Source: Bryum argenteum (taxonomy: Eukaryota; Streptophyta; Bryopsida; Bryales; Bryaceae). From it: DNA of 64,000 nucleotides. The notes beneath the pieces were generated by a model, which did not search any database, was not told where the DNA came from, and saw nothing but the letters and a program-made list of their open reading frames with translations. The DNA is taken from the NCBI GenBank assembly GCA_037043015.1, contig CM073321.1:3291001-3355000 (forward strand). Reading direction: 5' to 3'. Shown one piece after another: positions 1 through 64,000 of the stretch. Numbering within the stretch: position 1 is the stretch's first letter; each line of letters starts with the position of its first letter. Made by a program: the position numbers and the translations under genes.

Positions 1-502
1 TCTATTGTGCTTGATCGCAAGCGAGAGGAGATGTGTTGTGTGAAGGTGAGAGAAACTGAAACCATATGTTTGAAGGTATCTATAATAGAAAGAAGAGGCT
101 ACTAAGAGTCCCTATTTGGTAGAATATGACGGTAGGGTGAGTAAGTAATAATTGACTAGTACATGAAGTGAATTAAATTACCTAGTTGGTTTATTTCATG
201 AAATTAGAACATGTCAGTGAATGGGCAAGATTATGCACGACCATTAAATTGTGCAGTCTTTAATTTTGGGAAAGTGACGGCGGCCGTCTTTGTCAGAGTA
301 GCTAGATGTATATTTAAAAATTGTATTAGCAACATTTGTCAGATCCTGTCAAATATGGCGCTTCGGGAGCCGTCATTGTAGTTGCTATAATTAATTATCA
401 GATAAAGATACTAGGTCCCTCGCATAGTAGTCGAAAGTGTTTAAATGGGAGGTGGACGACGATATCAACCCTTTCATTGTCTGTTGTGTTTTGGTGATTC
501 AG

Positions 503-3500
503 GAGTTGAGTCCATTGCAGTTGAGTCTGATTCTACAACGACTAGTGGTCATGGATATTGTGAGCCACGGATCTTAGAGATCGAATGAGAGCATACCTAA
601 GAGAAAGAAAAGGAGGGGTGAAACAAGGTTTAGTAATACCAAAGCGCTGAAGCAAAGCGCTTTGCGTAAGGGGGGAGTGTCTTGGTCAAGTGAAGACAAC
701 TGTGGTCCCGCTGATATTGTGAGCCGACAAATGTGCAACATTCATTTGTTTGGCTCAATGTTAATGTTTTGTCAAATGTTAGTTGAATATTGTGATATAA
801 GTATGAGGAGTTAGGGGTTTTGAATGAAAACCCTTAAATGTTAATTGGAAGGTTAGAAAGTATTAACTTTTTGAGAAGACTTTTTAGAGGAAGTGGAGTC
901 AATTTGAAGATTGGAGTAGGGTAAGAAGAAAAGGGGTAGTTGGTAGAGTAGGAAAATTAAACAATTAGATTAAGGACCCCACGATGGAAGCCCAAAGTGG
1001 TGAAGGAAGAGTGGGGGATTTGATGAGTAGAGTAGAAGGCCCACGATTGAAGCCCAAAGTGGTGAGGGAAGAGTGGGGGCTATTCCTTTCTTTCAAGCCG
1101 GCACTCCTTCGACAAACAAGATCAAGCTACAATCAATAGGTCTCTCATGGTTAATATCTTGTATGTTAGTAAAATTGTTAGTCTTTGTTGGTTGGCTTCC
1201 ATGGTGATTATTTATCACCTTGTGGCAATGGAAGCCACCATTGACCCTCCATTCAAGTGGCATGGTGGAGGGATCATGGGACTTTTATATACTTATAGTG
1301 GTAGGTAGAGCATAGGCATGGGACTTGCTCCCTTGCATGGATGGCAAGTTGGCTCCATTGTTAGTACTTACCCTTAGTTACCGACCAAGTAAATGGTCGG
1401 GTTAAAACTTGAGAGCAAGGGTATTTAAGCCTTGCTCCCAAGCTTGTTCATCATCTCTTTGTAATGACCCACTCAATCTAGTTAGAGTAGGAGAAGGAAG
1501 GCCATGGGCCTCCTTCTCCTTCATCTTGTTTCTCTCATATCTTGTTTGTCTACCTCTTCTTCTTTGTTTAGTTAGAGTAGGAGTAGGGAGGCAGGTGGAC
1601 CTCCCTCTCAATTTTGTTTGTCTACCTCTTTTTCTTTGTAATGCTTAGTTAGAGTAGGAGTAGGGAGGCAGGAGTACGAGTAGTAGTAGTAGGAGTAGTT
1701 AGAGATACACCCCTCCAAAGTTAAGGGTGTTGAAGGGTAACCGCTGCCGGCAGTAGGAAAAACAGCCCCAGTTATTTGGTAATCAGTCCTAGGTTTCTGG
1801 TCCTATGATTCTGAGATTTTGAGGGTGAGTGCAAAATTGACTTAGCTTTCTAAAAAGCTAAGGCACGCCCCAATCTGAGCTAGGATGGAGAAATGGCGAG
1901 CCAAAAACCGAGGAGGGCTCAAAGGGAGGCCGGCGGCGGTTTTCATCTTATTCTCTCCCTTGCTCCTTGTCTTCTCCTTGCCTCCTCTTGTCTCTTCCTC
2001 TTTCCTTCATGTGTTGTTCTTGTTAATCTCCTTGTGACCAAAGGCCACCTCCATGGTGGATTTTTGGCTCACAGATATCGACGGAGACAATGAAGAGGTT
2101 GGGCCACAATTTAGGCGGAGTGTGAAAATGCGGTCTATCAATCTGGACACGATTGTGGAGATCGCAGAAACGGAGAAATCTGATGGAGTGTCAGAGTGGA
2201 AGAGTATAGCCGACGAGCTTGAGCTTGGGAGACGGACCTCAATATCGAGCGAGTCTCTAAGTTATTACATTGGTGGTGATGGTGTTGCGGTGGATTCCAA
2301 GAGGCAGGTACGACAATAACTAAATGTTTTGTAAAAGTTAATTTTTGTGCAATTTCTGTTATTGAATTATTTGCTTGAAAAATAGGATGGTGCAGAAAGA
2401 ACATACAAAAATGACGAAGATGAAAATGCAAGCGATGGCGATGACGAGAAGGATGCTAACAATAGCCCTGAAGACCAAGCACAATTGGATCAATTGAAGA
2501 AATCGGATGAAGAAGAAGATGACGAAGGGTTGAGTGATAAAAACTTAGAGGATGAGGTAAAGCATATGGCCTTTTTCTTGAGTATCATGAATGAGAGCGG
2601 ACATGTATCAGCATTTACTTCTCCACTGTAAAATGCGAATATGTGCTTGTTGTATGCATCTGCAGTATTATAGCAAGTGATCACGTAGTAAGGAAATTAA
2701 TTTATGTTTCTACTCAATACCATATATGAAATGTATCTCTAAAGCACATGACATTAAAGACTCATAATTTTGTCCGATCAACGTAAAATTAATACTATGT
2801 ACTCGAATGAATAGAGATTTAGACAAGTGGCATTATTTTGCTTGAACAAAATTTCATTACACACACCGCACTTCACACTTAAACATGTATAATGTTATCA
2901 ACATTTTCTTGTGGAGTAATCACGGTCGGGGCAGATATTGAGTTAGGCCGGGGCGGGTAGTGAGTAATCTAGCAGATGGGTTATATCTTATCTCAAAAGG
3001 GCCTTTAGATCCGACTTGGCCTCGGTCTCATGAACAACGACCTGGCCTCATGAACGACAACGTGGCCTCGGTCACTTCGGTCTGGCAGTAGTCCGCCATC
3101 GGCGCTGACAGGAGGCGCCGTCGGATCCCGCAGTAGGCCGTCGTCGGCTTGGCGTGGGGACCATCCACCTGCGCTTCTAACCCTAACAGGCGCCGCATTG
3201 CAAATTCTCGTATCCTCGGGTTCCATCGAGAATGAAGTTTGATGAAGCATATATGGTCGCTGTCGGAGGGCAGTGAGGTACACTTAAGTTGTATACAGTT
3301 CATGAGTGCACATTTCAAATTGTAGGAAGAAGAAATGGAGAACAACTTGGAGAAAGAGGTTACAGTGCAGAAGGGAGGACAGAACAAGGATGGAGAGAAC
3401 ATCGACGTTGATCTGGTAAACGTAAGTTCAAATTCAAGCTTCTTTTCCGCTTTTTATAAAGCCCATTGGTACGCACCAGGAGAAGCATTGAAAACGCGAG

Positions 3501-3535
3501 CCGAATTGGAGCAGTGGTATTCTCAAAACTTGAAG
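503..3535 (+). pseudogene. Unrecognised intron-containing gene with NLS-like and acidic N-terminus, split by a solo LTR
   Basis: Exons are visible at about 503-717 plus 2079-2307, 2386-2556 and 3326-3535, each bounded by AG/GT sites (GTACGA after 2307, GTAAAG after 2556, GTGAGT after 3535). The first exon encodes a basic PKRKKRR stretch at about 601-623 that looks like a nuclear localisation signal. Removing 718-2078 rejoins the frame exactly (Pro-Ala-Asp-Ile-Asp-Gly). The third exon is very acidic (runs of D and E). The last has a Trp/Tyr-containing segment ending QWYSQNLK. A frameshift near 580-590 breaks the first exon, and no start codon or 3' end is visible. The protein family is not recognised. 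The basic-then-acidic design recalls the N-termini of copy A (8891) and the fragment at 45046, so it may be the front of a related gene, but this is inference. Confidence 0.45.
718..2073 (+). mobile_element. Solo LTR, family L1 (1356 bp)
   Basis: The element starts TGTGAGCC and ends GGCTCACA, a perfect 8-bp inverted terminal pair typical of LTRs. It is flanked on both sides by the 5-bp target duplication GATAT (713-717 and 2074-2078). No internal retrotransposon sequence is present, so it is a solo LTR left by recombination between two LTRs. Its 3' portion (about 1460-2073) aligns with the 5' LTR of the retrotransposon at 10660-11817, including the hairpin-like GGAGAAGGAAGGCCATGGGC block and the final TTTTGGCTCACA. 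The first ~700 bp do not resemble that LTR. It sits inside a coding exon. Confidence 0.9.
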
Positions 3536-4142
3536 GTGAGTCACACTCGATTTGATCTTCTAAGACAGTCCTTAATGTTTGACAATTCCGTCTTTGAGAG
3601 GCTATGGATGCTAGGATAGAGCTGAGACGCACATGAATACTTTCTTTCTTCCGGGTCGAGCCACCAGACTCTCACTCCGTGCCGAATGGCGATTGTCAAA
3701 CCCTGTTCTCCAATATTTTTATTTTTATTGTGTGTTTAAGTGTTAAAATGTTAGTTTTAGCGTCTGGAAATAAAGATCGGACAGCTAAGACCGATCTGTA
3801 GATAGCATTTTTGTTTTTTGGCTCATCCGGTTGGTCTTAGGGGATTCTAAAGCTTACCGGGAAGACCTGTTTTTACCCGGTCATCCTCTGTAAATTCCGG
3901 ATGGCCCGGTCACCTTACCGGGGTGATCACCAGGACTGCCGGTAAACCCGAAGGAATGGCCGGAAACCTCGCGCACGCCCAATAGAACTACTGGCGGCTC
4001 AATCATGGCCGGGATAATGACCGGTCTACCTCTCGAGGACGAGGTGATGATGTCTCAAGAGGAGGGTTCCGGACTGTAGTTATTAGACGCTGCCGCCACC
4101 ATTCTTAGTCATTCTAATCCGCGCATTCTTAGAAATTGTACA
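3536..4142. other. Non-coding spacer
   Basis: No open frame with coding character. The stretch 3780-4070 is rich in CCGG and ACCGG words (gacCGGTctac and similar) and resembles the untranslated parts of LTR elements in this window, but no boundary could be drawn. Confidence 0.4.
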
Positions 4143-5020
4143 TTGCTGCGCGCTCAACAATCCGAGAGAGAGAGAGAAGCAAGGAGCAAGGTTAGGGTTT
4201 CCGGGAATAGGGTTTCTACCGGAGAGGGTCCGGAAAAGCAGAATTTGTTGAGGAGCTCCGGGCATTGGCGGGAGAGTAACCCCAGCGCGATAACGAAGAA
4301 GAAGGACGTGGTTCCATGGCAAATGGGGATACCAATCCCCATCAAGACGATGGAGCTGCATGTCCCTCAGACGCCGCAGTACGAGGCGGAATTGAAGGAG
4401 GACCTCCTCCGGATGGGGTGCGCCGGACTGTACGATGTCCTGTGGGACTTGACCGATCAGCTCATCATTGACGAGACTGTTAGCCATCGCTTCCCTGAAT
4501 TGTATGTGACACATCCGCTGAGGGGGAAGACGGATAACTGGGAGCCGCGCAATTGGAGGGCGACCTACAAGTTTCTGGAGTCTCCAATCGGGTATATCAA
4601 GAAGAAGGGCGATGACGGACTGAAGATCCGGTTCAACAAGGGGCCAACGGAGAAGGACGGTTAGAAAACCCAATGATTGCAAGAACCCCAAGGAGATGCG
4701 GCTACTCCGGTTTCTCGTCCCCATTTTGAGCCCGGACAAGCCAACGACCTGCACAGTCAAGCTCATGAAGGCGATCATGGCGAGCTATGACGGGAAGATG
4801 CAGATCGGATGGCATCACATCATTCACATTGTGGTGCAACAGGAGTTTACCAAGATCGGTAATCGGAAGGGGTGTCCACTGTCCCCCTACCTCTTCCACC
4901 TCTACCAGCAGTATGACATCCTCACCGACCGGGAGATCTTTTACTAGCACGAGAAGCAAGACCTCCCATCCGGGGAACCCCAGGGGATCTCCTCGTCCAA
5001 GTCCGAGGACGAAGTAGAAG
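4143..5020 (+). pseudogene. Plant transposon-type protein fragment, broken by stops and frameshifts
   Basis: An open frame runs 4143-4664 and continues after a stop and a frame change at 4696-4947. The conceptual product has a low-complexity basic N-terminus and then a globular part: segments around DLLRMGCAGLYDVLW and NWRATYKFL, then a helix-rich part with GWHHIIHIVVQQEF and CPLSPYLFHLYQQ. The order of features (a core domain, then a 'retained start/end of life' helical region, then an acidic Ser/Glu tail at 4950-5020) recalls plant retrotransposon-associated proteins of the Athila/Tat ORF1 or 'putative plant transposon protein' type. That assignment is weak and rests on general resemblance. 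No intact start or stop defines it. No LTR boundary was found around it. Confidence 0.35.
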
Positions 5021-5477
5021 GAGTACGGGCTACTGACTTGCAAGGTGGTGTCGGTGCGTGCGGAGAGCAGTGAGTGGTGAGCGGTGAGCAGATTTTCACG
5101 AGCAATGGGCAGATTTTCAAGAGCAATAATCAGGTTTTTGAGTGGAAATTAAGCAGAGTACATCGAAATTAGCAATATAGAAGGCGACGGTCGAAGGGTC
5201 GGGGGTTCATTGCATAAACCCATGACCGTGTGAAGAAGTTATCGTTTGTGGCCGTAGAGGTGGTCGCCGATGAACTGGAATGGTATGGCTCGTCTTCACT
5301 TCACGCGGGGGCGAGTGCACTGTGCAGGCGGGGGTGCGTTCCACACACGGGCGCGCCCGCCGTGCTAGACATGGTGCGCCGTGGCATGCAAGGAGGGTGT
5401 GCAAGGGGTAAGATACCCGTGACGGGGTCATGCTTCTGACGGTGACGTTAGTTGTTAGAGCGAGGGTAGAAGTTGAA

Positions 5478-5705
5478 CAGAATGAGGGTGAGAGTGAGCG
5501 AGGTTGAACACAGTGAGAGTGAGCGAGGGTGAACAGAGTGAGAGTGAGCGAGGGTGATCAGAGTGAGAGTAAGCGAGGGTGAAGAGAGTGAGAGTAAGCG
5601 AGGGTGAAGAGAGTGAGAGTGAGCGAGGGTGATCGGAGTGAGAGTGAGCGAGGGTAAACAGAATGAGAGTGAGCGACGGTGAACAGAGTGAGAGTGAGCG
5701 AGGGT
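5478..5705. repeat. 25-bp minisatellite (about 9 copies)
   Basis: Tandem copies of a 25-bp unit, consensus GAGCGAGGGTGAACAGAGTG plus AGAGT, with point changes such as gatcag or gaagag for gaacag. Because 25 is not a multiple of three, the minus-strand ORF across it is a by-product of the repeat and not a gene. Confidence 0.85.
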
Positions 5706-5888
5706 TGAAGTTGAACAACGAAACAGAACTCAAGATAAGGTGGTGCATCCAAAATGTTTGTAAGCTATGTTCATGATTAAGGAAATGTGAAGTCACAACA
5801 TTTTTTTTAAAAAGTGGGATGTTGGTTAAACCACTTTGGTATTCTAGACACCGAAGGCTGTGACGTGGACCTTCGTGAACAAGAACTA

Positions 5889-6934
5889 CTAATTTTGTAC
5901 CGGGATTCTATCCAAAATCCCTGCAAGCAATACGCGCTTTATCTCGTTGAAGCTTAAGGTGGGGGCGGTCACAAGGTGGTCGTCTTGGAGTCGGAATCCA
6001 CAAACCATGCGGAAAATGTAGCATAGGTGCTTGCAGTTATAATATCCTCCACGCTCTTTGTGGCACGATACCATATCTGTGAAATCAATACAAGTGCAGC
6101 TAGGGAATGATCCCATCGTAAGCTTGTACTCCGCTCCTTCTGACCCGCTGGTTGATTTCAAATCAATGACTGCTCCGATACCCGGGCTAGGAATAAGGGT
6201 GATCCGGGCCATCTCTGCGTGTGAAAGCGTTGCCGACTCCCACCTTGCGAGCTGCTTCTCCGAGTTCTCACGAGTGACAAAACGCTTGCAGGATTTCTTG
6301 TTGCCCACCGCCATGTACTTATCTGGTTGTGTTGGAATTGGAATGCATATCACGTCGAGAGAAATATTTAAGCATATCACAGAAACAAAAGTTAAAGCAC
6401 GCTTACAAGATCCATGAAGCCTCCCCATTGCCTGTAATGAAAATGCCACCGCGCCAGCCAAGACTCCATGGCTGGCAAATTTGAATCTGTAACAGCTTTA
6501 CTTGACACCCACCACGACCGAATTGCAAGGTAGCGTGTCTCGGCCTCGTCCATATTGATTGCATCCTTATATTGTGTACAGCTTCGCTTATGCTCATCGC
6601 GGAGCACCGGGGTTACGTATAAGTTTGTTACTCTGTGCATGCATTTTGTCTAGTGGAGTAGACACGATCTCTCCTTCTCTTTCATGGGCACAATCTTGTC
6701 TCCCGTCCCGTAAATCTCTCTAATAGCGTTCCAGTTGGCTTGAGCGCTGTCAGCCATGAAACCTTTGAAATTGATGTTAACGACACCATGAAGCGCCATA
6801 ACTTCATTAAGCATCCTCCAAAGAAATGATTGTGCCTCCTTAGTCTCAGATTGCATGTCGCAAATGGCAATTGTCATCACCTTGGCGTGTTGACGGTATG
6901 ACCCGCTCTGTAACAGCGCTGTAGCACTGTCCAC
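5889..6934 (-). pseudogene. MULE transposase remnant with SWIM zinc finger (copy 1)
   Basis: Reading leftwards, three segments line up with a Mutator-like transposase. 6934-6650 holds the central core (VMTIAICDMQSE, then FKGFMADSAQANWNAIREIYG, the region around the second catalytic Asp). 6640-6392 holds the Trp-rich part (WLARWHFHYRQWGG). 6461-5889 holds the SWIM finger, with Cys-Thr-Cys, about 17 residues, then Asn-Cys-Lys-His, followed by a conserved tail ending APTLSFNEIKRVLL. Frame changes separate the segments and an intron probably lies near 6340-6400. The N-terminal DNA-binding part is missing, so this is a 5'-truncated copy of the family seen more completely at 41142-44557. The protein would have cut and joined DNA at element ends. 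The copy ParB-methyltransferase gene A starts about 2 kb away, pointing the other way. Confidence 0.75.
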
Positions 6935-6949
6935 TATTGGTGTGTTGAT

Positions 6950-8890
6950 GTGACCATGATTCCTATGACACCGGTGCAGCCCTCTCTAAAAACACCGGTG
7001 TAGCTCCGTGCACTGCAAGTGTGATAGTGTGACCCTAAGCACTTATCCATAAAAATCTAATGGTTTGTCAAAAACTTCATCCGCCAATATCGCATCCATA
7101 GGGTGTGCGATCGCGGCGAATCAAAACATTCCGGAATTCACAGGTCCCGGGCAACACCGTGGACGGACCCTCGTTAGCAAATTCCACCTCATTCAAGAGT
7201 CCTTTCTTTGGAGTTGCACATGTGGACGCATAGAGGATCTCTTGATACGCAAAAAATCTCAACCATGCTGTAGGGTACAGCACGAGGATTCCAAAACCAC
7301 CTCAAGTTTGCGATTTGGATGTAAGACGGATGAGCCATCTGCGGATGAAGTTTGGGAATCTAAAACTTCATCCGTCCATAACTCCTCCGTTTTAAGTCCG
7401 ATCACGACGTACTTTACCGTTTTGGAATGGGCTCAACATAGGCTACAGCATGGTTGCCTTGGATTTACGGCCCTTACCCCATCCGGTGCCGGACCATAGT
7501 ATAGGCGGGTAGCCTCTGTCACTTACTTGGGCCGCATCACATAAACCGCATCACAAAATAGTGAGTTGAACCGATTGAAGCCAATTCTCTGCCACTTTGA
7601 CATGCTAACCAAGGCCTCCCAAATGAGCCCTAAACACTGCATCGGGTACCCGATGGGATAAAATGGATGTTTTGCGCATTGAAGCAGCGGCATTGAAGCA
7701 GCGCCCGTCACGACACCCAATGGCATCTAAGACCCCATCCGGTACCGGACGGGGGCAAGAAGAAGAATCTTGCATCTCCTCGATGATATTCTGCCGCGCT
7801 TGTCATGCCTACTATTCGGCAACTCTAACCTTATCGGGTGACCGGAGGGGACTTTCGATTGATTTTTTCTTCATAGCCAGGACAAGATCATCAATGCAAA
7901 CGAGGTAAGTTTGCCTAATACTTTCGCTAAATCTTCAAATATGATAACAAAAACCTTTGTTGAATGTGCTTGTATTTATAAATGTCAAAATTAAATGGAA
8001 AACTATTGATCTGTATTTCCCATCGAGTACCCGATAGGGTATTTTTATTCGATTCGTTGCAATTCTGAAAATATTTTGAAGTTTTTCCAGGTGAATTTGC
8101 AATCAAGGATGGGGTCTGGCGCTTGCTGGTGTCCAAGGACCCTCACTGGCCGCAACCCAACGCGTGGGCGCTGCTTGAGGTGGGTGAGGGCTGCGTTGCA
8201 GTATGGTGGGGGTTGGGTGGTCGATGGGGTCCTGGGACCCGCACTCGCCCCACCGCGGCGCCTCGGTGCCAGAGGCGTGGGTTCGCCCTTCGGGGACGCG
8301 GTCGCCCCTCCCAGCCATAATCGGCCATGTAGGTGGGGTTGGGTGCCCGATGGGGCCTTGGCGCGCTCACCTACCCCGACCCTAACGTCGCTCTGGGCCG
8401 CATCTTTACTCCCTGACGCAGCTGGCGTAGGGGGGTCGGGCGCCCGATGAGGTCCCGGGATCCGCAGGGGCCTTACCATGTCGGGGCTTTCCCTTGCTCC
8501 TACCAGCCGTCGAAAGCCGCGAAGGATGCGTCGAGACAAAGCGAAGGGCGCGTCGGGACACAGCGTGCTGAGGCGACAACATCAAACCCAACTTCAACAT
8601 TGTGCCCAAGAACTATTAATCACCTTATGAACCAACTCTCATTGTCTGCCCTCCCTGGAATAAGCTCCATCAAATGAAGGCAAACGATACAGGATAAGAT
8701 TTGTAACTCATTTCTTGTACAAGTTTTCTTGACTATTCTTCCGTTTCTGTGTTCAAACAAATGAGCTTAGTCAGTTGGAAGGAGAGTTGGCTTTGACGAA
8801 CACAACCTTTGCCACACCGGCATCTGAGAATCGACCTGCAACTCGATCAACGCATACAAATGACGTAGACGATCTGATCGACTGGCGAAG
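6950..8890. other. Non-coding interval with GC-rich degenerate repeats
   Basis: No gene seen. 7630-8040 contains the perfect palindrome CATCGGGTACCCGATG (7639-7654 region) and a near copy at about 8021. 8200-8460 is GC-rich, with three loosely repeated phrases of the type gggttgggtgcccgatggggcc spaced about 100-125 bp apart. ORFs on both strands here overlap one another and show no family features. Confidence 0.5.
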
Positions 8891-10049
8891 ATGTCATTGA
8901 CCTCGAGGCTGGATAAGGGCAAAGGTCCCGCTAAAGAGAGCGTCGTTGAACTCAGACGGCCTGCTGAGGAGTCGCGCTCTTTTGAACAAATAGTGGTTGA
9001 GGGTGGACATCCTGATGAAGAACCTTAACCAGCTGAGGAGAGTTTGGTGGATTACGATAGCATTCCCTTGATAGAGGCTGAGGTCGAGGAGAAATTAAAC
9101 AGTCTTGTAAGCCAAGGGCTGTTCACACTAGATCTCGGATAGACGCGCTTTGTTTGAAGCCCAAACAAAAGTCACGTCTGAACATTCCTCTTTGCAGGCT
9201 AAAGGGACTGACAGCTGTAAAACCAGCAATGAAGAATGATATCGAACTTCTTCAAAGTCAATTTGTTATCCGAGGATACATTGAGGGCGCGGCTGTCTTT
9301 TACATTGCATTAGAAGACGACAACACCAAGTCTCATCACGTGACTGAGGAGGACATGCTGACGTGGAGCGACAACTGGCGTGCTGTTAATGACGAGTTTG
9401 AAGCGAAATTGAAAGATGATCAAGTTTTGTAACAGTTTTTGAACAAAATGTTTAATGTTTGAGATGGTAATCACCGGTTGCAGGCTTGGATACCAATCGT
9501 CAACAGAAAGCACGCTCATGACATTGAGTGGCATTTCTCCGTTGATTGCATCATTATGGACGTCAGGGGTAGAGTTATGGACACGCTTTCGATGTTGTAT
9601 GACATAAATCAGTAAGTTTCTAACTTTATAATCCTTTCAATTATTTCAATTTGAAATTTAACTCAATCCGTTTTCTCATTTATTGCTTGCCGTTGATGGA
9701 TTTTCGGGCGCAATCAAAACAGCCATGTGAAGGAGAATTTTGTGCATAAGTTATATCGACTGTATGCATTTGGAAAAAAGCCTCTTGAATATTTCAAGGG
9801 CTTGGTGTCAGAGGCTGATTATAACAAAGCAGAGACCAAAAGTGTTCGGACTTGGTTTTCGCTTACGCTTCCTGGGCTTACAAACGTCCTCTACCAGTTT
9901 AGTTATCACATATGAGTCCCTGCCAACATACACTTTTGTACCGCCACTAATAAACCTTTCTTGTGAATGCAGAGTGAGATATCAAAGGCTGTTGATACAG
10001 TAGCAAAGAATTTCGAGAAAATGTTTCCAAATAGGGACGATTGACAGGG
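8891..10049 (+). pseudogene. ParB-like/amino-methyltransferase family gene, copy A, 5' half
   Basis: An acidic, charged N-terminus begins at the ATG at 8891. After a frame change near 9141-9154 comes a ParB/sulfiredoxin-type domain: it opens with IPLCRL (about 9181) and reaches the diagnostic DGNHRLQAW at 9463-9489. In ParB-like and DGQHR-type folds this loop binds a phosphate or nucleotide. Conserved donors GTAAGT (9611) and a following exon at about 9722 match copy B (donor at 29175). The last exon starts at 9973 (acceptor tgaatgcag) and is cut off at 10049 by an LTR retrotransposon. Nonsense codons lie at 9430 (TAA, Gln in copy B), 9460 (TGA) and 10042 (TGA). The likely continuation is at 22104-22646. 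The methyltransferase part is lost. The family call rests on the DGNHR motif and the alignment with copy B. Confidence 0.55.
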
Positions 10050-11817
10050 TGTGAGAGCGTGAGAGCGCTCTCTTGTTTAAATGTTGTTAATAATGACTTT
10101 TATTAATGAAGTGTTTGCAAACCATGACATCTTGAGGTAAATTGATGAATATATAATAATTTAGTTTTGAATGCAATTCGTATATTAGGGGTTAGTTGTT
10201 GCAAGGCCTTTGATGGGACGTTTAAGACTAATTTAAGCTTTAGGGTGTGGAAGGACTAGAGGAGGAAAAATTACCCCTAGTGGATCCAATTGATGATGGA
10301 GAAGAACTAGAGGAGGAAAAATTCCACCTAGTGAATCTTAAAGTAGAAATAGGGTTAGTTGCTTAAATTAGAATTGAGCGTTTTACCATGGGCTTTGTAC
10401 AACTAGTCTTTGATGTCCATGTTGTGTTTGAAATTTGATTGTTGTAAGTCTCATCCATCTTACCTTGTGGTAGCATGTGAAGCTACATTCATTGATGAAG
10501 TGGTTGATGGAATGAAGGCTTCAAGGACGGAGCGTGTGGAGTGGCGGTTATTCATTCATAGAGGCTTTAGTTAGGCTTAGGCCTTAATTAGGCTTTAGGG
10601 TGAGGCGCCTCTTTGGCGGCTCTTATTTTGTACTTAATAGCTTGTTTTCAAGCTATCATCACCCACTCAATCTAGTTAGAGTAGGAGAAGGAAGGCCATG
10701 GGTCTCCTTCTCCTCCATCTTGTTTGTCTCATATCTTGTTTGACTACCTCTTTCATAGCCTCTTAGTTTAGGTTAGAGTAGGAGAAGGAAGGCCTTGGGC
10801 CTCCTTCTCTTCCATTTTGTTCACCTACCTATCCATCTATTTAGTTAGGAGGAGGAAGGCTATGGGCCTCCTTCTCCTCTTTGTTCACCTTGATCATCTC
10901 TTTTGATTTGTTAGTAGTTAGTAGAAGGAGAGCCCTTCTCAAAATGATCTTGCTTTTGAAGTGTTAGTAATTAGGAGAAGGAGAGCCCTTCTCAAAATGA
11001 TCTTGCTTTTGAAGTGTTAATAGTTAGGAGAAGGAGAGCCCTTCTCAAAATGCTTGTCTTGCCTCACTCATCTTCCTCCTTATTGAGTTCCTTTGTTAAG
11101 ATAGGAGCTTGTTCTTGCCCCATGAAAGCCAGCCAGATTGTTTCCCCATAACTCACTCAATTCTACTTCAACTCTTTTGCAATTTTTGAGGTAGATAGAG
11201 CTCCAATAGAGCTTTCCAACGGTAGTAAGCATGCTCAAATCCGAGTTGTAGAAAAGGAGAAATTTGCTCGCAAAGTCGGGGTGTCGAAAACGGTTTCCCG
11301 CCAGCAGTGAACAAATCAGTTGTGTTCAAACAGCAATCAAACACGGAGTTTCTTCTCTATGCTATTGAGATTTCTAGGGTAGGTAGAGCTCCAAAAGGGC
11401 TTTCCAGGGGTATATGGCATGCCCCAATCCGATCTTTAGAGAGGGAAAAACACCCCTCCAAAGTTGGGGGTGTTGAAGGGGTTTCCCGCCGGCGGTTAAA
11501 AGAAGTAGGCCCCAGTATTTTGGCCATCAGTCCTCGGGTTTTGATCCTATGCTTCCGAGATTTTGGGGGTGAGTTTGAATTTGACTTAGCTTTCCAAAAA
11601 GCTATGGCACGCCCAAATCGAAGCTAAGATGAAGCAATGGCGAGCCAAAAACCGGAAGAGGGTTAAAAGGGGCCGGCGGGGGTTTTCTTCTTCACTTTCC
11701 CTTGTTTCTTCTTCATTTCTTCTCGTCTTCTCTTCTCCCTTATTCCTCTCTTCATGTGTTGTTCTTTTCAATCCCCTTGTGACCAAAGGCTACTCCATGG
11801 TGGTTTTTTGGCTCACA
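10050..11817 (+). repeat. 5' LTR of the Ty3/gypsy element (1768 bp, L1-type 3' part)
   Basis: It begins TGTGAG right after CAGGG and ends GGCTCACA just before the primer-binding site. Its 3' 1150 bp match the solo LTR at 718-2073. It carries several hairpin-capable blocks of the form ggagaaggaaggcc/ggcctccttctcc (about 10685, 10780 and 10855). It also holds a tandem run of three 53-bp units at 10912-11055, each with agaaggagagcccttctc. Confidence 0.85.
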
Positions 11818-11821
11818 TTTT

Positions 11822-11838
11822 TGGTGCGTCTGCCGGGA
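11822..11838 (+). promoter_or_regulatory. Primer-binding site
   Basis: TGGTGCGTCTGCCGGGA lies 4 bp after the LTR end. It resembles the TGGCGCCGTTGCCGGGGA site of Athila/Tat elements, thought to pair with the 3' end of a tRNA, with a few changes. Confidence 0.7.
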
Positions 11839-14114
11839 GGTTGGATGCGTTTGCTCTTAATTTTGTTGCTCTTGCTTGTCTCGTTTTTAGGTATTTGAAT
11901 TGAAGTAGAAGGACCTGCTTACTATGAATAGTAAGTTGTGATTTCTTGCTCAAATCCAAGTTTGATTGTTTTGGTGTTTTGCTTAGTGGTTGGTGTGGTT
12001 TAGGTCTTTTCCTCATTGGTTGGTGCCTTGGGCTTAATAGTGTTTAATTTGATTGAGTAATTAGGTTGAAGAAGCTTGTTTTGAATTTTTGATTAAGTTT
12101 TGGACTTAGTCCACTTTAGTGAATGCAAATTTCATTGATTTGTATGTGGTAAGTAGGCACTTGTGGTTCTAACCTTCTTGTCAAGTCTTGTGTGGTATGA
12201 AGGAAGAAGACTTGGAGTGGAGGAGTGACACAAGGAAGACTTGTTGATGAAGGTACACTCTTTGTGAAGGGAGGAGCAGATTACTATATATAGTAATCTG
12301 TAGTTTTAGATCTCAAAGACAAAACAACGGTTTTCTTTAAACCGAGTTTATTTGCCTTACTTCTTGCATGCATGTGTTTGGATTATATGCGAGTAACCGT
12401 GGGTTGTTTGTGTAGCCAAGACCGGACGAGGTTTTTGTGATTTTTTGTTGTTGAATTTTGTGGGGGGCGGGTAACTTAGTGAGCCGGCTGATCCGGACAC
12501 GAAGTGGGGTTGTTGGCCATTCGGCCTAAATCACTTGTGTTGTAAATTGTGGGCGTTTTTGAAATTTTTGTATCAAGGGAGTTTTTTGGGGTTGGCTTGT
12601 GTTATCGCTCAAATATTGAGCGTCAAGGGGGGTCTCCCCCTTGCCTATTGTAGTCTTGGGAGATTGAGGGCATATTACTATTTATAGTAATCTGCCATCT
12701 CTCACAAGGCACCCGGTGAGTGTTTTTAACACTTCGTGCCCAACCCTAGTAGGAAGGGACACCGACGTAGCCCCCTCGGGGGCGAAAGTGAATTGTTCTC
12801 ACCATTCGGGTGAGGATTCACTCGTGTTTAGGTTGGCAATTTTCCAACCGAAAGTAGAAGTTCACCGTTGTTGGGAGACTACTATTCGTGTGTAGTAGCT
12901 ATTTTTTTCTATAGTCTTTTGTATATGGTGAGGTCAGGTTAATCACCGGCGTGGCCATTTTTATCGTTTGTAATCGAGACCGTTGGCAGTGATGCCCCAA
13001 CGGTCTTGAGAGGTTGTGTTTGCAGGTTGAACACACAGGTTGCCCATAATCCCGTCCATGGAGACTTTCGTGATCCAACCTTTGTTTCCACTTAATCATT
13101 TGTTAAAAACCATTTGTAAACCTCTCGTGGGTCCGGAAGCCCAATTGGGAAATTGGGACGTGGGTCGGGTGAAGCCGCCCATCCAAGAATCGGCACGGTG
13201 TTCTTGGGTGGTTACCACCCCCAAGACGTGCACCATTACGGTAAGGGGCGGAGGGCCATTTGTGTTCACTTGGGTTTAAAAAACTTGTGTTAAAAATTAA
13301 TTCACCAAGCCTAATTGAGGGTTTTCTTATCCTGTCCGGTTTTTTCATTGGTCATTTTAGGGTCCCTAGAGGTTCCGGTTGCTTGATTTAGGTTGAAATC
13401 TAACTTAATAACTTCTTGGTGTTTTTAGGCTTCGTAATTTATACCGGTTAATCAAAGGGCAAAGGAATTTAGGGGCTTGGTAAAATGTCTAACCGGTAAA
13501 AGTACTTGTGACCTTGTATGGTAAAACCACATTGATCTGAGACCAATACTTCTTGCCTATGGGGGAAGTATGAGTGGGAGGATATGATAGTGCCGATGGG
13601 AACTCGATGTTGGGAGCATAACCCGGTATCTTGATCATTATATCCCTCCGTGCTTTGTCAACCACTAAGGCACCGTGGGCTAAAGGCTCCGGCCCTCCCC
13701 CGCTAAATGCAGTACGTACACGGTGATTAGGGGGAATTCGGTAAAAGGCCGGGTAGGGGTGCAAGGCTACCGTTTCCCCCCCTTAGTGTTTGGGTACTCT
13801 TGGAGGAGAGGTTCTGCGGGCCCCGTTGATGATTGAGGTTTTTACCATGCAAATCACTAGTTAACTTCACCGTGTGATTATATTTGCTCAAGCGCGATGG
13901 GAGTTCACACTTAGAGTTGTCTTCGCGGTCTATTGAGATGACCTATCGATTAGCTTAGTCCAAAAGGGTCAGGTTTTCCACCTACTAGTTAGTAGTGTGG
14001 TTTGTTTCCCCAAGCTTCCCATTTACCTTGGTTGAAATTCCCATTGATGGGGTGACATTGGCATTAATTTCTCCGGCAGTCAAAATTCAATGACGACCAA
14101 AGGAGCAATCGCCA
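11839..14114 (+). other. Untranslated leader of the Ty3/gypsy element with three hairpins
   Basis: A 2.3-kb stretch between primer site and gag without a credible gene. It holds three copies of an inverted repeat, TTACTAT-NN-ATAGTAA, at 11919-11934 (spacer GA), 12281-12296 (AT) and 12675-12690 (TT). The middle one extends into a perfect 24-bp palindrome at 12277-12300. The role is unknown; RNA dimerisation/packaging or a factor-binding site are possible. Confidence 0.7.
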
Positions 14115-16079
14115 ATGGTAACACTACGATCGGGAAGATCGTACCGTGACTTACCATCACATAGGGGTACCGAAAGTAGATTTAGTCAATTAGTAGGAGT
14201 CCAACCCAAGGATTTGGAGGGTGGGACTTCAGAGGTAGAAAACTCCTCAGTTCCACTGGTCCCACTTGGTCCTATTCTCATGGCGCAACCATTCAACCCG
14301 GGCGCCCCGGTACCTCCGGTTGCTCCTGACCCGGCGGATGCAATGATGGCCCCAAGAGGGCTTCCAATAGTGATGCCCGTGGGGTTAGCGCCATGGGGCA
14401 TGCCCATGCACCTTCCGAAGTTCTCCGGGATGGCTCACGAGGACCCCTCCAATCATATTGAGAGGTATATTGAAACCCTCATGACCAATGTCATTCCCGA
14501 AGAAGACTATTGGTTGGTTTGGTTTTCCACCACCTTGGAGGGGGCGGCATATGAGTAGTACCGCTCACACGCCCCCGGAACGTTTGTGGATTGGCCGACC
14601 ATACAAACGGCTTTTTTAAGGCAATTTAGGCCCGAGACCGGGCAACAAAATGCCTTGGTAGCTCTCACGGAGATAAGGCAAGGGCCCACCGAGGGTATCA
14701 CGGAGTATATACGCCGGTTTAATACGGTGGTAACGAGGTTCGTGGGCAACCACTTGACCGATGACACCATCCGGTATTACTTCATCCAAGGATTCAACAA
14801 AGAATCCACAATCCGGGATGTGTTGAACTCCATGCCCCAAACGGTGGGTGATGCCCAAACCGCTGCCCGCCGAGTTGAGAGTATAGAGAAGGAGAATAAC
14901 CGAATGTGGGCCCGATCGGTGGCCCCGGCTCCTTCATTTATCCCCACTCACTACGAACCCCTTCATAGGGAGGGTCAAACTCTGAGGGAGCCATCTAGGC
15001 CCATGGCACCATATACCTCCGGTTATGTTTAACTCAACCCCCTTGATTCAAGGCCACCGGCTCCTCAACTTCAATGGCACCTCCAACCGGAACCTCCTAA
15101 GGTGGACCGGTTGGCGGAATTGGAGGAACGTTTTAAAAAGGCCAATGATGATCTTAAGGTGGATATGATGAACACCATCAAGTCTCTAGGGGACCAATTG
15201 ACCATGGCCATTAATGCTAGAAGCATGAATGCACCGCCACCTGTAAGTGAAACCGGGGTACACCCGTCTAACCTTTGGTGCACAAATTGCCGGCAATTTG
15301 GTCATACTCCCCGATTTTGCCCAAGTCCACCTAATCCAAGCCCGTATGTCCCACCACATAGCCGGCCTACACCGCCCAAACCAACCGGGGGTAACCCACC
15401 ATTACCAAAAGGGATACAGTGCCCTGCATGTGGGCGATTTCACCCCATTGGTCCGGGAAAGTGTTGGGTTGAGACCGGCGTGGTGTGTGACAATTGTGGG
15501 GACAACCACCCCACCGAGCGGTGTTTCCGCCAAAAAAAGGCAAAGCCGGAAACCGTTCCGGGGGCTTCAAGTTCCTCAACCCCCACCCAAGGCTTCTTCT
15601 ATGATAAGCCGGCACAAGGGTACCTTTTACAAACATACCCGACTCCATGGTATCCAATGGCTCCTACTAGTTATGTTCCACCACCGTCGGACCAAAGCCA
15701 AGGTGCGGGACCAAGTAACCCCCCGGTCCAATATTACATGGGAATGCAACCGGTCCCCCCTAGTGCTCAACCGCCGGCGGTATACGCCAACTCAATGGTC
15801 TCTCAAGACGTTTGGAATAGCGTTGTACCTCCCGGTGGTCCTTCGACCACGGGGGTCATCCCAAACGCGGCCCACCCCCCTATACATCAAAGTATGCATT
15901 TAATCATACATGAGGAGGTGGACACCGTGGTTGCTATGGTAGTGGGGGAACCGGTTGAACACCATGTGGCGGTCATGACACGGCAACAACGGGTCAATAA
16001 TCCACCTCTTGATACAATATCCCGAGAGGGTAGTGTCTCGGAAGAGGAACCGGATATCCCAGCCGTGAAGGAGTTTTGA
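14115..16079 (+). pseudogene. gag: gag polyprotein of the Ty3/gypsy element, with two in-frame stops
   Basis: One reading frame from the ATG at 14115 (MVTLRSGR) to TGA at 16077, about 655 codons, interrupted by TAG at 14556-14558, in a context where related Gags have Trp, and TAA at 15030-15032. The first third has the capsid-like retrotransposon-gag region (FSGMAHEDPSNHIERY, EYIRRFNTVV). A coiled segment follows at about 15102-15220. Three zinc-knuckle-like motifs then appear: CX2CX4HX4C at about 15280 (CTNCRQFGHTPRFC), CX2CX3HX6C at about 15420, and CX2CX3HX4C at about 15490. The tail is Pro-rich. Gag would package element RNA into virus-like particles. The pol frame starts at a -1 offset across TTTT at 16074-16077. 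Confidence 0.9.
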
Positions 16080-19000
16080 GGAGCCAATTGCATGAGTTTT
16101 CCCCGGACCCACCCTTGGACCAACCCTCAATGGAGGGTATCCAATTAGAACCTCTTGATGATGAGGTAGAGGACCTCTATCGGTTTGTAGACACGGCGGA
16201 GTCCGGACACCAGGATCCCCTAGGGCCAGCGGCTCAGGGTACTCAGGTGTTCAACCCGGCGGCGGATTATGACCTTTGGACGGATCTTTGCACCATTAGG
16301 GCTAATATACCCATAGCCCAATTTATCCGGGTAGCCCCCTGCTTGAGGAAGGAGTTCAAAGAAGGGACGACAATGCCCCGGAGACCTCGGAAGGTGGTAA
16401 TGGCCGCTAAAATGTACACTAGCCTGTTGGTAGATGACGGTGCCTTCGAGATTGATGTCTCTATTTTGGATAGAATCATCCTGGGCGCCGTTGTTGACAA
16501 CGGTAGTGGCATCAACGTCATGTCCTCCATCACGATGGCTAAGCTAGGCTTAGATATTACCGGTCCTTCCCCTTACATTGTCAAGGTGGCGGACCAACGT
16601 CCAATTACTCCACTTGGCGAAATCGCCAATTGCCACATGGAAGCGGGAGGGGAAGTCTACCCATTGACTTTCCATGTATTGAAGCTTGAGGCTAGTAAGG
16701 CCGCTTATTCCATCCTTTTAAGGAGAGATTGGTTGAAAAGGGCCAACTGCGACGAGCATTGGTCCATCAATCAATCAACGTTGCAATTTGGTCCGCCGGA
16801 AAATCAATCGATGGTGACCATCGGGTGTCGGGTACCCGCCTCCTTAGGAACACTTGGAGAAGTGCCTAAGACAATGCCATCCAACGATGGTGAACACGTG
16901 GACCTTATACACCCTACGTTGGTCCTGGGAATCAATCCCATCGATTTAGACCCGATTAGAAATCTTGAGCCGAGACTTTATGATTGGGAGGATGACGACG
17001 AATTTGCCACATGGCTTCGGGATCATTCCGAGGACCTTGAAACCCCTAGGTTACAATCGGTGAATGTCATCACTACCATGAGAGTTTTGGAAGAACCGGT
17101 AGGCCTGTACTCCGGGGTAACAACTTTGGTTGATGAGCCTGACTATGAGGTGGTTTACAACCTCGAGATAGACGGAACACAAAGCCTCGGTTTTGAAGGG
17201 CTAATGGAAGAGGAAGAAATACTCCCTCCTCCCCTTCATTTCCGCAAAACCTCCACTAACTTGGTGGTGGGTTCCAATTTACCTATTTACCCCGCGGTGC
17301 CAAGTGATTGGTATCATGGCCCCACCAACCCGGTCACGGTCCCAATCAACGATTGCGTAGATGTGGACGTGTCTCTAAAGGGCAAAGAGCCCCGCCCCAT
17401 CAAAATGGGGGCTAAATTATCCCCGGAAGAAATTGAGAGGTTCAAAGGTCTTGTCTTCGAATTCCGGGATATTTTTGCTTGGTCCTATAAAGACCTCAAG
17501 GGCATTCCACCGGAGATTGCCCAACACACAATCCCCCTACTTCCGGGGTCCATACCGGTCCGGCAAAAGGAACGCCGAATGAACCCCCGCCTCCAACTCG
17601 TGGTCAAAGCCGAGTTGGAAAAGCTCTTAGAGGCGGGTTTCATTAAACCGGTGGAAATCACGGATTGGATGTCCCCTATGGTGCTTGTGAAGAAGAAAAA
17701 TGGGAAGTTAAGGGTGTGCATCGACTATCGTCGTTTAAACAAAGCCACCCAAAAGGATCACTTCCCCCTTCCATTTGTGAACCAAATCTTGGATGAGGTG
17801 GCAGGGCATGAGCTCTACACCTTCCTAGATGGATACTCGGGATATAACCAAGTATCCATCCATCGCGATGATTATCACAAAACCGCTTTCACAACCACTT
17901 GCGGGACGTTCATCTATGTGGTCATGCCCTTCGGGTTGTGCAACGCACCCTCGGCGTTCCAACGAGTCATGACTTCCATATTTTTTGATCTCCTCCATAA
18001 GTCTATGTCGGTTTTCATTGACAATTTTAGCACCCAAACAAGTGCATTAGAACACTACGCAATGTTGCGTGAGTGTTTTGTGCGGTGCCGTCGAAACAGC
18101 CTCTCCTTAAATCCCACCAAGGTGTACCTAAGGGTACAAAAAGGGGTATTGTTGGGCTACGTGGTTTCCAAGGCCGGCAAGGAACCAGACCCCGAAAAGG
18201 TCCAAGTGATTCTCAACCTTGAACCCCCAACTTCGGTCAAGGGCGTACAACGTGCTCTTGGCCATTTCGGGTGGTATCGGAACATCATGGCCGATTATGC
18301 AACGGCCGCCATACCCTTGACCAACCTCACAAGGAAGGAGGTCAAATTTGAGTGGACCCATGAGTGTCAAGAGGGTTTTCATGCCCTCAAGACCAAGTTG
18401 ACCTCCTATCCATGCCTTGTACCCCCCAATTGGGACATCCCTTTTCATGTGTATTGCGATGCGCCGGCGGTAGCCGTGGGTTCTACATTGTGTCAACCAC
18501 ATGGACCTAACGGCAAGGACCGCCCCGTGGCATTTGCTAGCCGCCAATTAACCGCCGCGGAAAGGAATTATTCCACCACGGAAAGGGAATGTTTGGCCAT
18601 GGTGTTTAGTGCCAAGAAATTTAGGCATTACTTACTCATGAATCCCGTGGTGTTTTTTGTCGACCATTTAGCGTTACGCTACATGGTTAACAAACCCGAC
18701 CTTAGCGGTCGGGTGGCCCGATGGGTTTTGCTCCTAGAGGAGCTAGATTATACCGTGGAGTACAAACCCGGCCGCTTGCATCTTCAAGCGGACCACCTTT
18801 CACGGTTGTCCGAAGCAATGGGCATGGTTGACATCGAGGATGAGCTTCCCGATGCCAACCTTTTCTCCATCACCGTGACCCCCACGTGGGACACCTATAT
18901 TGCGGAGTTTTTGAGTACGCAAAAACTTCCCGATCACCTAGATGCCAATGAGCGGCGCAAAATCCGTGTCAATAGCCGCCACTATGCTATTATAGCAAAC

Positions 19001-20133
19001 CGGTTGTACCAGCGTGGCATTGATGGGGTCCTCCGCCGGTGCGTTAGTGAGCCCGTGGCATCACGCATAATTGTAGCATGCCACAATGACATTTGCGGCG
19101 GGCATTTTTCGGGCCGTCTCACGGCCCAAAAAATCCTTAGAGCCGAGTACTTTTGGCCTACCATGTTCGCCGACGCCCACCAGCACGCCACCAAGTGTGA
19201 CGCATGCCAACGGTTTGCTCGGAATGACCTCCACATGGCGTTCCCTTTAATACCCTCGCTACCCTTGCTTCCCTTTGAGAAGTGGGGAATAGACTACATG
19301 GGCCGGGTGCACCCCACTTCATCATGCCAAATGGCGTACGTCATTCTCACGGTCGATTATTTGACCAAATGGGTAGAGGCCAAGGCGGTCAAAGTGGCAA
19401 ATAAGAAAACCACGGCACTCTTTTTGTTTGAGAATGTTTTTTCTCGTTTCGGGGTCCCACGGGTTTTGGTTAGCGACGGGGACACCCATTTCCTCAATGA
19501 CCTCATTGAGGAACTTACCACGACTTACGGGATTGATCACCATAAAACCACCCCTTACCATCCTCAAACCAACGGCCTAGCCGAACGATGTAATCAAACC
19601 ATCGTGAGGATTTTGAGGAAGACTATCCATGACAACAAACGGGATTGGGATACCAAACTCAATGCCGCTTTGTGGGCATATAGGACCACGTTTAAGGTCA
19701 CCACAAAGCAAACCCCGTTTGCCCTCGTTTATGTGATAGAGGCGGTTTTACCTATCGAAATCGAGATCCCTCCTTGCGCATAGCAATCGAGGCTAGACTC
19801 CCCATTTCGGACTCTATCCACGATCGAGTCCTCATGCTTGAAGGGTTGAGTGAGACCCGGCGCCTTAGCGCTCAACACATTGAGACAATGGCCCGGCGCC
19901 GCAAGTTGGCTTTTGACAAGCTTCATAAGAAGCGGGTTTTAGCTCCAAGAGACTTAGTCATGCTCCAAGATGCCACAAGGATGGAATTTCCGGGCAAATT
20001 CGATGCTATATGGCTAGGCCTATTTGAAGTATAGGATGTCCGTCCAAACAACACCGTTCAACTCGCGACATTAGATGGCGCACCTTTCCCCGCTCGCACA
20101 AATGTCGAGCGGTGTAAATTGTACCACATGTGA
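16076..20133 (+). pseudogene. pol: pol polyprotein (protease, RT, RNase H, integrase) of the Ty3/gypsy element
   Basis: The 16076-19783 frame (1235 codons) is nearly all of pol. Protease is near residue 138 (VVDNGSGINVM, the Asp-centred motif). Reverse transcriptase covers about 450-740, with CIDYRRLN, MPFGLCNAPSAFQ and the catalytic box reading FIDN instead of the usual F/Y-x-D-D (18013-18024). RNase H covers about 785-910 (VYCDAP, TTERECLAMV, ADHLSR). Integrase runs from about 1000, with the HHCC finger (HNDICGGHF ... CDACQRF) and the D, D, E residues (GIDYMG, VSDGDTHF, NGLAERCNQ). A one-base shift near 19767 moves the integrase C-terminus to the frame at 19774, and a TAG at 20032 interrupts it before the tail ends at 20131-20133. 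Inactive. Confidence 0.93.
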
Positions 20134-20227
20134 GCGTGCGAGCCCAATGGAATCATTTGCCTACGAGCTTCGAGACCCCGCGTCCGTTGCATTTTTGGGC
20201 AAAAATGCCCCGCAGATGGCCGACACC

Positions 20228-22103
20228 TGTGAACCGCCGAAACGGTTCACGCTTGTTCGCAACACTATCTACAAGCGCTAGTATAATATTTTTACGTTCA
20301 AAATCCCCAATTGGGGCACTTAGGCTAATTTCTTCGGTTTCCGGAATTTCTACGATAATTGGAGGGGTCTACTTAGATGGCCCGGTGGTGGTTATTCTAT
20401 TCTAAATTAGTAATATTAAATTGCGTCAAAGTTTCATGACATGTTTTAGTTATGTTTTACTACTTTATCATTATTCATAAACTGCTCAAGTTTCCCCCTA
20501 ACTAATAAGCTAGGGAATTGGTAAAACCATGTGGATGAACTGCCGGATGAACAAGTTTCATCCGTACGGAATGGATGAAAATTACTCCATCCAAGTCTCC
20601 AACTAGGGAGAGAGGGTGGGAGTTAGGGAGAGAAGTTTTTTGGTGTGTGTGTGATTTTTTGGAAGGAGAGGAGTGTGTATGTTTTTGGAGTGTGTGTGAC
20701 TAGAAAAAAGAGTGTGTGAGGTGAGAAGGAGGATGAGAGTGTTTTTGTAGGAAGAGACATGATTTGAACTACATGATGAAGAAAATACGTTAGAGAGGGT
20801 GTGTGTGTGTGGAAGGTTGTTTGGGAGATGTAAGATCTAGATGTTGTTTTTGGGGGCCGTTTTTGAATCTTCTTGCTTGTGGTTTTTGTAGCAATCGGTT
20901 TTAGATCTAGTTTAGTGTGCATGTTTTGTTGGAAAGGGGTTGTTGGTGAAGGAGAACCCTAGGGGTTTGGAAAGAGGAATGTGTGTGTGTTCTTGGGTAG
21001 GTAGAAGGGTCAAGGTGAAGGCGTGGTGGCCGTTGGAGTGAGGGAGGGTCGGCTGTAGCGGCAGATTCAAAGGCCGACTTTGAAGGGCGACAATTCGAGA
21101 TCTACGAAGATTGGAGGGACGAGCCTTGGTAATTCGGAAGCGTCTCCAAGCCCTCTTTCCAGCAACACTAGGCTCGCCCTCAGCAGATGAAGGACGGAGG
21201 CGTGGTGGCAGTTGGAGCGAAGGAGGGTCGGCTGTAGCGGCAGATTCGAAGGCCGACTTTGAAGGGCGACAATTTGAGATCTACGAATATTGGAGGGACG
21301 AGCCTTGGTGATTTGGAAGCGTCTCCAAGCCCTCTTTCCAGCAATACTAGGCTTGCCCTCAGCGAATCAAGGATGGAGGCGTGGTGGCAGCTGGAGTGAA
21401 GGAGGGTCCAGCAGTGGTCGGAGACAACGTGAAGGGAGCCCATCCCTTCTCAAATCCTTGATATTTGTGTTTTTTGCAATTCATTTGGTGTGTGTGGTTA
21501 GACTCGTGTTATTACTTTAAAATTCGGTGGCTCTAATCACCCAAAAACATTGTGTAATTTGCATTGATTTGCTTGTTTGGATTTGCTTGTTTGAATTTGC
21601 TTGTTTGAATTTGCTTGTTGGTGTTTAGTATTGCAATTCTAGTTTTCATGTGCTAAATTTGTGCTGTAGTACTTTGAAAGGATGCAATTTGGGGGTTTTT
21701 GGTTGTTATTTGGCTCATTTGATCCCCATAATTGGGCCCAAGGCCCTGATGGTTAATTGGAGGCAATTTAAGGCTCCCAATGTCACAATTGGTGGATTTT
21801 GACCTTTAATTCACTGCTGCTTCTACTTAACTGATTGAGATTTAAATCTATTGGCATGTTTTTGCTCTTCTTAATTTATTTTGAATGTTTTGACTTTTGA
21901 TCTACTGCTGAAATTGTATGATTGCATGGAACATTGAGGATGTTTGAGTGTTTGTATCCCTTATTTGATTGAATTATTCTTGCATGCTTGCAATTAGAAA
22001 AAAACGGGTGACCCATTGCTTGGAAGGCCAAATTGTGTTGCACTCCACCCCCACGGCCCAACCTTGTGGCTTAAAAACCGGTTCACCGGGATTTGGGCTC
22101 ACA
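20228..22103 (+). repeat. 3' LTR of the Ty3/gypsy element, family L2 (1876 bp)
   Basis: It starts TGTGAACCG and ends GGGCTCACA before the CAGGG duplication. Its first ~410 bp and last ~100 bp match the solo LTR at 47804-49944 closely, while the middle differs. The middle holds a 179-bp tandem duplication (units starting 21020, 21199 and 21378). It shows no real similarity to the 5' LTR except the last ~12 bp. Confidence 0.85.
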
Positions 22104-22646
22104 CAGGGCACGGGATTAACGAATACATCCACAAGCATGTTAGAGCCAAGAGAGATACTTTAGAACGGGAGCTGAAGAAGCTTCTTCCAATTTGCGAAGA
22201 GAAATACGAAGGTAAATTCATCGACAAGGTGAAGGAGCAATACGAGACCTTCCATCCCTCCGAGATGCTCATCGAGAAGTTGTACGCATTTGCAACCTCT
22301 GCAATGGACATCAACTCCAAGCTTACTTGGTTGGACAGATGGAACAGGAACCCAAAGTCTAGGGAGGAATTGAAATTCCCAAAACAGAAGTTCTCCGATG
22401 AGCAATTCAATTCCTTCTTGAACAAAGCTACTTTCTGGGCACAGGTAAATGTGGGCAATTGAATTTGGACCTTTGGAATGTCTCGCTTCTTATGGAACGT
22501 CACTTCTCCTTTTCTTGTAGCTTTCGGAAGATTGTCAAACCCAAGTAGTTGGTGCTCTCAAGGCGTTGAGGGTGGACGTTGATTGTGAACCAGAGGGGCG
22601 AGACCGAATTATGCAAATCCAGGACTTATGCAGGGCCCGAAGTTAG
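22104..22646 (+). pseudogene. ParB-like/amino-methyltransferase family gene, copy A, 3' fragment
   Basis: Coding sequence resumes exactly after the retrotransposon. The exon to 22444 encodes a charged helical stretch ending KATFWAQ, with donor GTAAAT. The next exon (acceptor tttcttgtag, start 22521) begins L-S-E-D and stops at 22644-22646. Copy B has the same boundary: its exon 4 ends HLASLWAQ and exon 5 begins with Leu, at the same phase. A one-base deletion near the TGA at 10042 would put the 5' and 3' halves in one frame, so they are most simply two parts of one gene, although a second paralog cannot be excluded. The sequence stops before the methyltransferase region found in copy B. Confidence 0.5.
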
Positions 22647-23175
22647 AATACTAAGGTCGCAATTCTAAGGACCCACCTTTACGTAAATCATATTATACAT
22701 TAATGACGTCAGCCCTGAATTTCTTAGTAACAATATATATATGACGTCAGCCCTAATTTCCAGAAAACATAGTAAGAGATGTTCAACTTAAAATCATAAT
22801 ATTTCATGGCCATAGGCACCCTAAAGGCTAAAGCACGGTTATACACATTCCTTCTCCAAAACTCTTTGTCATCAAATCGTTGCATAATCCATCCAAATTG
22901 GAGCAACGTCTAATTTATTCTAAGTAGATTGAAGGACCCTCATAAGTGGTCCAAATAATTTGGCCCAAACTGAGTCAAAACTTCCCTCTAAAAATGGAAA
23001 ATCGCTCAGGAAAATGTGCCCGCCGCTCAGAAAAGTCTGCTCACCGCTCATGGAAATCTGCTCACTGCACGCACCGTAGCAATCCTGTACTGACTTGGAA
23101 GGATCACCGAAGCCAGCCCCCGGACAGAACAGGCGAGTGGGATCCAATTAAACTGGGCCCAGCAATGTACTCCGG
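22647..23175. other. 3' flank shared with copy B, with paired TGACGTCA sites
   Basis: ATGACGTCAGCCCT occurs at 22703-22716 and 22741-22754. Near-identical words follow copy B at 32757-32770 and 32918-32931, along with other shared phrases (catggccataggcaccct versus caatggtcatagggtccct; accgctca). The downstream flank was therefore duplicated with the gene. TGACGTCA is a bZIP/CRE-type core. No coding capacity. Confidence 0.6.
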
Positions 23176-25170
23176 GTGACTGCCCCAAGTGAAGAGGCAA
23201 ATCCGGTAAGTACTACCCGGGCGCGCTGCACGGTGCCCTCCATGTTTATGCTGAACTCAGAGCAGGAGGAGGAGGAAGAGGAGGAAGAAGAGTGCATCCC
23301 CTTCGTCCGGAGAACAAGAGCCCAGAAAAGACGGGCTGAGGAAGTGGCCGAGGCTGGCGGTGATCAATCCGAAGAGGAGGGTGATCAAGAAGTAGAAGAC
23401 GAAGAGGAAGAAACCCCACCCCGGCGTACAGGATCATCCCGAGGGGTGAGGAGGAAGGATACGACTGGTTTTGGGAAGAGACGTTCCCCTATCCGACTCC
23501 CTCCTCTTGTAATACAGGGAACCTCCAGCTCGGGGACTCAACTCGTTGCCATTACCGGAAGGGAGATGGTAGTATCGCCACTCGAGACGGGACCCCTAGG
23601 AGGAAGGCTACCCAACCTCAAGCGCAAGACCAGGAAGAGGAGGAGGTCGGCCAGTTCGGAGGCGGCCCCGAGGGCTACAGAGGAAGAACAGGCTCCAAGC
23701 CCGAATCCGAAGCCCATGCAGGAGCGGGATCCCACTCTGGTAGTAGAATCGAAGCCGGAGAGTCAGCCTAGGCCTAAAGTGAAAAGAAGGCTACTCTCAG
23801 CGGAGGAGGATGACATCCCGGAGAGAGCTACCCCCTCCCGATTTGAGCTACCGGAGCAGAAGAACGATCCAACCTCCGCAACCCCGGTAGCAGAGGTGGC
23901 CCCGGAATCGTTCCACAGGGGAGTGGTAACTCCCGGGACAGGAAACACAACCCCTGTGCTTCCTCGTCCCTACTACCGGATACCTAGTGAAAGTATCCTC
24001 AAACCCATCCGGCTCGCCATGGAGGTGGTGGAACAGGAGAACAAGCAGCTATTCACCTCGCTGGCACGACTCGAGCAAGTCTTCCAGATGCCCAACGTAG
24101 AGCACTATCCGGAATTGGCAGAGGAATGGCGACGAGAGGCGGCGAAGCTGCGAAGGGAGAAGGTGGAATGGGTGCCGAAAGCCCAACCAAAGGAGAAGGC
24201 CTCCGTGGGAGTCCAGTGTGAACTGGAGCCCTCGGTCACGCAGGCACATCCGGAGGTAGAAGCTCTCAGGAGGACCGTACAGGAGTAGGAAATGACCATC
24301 CGCAAGTTGCAGAGTATCGACAGGATGGTGTTGCAATCCATCCTGAAGGTGTTGCAACCGGGGGCGGAGGCCCAAACCAAGGCAACCTTCTACGACGCCC
24401 GGATTGGGATTGACGAGTCGCTCCAATCGACGAAGTTACTCCGGAGGCATTCGGTGGGGATCAATCAGTGCCTCAAGGAGTTCCGGACGCTCACAGGCAG
24501 ATTGCTAGGAGCTCTGCCTTGCATAGATCCAAGGGAAGCCGCCATTCCGGAGGAGGAAGAGATAATCGCACCTCCGAAGGTATCCGCTGAGAAACCGATT
24601 CCGATGGAACTCGAGGAGGTGCCCGCATCCGTTCCGGAGGATCGAGAATCCCCAAGAAATGGTAACTTATAGGAGGAGAAAGCGGAGGAACGAAATGCCA
24701 CACCACCTCGAGGGGATGAGGCCACGGGTGAAGTGAGAGCATCCGGAAGTGCAGAGAATGGGGAGGCAATGCTAGTGGAGGTCGGTCCCTCCCAACAACC
24801 GGACGAAGATTCGATTGCGGGCGCAGAAGGGGGAGAGCCCGTACTCACCGGGCATGCCGAGGTAACAGAACCGCAACCAGAGCCCCAAGTTGAGGAGATG
24901 GAAGATTGCGGTGGACAGGTACAACCGGAGGAGCCTACGGTTCTACAAGAAGAACAGGAGGTCAACCCGTCCCTCCTCTGTCGAAGCTTCAAGCGCTCCG
25001 AAATAGGTGGAAGAGCAGGAGGACTCAGTAAATCCTGCGGCTTCCTTTTCAAATCGCCACCCCGGATAAGGCAAAGAAGTTTTTCCTTTTTGCAGGTAAA
25101 AGGCATTCTCAGGAGAAAGATACCGCCGTCAATTACCTGGAGCCGCCCAAATGTCGCCGATAGAAGATAG
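23176..25170 (+). pseudogene. Glu/Pro-rich protein, one frame with two TAG stops
   Basis: A single frame of about 664 codons, broken by TAG at 24286-24288 and 24670-24672 (CAG-to-TAG changes would explain both). The N-terminal third is acidic and low-complexity (a run of nine Glu, then Arg/Glu-rich blocks and the basic cluster KRKTRKRRR). The middle is Pro/Ser/Glu-rich. The stretch 24000-24480 is predicted helical, with SILKPIRLAMEVVEQENKQL and heptad-like Leu spacing, so probably a coiled coil. The C-terminal part is again Glu/Pro-rich. Near 25080 a tttttcctttttgcag could be a splice acceptor. The family is not recognised. The composition is typical of accessory or gag-like proteins of plant transposons, but no mobile-element boundary was found. 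Confidence 0.4.
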
Positions 25171-25395
25171 TATTAAGTGTTAGTCAGGTTAGATTTAGCT
25201 AGAAATAGCAGATGCCTTACTGACACTCACCTTGGAAATCTCGAATTCCGGGAATTTCGGATCTGATAGGGTTTCTGGAAAATCCGGGATCCTAAGTACT
25301 TAGCGAAGTCTCTGCGGAGTGCTTCGCGTCTTTTCTGTACTCCCGCACCTGTGAGTAAAGGTTGAGCTTGCATTTGAGTACTTATGTCCTTGCCG

Positions 25396-25741
25396 AGGTT
25401 GTCATATCGGGCGTGTTGAGGTATTCGGGCGGGCAAAACGGGCGGGCAAAACGGGCGTATGTGTTGTCCCGGACGGACGGGCGAGCCTGCCCACCTTGAT
25501 TGTAGGGGGTGTGTAATTTTTTGTGGATAACAAACTTTGTAGTAAAAAGCGTGTGTGGCGTTCTACGCGACCCGTACGCGGCGGCCAAGTGGCTTAGTTT
25601 TCACCTAAACCCTTGCCACGTTGTTGTTTTCTTACCTAAACTAAAAGTCAACAGCCGTTTGACCCTATCGGGTGAGCCACAACTCAATCGGACGGACAAG
25701 GCGGACGGAGGGGCGGCGTGCCCCCCCGGTATGACAACCTT
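25396..25741. mobile_element. MITE, copy 1 (346 bp)
   Basis: Terminal inverted repeats AGGTTGTCATATCGGG (left) and, inverted, AAGGTTGTCATACCGGG (right end cccggtatgacaacctt). Flanks carry an imperfect ~9-bp duplication, gtccttgccg on the left and gtccttgcg on the right. It is about 90% identical to the copy at 50741-51077. No coding capacity, so it is non-autonomous. Confidence 0.85.
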
Positions 25742-26790
25742 GGTCCTTGCGTTGCGTATGGGAGTGATTTCAGATTGTTTGCATGTAAGCAAAGTCTGAA
25801 TCCGGTTGTAGGTACAGAGAGTCCCTTGTTGATTCGGTGGTTACAACCTTGGTACCCGGGGAGGGATTGCTAGAGGAGTAACGCGGTCAGTAAGCGGTCC
25901 GAGTGGGAGAATCCGAGCGTCCTTGGGTGGTTGTCGGTTAGGTAAGTTGTCACGCCAACGGGACTGGACAGAGGCGTTAAGGTTGGTGTGTAAAGCCGCC
26001 CTAACTGCCCACCTCCTGGACGGGGTATTCGGTTGAGGGAAGTCCTCATTAGGAGTCGTGTACAAACCCGGGTACCGATTAGCCCCCCAGGTTTTGTTAG
26101 TAGAAATCTCGCGGACCGAGTGGTGGGATGCCACTCACTGCAATCCGGATCATAAGCACCCCTTGACTAGGAAGAGGGAGAGAAGCGGACTACTACTGTG
26201 TGACCCACTATTCGGGAGGTAAACCGGATGATGGCAGTAGTGGTAAGGGAAGGACTCCAGGAGAGAAGGATAGAATACTAGTGACGCAAAATGGTGAAAC
26301 TCCGATCACCTTAATCATCCGGTAGAGAGTGACCATTCCGCACTCTTCCAAACTAACAGGAAGGATCCCTCCGAGGAGTTATGGAGGCTAAACTAAATCA
26401 CCATCTGTTACTAAGTCCTACCTGGTCAGTAGGCCACCCATGTTGAGAAGGGAAACCGGATCAGTAATAACCCGGTTACCCTGGGTTTGGGTTGAGAACG
26501 GCTAGATCTAACCAAACTGCTCACTGATCCGGTGTACCAGGTTGGAGTAGGTCGCTGTAGCGTAAAACCGGTAGTCAAACCAGATTTTACCTTGTCTTTG
26601 CACTTCACAGAATCTCCGTGGAACGTTACCCGAAAGGTGGACCATCTTGCTAGGTTTTAGAGGTAAATTGGGTTGTTTCGGTCCTACTTGGTTTGGTAAC
26701 TCACGACAGCGATGACAGTGATCCCAGGGCCAGAGCAGGACCCTCTCCTGGAACAATCATGCTTGGTTTATCATGCTCGGTTGCTTGGTG
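25742..26790. other. Non-coding stretch
   Basis: No supported gene. ORFs are short and overlap on both strands. No repeat structure seen apart from the array that begins near 26800. Confidence 0.5.
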
Positions 26791-26799
26791 ACTGAAATA

Positions 26800-27745
26800 G
26801 CTGCGAGGCTCAATGGCGTTGATAGTGATCCTGGGTGATTGTTGGAGCCTCCGATGGAAAGGAAGTCATGCTTCGATTTGGAATTCAGCTGTGATCTCTA
26901 CCGTGCTCGTCGAGCTGCGGTGCCTTGCTGAATTTCGTGAGAAGTGTGTCTAACCTGCGTCGACGTAGGTCTGGCGCAGGGACGGTAAATTCAACTTTTT
27001 TGGGAGCATTTCGAGCCTTCTCTTGCATGTTGTTTGACTGTATTTGAAAATCATTCGTGATCTTGTTCTTGCTGTAAGGCCTTGGCCGAATTTTGTGACA
27101 AGTGTGTCTAACCTACGTCGTCGCAGGTCTGGCGTAGGGACGATGAATTCTATTTTTTTGTGCACTGTATGCACCCTTCTTGCATGCTGTTTGAGTGATT
27201 TTTCTGCGAGCTATGGTTGTTGGCGGATGGGGTAAGACGCACAGGGGTCTAGCCAGCACTCTAGGGATGAGCCGAAGTGGCGGTGACAGTGATCCCGGTG
27301 ATTGCTGGAGTTCCGATGGAAACGACGTCATGCTTGAATTCGGAATTCCGTTGTGATCTCCTTCGTGCTCCTCTGAGCTACAGTGCCTTGCCGAATTTTG
27401 TGAGAAGTGTGTCTAACCTGCATCGACGTAGGTCTGGCACAGGGACGACGAAATCAACTTTTTTGGGAGCATTTCGAGCCTTCTTCTTGCATGCTGCTTG
27501 ACTGTATTTGAAAATCATTTGTGATCTTGTTCTTGCTGTAAGGCCTTGGCCAAATTTCGTGACAAGTGTGTCTAACCTACGTCGACGCAAGTCTGGCGTA
27601 GGGACGGCAAATTTGAAATTTTTGGAACCATTTTGGGATTTTTTCTTGTATGGTGTTTGACCGAATTTGATATTCATGGGTGATGTCGTTCTTGATGTGG
27701 GGCCTTGGCCAGATTTCGTGTCAGGAGTGTCTAGCCTGCATGGAC
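26800..27745. repeat. Tandem array, ~155-bp unit with a ~460-bp higher-order period
   Basis: The phrase ggccttggccgaatttcgtg, followed by agtgtgtctaacctacgtcgac and gtctggcgtagggacg, recurs near 26925, 27080, 27387, 27542 and 27702. A longer block (tgacagtgatcc...gtgatctc...) precedes it at about 26810 and 27275, giving a ~460-bp super-unit present about twice. Confidence 0.8.
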
Positions 27746-27880
27746 GCAGAGACGATGAATTTTAAAAACATAATTAAAAATAAAAGGTCGTTTCTTTTAG
27801 TAATATTATGGTTGTTAAGTTCTTTGGCGTTTTATAGTATCTGATAATTCGCATGCTAATGGTTTTGACTTGAATTGCAG

Positions 27881-28198
27881 GATTTGTTAAAGCTACATGG
27901 AGTTGTTCCTGAAGAGGAATCTGATGCCTACAGCGAATTGTCTACTTTGAGAGATTATGTCATGGGTGCAGTAGAGTCCCGTCGTTTAGTAATACCTTTG
28001 TCCTCGGTTCCCGAAACTCCGCCTCGTGCCTCTCCTCTCCGGCACACTTCACTTGATGATGTTGATCGGGTTGCATGAGCAAAGTACATGCGTAATTACT
28101 ATATTCAATCGCGAGCTCTTAGAGATAAAGGAAAGGAATTAGCTAGGATTGCACCCCGTCGTTCACCGCGACTTGCAGCAAAGATGAAGTCTTTATAA
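27881..28198 (+). pseudogene. 3' exon of an unrecognised gene
   Basis: It follows a splice acceptor (ttgaattgcag). It encodes DLLKLHGVVPEEESDAYSEL and continues to a basic C-terminus, PRRSPRLAAKMKSL, with a TGA at 28076-28078 inside and TAA at 28196. The upstream exons would lie in or beyond the tandem array, so the gene looks truncated. No family recognised. It ends 138 bp before copy B starts and could be its 5' exon in an alternative splice form. Confidence 0.35.
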
Positions 28199-28335
28199 AT
28201 GTTTTGCTTACATTATATGATTCCATTATCATTACCTTTTATATAAAAAGCCTCTATTGTTTTTATGATACCTCAATTTACAACAATAACTTATTGATTG
28301 TGTGCAATGTTGGATGTTGTATTTTGGACAACCAG

Positions 28336-31300
28336 ATGAGAATATCTGAAGTTGCTACACCTCAAGACGGTGAGAACACCCCATCCCCTATGAAGGATGT
28401 GCCAACTCCAGCTTCTGATGGAAATGGAGTTCTTCTTGGGGTTGATAGGATTCTCTCACCGCAAGAAGTTTTTGAAGGCGATCGGATTGTAGGTCCGGAT
28501 AATAGTCAACTTGGATCTGAACCTTCTCGCCAAGCTATGGAGGATCATGCTTGTATAGAGGCCCTCTCTGATGATGAAGAAACAACTTTGCCTGGGAGTG
28601 TCAACATCGACATCGTCCGCATGCCTCCACATCTACAAAACAAGGATCTGGACTGAAGTGCGAATGAAATGCAAATGATTCACAAGAGTAAATCGATTGC
28701 GACCATCAACAGGTTGCGTATCAAACATGTAAAGAAGTCACGAATGCTGATTCCTTTGTGTCGCTTAGAGTGTTACCCGAAGGTTCGATCAATCTCTGAA
28801 CAAGACGTGAGAAAACTCGAGAATGAGTTCAACAAAGGATACCGGGAAGAAGATCGAGTAATGTACGTATCTCCTTTCGATCGAAAAGGTAGAGAAAAAT
28901 TGGTTGACGCAAGTGATGAATTGTGGACGAACCCGCTTTGGAGAGAAGCTAATGAAGAGTTTGAGAAGTCACTTCGATCGGATCCAGATCTGCAACATTT
29001 GAGTAAGAAGTACTTCTACATATATGAGGGTAACCACCGTGTTACAGCCTAGATGCGACACATAGAAAAATACCACAAGATAGATGCTTTGTGCTACATA
29101 TCCGTTGATTGCATCGTTCTTGATGCTCGAGGAGAGAGCAATCTCCTCCTTGATGCTATGAACGACATAAACTGGTAAGTATCATTCCAGTTCTTCGATT
29201 CACTTTACTTTATACTCATTCAAACTAGAGTCCTCTCATGTGACATTTTGTTGTGTAGGTCTACCAAACATGACCACGTCGAAGACAATCTCATATCTCT
29301 AGACGATTACCAGATCTGCAAGAACGCCAAGGCAAAAAAGGAGACTTGGTATCCAGTTACAGTTGACGTCTTCGTGAAGTTCCTATACGCGGTATGTTGA
29401 CTATACATGTGCTTGACCAATTTAACTTCTCAAGTATTTCCTCAGTTTTTCTCACTAATTTTTGTTTGCTGTTCAGAGGAAGTTAGCGAAAGCATCAGAC
29501 AATGCTGAGACTGCATACTACGCTAGTGTTCCAAAATAGAAACAAACTGGACCGGACGTATGCACTGCCACGGACAACGCCATTAAAGTGGAAATAAAAT
29601 CGATTTGTACCAAGAATTTCGATAAGATGGTTGCTGTGGCCAGTAATAAACTTGGGAAAGTATTCCCCAAAGAGGTATGCAAGACTCCCTTGTAAGTTTT
29701 GTTACTAATATACAAGTCATTTCATTCCATAATTCCAATCAAATTTGTCATATTGTCTTCCTTGCAGATTTATTCTCATTATAGTCAGAGCCTTAAGCCA
29801 GATATGACAATCGATCGCTTACACATGGTAGCTACAACCAACGTTCATTTCGATTTCAAGGGAAAGTGGCTCCAATGGTGGAACGCTTCAAACAAAGTTC
29901 GTCGCTCTGTCCACTTCCTAGAAGAGCGTCTGATGAAAGATAGAACTTTTGTTGCATTTCTTCATCTCGCTTCTCTATGGGCACAGGTATCTTTCTTTTA
30001 TTTACGTATATACAGTATTATTGTCGTTATGGTATTCTCATTTGTAAGTGGTTCCTTGATGTTCAGCTAGAACAATCATTGGAAAGAGAATTGCAGAAAC
30101 TGGTGGAGAATGGCAATCTTGACATTCAATGGTCTAGTGTTGTCCTCAAGCCATCAGCGTACGTCAAGAAGTGGAGGGTGCTCTTAAGGGAGAAGGCATT
30201 TGCCAACTACCTCTCTCCTAATGCAAGCCCAAGGTTCATTAAAGGCTCGGATCTACAGAAGATTGGTGGCAAAGTAACAATAAAACGTCTTTTATTCCGG
30301 TATGTACTCAAGTTGCTTTTCACCTTTATCAAAATTTATACAGAATATTCAATTTGGTCATTCTAATATGTTCGTTTGTGTCTAGGTACTTGAAGCAAGA
30401 GCTTCTGGCAAAAGGAGCATTAGCTTTGTGGTACATTCCAGCAGAGTTTGAAGACGTCGCAGTCACAAACGATCCCAAGATCCTTTTCTCTGAAGTTGAG
30501 CGAAAACGGTTTAGTGACGCACAATTGTTGACGGGTGGTTGGTTTCTTGAGTGCGAGAATAACTATGTGCACAAGGAGGAGAAGCATCTTCTTCGAAACA
30601 TCGGTTCAAACGCACCTTACACTGCACCTTTGGAGATTGACGATGATGACGACAACAATCTTTCGATGTTAGCAAGCGCACCTGATCCACTCTCTCCGCC
30701 TTCTTCACCAACTGCGCAGCCTAAGACTCGACCAAACAAAAGGCGACGCAACACTGCTGCGGATCCTACAGTAGATCCAGAACACGAATCCGCAGAAATT
30801 GCTCCCATCCCACAAGAGATTGCACGGTCGGAAGAAGTTGATCTCACTCAAACTTCAGATGGAGCGACAACCAATGCAATTTGACGCGGTGCAAGATTGG
30901 CTCAACTTTCTATAGCTGCTCTTACGAATGCGGGGTCTCCTCCTCAATCTTTCACCGTCAACCACAACTCCCTGCTGTCACCTTGTCGCCACAGCCAACC
31001 TAAATTTGCCAAACGCCCTTTCCGAAATCCAATCACATTGGTAGCAGCTCGTCGTCAAAAATTACAGTCACTCTACCTATGTATCTTGAGAAGGGGAACA
31101 TTAGAGAATGGTTCATTAATCGTCGAAGACTAGTATCAGGGATTCGCAAATCCTCGATATCGTCCAGCACATCAAGAAGGTATTATTTCGTACATTTGTC
31201 ATTTATAATCTCGCAAAGTACGTTTTGTATTTGTAAATCTACTAGCCACCATCTAATTATTGACTTGTATTTCAGATTGGAAAAGACCAAAAGTACCCGT

Positions 31301-32573
31301 GTTCGGCGATGGAATATGATCCCAAGCATCCAGGGATTAATATCATTTTTGCAGACGCTCCAGAGAACTTGTCTGTACCGGGTGTGTCTCCAACAGAAGT
31401 TCCATCCTGGAACCGGCGTGATAAAAACTACTTTGAGAACCTTTTTATCTTTGCCGCATACCACCTGACAGACGTTGGAGCCATTCTTGTGATGCATCCC
31501 AAATGTCGTAGAATCGAGCATACTCTCGATTCTGAATCCCATACATATAGTTTTCGTGTTGTTCGCGACTGGTGGGGATATAATCCACTCCCAATGGCCT
31601 CTACCGTACCGCACCCGAAAGAAATACGGAGCAGTTTGTAGTTTCCATTCTCACAATTTATGATTACTGCCTTCTATGCTTGTATGTTAATATCTCTATA
31701 CTTGTGTTTTGCAGACTCACTGCTTCCATATCAAACTTTATGTTCAAAACAACTTTTTTTCGAAGTTCCAAACTCGGCAAGTAGCACACGCATAGCGGGT
31801 GTGGCAATCATACCTGATGAGGAAGACCACCTCTTTATCTTTGCAGACAAAGAGACATTGCGTACTCATCCGGACGGTACGCCATGGAGAGGCTCACGAG
31901 AGAAGGACCCCTCTTTTATTCAATGTTTCGTAGATTGTCTCACAGAGGACGGAGGTATAGTCTTCGACTGGAGCGCAAGTACAGGTAACGTATCCGTAAA
32001 CGCAACTTTAGTATTCGTTTATACATTTCGCATTTCTAATGTGCGCTTCTGATTTTTTAGGTGCATTTGTAATTGCTTGCGTGCGCTGACACCGACACCA
32101 AATCACCATGGAACTTGACGAAGAAATCTTTGATGGTGTACTAGCGGAATACAAGAATGGTCCTCCCAATGATGAAGAAAGTGGAGAATCGGCCCCACCC
32201 GCAGATTATGACTCTGAGGAACCGCCAGTGAAGAAGCCAAGGAAGTTTATTGGTGTGTAGTATCATCGTCTATTTTCTTTCTCAAATTTGTAATCTGCTC
32301 TTACAAATATATTGTACTGACTTTCTTTGTACTTTAAGCATCGCAGGTCTGAAAGAGCAATCGACTCGCAACACTCATCTCTACAATAGCCCTCCATCAA
32401 CATTCACTCTACCTTCCTACGCTGAGCGTTTTGCTCAAGAGTTTGTTGAAGCTCCATCTCCCATCTTGTTTGACACTACATGTCCACGTTCTAGTAATAG
32501 TATGCATAAGTATATAGACTTTGAGGCTAATGAGTGTGACCTGCACTTCAATGGTGCTACACCTTCTACTTAG
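28336..32573 (+). pseudogene. ParB-like/amino-methyltransferase fusion gene, copy B (ten-exon model)
   Basis: Exon model: 28336-29174, 29259-29391, 29477-29674, 29768-29986, 30067-30299, 30386-31179, 31276 to about 31632, 31715-31984, 32061-32252, 32347-32573. Most junctions are in phase. Residues begin acidic. A ParB/sulfiredoxin-type domain then runs from IPLCRL to EGNHRVTA at 29026-29049. A helical middle and an acidic, basic-tipped linker (KTRPNKRRR, 30730) follow. Next is an amino-methyltransferase in permuted order: FADAPEN (31354, the D-P-P-Y slot), then GAILVM after a helix, then VFDWSASTGAFVIAC across the exon 8/9 junction (the D-x-F-x-G-x-G slot), then MELDEEIFDGVL. This is the layout of N6-adenine/N4-cytosine DNA methyltransferases. 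Breaks: TGA 28654, TAG 29050, TAG 29537, TGA 30882, TAG 31129, TGA 32088, and a doubtful phase at exon 6/7. The Pro-Pro-Tyr motif is not intact, so activity is uncertain even before decay. Confidence 0.6.
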
Positions 32574-33447
32574 TATGTGCTTTGTTTTCCGATAGGCACT
32601 TGACTTGGTAGCGCCATGTATTCATAATTGCCATAATATAATATTTATTTATGTGTTCTTGAATTCCGTATTGAATTATTACTTATTGTGATTATCGTTG
32701 ATATCTAAACATACACTAAGTGCTTCACGAAGGTCAATACACTGTAATGAAAAATGATGATGTCAGCCCTTATTCTAATGTAAAAAGTACTAATTCAAAT
32801 TGAATGTCACTAAATAAAATATGGTTTTGATCCCATAATTCAAATAAACGTGTGTAAAAAACATTAAATCATATTGAGAGACAATGGTAACCTCCAATTT
32901 CATATGATTTGGGATCGATGACGTCAGCCCTAATTTCTACACAACAATAAAATCCGAGGCCAGGATCCCTCCTTAATGATTTATAAAATGGGGCCATGAT
33001 CACATTCACATGAAAATAGGATCTAAATCTACGGATTTGGGGTACTCAATTGGACTAAAGTAATCCCTACAAATTTTAAAAATGCTAAAATCAATGGTCA
33101 TAGGGTCCCTATCTTTCACAGATATATTTTTAAATGTTTACGTCTACCCATGCCATGTTGGACCTTACCGCTCACCGCTCACACCTCTACATTCCCCTTC
33201 CTCAGCTCAAGCCCATTTAACTCGAGTTGAGCTAAATGGACTTACTAATTGGTTCCAAGTCAAGCCCATTTAGCTCGACTCGATCTAAATGGTCTCGAAC
33301 CTCGTTTTGAGGTCAAGCCCATTTAGCTCGAGTCGAGCTAAATGATCTCGCCACTGAATCAAGACTAGCAAAATTATACTTCTCTGATGCGCGTGTATAT
33401 TGCCCTTGTAAATCTTACATGTGATTCTTTTTTATTGAATGCCAGTG
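32574..33447. other. Spacer downstream of copy B
   Basis: Non-coding. Carries the TGACGTCA-type words shared with the flank of copy A (32757 and 32918) and, at 33216-33342, three copies of the dispersed palindrome spaced exactly 53 bp apart. Confidence 0.6.
33216..33342. repeat. Palindrome array, three copies at 53-bp spacing
   Basis: Copies at 33216-33236, 33269-33289 and 33322-33342 of a 21-bp palindrome with core TTAGCTCGAGTCGAGCTAA, each embedded in caagcccAT...ATGgtctcg. The third is perfect apart from the central base; the others have one or two transitions. Confidence 0.9.
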
Positions 33448-36400
33448 ATGCCGAGAACGAGAACCACTGCCAAAATTGTTCAGACGGCTGCGAATGCACC
33501 TGCCGAGCCTAAAGTTGAAGTCGATATGGAAGCGGAGGAGCCAGAGTCTGTTCCTCACGTAAAACTCCACCTCATATTCATATGCCCATCTGGTGTGTCC
33601 ATTTAAATCGAGTTGAGTTAATTTGCCCTCTGTACATTTGTTATCCATAGGTCACTTACAACATGCAAGCACTGGAGGGATACCTTGAACCAGTCGTTCA
33701 CGAATCAGCAGACAATTCGCCTGCAACCATTGCTGAGGACGTGCAATGGGGGAGGTTGTGGACCCCCAAGAGAAATTCCATCGTCTCTTGGTCTATTCGT
33801 TCGATGAACAAGACCCATTTCTTCTTCTACCAACAGTCGGGGTCTCATGGGGCATTTCTACCTCTGTGTCTTGATGCTTTCATCGGTCTTGTTACTTATG
33901 AAGACGCATACCTCCTGATCAAGTTCGAAGCGTTGGAGGTCGAAGGTTTCCTCTTCACTATTGTATTTCCGCCCAATGAAGTCCGATTCTCCCACGACTT
34001 CATCCGCAATTATACGGTCGGGAAGGTCAATCCCACTCAACTTCATCATCTTGACATGAGATTGGTGCCCAATGTTTCTTCGCCAAAAGCCTTCGTGAGA
34101 TTGTACATTCCTTACACGGTGCAGATTCGGAAGGCTCTGTCTGATTTCAAGACTGCGAAGAAGAAAGGGAAGGCTCCGATGAAACGGACCGGGAATCTAC
34201 TGTTGCAGGCTCCATCCGAAAATGCTCCGTCGGGTCTAGGCACTTCAGAGGGAAGTCTAGGCGGGCAGGGAACGAAGCGGACAATCCCAATCTCATCCAG
34301 CTCTGGCTCCAAAAGGAGCAAATCCTTCGGCAGCGCACTTACGTTCATGAACCCCACAATGAACGTGGTTGTCTCGGAAAAGGAGATCAAGTATCAGGAA
34401 GCAACGAAGGCTCTCAAGGACTATTGGAGCAACTGCGCAGACTGTTATGTCTTTGGTCGTGACGATCCGCTCGACGTGTCGATTGACCTGCTCGACCCTG
34501 CAGAACCAGGATTTATCGTGAGATCTTTGGAACCGACCGGAATTGCCTATTACAAGAACATATTGATGAATTCCCTTCAATGTTAGTTCCAGGCAAATGA
34601 TCATCATTATGCCAAATATTAAAGATGAGTCTGAGATTTGGGATTGGGAAGTGCTGGTCCAAACTTGTCGGTTCCGGATTATCGATGGGCAGCACCACGT
34701 TGAGGTTGCGAAACAGTTGATTCGTGACAAGAAGGTTGACGACGCGAAGATCCTTGCCCTGCAGACATGGAAAGCCCATGTTGTGTGGCATTCAGACATT
34801 AGCAAGATTATGGATGTGTCGGCCATGGCGAACAAGACGAACAATGCTGGCACCTTCATTCCTTCATGGGCAATGAACATCAAGGTCGCAAGAAAGGTTT
34901 GGGAAGATTACGGTCGCCCAGTAAAATTGAAGAAGCCACACCAACGTGAAACAGCGGTTGAAGAAGATAACCGTAAACGATATGAGGTATGAGATTACTT
35001 ATTCTTTTCTGTTTCTGTTTGGCTTAATTCGCATCGTATGTCGACGTTTTTCGGTGACATCGTTTTAGCTCGACTCGAGCTAAAACAACATATCTTGTTC
35101 CTTATTCGTTTGGCTTTGGTCCAGGCATTCGCGGCTACTATGGTGAAGAGGTTCATAAGCATCAACACAAACGCGAGGGACAAGATTGTCAGTCCGTCCG
35201 ACCTTCGCAACGAGCTCCTCATCATCACATCTCCGGACGACGTCTACGAGTTGTGGTCGAGGTTCATCACCGACTACGGACGTGGAGAGCTGATCGACCC
35301 CGACACCGAGCTACCATTTAATCAGGCGAAAGATTGGGAAACCGCCGCAAAGAAGTTCACCTTGAACAGGGAGTTCCTCAAGGGAATGGGGCAGCTAGAT
35401 GCAGAGGACCTCGAGGTGTTGGCGCTGCATTTGTTGAATGAGACTCCGGATCGGACATTGCCTTACCCGAAGGTGTCCGTGAAGGAGTTCGTGAAAAAGT
35501 ACTTCAAATGCTTGAGTCCAAAGCAGTGGGTCAAAAACCGGAAGAGGAAGAACAGTGTCGCAAGGGAATTGCACAACCTCAAGCCCTCGCTCGGTTTGTT
35601 CAACTCGGAGTGGCAATTCGACGCCGACAACTGGAAGAAGTTTAAGAGGACTACAATCTGAATCGTCACACTATGTCCATGCTTCTCTTGGTCCTGGGCC
35701 ACTCGTTCTTCACACTGTACCGCCAAAAGCAGACCAAGAATAAGAGTGTAGAAGAAATTTTTGAACATGCAGCGGAGTTCTTCAAGAAGTTCATGTATGT
35801 CAAAGGGACATTTGAACCTCCTGCACCAGTTGTTTACACGCGGCAATTCTACTCATCAACATTCAGATTCGGGATTTGGGACAAGGACTACGCTTGGAGC
35901 CAATCTAGCAAGTGTGATATCGGCTTGATCGATTTGCGATCTGTCCGTGGGAGTGGAAGTAGAGTGGACGACACGGAGAGTCCATACTTTCAAGAAGTCC
36001 TTGATACTTGGGCAGACACCGTGACCAATCCTCACATCAAGAATCCCGAGGTCTGGATATTCATCACATCGAACGTCAACCGACAGTTCCTGGCAGTGGT
36101 TTACGTTGACAAGAAGTTGAAGGATGAGTACGCTTGCAAGGCAGCCAACTACATGCCTTCTAGCAACGAGCGTTTCAATGGGAGAGGAGAGGGAAATGCT
36201 TCGGAGAAGCACCTGCTCCCCTTGCTCTTCCTTGTCAAGAAGAGCAGCCACGCGCAGAATATCCTGAATACGATTCCACCTATATTCTATGCGCCAGACT
36301 TGCCCCTCTACTCGAAGTCCGGGGCGTACAAAGAACACGACTTAGGTCTTAGTCACTCTGAGCTGCGATTGGAGTTCTATTATCGTGTGTTGAAGATGTT

Positions 36401-37261
36401 TTCATCTCCGGGGGGGGAGTTCTTATTAATAATGGCTGGCACAAAGCCAATGTTGGCTAGAATTGTGAGTACCTCACACCATTCCTTTAATTGTAAGTAC
36501 ATACGCTAGTTTAGCTCGAGTCGAGCTAAACGGTCTCATGCTCGTTTAACTCAAGTCGAGCTAAACAGACTCATGCTCGTTTAGCTCGATTCGAGCTAAA
36601 CGGTCTCATGCTTAAAACTTTTCATTCTTTGTATTTTGTCCATGGCCTTTTACCTCGAGTCGAGCTATTTCCTCTTAGTCTTCTTATAAGTTTTTGTCTC
36701 CTTCTAAAACAAATGTGCCAGACTGAGACATATGTTGTTATTAGCAAGAACAAGGCGGAGGCTTATACAAATGCTGCAGCGGACTATCAACATTTGGACT
36801 ACAACGATATCAACGTTGCAGCATACGTAAATCCGGAAGCTAATGTCGGTCCGAAGGGTCGTGTTGAAGGGTCGGGGAAGGGAAAGAAGAGGAAGTCGAA
36901 AAAGAAGTCCACGCAGCCTCTTAGTGACGACTCTTCAGCTTCGGAGCACAAATGTGAAGATGAAGGTGGTCCTTCTTCTCCGGCCGGGATGAATGCCTCC
37001 ATGGATTAAACCGTTGCTCTTGTGTCTCCTCCCGCAATTGACTGGGCAGCGTTGGCAATTCCGACCAGTGCTGCTCGTGCTCCCCCTTGTGGTCGTGGTT
37101 CGAGCGCTTCTCAGGGTCGTGGAAACGGTCGGGCTCGGTCTTCAGCGTCTCGTGGCTGCGGTACAGCACGCGCCCCCTGCGCGAATCCGCTAAGTGTTCT
37201 TCTTCTGAGGCGCGAGCTCGCGACGCTTCTCGGTCGAGAAGCCATACAGTGCCTCAATTAG
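33448..37261 (+). pseudogene. Divergent ParB/DGQHR-like and methyltransferase-like gene D
   Basis: Exons 33448-33558, 33651-34986, 35125-36464 and 36722 onward, all joining in phase at GT/AG sites. The start is ATG 33448 (MPRTRTTAKIV), two bases after an acceptor. The N-terminal half is an unrecognised domain with an alternating hydrophobic pattern (VGKVNPTQLHHLDMRLVP), then a Ser/Lys linker. A DGQHR/ParB-like loop (RIIDGQHHVEVAKQL) lies at 34672-34716. The third exon ends like a methyltransferase, VLKMFSSPGGEFLLIMAGTK, continuing across the intron as RITETYVVISKNKAEAY. This parallels the final glycine loop and the following strand of amino-methyltransferases, but the D-P-P-Y slot (LIDLRS) is not conserved. 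Single-base frameshifts occur near 34586 and 35648, and TAA at 37007 interrupts a Ser/Arg-rich tail that stays open to 37261. Three introns each carry the dispersed palindrome. Confidence 0.5.
36510..36668. repeat. Intronic palindrome array, 35-bp spacing
   Basis: Palindrome copies at 36510-36530, 36545-36565 and 36580-36600, spaced exactly 35 bp, and a degenerate one at 36648-36668, all in the third intron of gene D. Each unit reads palindrome plus cggtctcatgctcg. Single copies lie in the other introns at about 33600-33621 and at 35064-35084. Confidence 0.9.
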
Positions 37262-37329
37262 AGAGGGCGCTCGAATCCAACTATGGCGCTTGCGATCTCG
37301 TCGGGGACATAGAGAGCCCCCCCTTCTAG

Positions 37330-38665
37330 CTCCTGCGTTGTGTTAGTCCATCTGGTGAGGATTTAGCTCGAGTCGAGCTAAACGAGCAGTCTCCTGGGGT
37401 CGATCTTGGGGCCGCTGGGACTTGGATTGGAGAGACGGTTCCACTCTTGCGTTTTCGAAGGGATATTCGTTCAATGAACTCGAATGATGGAGTCTACCGG
37501 GTAATCTTTGGCAAAGATAATGTAGTGCCTGGCCAAGAGCGACTGCCACAGGATGCGCCAACTTTGGACAGCTCTAACTCGTCGGACGATGACGGCAACG
37601 ACGATGACGGCGCTGATGATGCTGACCCCGTGGCCATGACCTTAGGTGATGAGGTGGCTCTCGATCCATCCCACAACAAGTCCTCTTTGGCGGCTGCTCC
37701 CCAATGCCCGCTGATCGCACCCTGGAGGCAGATTGAGAAGGGGAAGTACGACAAATGGTTCGTGAAAGGAGTGTGGAAGCCCGAGGACGAGCCGGACGAT
37801 AACATAGAAATCCGGTATTACGACTTCTTGGAGGAGCCTAGTTCTCCAAAGCCAAAGAGCACTAAGGATGATCCTCTTCTCCCTGTCGTGCCTCTGCTCA
37901 AAGAAGAAGGAGAGCCTTCACAACCACCAGTGAAGCTGGAATTTGTCGCCCCTCTGCTCACTAAGGATCAGAAGCGGGCACAGAAGCGGCAAGAGAAGGA
38001 GGCGCGGAAGGCCCTCAAGGCAGAGGAAGAAATAGAGAGAGAGAAGCAAAGGTTAGCAAACATCGCATCCTAGAATGTACAAGTTGACAGATTGGAGTCC
38101 ACATTCCTGAGCTCTCAGTCTGAAACTCGCATGGCACTGGGCAAGGTGGAGCAGATGTTTCTCTCATTCAGGAATATCTTATCCCAATTGCCTATTCCTC
38201 TTTTCATTGCCTCCATCATACCTGATCAACCTCGCCTCAACATCTATGACGCGAGTCCACCAGCCATCGTCGCGCCTCAACAACCTCCTCATGTTGTTGA
38301 ACTGGAGACGCACCCCGCCCTATACTCCTCAAGATTTTGGATAGGCCCGCACAAGGGCATGATGTCCCGACTGAGGTTACGGCAACGCCGACCCATCACA
38401 CCCCTGCAGTAGCATTGGGTGTGAGGGAGAATGCAGAGGTTGTCGCTTCCCCTGACCCTCCCGTGGCTGCTATCGAGACGGCTAAGTCTTCACCGGTAAA
38501 TCCAAAGGTTAGTTACTATCCTTTTCTTGTGTTTGTCTTTGTGATCGTTGTTGGTGATGGCAGTTGCTCTGCTATTCCCTCATGTTTTGAAGTTTTCGCA
38601 TTTAGTAATCTTAAAGCCGACGCTCCTTGTTTGACAGGAGTCCGGCACCAATGGCGGCGAGTAGG
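37330..38665 (+). pseudogene. Acidic, coiled-coil ORF with stops
   Basis: One frame open before and after TAG at 37327 and TAG at 38071. It encodes an Asp-rich segment (about 37580-37630), a Pro/Glu-rich middle and a strong coiled coil at about 37960-38170 (QKRAQKRQEKEARKALKAEE, then a heptad-like LESTFLSSQSETRMALGKVE). A frame change near 38340 leads to a short Pro-rich end, an intron near 38512-38637 and ESGTNGGE-stop near 38665. The palindrome at 37362-37382 is read in frame here as LARVELN. It may be the tail of gene D or a separate gene. Not recognised. Confidence 0.35.
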
Positions 38666-38803
38666 TCAATGAGTAGTCTCCGAATTATTGGATGTTGTTT
38701 CGCTTTTTGTACATAGTACACTTATAAACGTTGTACTTATTGAAACATCATTCAATAAAATTGAGACTCTTTTTTTGTACATCACTTTTTGTCTTCACTG
38801 AGT

Positions 38804-39871
38804 ATGCGTCCTTCTCATCACAAGGCCCTAAACATCGTCCTTTTCTACGAGGCCCCCCTTCTGAATACCTTGTTCCGTCCGATTGCTTCAAAATCCCCCA
38901 CCAACCACCTCATGTTACCTCTGGGTGTCGCGATTCAATACGAAATGACTGCTGGCAGTTCTTTGCATACTTCAGCATTTTGCAAGGTACAAACCCTCTT
39001 GTTTTTATACCATTTGCCATTGTTATGTGTTCCCTCGCTGCAGGCCGGACCGTCAAAACAGCCACAACAACGTATCTTGCCCGAGCTACCCATTACGCAT
39101 ATCTCGCGCAGTCTTTTACGATCCAAGCCCAAGTGGTTGAATGTGGTGTTGGAGTTGGATGGGGTTCTATGTTCGATGGCCTCTGTCTCTTCCTTATCGC
39201 CTGCAAAGTGCCTGTCTTTTCCGGATCCCAATAATCCTCCGGTGTTTTCCTCTACCGTCCCAACTTTAGTTGCCGGCAGGGTCGTCTACTGTCGTCCCAG
39301 GTTGACCGGGTTCTTTCGCTTATTAGATTTGTTTTGCCCCATCTACGTCTGGAGTACCCTAGATCCTAAGGTTGTCCATGGACTCTGCTCCTTTTTGTTC
39401 TCGAAGTCAGACACTGCCCCTGGACTTGTCTTGGCTTCCAACCAATGCAATAATCTGTTGTTGAAGAATTACGCATTCGCCAAATACCCCGGCACGACAA
39501 ATTCCATCCTCTTAAAATATCCTAGGCGGCGGTTGTATCCTAGGAAGGGTGCCAATTTCAATGACGATAACTTGCTCATTGTCGATTCCAAGCCTGAGAC
39601 TTGCATTGCGGTTCCCACAAAGAACACACTTTTCACTGTTCCGTGGAACCATTCCTGTCTGGAGGAGCCAAAGTCCGACTTATTAAAGAGGATAGGCGAG
39701 ATATGTCTTTCCGTGCATTTGAACGGTCCTGAGAATTTTGCCGAGACTATGCGCCATCGTAGACCCACGCATAATGAACTGTCAAAGGACTCAGAGTTGT
39801 ATATGCTCCTGAGCCGTAATCTCCCATATTTGTGGAATCAGGACGGAATCACTAGGAAGAATTTGCCTTGA
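38804..39871 (+). CDS. FCP1/NLI-interacting-factor-like HAD phosphatase, probably inactive
   Basis: The frame from ATG 38804 to TGA 39869 likely contains one intron (about 38986 to 39042; AAG/GTACAA ... GCTGCAG/GCC, in phase). After a poorly conserved N-terminus the product has the FCP1-homology layout: WLNVVLELDGVLC at about 39132-39170, the slot of the D-x-D-G-T/V nucleophile motif, then RPRLTGFFRLLDLFCPIYVWST and a later acid motif around NDDNLLIVDSKPET. Enzymes of this family remove phosphate from the RNA polymerase II tail or related substrates. Here the first, catalytic Asp is Glu, so activity is doubtful. The neighbouring palindromes and MULE suggest a mobile or duplicated locus. The exact start is uncertain because another frame is also open across the first 200 bp. 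Confidence 0.5.
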   Translation: MRPSHHKALNIVLFYEAPLLNTLFRPIASKSPTNHLMLPLGVAIQYEMTAGSSLHTSAFCKVQTLLFLYHLPLLCVPSLQAGPSKQPQQRILPELPITHISRSLLRSKPKWLNVVLELDGVLCSMASVSSLSPAKCLSFPDPNNPPVFSSTVPTLVAGRVVYCRPRLTGFFRLLDLFCPIYVWSTLDPKVVHGLCSFLFSKSDTAPGLVLASNQCNNLLLKNYAFAKYPGTTNSILLKYPRRRLYPRKGANFNDDNLLIVDSKPETCIAVPTKNTLFTVPWNHSCLEEPKSDLLKRIGEICLSVHLNGPENFAETMRHRRPTHNELSKDSELYMLLSRNLPYLWNQDGITRKNLP

Positions 39872-40110
39872 ATACTTTCATCATTGGTATTATTCTGATA
39901 TTTACCCTAGAAACCTTATGTTTATCGGTTGCTTAGATGGAGATTTATTGTGGATCAATTGGTGAATCCTCCCTGGACATACATGATTAAATGCGTTGTT
40001 ATATTGTGTATCTTTTTCATTGCACTTAGTGTCATGGACTCACTTCCTAAAATGGGTGTGTTTATAAACCAGCTTGCTGCCGTTGGACGTCAGCTCTCTC
40101 CACTTCCATC

Positions 40111-40644
40111 ATGTGCTTTGCAAGCAAATCTTGTAATTGGTCCTTCAATGGTGTCAGATGCTTCCATTACAATGCTCCGGACGACGCGTCGGCTGTAGAT
40201 TACACGAAAGGAGACGTGGATAATGACAAGGACGGTGTAGTAAACAGTCCCCCTATTGAGACTCTTCCAAGTATTACAACCGGCCATGATCGAATCGGTG
40301 TGATGACCTCGGTTGCAGCGGCACCCCAAGGTGAAGCTGTGTTTCGCAACTCCGTCATAGATGGCCGTGCCTATTTAGCTCAATTTGATCTAAATAGTCC
40401 CTTGCCAAATATTGTGGCTCATTGCTCCTTGTCTCTTGTTGCAAACACTTGCGTTCATCCTGCACGATTTTCGTCAGAGACTCACCGTCTATTACGGAGA
40501 CATGCATTGAAGCGTCGTAGAAGTGGTGCGCTTATGGAGATGGACGAGCCTGCATTCTCTAAATACACACGTAGTGAGGAACCTGTATTCACTAAGAAAC
40601 ATTCTAGTGGTGATACCTCCTCTCCGCCACGTCGTGATTGGTAG
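40111..40644 (+). CDS. Possible 3' exon, Ser/Arg-rich, unrecognised
   Basis: An open frame after a possible acceptor (tgctttgcaag, about 40124) to TAG 40642. It contains acidic and Ser/Arg-rich parts (HRLLRRHALKRRRSG) but no known motif. A degenerate palindrome at 40374-40394 is translated in frame as YLAQFDLN, recalling LARVELN at 37362. It may be the C-terminal exon of the HAD-like gene upstream. AT-rich non-coding DNA follows to 41141. Confidence 0.3.
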   Translation: MCFASKSCNWSFNGVRCFHYNAPDDASAVDYTKGDVDNDKDGVVNSPPIETLPSITTGHDRIGVMTSVAAAPQGEAVFRNSVIDGRAYLAQFDLNSPLPNIVAHCSLSLVANTCVHPARFSSETHRLLRRHALKRRRSGALMEMDEPAFSKYTRSEEPVFTKKHSSGDTSSPPRRDW

Positions 40645-41141
40645 ATAATATAATGCCTTCCTGTTGGAGGTCTACAATTACACCAATAAATTGTATTTGT
40701 GCTTTCATATCAATAAAATTTTCTCTTGGGGGAACATATTTCTTAGCTTGCATTATGATTTCCTTTCTGTTATTGTCTTTTATATTAAGAAAATTCATCA
40801 TTATCAGTAATAACCTGGTGAATTGGTAAATAATCAGGTCAGAATCGATTTAAATGGAAGTCTCCCAATTACCAAAATCAGTATATATTCCCATTATAAC
40901 GAATTACGTGTTAAATGCATGTATCAACATTCAAATGTGTTGTCACCTCTGTTACAGTTGAGAAATAGAACAGTAGATGAAGGTAAGCATTGAAGCTGAC
41001 CAGATCATAGATCTAAGACTACATATTACTTCTCATGTAGAAATTGCTCGTACTTAAATGTCTAAGAGCCTAAAGCAAACTACTCAAAGCAGACTACAGA
41101 CGTAGTAATTCCTAGAAAATAGTCTAGGCACTTGGAATGCA

Positions 41142-44100
41142 CTAGACAATTCCATTGAGAAGAAGTCGCTTGATCTCCTTAGAGCTCAATGTCGGGGCGT
41201 ATACGAACTGGTCTCTCTCTCGGTCGAGACCACAAACCACACGATAGATGTAGTAAATGTGCTTGCAGTTTCCGTAGGATCTACGCGATTTGAATTGAAT
41301 GTACATGCTTTTGAAGCTAGGACACGTGCACTTTGGAAATGTACCAATGCTCACCTTGTACTTTTGAGCATCTTTCTCAAGACCATTCTTGGATATTATA
41401 TCAATCACTGCCCCGAGTCCGGGGCTTGGCACCAACATAATGCGAATTAGGATGACGTCGAGTAACATTGCTGATTCCCACTTGTTCAACTGCTCAACCG
41501 CCATCTTCTTTGTAACATTGCAACGACAAGGGTGAGAGCTTCTTATATTGAGGAACTTGTCGGGTTTTTCTGGTGCCGGAATGCTCGCAATACTGGCTGC
41601 AATTGCCAAGTCATTTCCAAATTGCTTCTCGGGCGGCATAGGTGGTTTTTGTTGCAACTGAAATCTTGCCTCTTCTAAAGTCAGAATCTCCCGCGTCGTG
41701 AGGTTAGTTCCCTTTTGCAGAGGCCAAATTTGTGGCACCTTTGGCGAATCAGGGAACCATCTACGTCTTTTTCCTGCTACGCACTTTGTAGCATTATCCG
41801 CACAAAAATAAAAGAACTGCGCATAATTCTTGTTCTTGGCGCAAACTTGCTTCTCGCCGTCGTAGGGTGGAGCAGGTTCACCATTTGGATGCCCGCGATT
41901 GCACTTCATGTTTGAGTCCGGGATCATGGCCGTATACATTCTTGTTCCCACCAAAGGCATTTGGCGAACGTGCGACATCTTCGGTGAGCATTCTAGCTCT
42001 AGAACCCTCGTGACGTGTTGCACACCCTTGCGAGCATGAACCGGGCTTGTCTCCATCACAACTTGCACATCGTCATTGTTGTCTTTGTCAGCCTGCAGAT
42101 GAATTGGTGTGGAGGGAGATCCTTGCTGTTGTGTCCTCATGGTCTTTGGCTGCGAAAAGTTCACCTTGTCAAACCTGTGAGAGTCGTTTACGCCACCTGG
42201 TTCGGAATCGAGCCTTCGTTTTGCGGATCCAAACACTTCTTCCCCTGCGTACAATGCTGCGCCAACGAGAAATTCATCCGCTCTAGGTACAAGATCCATT
42301 GCATGGTAAAGTGATTTTAAAGTTCTTAGAAGCAGAGCAGGTAGCAGCACGGAAGCGCCATTCTTCGAGAGTTGGACCAGTACCTGATCCACGACCTTTG
42401 TACCTGGTGCATTTAACGAATGCACGACAATAGTCCTCGATGGTAGCCTCGAACATATTATCCCACAGTTTACCGGAGTGCTTGCTCCATGATGCATGCA
42501 CAGTCTCAAACAAATTGCACATCGGCATCTCCGCTCTCTAGTCCTCCGTGAGTTCTTGAATATGAAGAACAACAGTTTCAGCAGAAGAACACAAACACGA
42601 AAGGCGTAGCGCATTGATTACAGAATAATTATAACAAGAATACGGACAAGCAAACGAAATGGGGACAAGTACCATGTCCATGTATCCGCCCCATTGCGAG
42701 TATCAAAAGTGCCACCACGCTAACCAGTTGTCAAGCGCGTGGATGTCCGAGTCGTTGGCTGCTCCGCTTGTGGACCACCATGATCAAATTGCTATGCATT
42801 GCGATTCCGCTTCATCAACTGTACGCTCATTCTTCCATTGAGTGCACATTTGCTTGTGCTCGTCCAGAAGTTCAGGCTTAATATAACAGTTTGTTGCTCT
42901 CTGCATTATGATGCCCGAAACTCAAGACGTGTCAAACGCACTGCTTATTGTGCTCGTCATTTCCTTGAGATACTTCGGCTCGTACACGTGGTAGACAAAA
43001 GTTGTGTAGCGTATAATGCGCTTGACGTGATCAAACATCACCCACGCATGTTGCAGCTTTCTTCCAGGTTTGTGCATTTGTCTGACGAGATCAATGCCCG
43101 ATCCAAGTCCAAGCTGCAACATTTTGAACACAAACACCTTGTCTGTTTTACTCCCTTGGCGAGGAAATCTGTTCTCCTGCATATAGGGCCACCTTGAAGT
43201 GCCCCTCAACTCGCAGACTCCGTAAATTATGCCCTTTCTTCCCATCCTCCTAAAATGCGACACGTTGTGTCGAATTGTAGGACTCGTGAAACTCTGAAAC
43301 TTGAACATAACATCCTGCAATTTTGTATCAGTTAAAACGGACTGAGACTCCCCATCCTTTTTTAAAAGGTAATCTCCAAGGACCTCAGATTTTGCAGACA
43401 ACACAATCGCAGATGAAGACGCCTTCGGTGTTCTCTCAAGTGCTACCTGTAATAAGTGATTGCAGAGATACAGAGACTCTGTACAGGTACCACGTTCTAC
43501 TGGGTGATTGTGGTGTACGATGCGAATACAAGCTCTGATTGTATTAGTATTTCCTGTGACGTAGTACATCAACGCTGAGCATGTTTGAATAGAAGTCCCT
43601 GGTTCCTTGCAAATTGCGCACATGAGGGTTGACTCAGACTAAGGGCATTTTCCAAGAAACGACTTCTTGACAAAGCCATCCCACAACTTCTCATTGACCT
43701 CATCCTCTCGACTATCTCTCTGAAGAAAACAGCACTCTGCATTCTCACAACATAAATGACGAGCACAATAAGCAGTGCGGAAGGTTAAACCATGGTCATT
43801 CTAAATGTTACAAGTGTGCAGATTGCACCATGTATGACCATCGTGATGTTTGCCCATGCCCGATAGTTTTTTGGCAGAACCCATCTTGGTACCCTGAGCA
43901 GGCAGTGGAAACTCAAAAATTTGGTTGCCATTATATTGGGCTAGCAAATATTGTACAAAAGAGTACTGAAAGGTATTCAAATCTATTTTGCTGAGTTCAC
44001 TCTTCGCACCTTTTATGTACTGCAGTTTGCGGATGCATGTGACAGCGCTAACGGGGTCACCGTTGAATGGTTGAAGCGGAGGCTTCTTATTAAAACTCTC

Positions 44101-44557
44101 GGACCTGGAGGGAGACGGAGCTATTGAGGTTGACTAAGGATTTGGAGGTAACTAAGTATCCTGGGAAGCAGGTGCGGTGGTCTTCCTACCGGACTATACA
44201 TCACTCTTATCGCATTTCATGAGTGGATTCAATTTTGCACTAGATGGAAGGATCTCGCACTCAGACGCTGAGGTTGCTCCTGCCGGTTGTGAAGGAATGA
44301 CAACGCCGTGAACACGGTACTGCAAAGATTGTAATATCCACACTACATCCTCACATACAAATGGCTCAATGTGCACAGTATATGAGAGACTCCTCTAGGA
44401 AGAGCGAATCAAAACCCAAATTAGACTTTGCAGACAACATTCTAGCACTCACGACGATTCCACCATCAGATTGAGGTAGCACACGCAAAGGGGCTCGCCC
44501 AGCATCCACTGGATAGTTGCCGTCAGAGAAAAAGATTTCAAAAGTTGATGAAGGCAC
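41142..44557 (-). pseudogene. MULE transposase with SWIM zinc finger, lacking its catalytic core (copy 2)
   Basis: Read leftwards: an N-terminal segment (44557-44366, PSSTFEIFFSDGNYP), a linker, then a Cys/His-rich DNA-binding region at about 43990-43450 (HHDGHTWCNLHTC, YCARHLCCENAECCFLQR, CAICK, HHNHPV) and the start of the transposase domain (LQHAWVMFDHVKRI) to 42922. The central part with the catalytic acids, present in copy 1 (VMTIAICDMQSE ... FMADSAQAN), is absent: sequence jumps to the Trp-rich region (DNWLAWWHF) at 42905-42660. The 3' part includes NLFETVHASWSKHSGKLWDN (42528) and the SWIM finger, Cys-Thr-Cys ... Asn-Cys-Lys-His near 41320-41240, ending RLLLNGIV at 41142. TAG stops and frame changes are scattered. 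Defective deletion derivative. Confidence 0.75.
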
Positions 44558-45045
44558 AAGTTAGTTGCAGTGGATGCAAAAAACTACGCCTAAAATTCTT
44601 AATTCATAATAACCGTCAGATTTAAATTACGTACGTAGTTGAAATAAAAATACAAACTAAATCAGGTAATCTGACACACGGGAGTGTACAAAAGAGGCCG
44701 CCACAAATAATGAGAGCGCTAACAAGAAATAAAGGATGTTAACAGTTCAAATTGAAAGTATTAAAATAGGGTATGACGATACTCTAAAAATGAGAACAAT
44801 TAGGAAGAGGCGGCCACTTGGAAGATGTTATTAGTGAAGGTTAGTGGACAGTGTCAGAGCCAACGGAATTTGCGAAGGATAGAGTCGTCAGTAGTGGATG
44901 TTAATGCGCCGTTATCTATTAAAAACGTGCATGGTACTATGGCTTCTGTTTACGCATTGTCAGCGTACTCATTGTAAGCAGTTGGTAATCTAAAAATAGC
45001 TCGCATTTTTTGTGGCATTTCAGAACTACGAGGTATGTCTTAGTG
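44558..45045. other. Spacer between divergent MULE copy 2 and an N-terminal gene fragment
   Basis: About 490 bp, AT-rich, no gene. It would hold the promoters of both genes if they were ever active; no clear TATA or terminal inverted repeat could be picked out. Confidence 0.4.
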
Positions 45046-47227
45046 ATGCCGCAAAGTCGAGCTGAGCACGATCAAAATAGCAAAAGTGCTAGAAGTAAGA
45101 GACGAAAAAAGAGGGTAGCAGGAGGTCGCTTGTATTTCTCCAAAAAAAGATCTAAGTAGTGCCACGCAGATGAAGGAGAGAGGTAGTCGCGAGCGCTCCA
45201 GCAATATAGGCAATACAGCAAAAGCATTATTTCCAATATTAGAGAACATTGGATGTGATTAGCAAATTGAAGAGGCAAGGAAGGGCTCCAGGGGGCGCGC
45301 TCATACCACGTATAGCAGGCGCAGGAATCAGGCAAGTTTTTCTCTTTTTGGTAGACTTGACGAATTATGTTAAAATCCATAAGCTTATTCTCTATTTGGA
45401 ATGTAGGAAAACAAAGAACAGATTGAGGACGATCTCATCTGGGAGAATCTGAAAGATAAAAGCGATGACAGCGACGACAAAGATGATCAAGGTGAGACTT
45501 AATTGCTAGTTGATATGGAGTTTGTTATTTGATTCAACTTCAAGAGATGGTTGATGTCGATGTTATGAATGCAAAGGTCAATGTCGATTTACCTCAAATG
45601 AATCGAAGCCCTAGGCCGTGACATTTACGCTACTCGTCGCTATCTACAGTGTCCCTCTACTGGTCGCTATTTGGAGTGTCCATGGATCGCCGAAGGCTTC
45701 TACTGTACCCTCTTTGTGCACTGCTGTCCGCCAATCCCTAACGCTCTTTGATGTAGCCTATCCATCTGATGATTCTGGCTTTTTGCCTACCCTTCTAGCT
45801 TCTCTTCTTTGCGCCATCGTTACTACCGCGGCACCGCTGAGCCACCGGCATAGTCACCAACAAAGGGCGACCTGGAACCAGCCACCGGCATCGCGATTGC
45901 TCAGGCCAGCTCGGGCGTACCGCACTTCCAGCGACCAGCAACCAGCCACCGGCATCGCGATTGCTCAGGCCAGCTCGGGCGTACCGCACTTCCAGCGACC
46001 AGCAACCAGCCACCGGCATCGCGATTGCTCAGGCCAGCTCGGGCGTACCGCACTTCCAGCGACCAGCAACCAGGTCACCGACTCAACCCTAATTGCGTTT
46101 TAGTGACCTACGGACAGCGTCCCGCTGCCTTGTTCCGCCGTCCCGCACCGTCCCGTCGTTAACGTCGAAGGGCGATGGCCGTTTCTCAGGCTCGCTGGTA
46201 AGTGATCCACATCGCAAGCAAGCATCGCGTACGCCTGCACCTCTACCGATCGGTCGTGCAAGCCGGCGCTCAGCCACCGCCATCGACATTGCTGACGCCA
46301 GCTCCGGAGATGCGCATTTTCACCGACCAGCAACCGGGTCCCTGGCTCAACCCTTATTTTGCATTTTTGGATCGCGCACAGTATCCTGTTGCGCTGGCAG
46401 AGCATATCGTCATCTCCGCCGAGCCGCGCAGCCACTGACTTCAGTCGGGATGCCGGTTTGCCGACGAGCTAGAATCGCAACGCCACCGACGCGCATGACG
46501 GCTACGCTATTTTTCCGCCACCGACATCCTTTGAAACAAATCTTGCTCCTCAACGCGCAACCTGTCACGCTGGTTTAGGCCATCGCCATCATTCCATTGA
46601 GTTGCAGCTTCTGTCTCTTTTTCTCATCACCTAATGCTCGTCGCATTGCATCGCTAGCCTTTCAGACAAATTCAGAATTTGATTTACAACAAAATCATTT
46701 GATACTTTCTTTGAATTTGCCACCGATTGACTGCGAAGGCCATGGCAACGAATTTGCCACTGATAGACTGAGCAGGCGCATTCCTCTTCAATTGAACACA
46801 TTCTTGACGCACGTATCTCGGCACCCGGACGAACGCCTTCAAGCTTGAGGCTGCCAATGTTGCCGCCATCGCAGAGACAGCAATCAGCATTCAATTCTAG
46901 AGTTTTGATTGCCTTACTTTGGATTTGGGAATTGGAGTGCCATGGCCATGGCCGGGGAATGGTGATCCGGAGTGGACTAACTGTAAGTGGATATTGCACC
47001 TTGGATTCGCCATTGACTTTGCGATACTGTTGACTTCATTGTAGGTCAAGATATGACACAAAGATCGCCGACACATGAGGATCCTCCGTTGTCAGAGTAT
47101 TCTGGGGGTGAGAATTTGTCACGAGAGTCACCTCAACTTTCTGGAGAGGAGGCTTTGGTTGAGGCTTCTCCCGTAGTGGTTGCTTCTACGGGAACCCCAC
47201 GGACGGACACGGCAATTACAAGTACAG
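45046..47227 (+). pseudogene. N-terminal fragment of an acidic/NLS gene, scattered exons
   Basis: ATG 45046 (MPQSRAEHDQ) opens a basic NLS-like stretch, KSARSKRRKKR, with a stop at 45157. A further frame at 45168-45270 encodes GSRERSSNIGNTAKALFP. An acidic exon at about 45407-45490 (acceptor ggaatgtag, donor GGTGAGA) reads ENKEQIEDDLIWENLKDKSD. Another Ser/Glu/Pro exon lies at about 47044-47226 (acceptor cattgtag, donor GGTAAAAC). The start and composition resemble those of gene D (MPRTRT...) and of the broken gene at 503-3535. It lies head-to-head with MULE copy 2, as copy A does with MULE copy 1. The conserved domain downstream, if any, was replaced by the tandem array. Confidence 0.35.
45881..46072. 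repeat. 64-bp tandem repeat, three copies
   Basis: Units start at 45881, 45945 and 46009 with gccaccggcatcgcgattgc and are nearly identical, so the expansion is recent. It lies in a probable intron or spacer; overlapping ORFs are not credible genes. Confidence 0.9.
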
Positions 47228-47803
47228 GTAAAACCACTGAATAATGTTTACAGTTTTGCAATCGTTTATAGTTTTCAATGAAGAAATATGAGAGTGAGCG
47301 CTTGGAGTTCCAATGCTGGAGCCTACACGGGACGGGCTCATGAATTCACAAGGGCAGCCCAAATTGTCTGTTTTTTTTTGTCCCGGATCGGCATGGAGGT
47401 TTCTGGCGCAGCTTCTAGATTTTCAGACTTGGAGACGGCACTAGCAGAAGGGCACATGACACCAGCTTGGAGAGGTGCGCAATGAGCATTATTGATGCGC
47501 CTCAAGTTGTATGGGAGCAAAGAGGACATTGGGAGCGCTTCAATTTCCATGGTTGGAGCCGGCAAGGGCAGAAGGCCAGATTTAATTGAGTTGGTAGCTG
47601 CTTCATTTCACCTCAATCTGGGCCGGCGTGAGGTCGGCATGAAGTTGTGTGACGCACCCCGGGCGACAATAACTGGCGCGGTGTGTGTTAACCGGGAGCA
47701 AGGAGGAGATTGGAAGCGCTTTAGTTTCCACGGTTGGGGCCGACAGGGGCAGAAGGCCACACTTGATTGACTTGGTAGCTGCTTCATTTCACTTCAATCT
47801 GGG

Positions 47804-49944
47804 TGTGAACCGCAGAAACGGTTCACGCTTGTTCGAAACACTATATACAAGCGCTAGTATAATATTTTTACGTTCAAAAATCCCAATTGGGGCATTTAGG
47901 CTAATTTCTTCGGTTTCCGGAATTTCTAGGATAATTGAAGAAGTCTACTTAGATGACCCGGTGGTTGTTATTGTATTCTAAATTAGTAACATTAAATTGC
48001 GTCAAAGTTTCATGACATGTTTTAGTTATGTTTTACTGCTTTATCATCATTCATAAATTGCTCAAGTTTCCTCCTAGTTAATAAGCTAGGGAATTGGTAA
48101 AACCCTGCGGATGAACTGCCGGATGAACAAAGTTTCATCCGTGCAAAATGGATGAAACTTGCCCCATCCAAGTCTCCAATTAGGGAGAGAGGGTGGGAGG
48201 TTAGAAGTTTTTTTTTGTGTGGAGAGTTTTTTGTGGTGTGTGTGTTAAAAAATGGGCGCGGAGAGAATGGCTGTGGGAAGTGAGATCTAGAATTTTGTGT
48301 GGTGGCATTGGTTAGGGAGATTTGTGTGTGCTGATTTTTTGGTGGAAAGAAGTGTGCGTAGGATTGGAGTGCATGTGAGTGTGACGGTGGAAGCGGTGGT
48401 TGAAGGTTGTGTTTTTGCAGAATAGTGGGAAGGAATTCAGCCAGCAGCCTCGGAATGTGCCGCACCGGCGTACGATCGGTGACGGTGGTAGCGTCGCGCC
48501 GACGCAGCCGGCGACCCACTTCGATTTGCACAGCAGCATCGACAGCGGAAGTCGGTGTCCGTCCAGACCCTGACTCGACGGTACTCACCAACCGGAGGAG
48601 CCCGCACGGAATCGAACTCAGGAGGAGATGGTGATGTCGGCAGTACGTGGGAAACAACCAGCATCGAGGTGACAAGTTCGGCTCAGCAGGAGCCGGTCGA
48701 AGGCGATCAAAGGAGCGTCGCGATCAGCTGTGACGAGGAGCGGAAGCTCGATAGCCGCCCGAAGGTCGAGCAACACCGACAGCGGCGCCGGTAGTGGAGC
48801 ACCGCAGCAACAGCGGACGGCAGATTGGAGGCATCGGCAGCCCTTCGGTGAACCTCGCCGACACCTGTGCGGCGACATCAACGAGCTCGAGGCGAGCAGC
48901 TCACGGCGATCCGATCGGGGCCACGGACCACCAGATCGGCGGCGCAGCCAGGCAACAGCATCGGTCAGGGCGATGCCAGCGAGGAGCCAGCCGCTGCCTT
49001 CACCGACGACGGCATTCCGGCAGCTCGTGCCAGACCGATCGGCTCGGCTTCAGCCGGTTACGGAACCAGCGGACGATAATGACGAGGGCGATCCAGCACC
49101 CGCGATCTGAGCGACGGAGGCAGTCAGGTCGGTAGTCGGAGGGTTCGACGAAGGCCAGCCGTCAGCGCTAGGCGGAGGAGACAGCACCGAAGGTACCAGC
49201 CATCGAATCTCGGAAGCAGCGTGGGAAATCGGGACCTACCAACCAATCCGGCACTGCAGCCCACGAGGATCACAACGCAATCACGGTGGAACCTCGCTGA
49301 ATCAGGCCGGAGCTGCAAGCAGCGGGAGCATTGTGCCGAAGGTGCAGTAGTGCAGCGAAGCAGGGAGATTGGTGGCCCAACCTCGAGGATCCGCTCAACC
49401 ACCAAGACTTCAGCGCCCTGCCCCCTTCCATGACAATACGGAGGTGGACAGGGTGACATTAAAGAGGAAGTCCCTTGATCTCCTTCTTTTGTGCTCAATT
49501 GTTGTAGTTTTATTGGCTATGTTTTGTAAGTGAATATGGTGGACGTTGTAAACCTTATCTTAAGAAACGGCAATTTCCTTGCCCAAAAAAATGATTGTTT
49601 TGTATTTGGATTTGTGTTGCTTATAAGTGTGTGATGTTCGTTTTGCTGAATGAATGCGTCTTGCTGAATTTTTGTTGTGAGTAGTTAGTGTGCACCACGT
49701 ATTGGGTTAGTGCGGAAGCGCTGCCCAAGTTTTATGCTGAATTTACAAGTTAGGTTAAAAATTCGGGAATTTGGGACCAAGCGCGGAAGCGCTGCCCAAT
49801 TTAATTCCGAACTTCATGGGATATGTTAAGAAGATTTTTTAAGTGTAGCTAGGATGTCCATTGCTTGGAAGGTTGTTTTGCTTGCACCCACCCCCACGGC
49901 CCAATTTGTGAGTTAGAACCGGAACACCGGGATTTAACCTCACA
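47804..49944 (+). mobile_element. Solo LTR, family L2 (2141 bp)
   Basis: It starts TGTGAACCG and ends CCTCACA. The 5-bp duplication ctggg (47799-47803) / ttggg (49945-49949) flanks it, and the tandem-array unit continues on both sides (tcaatctggg ... cagtcgtgaag), so the boundaries are certain to within a base or two. The first ~410 bp match the 3' LTR at 20228; the last ~100 bp match 22005-22103. The GC-rich middle (about 48400-49450) has no counterpart there. Minus-strand and plus-strand ORFs inside it are artefacts of GC richness. Confidence 0.9.
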
Positions 49945-50740
49945 TTGGGCAGTCGTGAAGTTTTGTGACGCACCTCGGGCGTTCATCACTAGCGCGGTGT
50001 GAGTTTTATGGGAGCAAGGAGGAGACTGGGAGCGCTCTAATTTCCATGGTTTAAACAGGTAGGGGTCAAATGGCAAAATTTTATTGGCGTGGTAGCTGCT
50101 TCATTTGATCAGACTCTGGGCCGGCGTGAAGATCTGTGACGCACCTCAGGCGAGCATAACTGGCGCGGCTTGTATTGTTTTAGAGCCAAAAGAAAAATGT
50201 GAGCGATTCGAATACTATGGTTGGCGCCGGCAAGTGCAGAAGTCAAGTTCATTCAATCTTCAAATTGTATTATTAGAGCTGATAATGGCCCGGCTTTGGG
50301 TTTCATAGCGTTTAGATGAAGTATCCTGGCGCAGCTCGGTCGAGCATTGCCGGCACCAACAGCCCAGCCAGACATGGGGCGCGGCGATGGAGTTCATCGA
50401 TATGTAAGCACCTGCTTGGCGCGAGGAGGAGACTGTGAGCTCCGAACACACCGACCTCTCGTTGATAGAGCCTTGTCCACCACACGTGAAGCTGCGTATG
50501 CCACCGGCCCGAGGGACCGAAAATTTTATATCCTGTCAAATTCTGAGCGCTTGCTTGGAACAAGAAGGAGATTATGAACGCTTCAATTTTCATGCTTGGA
50601 ACCGGTAGAGGCAGTAGGCCAAAATTGTTCTGTTTCCTTGAAGTTTCCTTGCACAGCTCGGATGAGCATTATTGTTGCGCCTTGAGTTGTATGGGAGTGA
50701 AGAGGAGACTGGGAGCGCTTCAAATTCCATGGTTGGAGCC

Positions 50741-51077
50741 AAGCTTGTCATATTAGGCGTGTTGAGGTAATTGGGCGGGCAAAACGGACGTACGAGTTGT
50801 CCCGGACGGACGGGCGTGCCCGCCCACCTTGATTGTAGGGGGTGTGTAATTTTTTGTGGGTAACAAACTTTGCAGTAAAAAGCGTGTGTGGCGTTCCACG
50901 CGGCCCGTACGCGGCGGCCAAGTGGCTTAGTTTTCACCAAAACCCTTGCCACGTCATTGTTTTTTACCTAAACTAGAAGTCCACAAACGTTTGACCCTAT
51001 CGAGCGAGCCACAACTCAATCGGACGGACAAGGCGGACGGACGGGCAGGCGGCGTGCCCCCCCGGTATGACAACCTT
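50741..51077. mobile_element. MITE, copy 2 (337 bp)
   Basis: Ends AAGCTTGTCATATTAGG and, inverted, AAGGTTGTCATACCGGG. Flanked by a perfect 10-bp duplication ggttggagcc (50731-50740 and 51078-51087), a word that occurs once per unit in the host array, confirming insertion. A 9-11-bp duplication is the hallmark of Mutator-type elements. Confidence 0.92.
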
Positions 51078-51540
51078 GGTTGGAGCCGGTAGGAGCAAAT
51101 GGCAAAATTTTATTGGCCTGGTAGCTGCTTCGTTTGATCAGACTTTGGGCCGGCGTGAAGTTCTCTCAAGCACCTCGGGCGAGCATAACTGGCGCGGCGT
51201 GTGTTGATTTAGAGCCAAGAGGACAATGTCAGCGAGTTGATTTTTATGGTTGGAGCCGGCAAAGGCAGAAGTCCAATTCAATAAATCTATCCTAGCGTAG
51301 CTCGGGCGAGCATTGCCGGCACCAAAAGCCCTTATTGGCTTGGCGAGAGTTCTGTGAGATCGGCTACCAAACTCGTATCCCGGTGAGACATGGGGCACAA
51401 GGAGGAGACTGTGAGCTCCTGATTTTTCTTATGTTGGAGCCATGATTTGCAGATTCCTGGGAAACAATGGTTCTTTGCCGTTGTGTAAGCACTAGAATCA
51501 TAGATTCGTTTGGAAACATCGTGTTTTAAGTGATTCAACG

Positions 51541-52690
51541 TTGACATCTGGAGGTGTTTTTTTGGGAAATGCGCCGATGATGAACTTTTTGGCTACAGTC
51601 TCGTTACCATCTGGTGCCGGCAGACACATACAGGTGTCGGCAGACTCTCATGGTGCGAGGAAATACACTGAGGCCAAAGGACCCTTCATAGTCCCAAGGT
51701 GCCGGCTCACCACTTCGGAGGCCGCCAAACGCCTGTCGGTGCCAACTCATGCATTCGGTGCCAAGTCATGTATCCGTTGTCGGCGGTACGTGCCTAGGCC
51801 GGCTTAGCCCTTCCGGTGCCGGCAGACATCTGTTGTTGCCGGCTCACCAGTTATTGTGCCGGCGGACCCCACGCGTGAAAATTTTGGAGCTTTGCTCCTC
51901 CCTTGCCGGCGCATTCCCGTCTAGTGCTGACGCATTATCTTCCAGTGCCGGCGTACTTCCTTCCGGCGCCGGTGCCGGCGCACTTCCTTCTGGAGACGGG
52001 GCACCCCATGTGCTGCCGGCGCACTCCTCAGACGTGCCGGCTCACCCCTCAGACGTGGCGGCTCACCTCTTCCGGCGGACCTTTCTGGTGCCAGCCTTCG
52101 TTGTATTGCTCACCCTTCATTGTGGGGGCTCACTATTCTCGTGCCAGCGCCCACGTACTCAAAAGTAAAACGCCTGATCTCGCAGGCGGACGTCGCGTGT
52201 CAGGCTACTCCAACAGGTGCCCCTAGACCCCATTCCATTTGGGTGTGTTGCCGGCTGACCGTCTCCCTTCCGGTGTCGGCGCACCCCGTCTGCTCCCGAT
52301 GCACCCCTTCCTAGCGCCGGCTAACCTCTTTCCAGCGCACCTTGCTCGCTCACCTCTCCCGGCCGACCCCTGCTGGTGCCAACCATCAAGTTTTGTTGTT
52401 CATCCCTCATGGTGCCGGCTCACTATTCTTGTGCCAGCGGCCACCTACTCAGTCGTCGAATTGTTGATGTCGCGGGCAGACGTCTCATGTCGGGCCACTC
52501 CAACAGGTGCCCGCGAAACCTATTGTTTACGGGTTTGGTGCTGGCAGACCGTCTGCCTTCCGATGCTGGTGCACTCCATCTGCTGTCGGCGCACTCCTTA
52601 CTAGCGCCGGCTAACCTCTTCCCAGCGCACCTTGCCTACTCACCTCTCCCGTCCATGAGGTCGTCGCATGTGTCAATGTTCTGTTAGCAA
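51541..52690. repeat. CCGGC-rich region with a 291-bp tandem repeat
   Basis: From about 51940 to 52680 a ~291-bp unit is present about 2.5 times (actccaacaggtgccc at 52201 and 52493; cgccggctaacctctt at 52315 and 52605). Upstream, 51600-51940 is packed with the word gtgccggc. ORFs here reflect the repeat and are not called. Confidence 0.8.
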
Positions 52691-52946
52691 TTTGATCTCT
52701 CGTGTAATATAAGATTTGTCTCTATTTTGGCGCACACCACTCCGGCAATGTTGAATGAGACGCAATCAATGTGAAACCACCCGGGTCATGCACGGGTGCT
52801 CATCAATGCGTGTACTATAACCCCCGGTTGTGGATTGCAACTTTCTCAGATTTGAGTAGGGGAGATGTTTTGGGTTTTGGGGGTCGCGTTTATGGTCGGA
52901 TGGTGCTCTTAAATTTTGAGCTGGGGGCGAAGATTGAGTAGTAGCG

Positions 52947-53444
52947 ATGAAGAAGTATGCGAGGTTGCGGCAGGAATGTTCGGAGTTTGACAACGTTCTG
53001 TACAATGCGAGTCCTGAAAGGTCCTCGTTCGGTTCTTGCGGACAGGAGTTTTACAGCACGCAATCTTCTCGGGGACCAGGAGTTCGATCGGGGTCTGATC
53101 GATCTTCAGAACGCGACTCTCCACCTGCGCTTCGCCTAGCGCGACCCCAAGAACCACCACCACCACCTCCTGGCTCTTCTCATACCGATCTCACCGCTGC
53201 ACTCCAGAAGCTCGCTTCGTATCGTAAAGGAAGCTCAAGACGGCACACCAGCGCGCTGTGGCCACAAGGGAATATTGAGGAGCAGCTGCGCTCTGCTAGT
53301 GGCCGCTGGCCCGTTGAGCCCAATCCCCTCGTTACTTTAGGTCGGTCCTGCGGACCTTGTATGAGAATCTGCAATCTAATGAAAGAATCTCATCATCCTT
53401 GCTACAGAGACAGAGGCTACATTCCAATGTTTCTATTTTACTGA
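52947..53444 (+). CDS. Possible partial gene, unrecognised
   Basis: An ATG frame of 165 codons (MKKYARLRQECSEFDNVLYN) shifts to a more protein-like neighbouring frame around 53050-53140 (LLGDQEFDRGLIDLQNATLH) and then continues Pro- and His-rich. This suggests a fragment of a real gene with a frameshift. No family can be named, and no splice sites or 3' end are certain. Confidence 0.25.
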   Translation: MKKYARLRQECSEFDNVLYNASPERSSFGSCGQEFYSTQSSRGPGVRSGSDRSSERDSPPALRLARPQEPPPPPPGSSHTDLTAALQKLASYRKGSSRRHTSALWPQGNIEEQLRSASGRWPVEPNPLVTLGRSCGPCMRICNLMKESHHPCYRDRGYIPMFLFY

Positions 53445-54805
53445 TTGGTTTGTTCCAATTTTTACGGCTTCCTCGAGGCTATGATATCACAATCCATGAG
53501 AAGCTGCATTTGGGCATGATTTCAGCTTGTTTACCACTTTGGCATGATATCAATTTGTTTACCATTGTAGCATGTTTTCAGTTTTTTTACCATTTTGGCA
53601 ATTGCTTTTGGCAGAGAGTGGGCGATGGCAGGCAGTGGAGACGGCATCGTTGAGTGGGCGGTGGGGGTAAACGCACACTACGCTTGTACAAAATCTTAGT
53701 CACGGCAGAATTTCTGCGTCAGGTGAAAGTCTGGATCCAATTTTAGTCTAGAATTTTTTATATTTTCTAGAAGACAATTAGTAGGTGTAGTAGTGCACCT
53801 TGTCTTCATTTGAGATTGAAAAAAATTCTCATTGCTAAAAGATAGAACCTTAAAATGAGTACGAACATTAAAAGTATGTACTGCACAGAGACAGGTTTTG
53901 CACGTATGTACTCGTTATGAATGTTTCTTTTATTAAGTATTCGTTTTGAATAGCTATATGTAAGCTCGTTTCATTGCCTACCATATCTTGCACTTGGCAA
54001 AGATAAATTCATCGCCAAAATTAAAAAAATGTTAGAAATATGGCTGAAGGGTTAAGTAGTCTAAAATATGAGTTTAAATGTTTTTTTGGCAATTTTTTTT
54101 TTTAGTAGCATATATCTACTACTTGTCTAGATTGAATAACAATCATATTTTCCGGAAGTCAAAAACAACCACGACATTTGTTGCATCGGAGATGTAGGTC
54201 CATATATTGCCCCATTCTTCTAAAATCCCGATTGACTTCCTTGTAAATTGCATTGTACTAGTTTAGTACTGGACGGACTTGTTTGTACTGCATTAACCAA
54301 TAAGAGGAGCTCTTCTCGGTTTCTATTCTGGTCGTTGCCTGACACGTATTCCTTATCTTTTCAGCAAGAATCTCTCGTCTACTACCAAAAGTGAAGGACG
54401 AATTCAGTTGTTTTGTCGCTTGTGGAGCACGATGGAGTACAATGGCTCCCTCCTTGTTCGAATTTGTGTTTGCCGTATGTTGTTGATAGCAAGGCAGAGG
54501 CTCGGAGAAATCTTCGTCAAATTTCGCCGTTTTGAAGCTTCGGTCAAATTTGAGTTGGGTGTCGGTGCTTTGTGTTTTTGCATGGTTCCTTCTAATAAAA
54601 TCAAGGACACTCAAAGTACCACAGGGTTTTATTTATAAATCCTAAAGTTCAGTATTCAGGTAGACGCGAAGCAGGATTTCTTTGTAAATTTGCGTTAGGG
54701 TTTCAGCACGTTCTCCGTAACAATACAGTTAGTACTACATGGTCAACATTATACGTTCATGAAACGTTATACAGTTTGCTAATCATTCTGGCATTGTATT
54801 CGCAG
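53445..54805. other. Non-coding, moderately AT-rich spacer
   Basis: No supported gene. Overlapping ORFs of both strands around 54260-54640 show no family features. Confidence 0.45.
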
Positions 54806-54813
54806 CGGCAAAC

Positions 54814-55418
54814 ATGGAATTTCTGCACAGTTCTGAGATTGAAGAAATTGACTGGCTAGTGACCACTAAGACGTTCTCCAACAACGATAACCCGTCCAGT
54901 TACTTTTCTAGAGATGACGAACCAGGAGGTAGCGACTTTGAGGACGAGGATGATGCGCCGGGATCTCCCGTTGATGATGGTCGTGGCGATGAGAAGGTTA
55001 AGAAGAGTGCTACAGAGAAGGAATGGGAGAAGTTGGTATCATTGAAGGTTCATCTCCCTCCTTGTGCTCTTACAGAAGAGGAGTTTGAGATATATGGACT
55101 CCCCAACAAAGGCAAGAATCCACACAAGCTACGACCTCTTGTTGACATCTTTGACAAGGATGTTACAATTGTCTTTGGGCACCCAAAAGGGAGGAAGGGG
55201 AGGGCTGGATATCACTATGCAGATTGTAAGGACCAAGGTGTCTTAAAGCGCATTTTTGAGATATTTTTCTTGGTTTATTTGAGAGATCTACATAGGTCTA
55301 AGATGATAGCTAAGCAATTCGCTAGGGGTATTGTTATGGAGGTCCTAAAAAAGAAAACTGTGAGTTGGGCGGAGTTTGCTGCTGTGTCCAATAGAAACCA
55401 AAGAAGCAAGTGGTTAAA
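54814..55418 (+). CDS. Unrecognised acidic protein, first coding exon
   Basis: A splice acceptor (attcgcag) precedes the ATG at 54814, and the exon ends at a good donor, A/GTAAGTG, at 55419. The 201-residue piece is intact: a hydrophobic/acidic start (MEFLHSSEIEEIDWLV), a Glu/Asp/Gly linker (about residues 33-60), then a globular part with HLPPCALTEEEFEIYGLPNK and VFGHPKGRKGRAGYHYADCK and a helical end. No stop or frameshift is present, unusual in this window. The next exon was not found before the convergent neighbour at 56017. Family unknown. Confidence 0.5.
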
Positions 55419-56016
55419 GTAAGTGAAGTTGTGTTTGAAGGCTGTAGAACACGTAATTCATTATAATGGGAATATTCAAATTATCATCAAATAACATATT
55501 TTGTTAAAGTGAGAATATTTCTATTATCATCAACCTAAATCCGGCAAAAAGGACTTCATTTGACCTAAAGTGCAAACCAAGAAACTCAAAACTCTCTAAT
55601 ATAAGCAAAACATCCCATTAAAACAAGAAACTCAACTTTATTGAGAACATATATTTGGAATGGTCAAAACACATTCAATATCTAATCTTAAAAGAGTAGC
55701 ACATTAAAAGAGAAACCACATTAAAATGAGAAAATATCACCATGTCAAATATTAAATATAGTTTTAGAGATACAATGCTATTTAAAGTACTCGTTATAAT
55801 ACGCTGCTGCTTCAAAAAATTACATCAATCTACTAATCTACTCGTGCCTAAAACGAGAAAACTCTAAACAAATTCGATATAAATGAGCTCAAATCCAATC
55901 CGAGAAAAAATTATGGAAGAGCTCTTGTCCACTTTGTCCTCCATAACAGCTGAAGCCGCGATTGATTATTGAGGTCGACGCGAGCTAAATACCAATGTCA
56001 TGAGTGATCTCGAATT

Positions 56017-57303
56017 TTATTCTTCCTCGGCCTCAAAACGCAGAATACTTTGTTTGATTATAGTAACCTGTTGCTCAGATATTGAGATTGTTGGATTTTG
56101 AGAACCAGCTTTGGCACACGATTTCCATGACGTAAAAATAGCACATACATGAAGCCAGACCGGGTCCTGGGTGTCATCAAAAACCCATTTAAAATTCTTC
56201 TGCGTGTCCCAGCCAACATAGGTATCTTGAACAAGAGCGCGCTTGCTAAAAGGTTTAAAATATTGGATTTGAATACATCCCGGATTGTTGCGATCTACAT
56301 AAAACTCGGTCAAAGCCCACGCAATCCAAAAGGTTTGAGCATCTCCATCTGCAGAACGTAAAGCCAAAAAGTAGCCAGCAAATACATCTTGACCAACGCG
56401 AAATGACTCTCTTGGTTTATCACACAATCGGCCAATAAAATGGGGATCTTGCCCATATTCCTCGTTTAATTCGCCAGTGTTAAGATATTCTCGTATCAAA
56501 GGTACTTGGGTCAAAGGCCAACATCCATTCTTCAAGAAGAAGAAACCTCCATGGGCGCCAACAATGAAACATTGACTGCATGCCAATAGCGTAAAACAGA
56601 ATCGTGTCGTCGACGATACTCTCCTGACAAGTCTTGGACACATGAAGTTTTCCACAACTTAATAAAACCTGATACACCTTTCACGATTTCATCAAGATTC
56701 TTCATAGGAATTGGCCCTAAAGGCTTCATTTCTCCCGTGGGCAATAAAGGCAAACCGGTACTTGAAGTCTCTTTCCACAATTTTATTCCTTTCTTCTTCA
56801 AACTCCTTTCCTCTTCAGTTGATGACGAGCATAAACTACAATATTGTATTGCTCGTGATGCAAATGATCAAGTAAAGACCAACCGTCATGAATAGCGTGG
56901 CTGAGATCCCATTTTAATGACTGGAATATTGTATAAGAAGGCAGAAACTCTAAATCCAAGCACTTTACGATCTGAACAACTACTTGATCATCTCGCAAAG
57001 GCTCGTCATCGGAGCCCAGTACACAATTAGACCCCACACTTTGACAAATGCCCTTTGCAACAATGACCCCTCGAGAATTCAATAGTGTCACAAATTTGGT
57101 TATCCATTTGCATCTCGGGAGTCCAGGACAATCTTTCAAACGATCCTGCAAAACGAGCTCAACATCTTCCAAATCCTAATAACCAAAAAACAATTATGTT
57201 AAACACGGAACATAAACGTCGAATAACAAAACCGTGAACTTTATAGTACCTCTGAAGAAATACTATAATTGTCCCAGTCGTCATCGGACGCACTAGTCGC
57301 CAT
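56017..57303 (-). pseudogene. Unrecognised two-exon gene, convergent with the gene at 54814
   Basis: Exon 1 is 57303-57250 (ATG, 18 codons, MATSASDDDWDNYSISSE, donor GGTACTAT). A 74-bp intron follows and exon 2 runs 57175 down to TAA near 56017. Exon 2 carries an aromatic- and His-rich globular protein (HHEQYNIVVYARHQLKR; later GWDTQKNFKWVFDDTQDPVWLHVC). Frame changes near 56805 and 56570 break it into three overlapping frames. No catalytic motif recognised. The two genes point at each other across about 600 bp of AT-rich DNA, and palindromes lie just upstream of this gene's start. It could be a transposon-borne pair. Confidence 0.45.
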
Positions 57304-57457
57304 GTAGAGCGGTCACACCTCGAGTAAAACTGATTATAAGCTCCGTGAAATGCTACAAAACATTACAAAAGATTCTAATAACCATTAGTGGAATAGAAGA
57401 CGCAAACATGAAACCTCAGAACAAGCTCAGTCATTCCTAAACAATATGGAAGTAGTA

Positions 57458-57710
57458 TTTAGCTCGACTGGACCTAATTCCCTACCTAATATACTAGTTT
57501 AGAAATAATCATTTGACATCAATATAACATGGATGTTATAAGAATGATCTGAACCCCCAGTGAAAATTATTAAACTAACTGTGGACATAGCTCGACTCGA
57601 GCTAAATCCGTGCGTATGGTAAAGAAGCTGTCGTGCATTTAGCTCGAGTCGAGCTAAATCCCTACGCAGATTATGACACTGTTGTGGACCTGGCAAGACT
57701 CGAGCTAATT
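57458..57710. repeat. Second cluster of the dispersed palindrome
   Basis: A degenerate copy at 57458-57478, a near-perfect one at 57586-57606, a perfect one at 57638-57658 and a half copy near 57695-57707. The flanking atccgtgcgta or atccctacgc differs from the gene D copies, so the palindrome itself is the conserved part. Confidence 0.85.
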
Positions 57711-57744
57711 TCCCAAGCGGACTGCTGAACGTCTAGCTTCATTT

Positions 57745-58655
57745 TGTAATGTACAAAATATTGTGCGTTTAGGAGGCATCGACCTAAACACTCCGCGTTA
57801 AGCAGGCAGCGATCTAAACACTCTGCGCTTAGCAGGCAGCGACCTAACCACTGCGTCTAGCTGGAAGCGACCTGAACATTGTGCATTTACCAGACAGCGA
57901 CGTAACCACTGCGTTCAGTTGGGAGCGACTTCAACTTTGTGCGTTTAGCAGGCAGCGACCTAAATGCTGTGCATTTAACATGCAGCGACCTACACACTGT
58001 GTTTAGCAAGCTGCGACATGAACATTGACCGTTTAGCAGGCTGGCTGCGAAATGAACAGTGATCGTTTAGCAGGCAGCCTTACCACTGCGTTAAGTTGGG
58101 AGCGACTTCAACGCTGTGCGTTTGGCAGGCAGCGACCTAAACACTGTGCGTTTAGCAGACAACGTCCTAACACAGCGTTCAGTTGGCAGAGTCCTAAGCA
58201 CTGAGCGTAGCAGGTAGTGACCTACATACTGTGCATTTCGCAGGTAGCGACCTAAACACTAATTGTTTAGCAGGCAGTGACCTGAACAGTGACCGTTTAA
58301 AGGCAGCGACCTGAACACTGCGTTTGGTTCGGAGCGACCTAAACACTGTGCGTTTAGCAGGCAGCGACCTAAACATTATGCGTTTAGCACGCAGCAACCT
58401 AACCACTGCGTTTAGTTGGTAGCGACGTACAAACTGTGCGTTTAGCAGGCAACGACCTGAAAACTGTGCGTTTAGCACGCAGCTACCTCCACTGTGCGTT
58501 GAGCAGGCAACGACCTGAAAACTGTGCGTTTAGCACGCAACGACCTCCACAGCGCGTTAAGCAGGTAGCAACCTGAAAACTGTGCGTTTAGCACGCAGCG
58601 ACCTACATTGTGCGCTTAGCAGGCACTGACCTAAATTCTGTGCGTTTAGCTCGTG
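57745..58655. repeat. 30-bp minisatellite (about 30 copies)
   Basis: Degenerate tandem copies of gcgtttagcaggcagcgacc plus taaacactgt. Because 30 is a multiple of three, the minus strand reads as a decapeptide repeat (RSLPAKRTVF-like) over 58194-58478, but stops and indels elsewhere argue against a gene. Confidence 0.85.
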
Positions 58656-58829
58656 AAATTGGAAATTCTTGTTTTTGCAACCTAAATGCACAGGCATCGA
58701 CCTAAATGCACACTGTTAACGTAGTTACGAAAAACGAATCATGCGGAGCGGTTCCAAAATGGAAGTTCAAATGCAAATGCAAATACGTATGGTAATGGTG
58801 TACGTGATGCTGATTGCCTGGGAGATCAC

Positions 58830-59370
58830 GAACAAACCCTACCGCAATCGAGCAAACAAGCTGAGAAACAAACCGAAGTAACAACAACTGAATGGCAAAT
58901 GTGAGCTGTTGTAGCTAATGCGGGAAGAAGTTCGAAAAACAACCACACGAAATAGGAGCAGGACGGCGCGGAGGAGGATGGCGATGCGGGAGTAGGGGGG
59001 GAGGAACGGCATGAGGCTGGCTGGAGCGAAAAGCTGCGCCAGGGAGAAGAACAGCAAGCGGAATGCTGGCGGAGCGGAACGCTGGCGGAGCGAGCTGATT
59101 GGAGGCTGGCTGGCTGAGCGAGCTGGCTGGGGCCCCTGGCTGGCGATGCGAGCTGGCTGGGAGCCGGCGGGAAGCCGTTCAAATTGGGCGGGAAGCTAGC
59201 ACAAACGGGCGGCGGACTGCCCTGCGCCTTGATGGCGGCGTGGGGCCGCTGCTCGGTCTGCCCTGTGCGACGTGGCGGCGTTGGGCCGTTGCTCGGGCTG
59301 CCCCGGGGGTGCCCGCTGCCTAAGATGTATGGGGCCCTACAACCTAAGGTGCCCCATTGGTTCATTGAGC
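58830..59370. other. GC-rich block
   Basis: GC- and CpG-rich, with short repeats of ggctggc and gagctggctggg at 59010-59170. Long ORFs occur on both strands because stop codons are rare. A CpG-island promoter is possible but no start site is visible. Composition drops abruptly at about 59370. Confidence 0.5.
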
Positions 59371-61085
59371 TAATTTAAGTGTGATTATTAAATTTTCTAT
59401 TTTTGATTCTTTATTTAAAACTTACAATCACTGCGTGTAAAACATGATTGACGTATAAATGAAAATTTCCTAGAATTATCTTGGTGTTTCAACAAACTCC
59501 ATAAACTAATAATTACTTATTTCAGGAATTAAAATTAATCATATTATCCTTGCGTCTATGTATATTTCCACTATTTTTCAATATTATAATAAATTTGAAA
59601 ACTATTAATCCAATGATTAAAATAAATTACGTATGAAATCAAATTTATTTAAAAATAATTCCGTAATGCAACTAACTTATTTGTTTCAAAATCATCTATT
59701 AGGATTTTAATTATACATAGGCTGGTAAATAATTTATTACTCTTTCTATCACACTTTCTAACGATGAACTAAATGATTCACTATAGATCAATCTTAAAAT
59801 AGATCAATTCAAATCAAATTTTACAATAACACATTCAAAATAACTGAATACTAAACCTAGAATAGTAGATATACTTTACGAGATACTAATCTTCGAATAT
59901 CTGACATCGAATAACTCAATTATTATCTTAGCATATTTCGCTTAAAATATCTCAATTCTAATCTTAATAAACCAACTTTCAATGAAATTCTAGAATATTA
60001 TACGTACTATACCAAATTTCATTTACTTAATATTTATTTTAATATACCACATCAAATTTAACAAATAAATAAGTTAACGAGCCACAACAAATTTAGTACT
60101 TAAGTAATAAACTTAGAATATTGCAGTTACAACAATTTTAATCCTAGAGCACCTCTGTTAAGAATTATTAGTACTATACGTAGGTTACTGAACGTAATTT
60201 TCCAAATACTTATGTTAGAATAATTTGCTTAAACTAAATGTACACAAAAATTAGAATATTACTTTTAAAATGTTTTAGTCCTATTTTTATACTACCACAC
60301 CAAGTATACTAAATAATTCTGTTATAAGTCCTTACTTATTTACTGGATACTAATCTTGGTATACTCTACTCTAAATATAATGCAATTAATATTTATAATT
60401 AAAATTCAACTATTTTAATAATATTTTCAAACCAAAAACAATGTAACAAATATTATATCTAATGTTATTAGTGTATTACGATTATTAAGGCTATAAATAG
60501 GGTATAAATATTTATTCTTATAATTTTATCAAAACTAAATCATTTATATAACTTTAAAATAAAGTGATTTCATCTACTTTTATTTATTTTAATATAGATT
60601 TTAGCGTATTACGTATCAGTTGATATAAATTTTACATAGATGTAACATTTTACATGCTAAATTTATAAAAAAAACTTTTTTATTCTCATAAGATAATAGT
60701 CATAATTCAATGTATATTTCAAATACATAAACCATTTATAAATTATGAAACTGAGCATAAATTTTTCTTTAATATCATTAAAATCAAACGAAAAATAAAT
60801 AAATTACAAAGTATTTTAATTTAAATAAATTTAAGAAGAAATTATAATATATCTTGAGAACCTAATATTATTCTAAAATTATATAATTTTATGATATTCT
60901 TATATAAATGACAAATCAAATTTGTATAGATAATTACTAAACAAAATACATAAACATAATTTGAAATAAACAATTTTCATCAACATTTCATAAATACTTA
61001 TTTAATATTAGGTTAGATATACATCTCATTCGTATTAAACAATCGACTTATTTTACGAGATAATATCATGTTAATATATACTTAC

Positions 61086-61164
61086 CTATCTGCGTCGAAT
61101 ATACAGCAGCAGCAACGGTAATCTTCTTTGTGGCAACTTTAGTATCCATACAAACGAATACATC
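61086..61164 (-). CDS. Possible internal exon
   Basis: Bounded by an acceptor (ttttaatcag) and a consensus donor (G/GTAAGTATA). It encodes DVFVCMDTKVATKKITVAAA and then VYSTQIG without stops. The balanced composition inside AT-rich DNA and the strong donor support an exon. Family unknown, flanking exons not found. Confidence 0.35.
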
Positions 61165-62172
61165 CTGATTAAAATTTGTGATAAAAGCAGAGATACATTC
61201 ACTAATATAACTCGTTCTGCTTTTTCTAGGTCATATTTGAACTCGAATCTCTTGTTTGCATGGAATCCCCTCTGAAGAACTTCTCCATATACTTAGTATA
61301 ACCCCGTTCGACTATTCTAAATGTTAGTTATTGTGAAAGGTCGACATTTGCAAACTCTATTTTGCAATGCAATCTGTCATCACCTTCACAACGTCAGAAT
61401 AAGTAGATAAAGCAGTTACATGCTTACAAATGAAAGCATACAATGACGAATAGCAAAAGTATTACCCAAGACCTCTAAGTTGTATTGTAACGAAAACCAG
61501 TGGTACCTTAACACAAATTGAATTCAAATTTTCAATTATACTAGAGACAAAAATTAATCTTGTACGTCACTTTTAAATTAGATATCCATTTAATTCTTAT
61601 CATTAGTATTTGTTATTTTATGAAGTTATATAAGATTTCAACTTTCATGCTTTAGGATTAAATAATTAAAATATACACTTGAATATTTAAGAAAATCTAT
61701 ATGTAGAAAATTCCACCTTTACTATTCTTATGTATAAAATAATTTGACCTTGTGAAATCATAAGAATAAGATTTATGAAAACCAATTAAAAGAAATGAAT
61801 TTTTTTGGTACTGAACATTCTTAAGCTTAAGCGTAAGCTTAATCGAATCAAATTTATTTCATCATATATTGTTTTCGTTGTAATGAGTCATAAATATATG
61901 AAACTCTTTACGCCATATTATGTTATATTCCATGCAAAATAATATAATTTATATTTATTTTAAGTATTCTTCTTAAAATTGGACATTTTTTTTTTAAAAG
62001 ACGTTCATATATAATTCTTAAAAGTCATACTTCATTCGACGTTTTAATATTAGTCAATACGTAAATCACAATAATAGTACCGTATACAAATTCTGTAAGT
62101 TAAACACAATTAGAGTTAATTGTATTTCCACAGTACAATTGACTCTACTCAAGCTCAATTGTCATCTATTTG

Positions 62173-62263
62173 TTAATTTGAGAAAGTGACTTCAAAGTGC
62201 TCTTCATGCTCAATGTTACGGTTGTTGCCTTTCGAAGAACTTGAAATCACATCATCGCAGGCG
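62173..62263 (-). CDS. Possible terminal exon
   Basis: After an acceptor (gtcttagcaatcag) it encodes ACDDVISSSSKGNNRNIEHE, then EHFEVTFSN and a TAA at 62173-62175. Composition is more balanced than the surroundings. No family recognised. Confidence 0.25.
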
Positions 62264-63748
62264 CTGATTGCTAAGACATTAACGATTGAAAAGATTACTT
62301 ACGCTTTTAATAGAAAACATCTATTGAAACTATACTTTCAAATGAATAAGTTTCTCTGTAAGACTATCTTACAGTACTCCACAATATATCATTATGCATT
62401 AACGACGGCACACTACATTGTAGATGTATATTTACCTACACTTTATAAGCATATAATTTATAGAAAAACAACATTAAGTAAAATTTATTTATAATTTTAG
62501 AGTCAAACTAAAAAGGTACCACAAATAAAATTTGTAAAGAACAATGTCTGAAATTATTAATTTTTACCGTCTAGAAATTACTCAAACATATTCATTTGCA
62601 TCATGTGTATATTAGGTTACTTATTTAAAAAAAAAATTATATCCAACTTCTTTAAACTTCAGAATTATTTAAAGGATGTTTTGTAATAGAATAAAACCAT
62701 AATCTTATATTATTTTAAATTTAGGAATAACTTTGTGTGCTTACGATAAAATATTTAAAATATGTGTGCTTACGATAAAATATTTAAGTTAATGATTACT
62801 TTATATAATCAATTACAAGATAATGTTAAAGTTTGGTCGACGATATAACTGAACGTATTGCTCGATAAAGACAAATCCACAGCTGTTTCATTATAATAAG
62901 AGTTATGGTATATGTTTATCATCGACGGATCATTGATGTTTACAACAAAAACAAGATAGATGTCGAACATTGAAGTGATATGTGAAATTAATAACTTGTT
63001 TTTTCCTTTGCTTGTATTGAGGAGAAAGACCTTTATGCCCGCGCGATTGAACATCTCATACTATCGCGTTGCGAGATGAAGTCTAAATGATTAAAAAAGC
63101 CAACAACAAAAGTTTCATTGTAAGAGAATTAGACATTGAACATCCGCTATTTAAATCTGTGTGTCAGTGTACGTGAGTTATATATTGGTAGGATAGCTGC
63201 TTAATTTGGCTCATGTGTTGAATGTACTGAAGTTGTATACGCCTAAAAATACACAAAATTATGTAAAAAAAATTGATACTGATTGATAGATGTTTAGAAT
63301 AAGTTTTATCGTTAAATATCAATAGATTAAAAATTGATTATAAATAACAATAATTATTGATTACAATATCGGCAAGATATATGTTAACATAATAATGTTA
63401 TAAAGATCATTTGCAAATGTTTTTTATATTTACTCCTTTAATTTGTATTTATTGAAGTGTATACTATTGTTTTTGAACAGCTGTTCATATATACTGTTGT
63501 GCTAAAGAAGAAGTTTGTCATCCAATTTTCGTTCAGCGATTAGAATTACGCAATGTACAGAGTGTTGTCAGTAACTAATGTCCTGCTTGTTACCTATATT
63601 TTTTAATTCGGTAGTGTTTAGAATGTTTTTGGGCGTGTTAAGTTTCTAAGAATTAGTCATATGTGTTATTGAGACTGAATTATTTTTATTAAAACTGTCA
63701 CGAAAGATTTCGTTATTCTACAAAGCAACAACATGCAAAAATATTGCA

Positions 63749-63907
63749 ATGCTCGATTTCCTGATTTGGATTGGAACATTCTTCAGATGTATGCAAGCAA
63801 GAAATGATGTTATTTGCAAAGACTTTGCGGATCAATCGATTATGACCGAGTTACAATACGCATGTCAAGCTGCAAGGAATTTAGCAAGGCTCGTCGCTTT
63901 GTTTTAG
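63749..63907 (+). CDS. Short ORF, possible transposon or exon remnant
   Basis: ATG-to-TAG, 52 codons, with balanced composition in AT-rich DNA. It encodes a hydrophobic, aromatic start (MLDFLIWIGTFFRCMQARND) and an Ala-rich helix (QYACQAARNLARL). The IW...ARND pattern vaguely recalls the segment before RNase H in plant LINE elements; this is only a guess. Confidence 0.3.
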   Translation: MLDFLIWIGTFFRCMQARNDVICKDFADQSIMTELQYACQAARNLARLVALF

Positions 63908-64000
63908 TATTCAATCGAATATTCTATAATCACATTCATTGTATTATAGCACTGTCAAAAAGATCAAGATACTGAGCGAGCGAACATAATTAGCATTTAT

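Follow-up and report, generated by a model that had tools for sequence, protein, structure and literature searches.

A ParB/methyltransferase-like gene of a high-copy moss DNA transposon, and adjoining palindrome arrays as possible binding sites of its own protein

A high-copy family of DNA transposons in Bryum argenteum carries gene B, a gene of ten exons whose product joins a ParB/sulfiredoxin fold to a methyltransferase-like domain of the N4C/N6A type, in beta order and C-terminal to it. It lies at 28336-32573 on the + strand of the window, the 64,000-nt stretch of DNA analyzed here (C1:3291001-3355000), and was compared with the whole 258.8 Mb assembly of 25 contigs. A sequence-only reading of the same DNA had taken it for a captured host gene; the ends of the element, its target-site duplications and its copy number identify it as a transposon gene instead. 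We propose, with a probability of roughly one half (0.48), that the gene B protein is a self-recognition accessory factor of a probably Mutator-like transposon, binding palindromes in nearby tandem arrays and thereby helping the element to escape silencing, with a methyltransferase-like half that probably does not act as a normal N6A/N4C enzyme.

A sharp right end (...CGCTCACACCGGTGGTTTCCCC) is common to 12 of the 20 fetched loci and occurs at 231 genomic places, and the left end, GGACGTTGCTACCGTGTGAGCG, occurs at 354 (pattern searched without its first G). Fifteen end pairs, picked by eye among the matches listed, span 10.8-17.9 kb with a median of 14.1 kb. All 15 are flanked by target-site duplications of 10-11 bp (12 perfect, three with one mismatch), compared to 0/210 in a control with mispaired ends. 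Among the matches listed, the gene B exon falls inside at least 8 of these 15 spans. EL13, one complete copy of 13,398 bp, has an imperfect terminal inverted repeat of ~39 bp in which the outermost 8-9 bases are unmatched. The point inside the transposase at which E16 breaks off had been considered as an element end, a reading dropped after the left end was located.

The element carries gene B together with gene C, the last exon of which is directly 5′ of gene B. Gene C consists of several charged exons on the + strand with no Pfam family, which appear to join into one gene. Positions 26950-33197 of the window hold an array remnant, the last gene C exon, gene B and the right end (Table 1); the gene C pieces at 542-3547 and gene B at 28336 may belong to one element split by later insertions.

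Table 1. Coordinates of element features, in window positions unless a locus is named
Feature	Position	Strand	Basis
Gene C 5′ exons	matches 542-718, 2071-2313, 2392-2622, 3359-3547 (span 542-3547)	+	tblastn of E16 and EL13 gene C pieces, 40-68% identity, E 1e-4 to 2e-22
Four degenerate palindromic sites	26950-26973, 27108-27131, 27413-27436, 27572-27595	no strand	4-5 mismatches of 24; 0 in 22 window control tiles
Tandem array remnant, period 159 bp	27385-27748 (364 bp)	no strand	TRF
Gene C last exon, basic RRSPRLAAK-type tail and stop	27881-28198	+	tblastn against the same exon of E16, E=3e-31 (27881-28192)
Gene B exons	28336-29174, 29259-29391, 29477-29674, 29768-29986, 30067-30299, 30386-31179, 31276-31623, 31715-31984, 32061-32252, 32347-32573	+	reading of exons and DNA homology to fetched copies
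ParB/sulfiredoxin-like domain (IPLCRL ... EGNHRVTA ... AMNDIN)	28744-29174	+	phrog_1033 on intact copy; AF2 model of relative P0001
Amino-methyltransferase-like domain, beta order	31276-32160	+	PF01555, PHROG 3008 and HHalign on intact copies
DAPE slot (catalytic)	31354-31365	+	within methyltransferase-like domain
DWSAST(G) slot (SAM loop)	31966-31984	+	within methyltransferase-like domain
Right terminal sequence of element (ends ...TTCCCC at 33197)	33175-33197	-	pattern, 0 mismatches, expected 0.02
ATRX-like ADD frame	L068:934-1392	-	
ATRX-like ADD frame	L018:7620-8051	-	
ATRX-like ADD frame	L025:8976-9397		

On the strand opposite to gene B, E14, E16, E18 and E25 carry a whole or partial transposase-like gene, which in E14 includes a SWIM-like part; no gene of this kind was found in EL13. 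Pfam assigned neither MULE nor any other family to the transposase candidates (638 aa at E<=5; 658 aa at E<=1) and gave no match to the SWIM-like part of E14, and a PDB search with the transposase returned nothing. A SWIM finger was matched solely on a window paralogue, at E=0.0087, which is below cut-off. We consider the element likely to be Mutator-like because of this weak match and the length of its duplications, which at 10-11 bp lie within the 8-11 bp of MULEs.

EL13, in which no transposase was found, contains instead an ADD zinc-finger frame near its left end (ATRX ADD, E=1e-15; Pfam ADD_ATRX, E=0.00077, below cut-off), and in L018 and L025 the frame is found beyond gene B. It is repeated in the genome, with 291 candidates, of which 150 were scored, many being fragments or a distant second match. 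Often the ADD frame is accompanied, ~2 kb away, by a zinc-finger match of this more distant kind.

The window holds further sequences around these genes. LTR-retrotransposon gag-pol-like frames, judged by eye and including one of 1249 aa, occupy 14094-19783 (+), in the interval that separates the gene C pieces from gene B. Divergent relatives of the element's transposase-like and SWIM-type sequences (27-53% identity) are present at 5910-6883 (-) and 41145-44388 (-). More long reading frames extend over 33651-39871 (+): those at 33651-34586, 34993-35661 and 35646-36509 gave no Pfam match, and that at 38765-39871 a weak one to NIF phosphatase (PF03031, E=0.00038, below cut-off).

The window copy of gene B is decayed: exon 1 has two in-frame stops, exons 3, 6 and 9 have further ones, and the frame shifts in exons 6 and 8. 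Its exon boundaries are GT-AG save for one lost donor after exon 7, which bears out the intron-bearing gene that had been claimed from the letters, and the motifs quoted in support of that claim were recovered where they had been placed. The gene had also been called multi-copy, and its abundance far exceeds what was then stated: a single gene B exon yields 1022 candidate places genome-wide, and the 150 that were scored all reach E <= 2.3e-53, with 80-88% identity to the window exon, self-match aside.

We fetched 20 copies, mostly better-scoring ones with long open frames and so a non-random sample, and aligned 15 of them to the window copy; L017, L019, L020, L024 and L028 were excluded as rearranged or cut. 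Three aligned copies (L013, L023 and L027) have an uninterrupted frame of 1166-1187 residues, L027 with TTG where other copies have ATG; they provide the intact paralogs that the sequence-only reading had proposed to look for. A full open frame is absent from the other 12 and from the window copy. For the six pairs among L009, L013, L023 and L027, the last three of them intact and L009 interrupted by one internal stop, dN/dS computed from the gene B copies alone is 0.16-0.21. Constraint is weaker over the first 100 codons (0.48-0.76). Divergent gene B-like pieces at 9139-9894 and 22088-22447 (+) of the window, with 33% and 26% identity, may be what is left of the family's older relatives. At L033+L037 (C3:10488560-10499000), a transposase-like gene shares the strand of gene B, and gene B matches only from residue 116; this copy is either rearranged or built on a different layout.

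In the intact copies, the 3′ part of the protein aligns over a whole domain with phage methyltransferases (HHalign probability 96.5) and matches PHROG 3008 DNA methyltransferase (E=6e-6), in agreement with the permuted, beta-order amino-methyltransferase-like domain suggested earlier. The proposed PF01555 (N6_N4_Mtase) profile did match an intact copy (E=0.0014), at a score of 19.1 bits that is under the gathering cut-off of 26.7. An AF2 model of P0111, covering the methyltransferase half, has a mean pLDDT of 32, too low for fold assignment.

Both characteristic motifs are changed. None of 26 catalytic slots (29 matches of the slot search minus three chance ones in L017 and L024) reads [DNS]PP[YFW], and the replacement of DPPY noticed in the window copy is shared by every slot counted; most copies keep the acidic residue that comes first in the slot, and its second P. 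In a search that left the SAM-loop slot free, none of 23 slots contains FxGxG: DWSx[SN]TG stands in 21, and the other two (L014 and L020) are decayed. Compared to beta-class DNA amino-methyltransferases (DpnA, PF01555), the protein shares the slot order and the whole-domain profile alignment but has DPPY and FxGxG replaced in every slot counted. These substitutions suggest that catalysis has been lost and that this half probably serves for binding or as a scaffold and not as a normal N6A/N4C enzyme.

The ParB/sulfiredoxin-like domain proposed from the letters finds support in an AF2 model of the relative P0001, which matches ParB, Noc, KorB, PadC and Srx structures, with no Foldseek match reaching E 0.001; the model points to a ParB N-domain fold in the gene B protein. 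In an intact copy, phrog_1033 (ParB-like) aligns with 41 residues (119-159) at E=0.0054, and EGNHR begins at 126. Pfam returned no ParB match for an intact gene B copy and no DNA-binding domain besides the ParB fold. The gene B halves of the window likewise had no methyltransferase or ParB match in Pfam; these queries, from a decayed copy, were approximate in that they lacked one early residue and joined exons 7 and 8 at the wrong point. The protein contains a G-x-x-R-x-x-A stretch, which we take to be the ParB-type motif. It resembles bacterial and plasmid ParB/KorB/Noc proteins in this stretch, in its N-terminal fold and in the palindromic sites near its gene, and differs from them and their parS sites in being eukaryotic, in its fused methyltransferase-like domain and in having its sites in tandem arrays.

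The N-terminal half has 101 relatives in a set of 143 candidates, and no Pfam domain is listed for any of them; the methyltransferase half has 9 in a set of 116. The full-length protein has three (of 4793 candidates), all annotated proteins of the moss Ceratodon purpureus with 50-54% identity over 71%, consistent with the plant lineage assumed in the sequence-only reading. A viral origin of gene B was rejected: in an IMG/VR scan with the ParB alignment, none of 53 pattern matches was confirmed as a relative.

Directly upstream of gene B, within 2.65 kb, a tandem array of at least 600 bp is present in 17 of 21 copies, the window included, compared to 0/22 other window tiles and 0/18 gene bodies. 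At a threshold of 300 bp the counts are 19/21 upstream regions, 3/22 tiles and 1/18 gene bodies. The array units vary in length and sequence, at least 100 bp being shared in 5 of 171 copy pairs (the duplicate EL13 left out). Short words that recur across the arrays form a 24-26 bp palindrome of two types, T (CCAGACNTTCGTSSACGAANGTCTGG) and G (CRGACTTGCGTCGACGCAAGTCYG), at ~1 per repeat unit in regular arrays. With up to 5 mismatches of 24, the palindrome is found in 18 of the 21 copies, from which the patterns were themselves derived, and in 0/22 tiles, 0/18 gene bodies and 0/63 shuffles. The three copies without a site are L017, L020 and L024; in L019, L026 and the window copy every site carries 3-5 mismatches. 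Genome-wide, at up to 2 mismatches, type T matches at 420 places and type G at 650, and the reversed patterns match nowhere. Matched by hand, 14 of the 17 listed T clusters sit 1.2-5.6 kb upstream of a gene B exon; the remaining three have no gene B exon among the matches listed.

Palindrome type is associated with the 5′ half of gene B. L011, which has T sites, is T-like in gene B until the first half of exon 6 and G-like thereafter, and L015 combines G sites with G-like exons 1-4. Residues 108, 218, 343, 371, 380 and 432 (L023 numbering) divide eight T from four G copies, the highest count among 495 splits; one of the six, 218, is inside the ParB fold. We treat the association as a lead, not proof, and it could reflect hitch-hiking or shared descent because the array closely adjoins exon 1.

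Taken by their sequence and position, the palindrome arrays may be the gene B protein's own binding sites. The 5′ half of the protein, ParB fold included, would recognize the 24-26 bp palindromes as a dimer, each palindrome acting as a parS-like site within the repeat units just upstream of the gene. From there the protein would coat or mark its own element, and copies of the same subfamily would thereby escape host silencing. We infer the binding, the dimerization and the anti-silencing effect. A ParB fold beside palindromes in arrays is what would be expected of a site-specific binder, and the repeats turn over as VANC targets do; we therefore prefer sequence-specific self-recognition, which by analogy most likely serves anti-silencing. 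The transposase, or the product of either gene C or the ADD gene, could bind the palindromes instead. A fuller picture is possible and more tentative: a land-plant transposon with its own ParB/parS-like system, in which a dimeric protein with a non-catalytic methyltransferase fold co-diverges with its sites by subfamily, recognition of self only removes or blocks silencing, and the ADD histone-reader gene aids some copies.

If gene B instead encoded an active N4C/N6A methyltransferase that marks its own transposon, the palindromes would be methylation targets and the mark would protect from host chromatin factors or attract them. Palindromic sites are typical targets of amino-methyltransferases, the candidate sites here are palindromic, and both the profile homology to phage DNA methyltransferases and the residues kept in the catalytic slot fit such a role. 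The authors of the Ectocarpus study of a similar transposon gene also suggested that its protein binds and modifies its own element (PMC12477816). We nevertheless think an active enzyme unlikely, as neither catalytic nor SAM-loop consensus occurs in any slot counted, despite the low dN/dS.

A role in transposition, in which the protein on the arrays pairs or bridges parts of the element or helps the transposase and silencing is not involved, seems to us equally unlikely. ParB proteins bridge and condense DNA, TnpA of En/Spm offers a parallel, gene B is encoded by elements with and without a detectable transposase, and the site arrays are internal to the element. That internal position, between gene C exons and not at the element ends, also counts against it, as does the strong difference in unit sequence among copies with the same ends. 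Still less probable is that gene B is a captured gene copied along with no role for the element, the arrays and palindromes being unrelated by-products. Plant Mutator-like elements do capture genes, and the loss of the full open frame in most aligned copies and in the window fits a passenger; against this stand a dN/dS well under 1 between divergent copies, the same gene in Ceratodon, and palindromes that are conserved while the remainder of the repeat unit is not.

The self-recognition reading has a close parallel in VANC proteins and the tandem repeats of VANDAL elements, for which sequence-specific recognition of this kind has been shown. VANDAL elements of Arabidopsis are of the Mutator type. 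As described in PMC5735166 and PMC10398659, VANC targets are a conserved short motif inside fast-turning non-coding tandem repeats. The moss element shares with them a plant DNA transposon, an accessory gene and a subfamily-specific short motif in fast-evolving non-coding arrays of the same element (PMC5735166, PMC10398659); an element-specific motif in diverging tandem repeats is what we found. The VANC21 motif reported in PMC5735166 is the nine-base YAGTATTAY in one orientation, whereas the gene B arrays carry a 24-26 bp palindrome, and the descriptions of VANC in these two sources, unlike gene B, include neither ParB nor methyltransferase.

The closest parallel in protein architecture is the brown-algal Sola1-1_Ec32 (Ectocarpus, 2025), whose accessory gene of ~1100 aa combines a ParB-like domain with an N4C/N6A methyltransferase; the same source cites similar green and red algal cases (Iyer 2011, Petroll 2025; PMC12477816). 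Compared by description, both are large eukaryotic DNA transposons with a separate accessory gene of the same two domain types. Ours is in a moss rather than an alga and has 10-11 bp duplications and another transposase, not Sola1; its catalytic motifs are changed, and it has palindrome arrays and an ADD gene, which do not figure in the description of Sola1-1_Ec32 consulted here. The sequence-only reading knew of no description of such a gene. Since the Ectocarpus gene is in print, the kind of protein is known (PMC12477816); for the moss element the statement stands, in that open-licence PMC literature, mostly at the level of titles and abstracts, yielded no moss element of this kind, no two-type palindrome arrays, no change of both motifs and no ADD gene. 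New here are the palindrome arrays, the altered motifs and the presence, in some copies, of an ATRX-like ADD gene.

For the algal ParB-methyltransferase transposon genes, the role has been guessed, with no DNA target named in the description available (PMC12477816); gene B shows a likely target in its subfamily-specific palindromes. The guessed function thereby becomes open to a direct test, a simple binding assay, in plants that are tractable. If true, the moss element would be an independent counterpart of VANC/VANDAL anti-silencing, assembled from bacterial-type parts.
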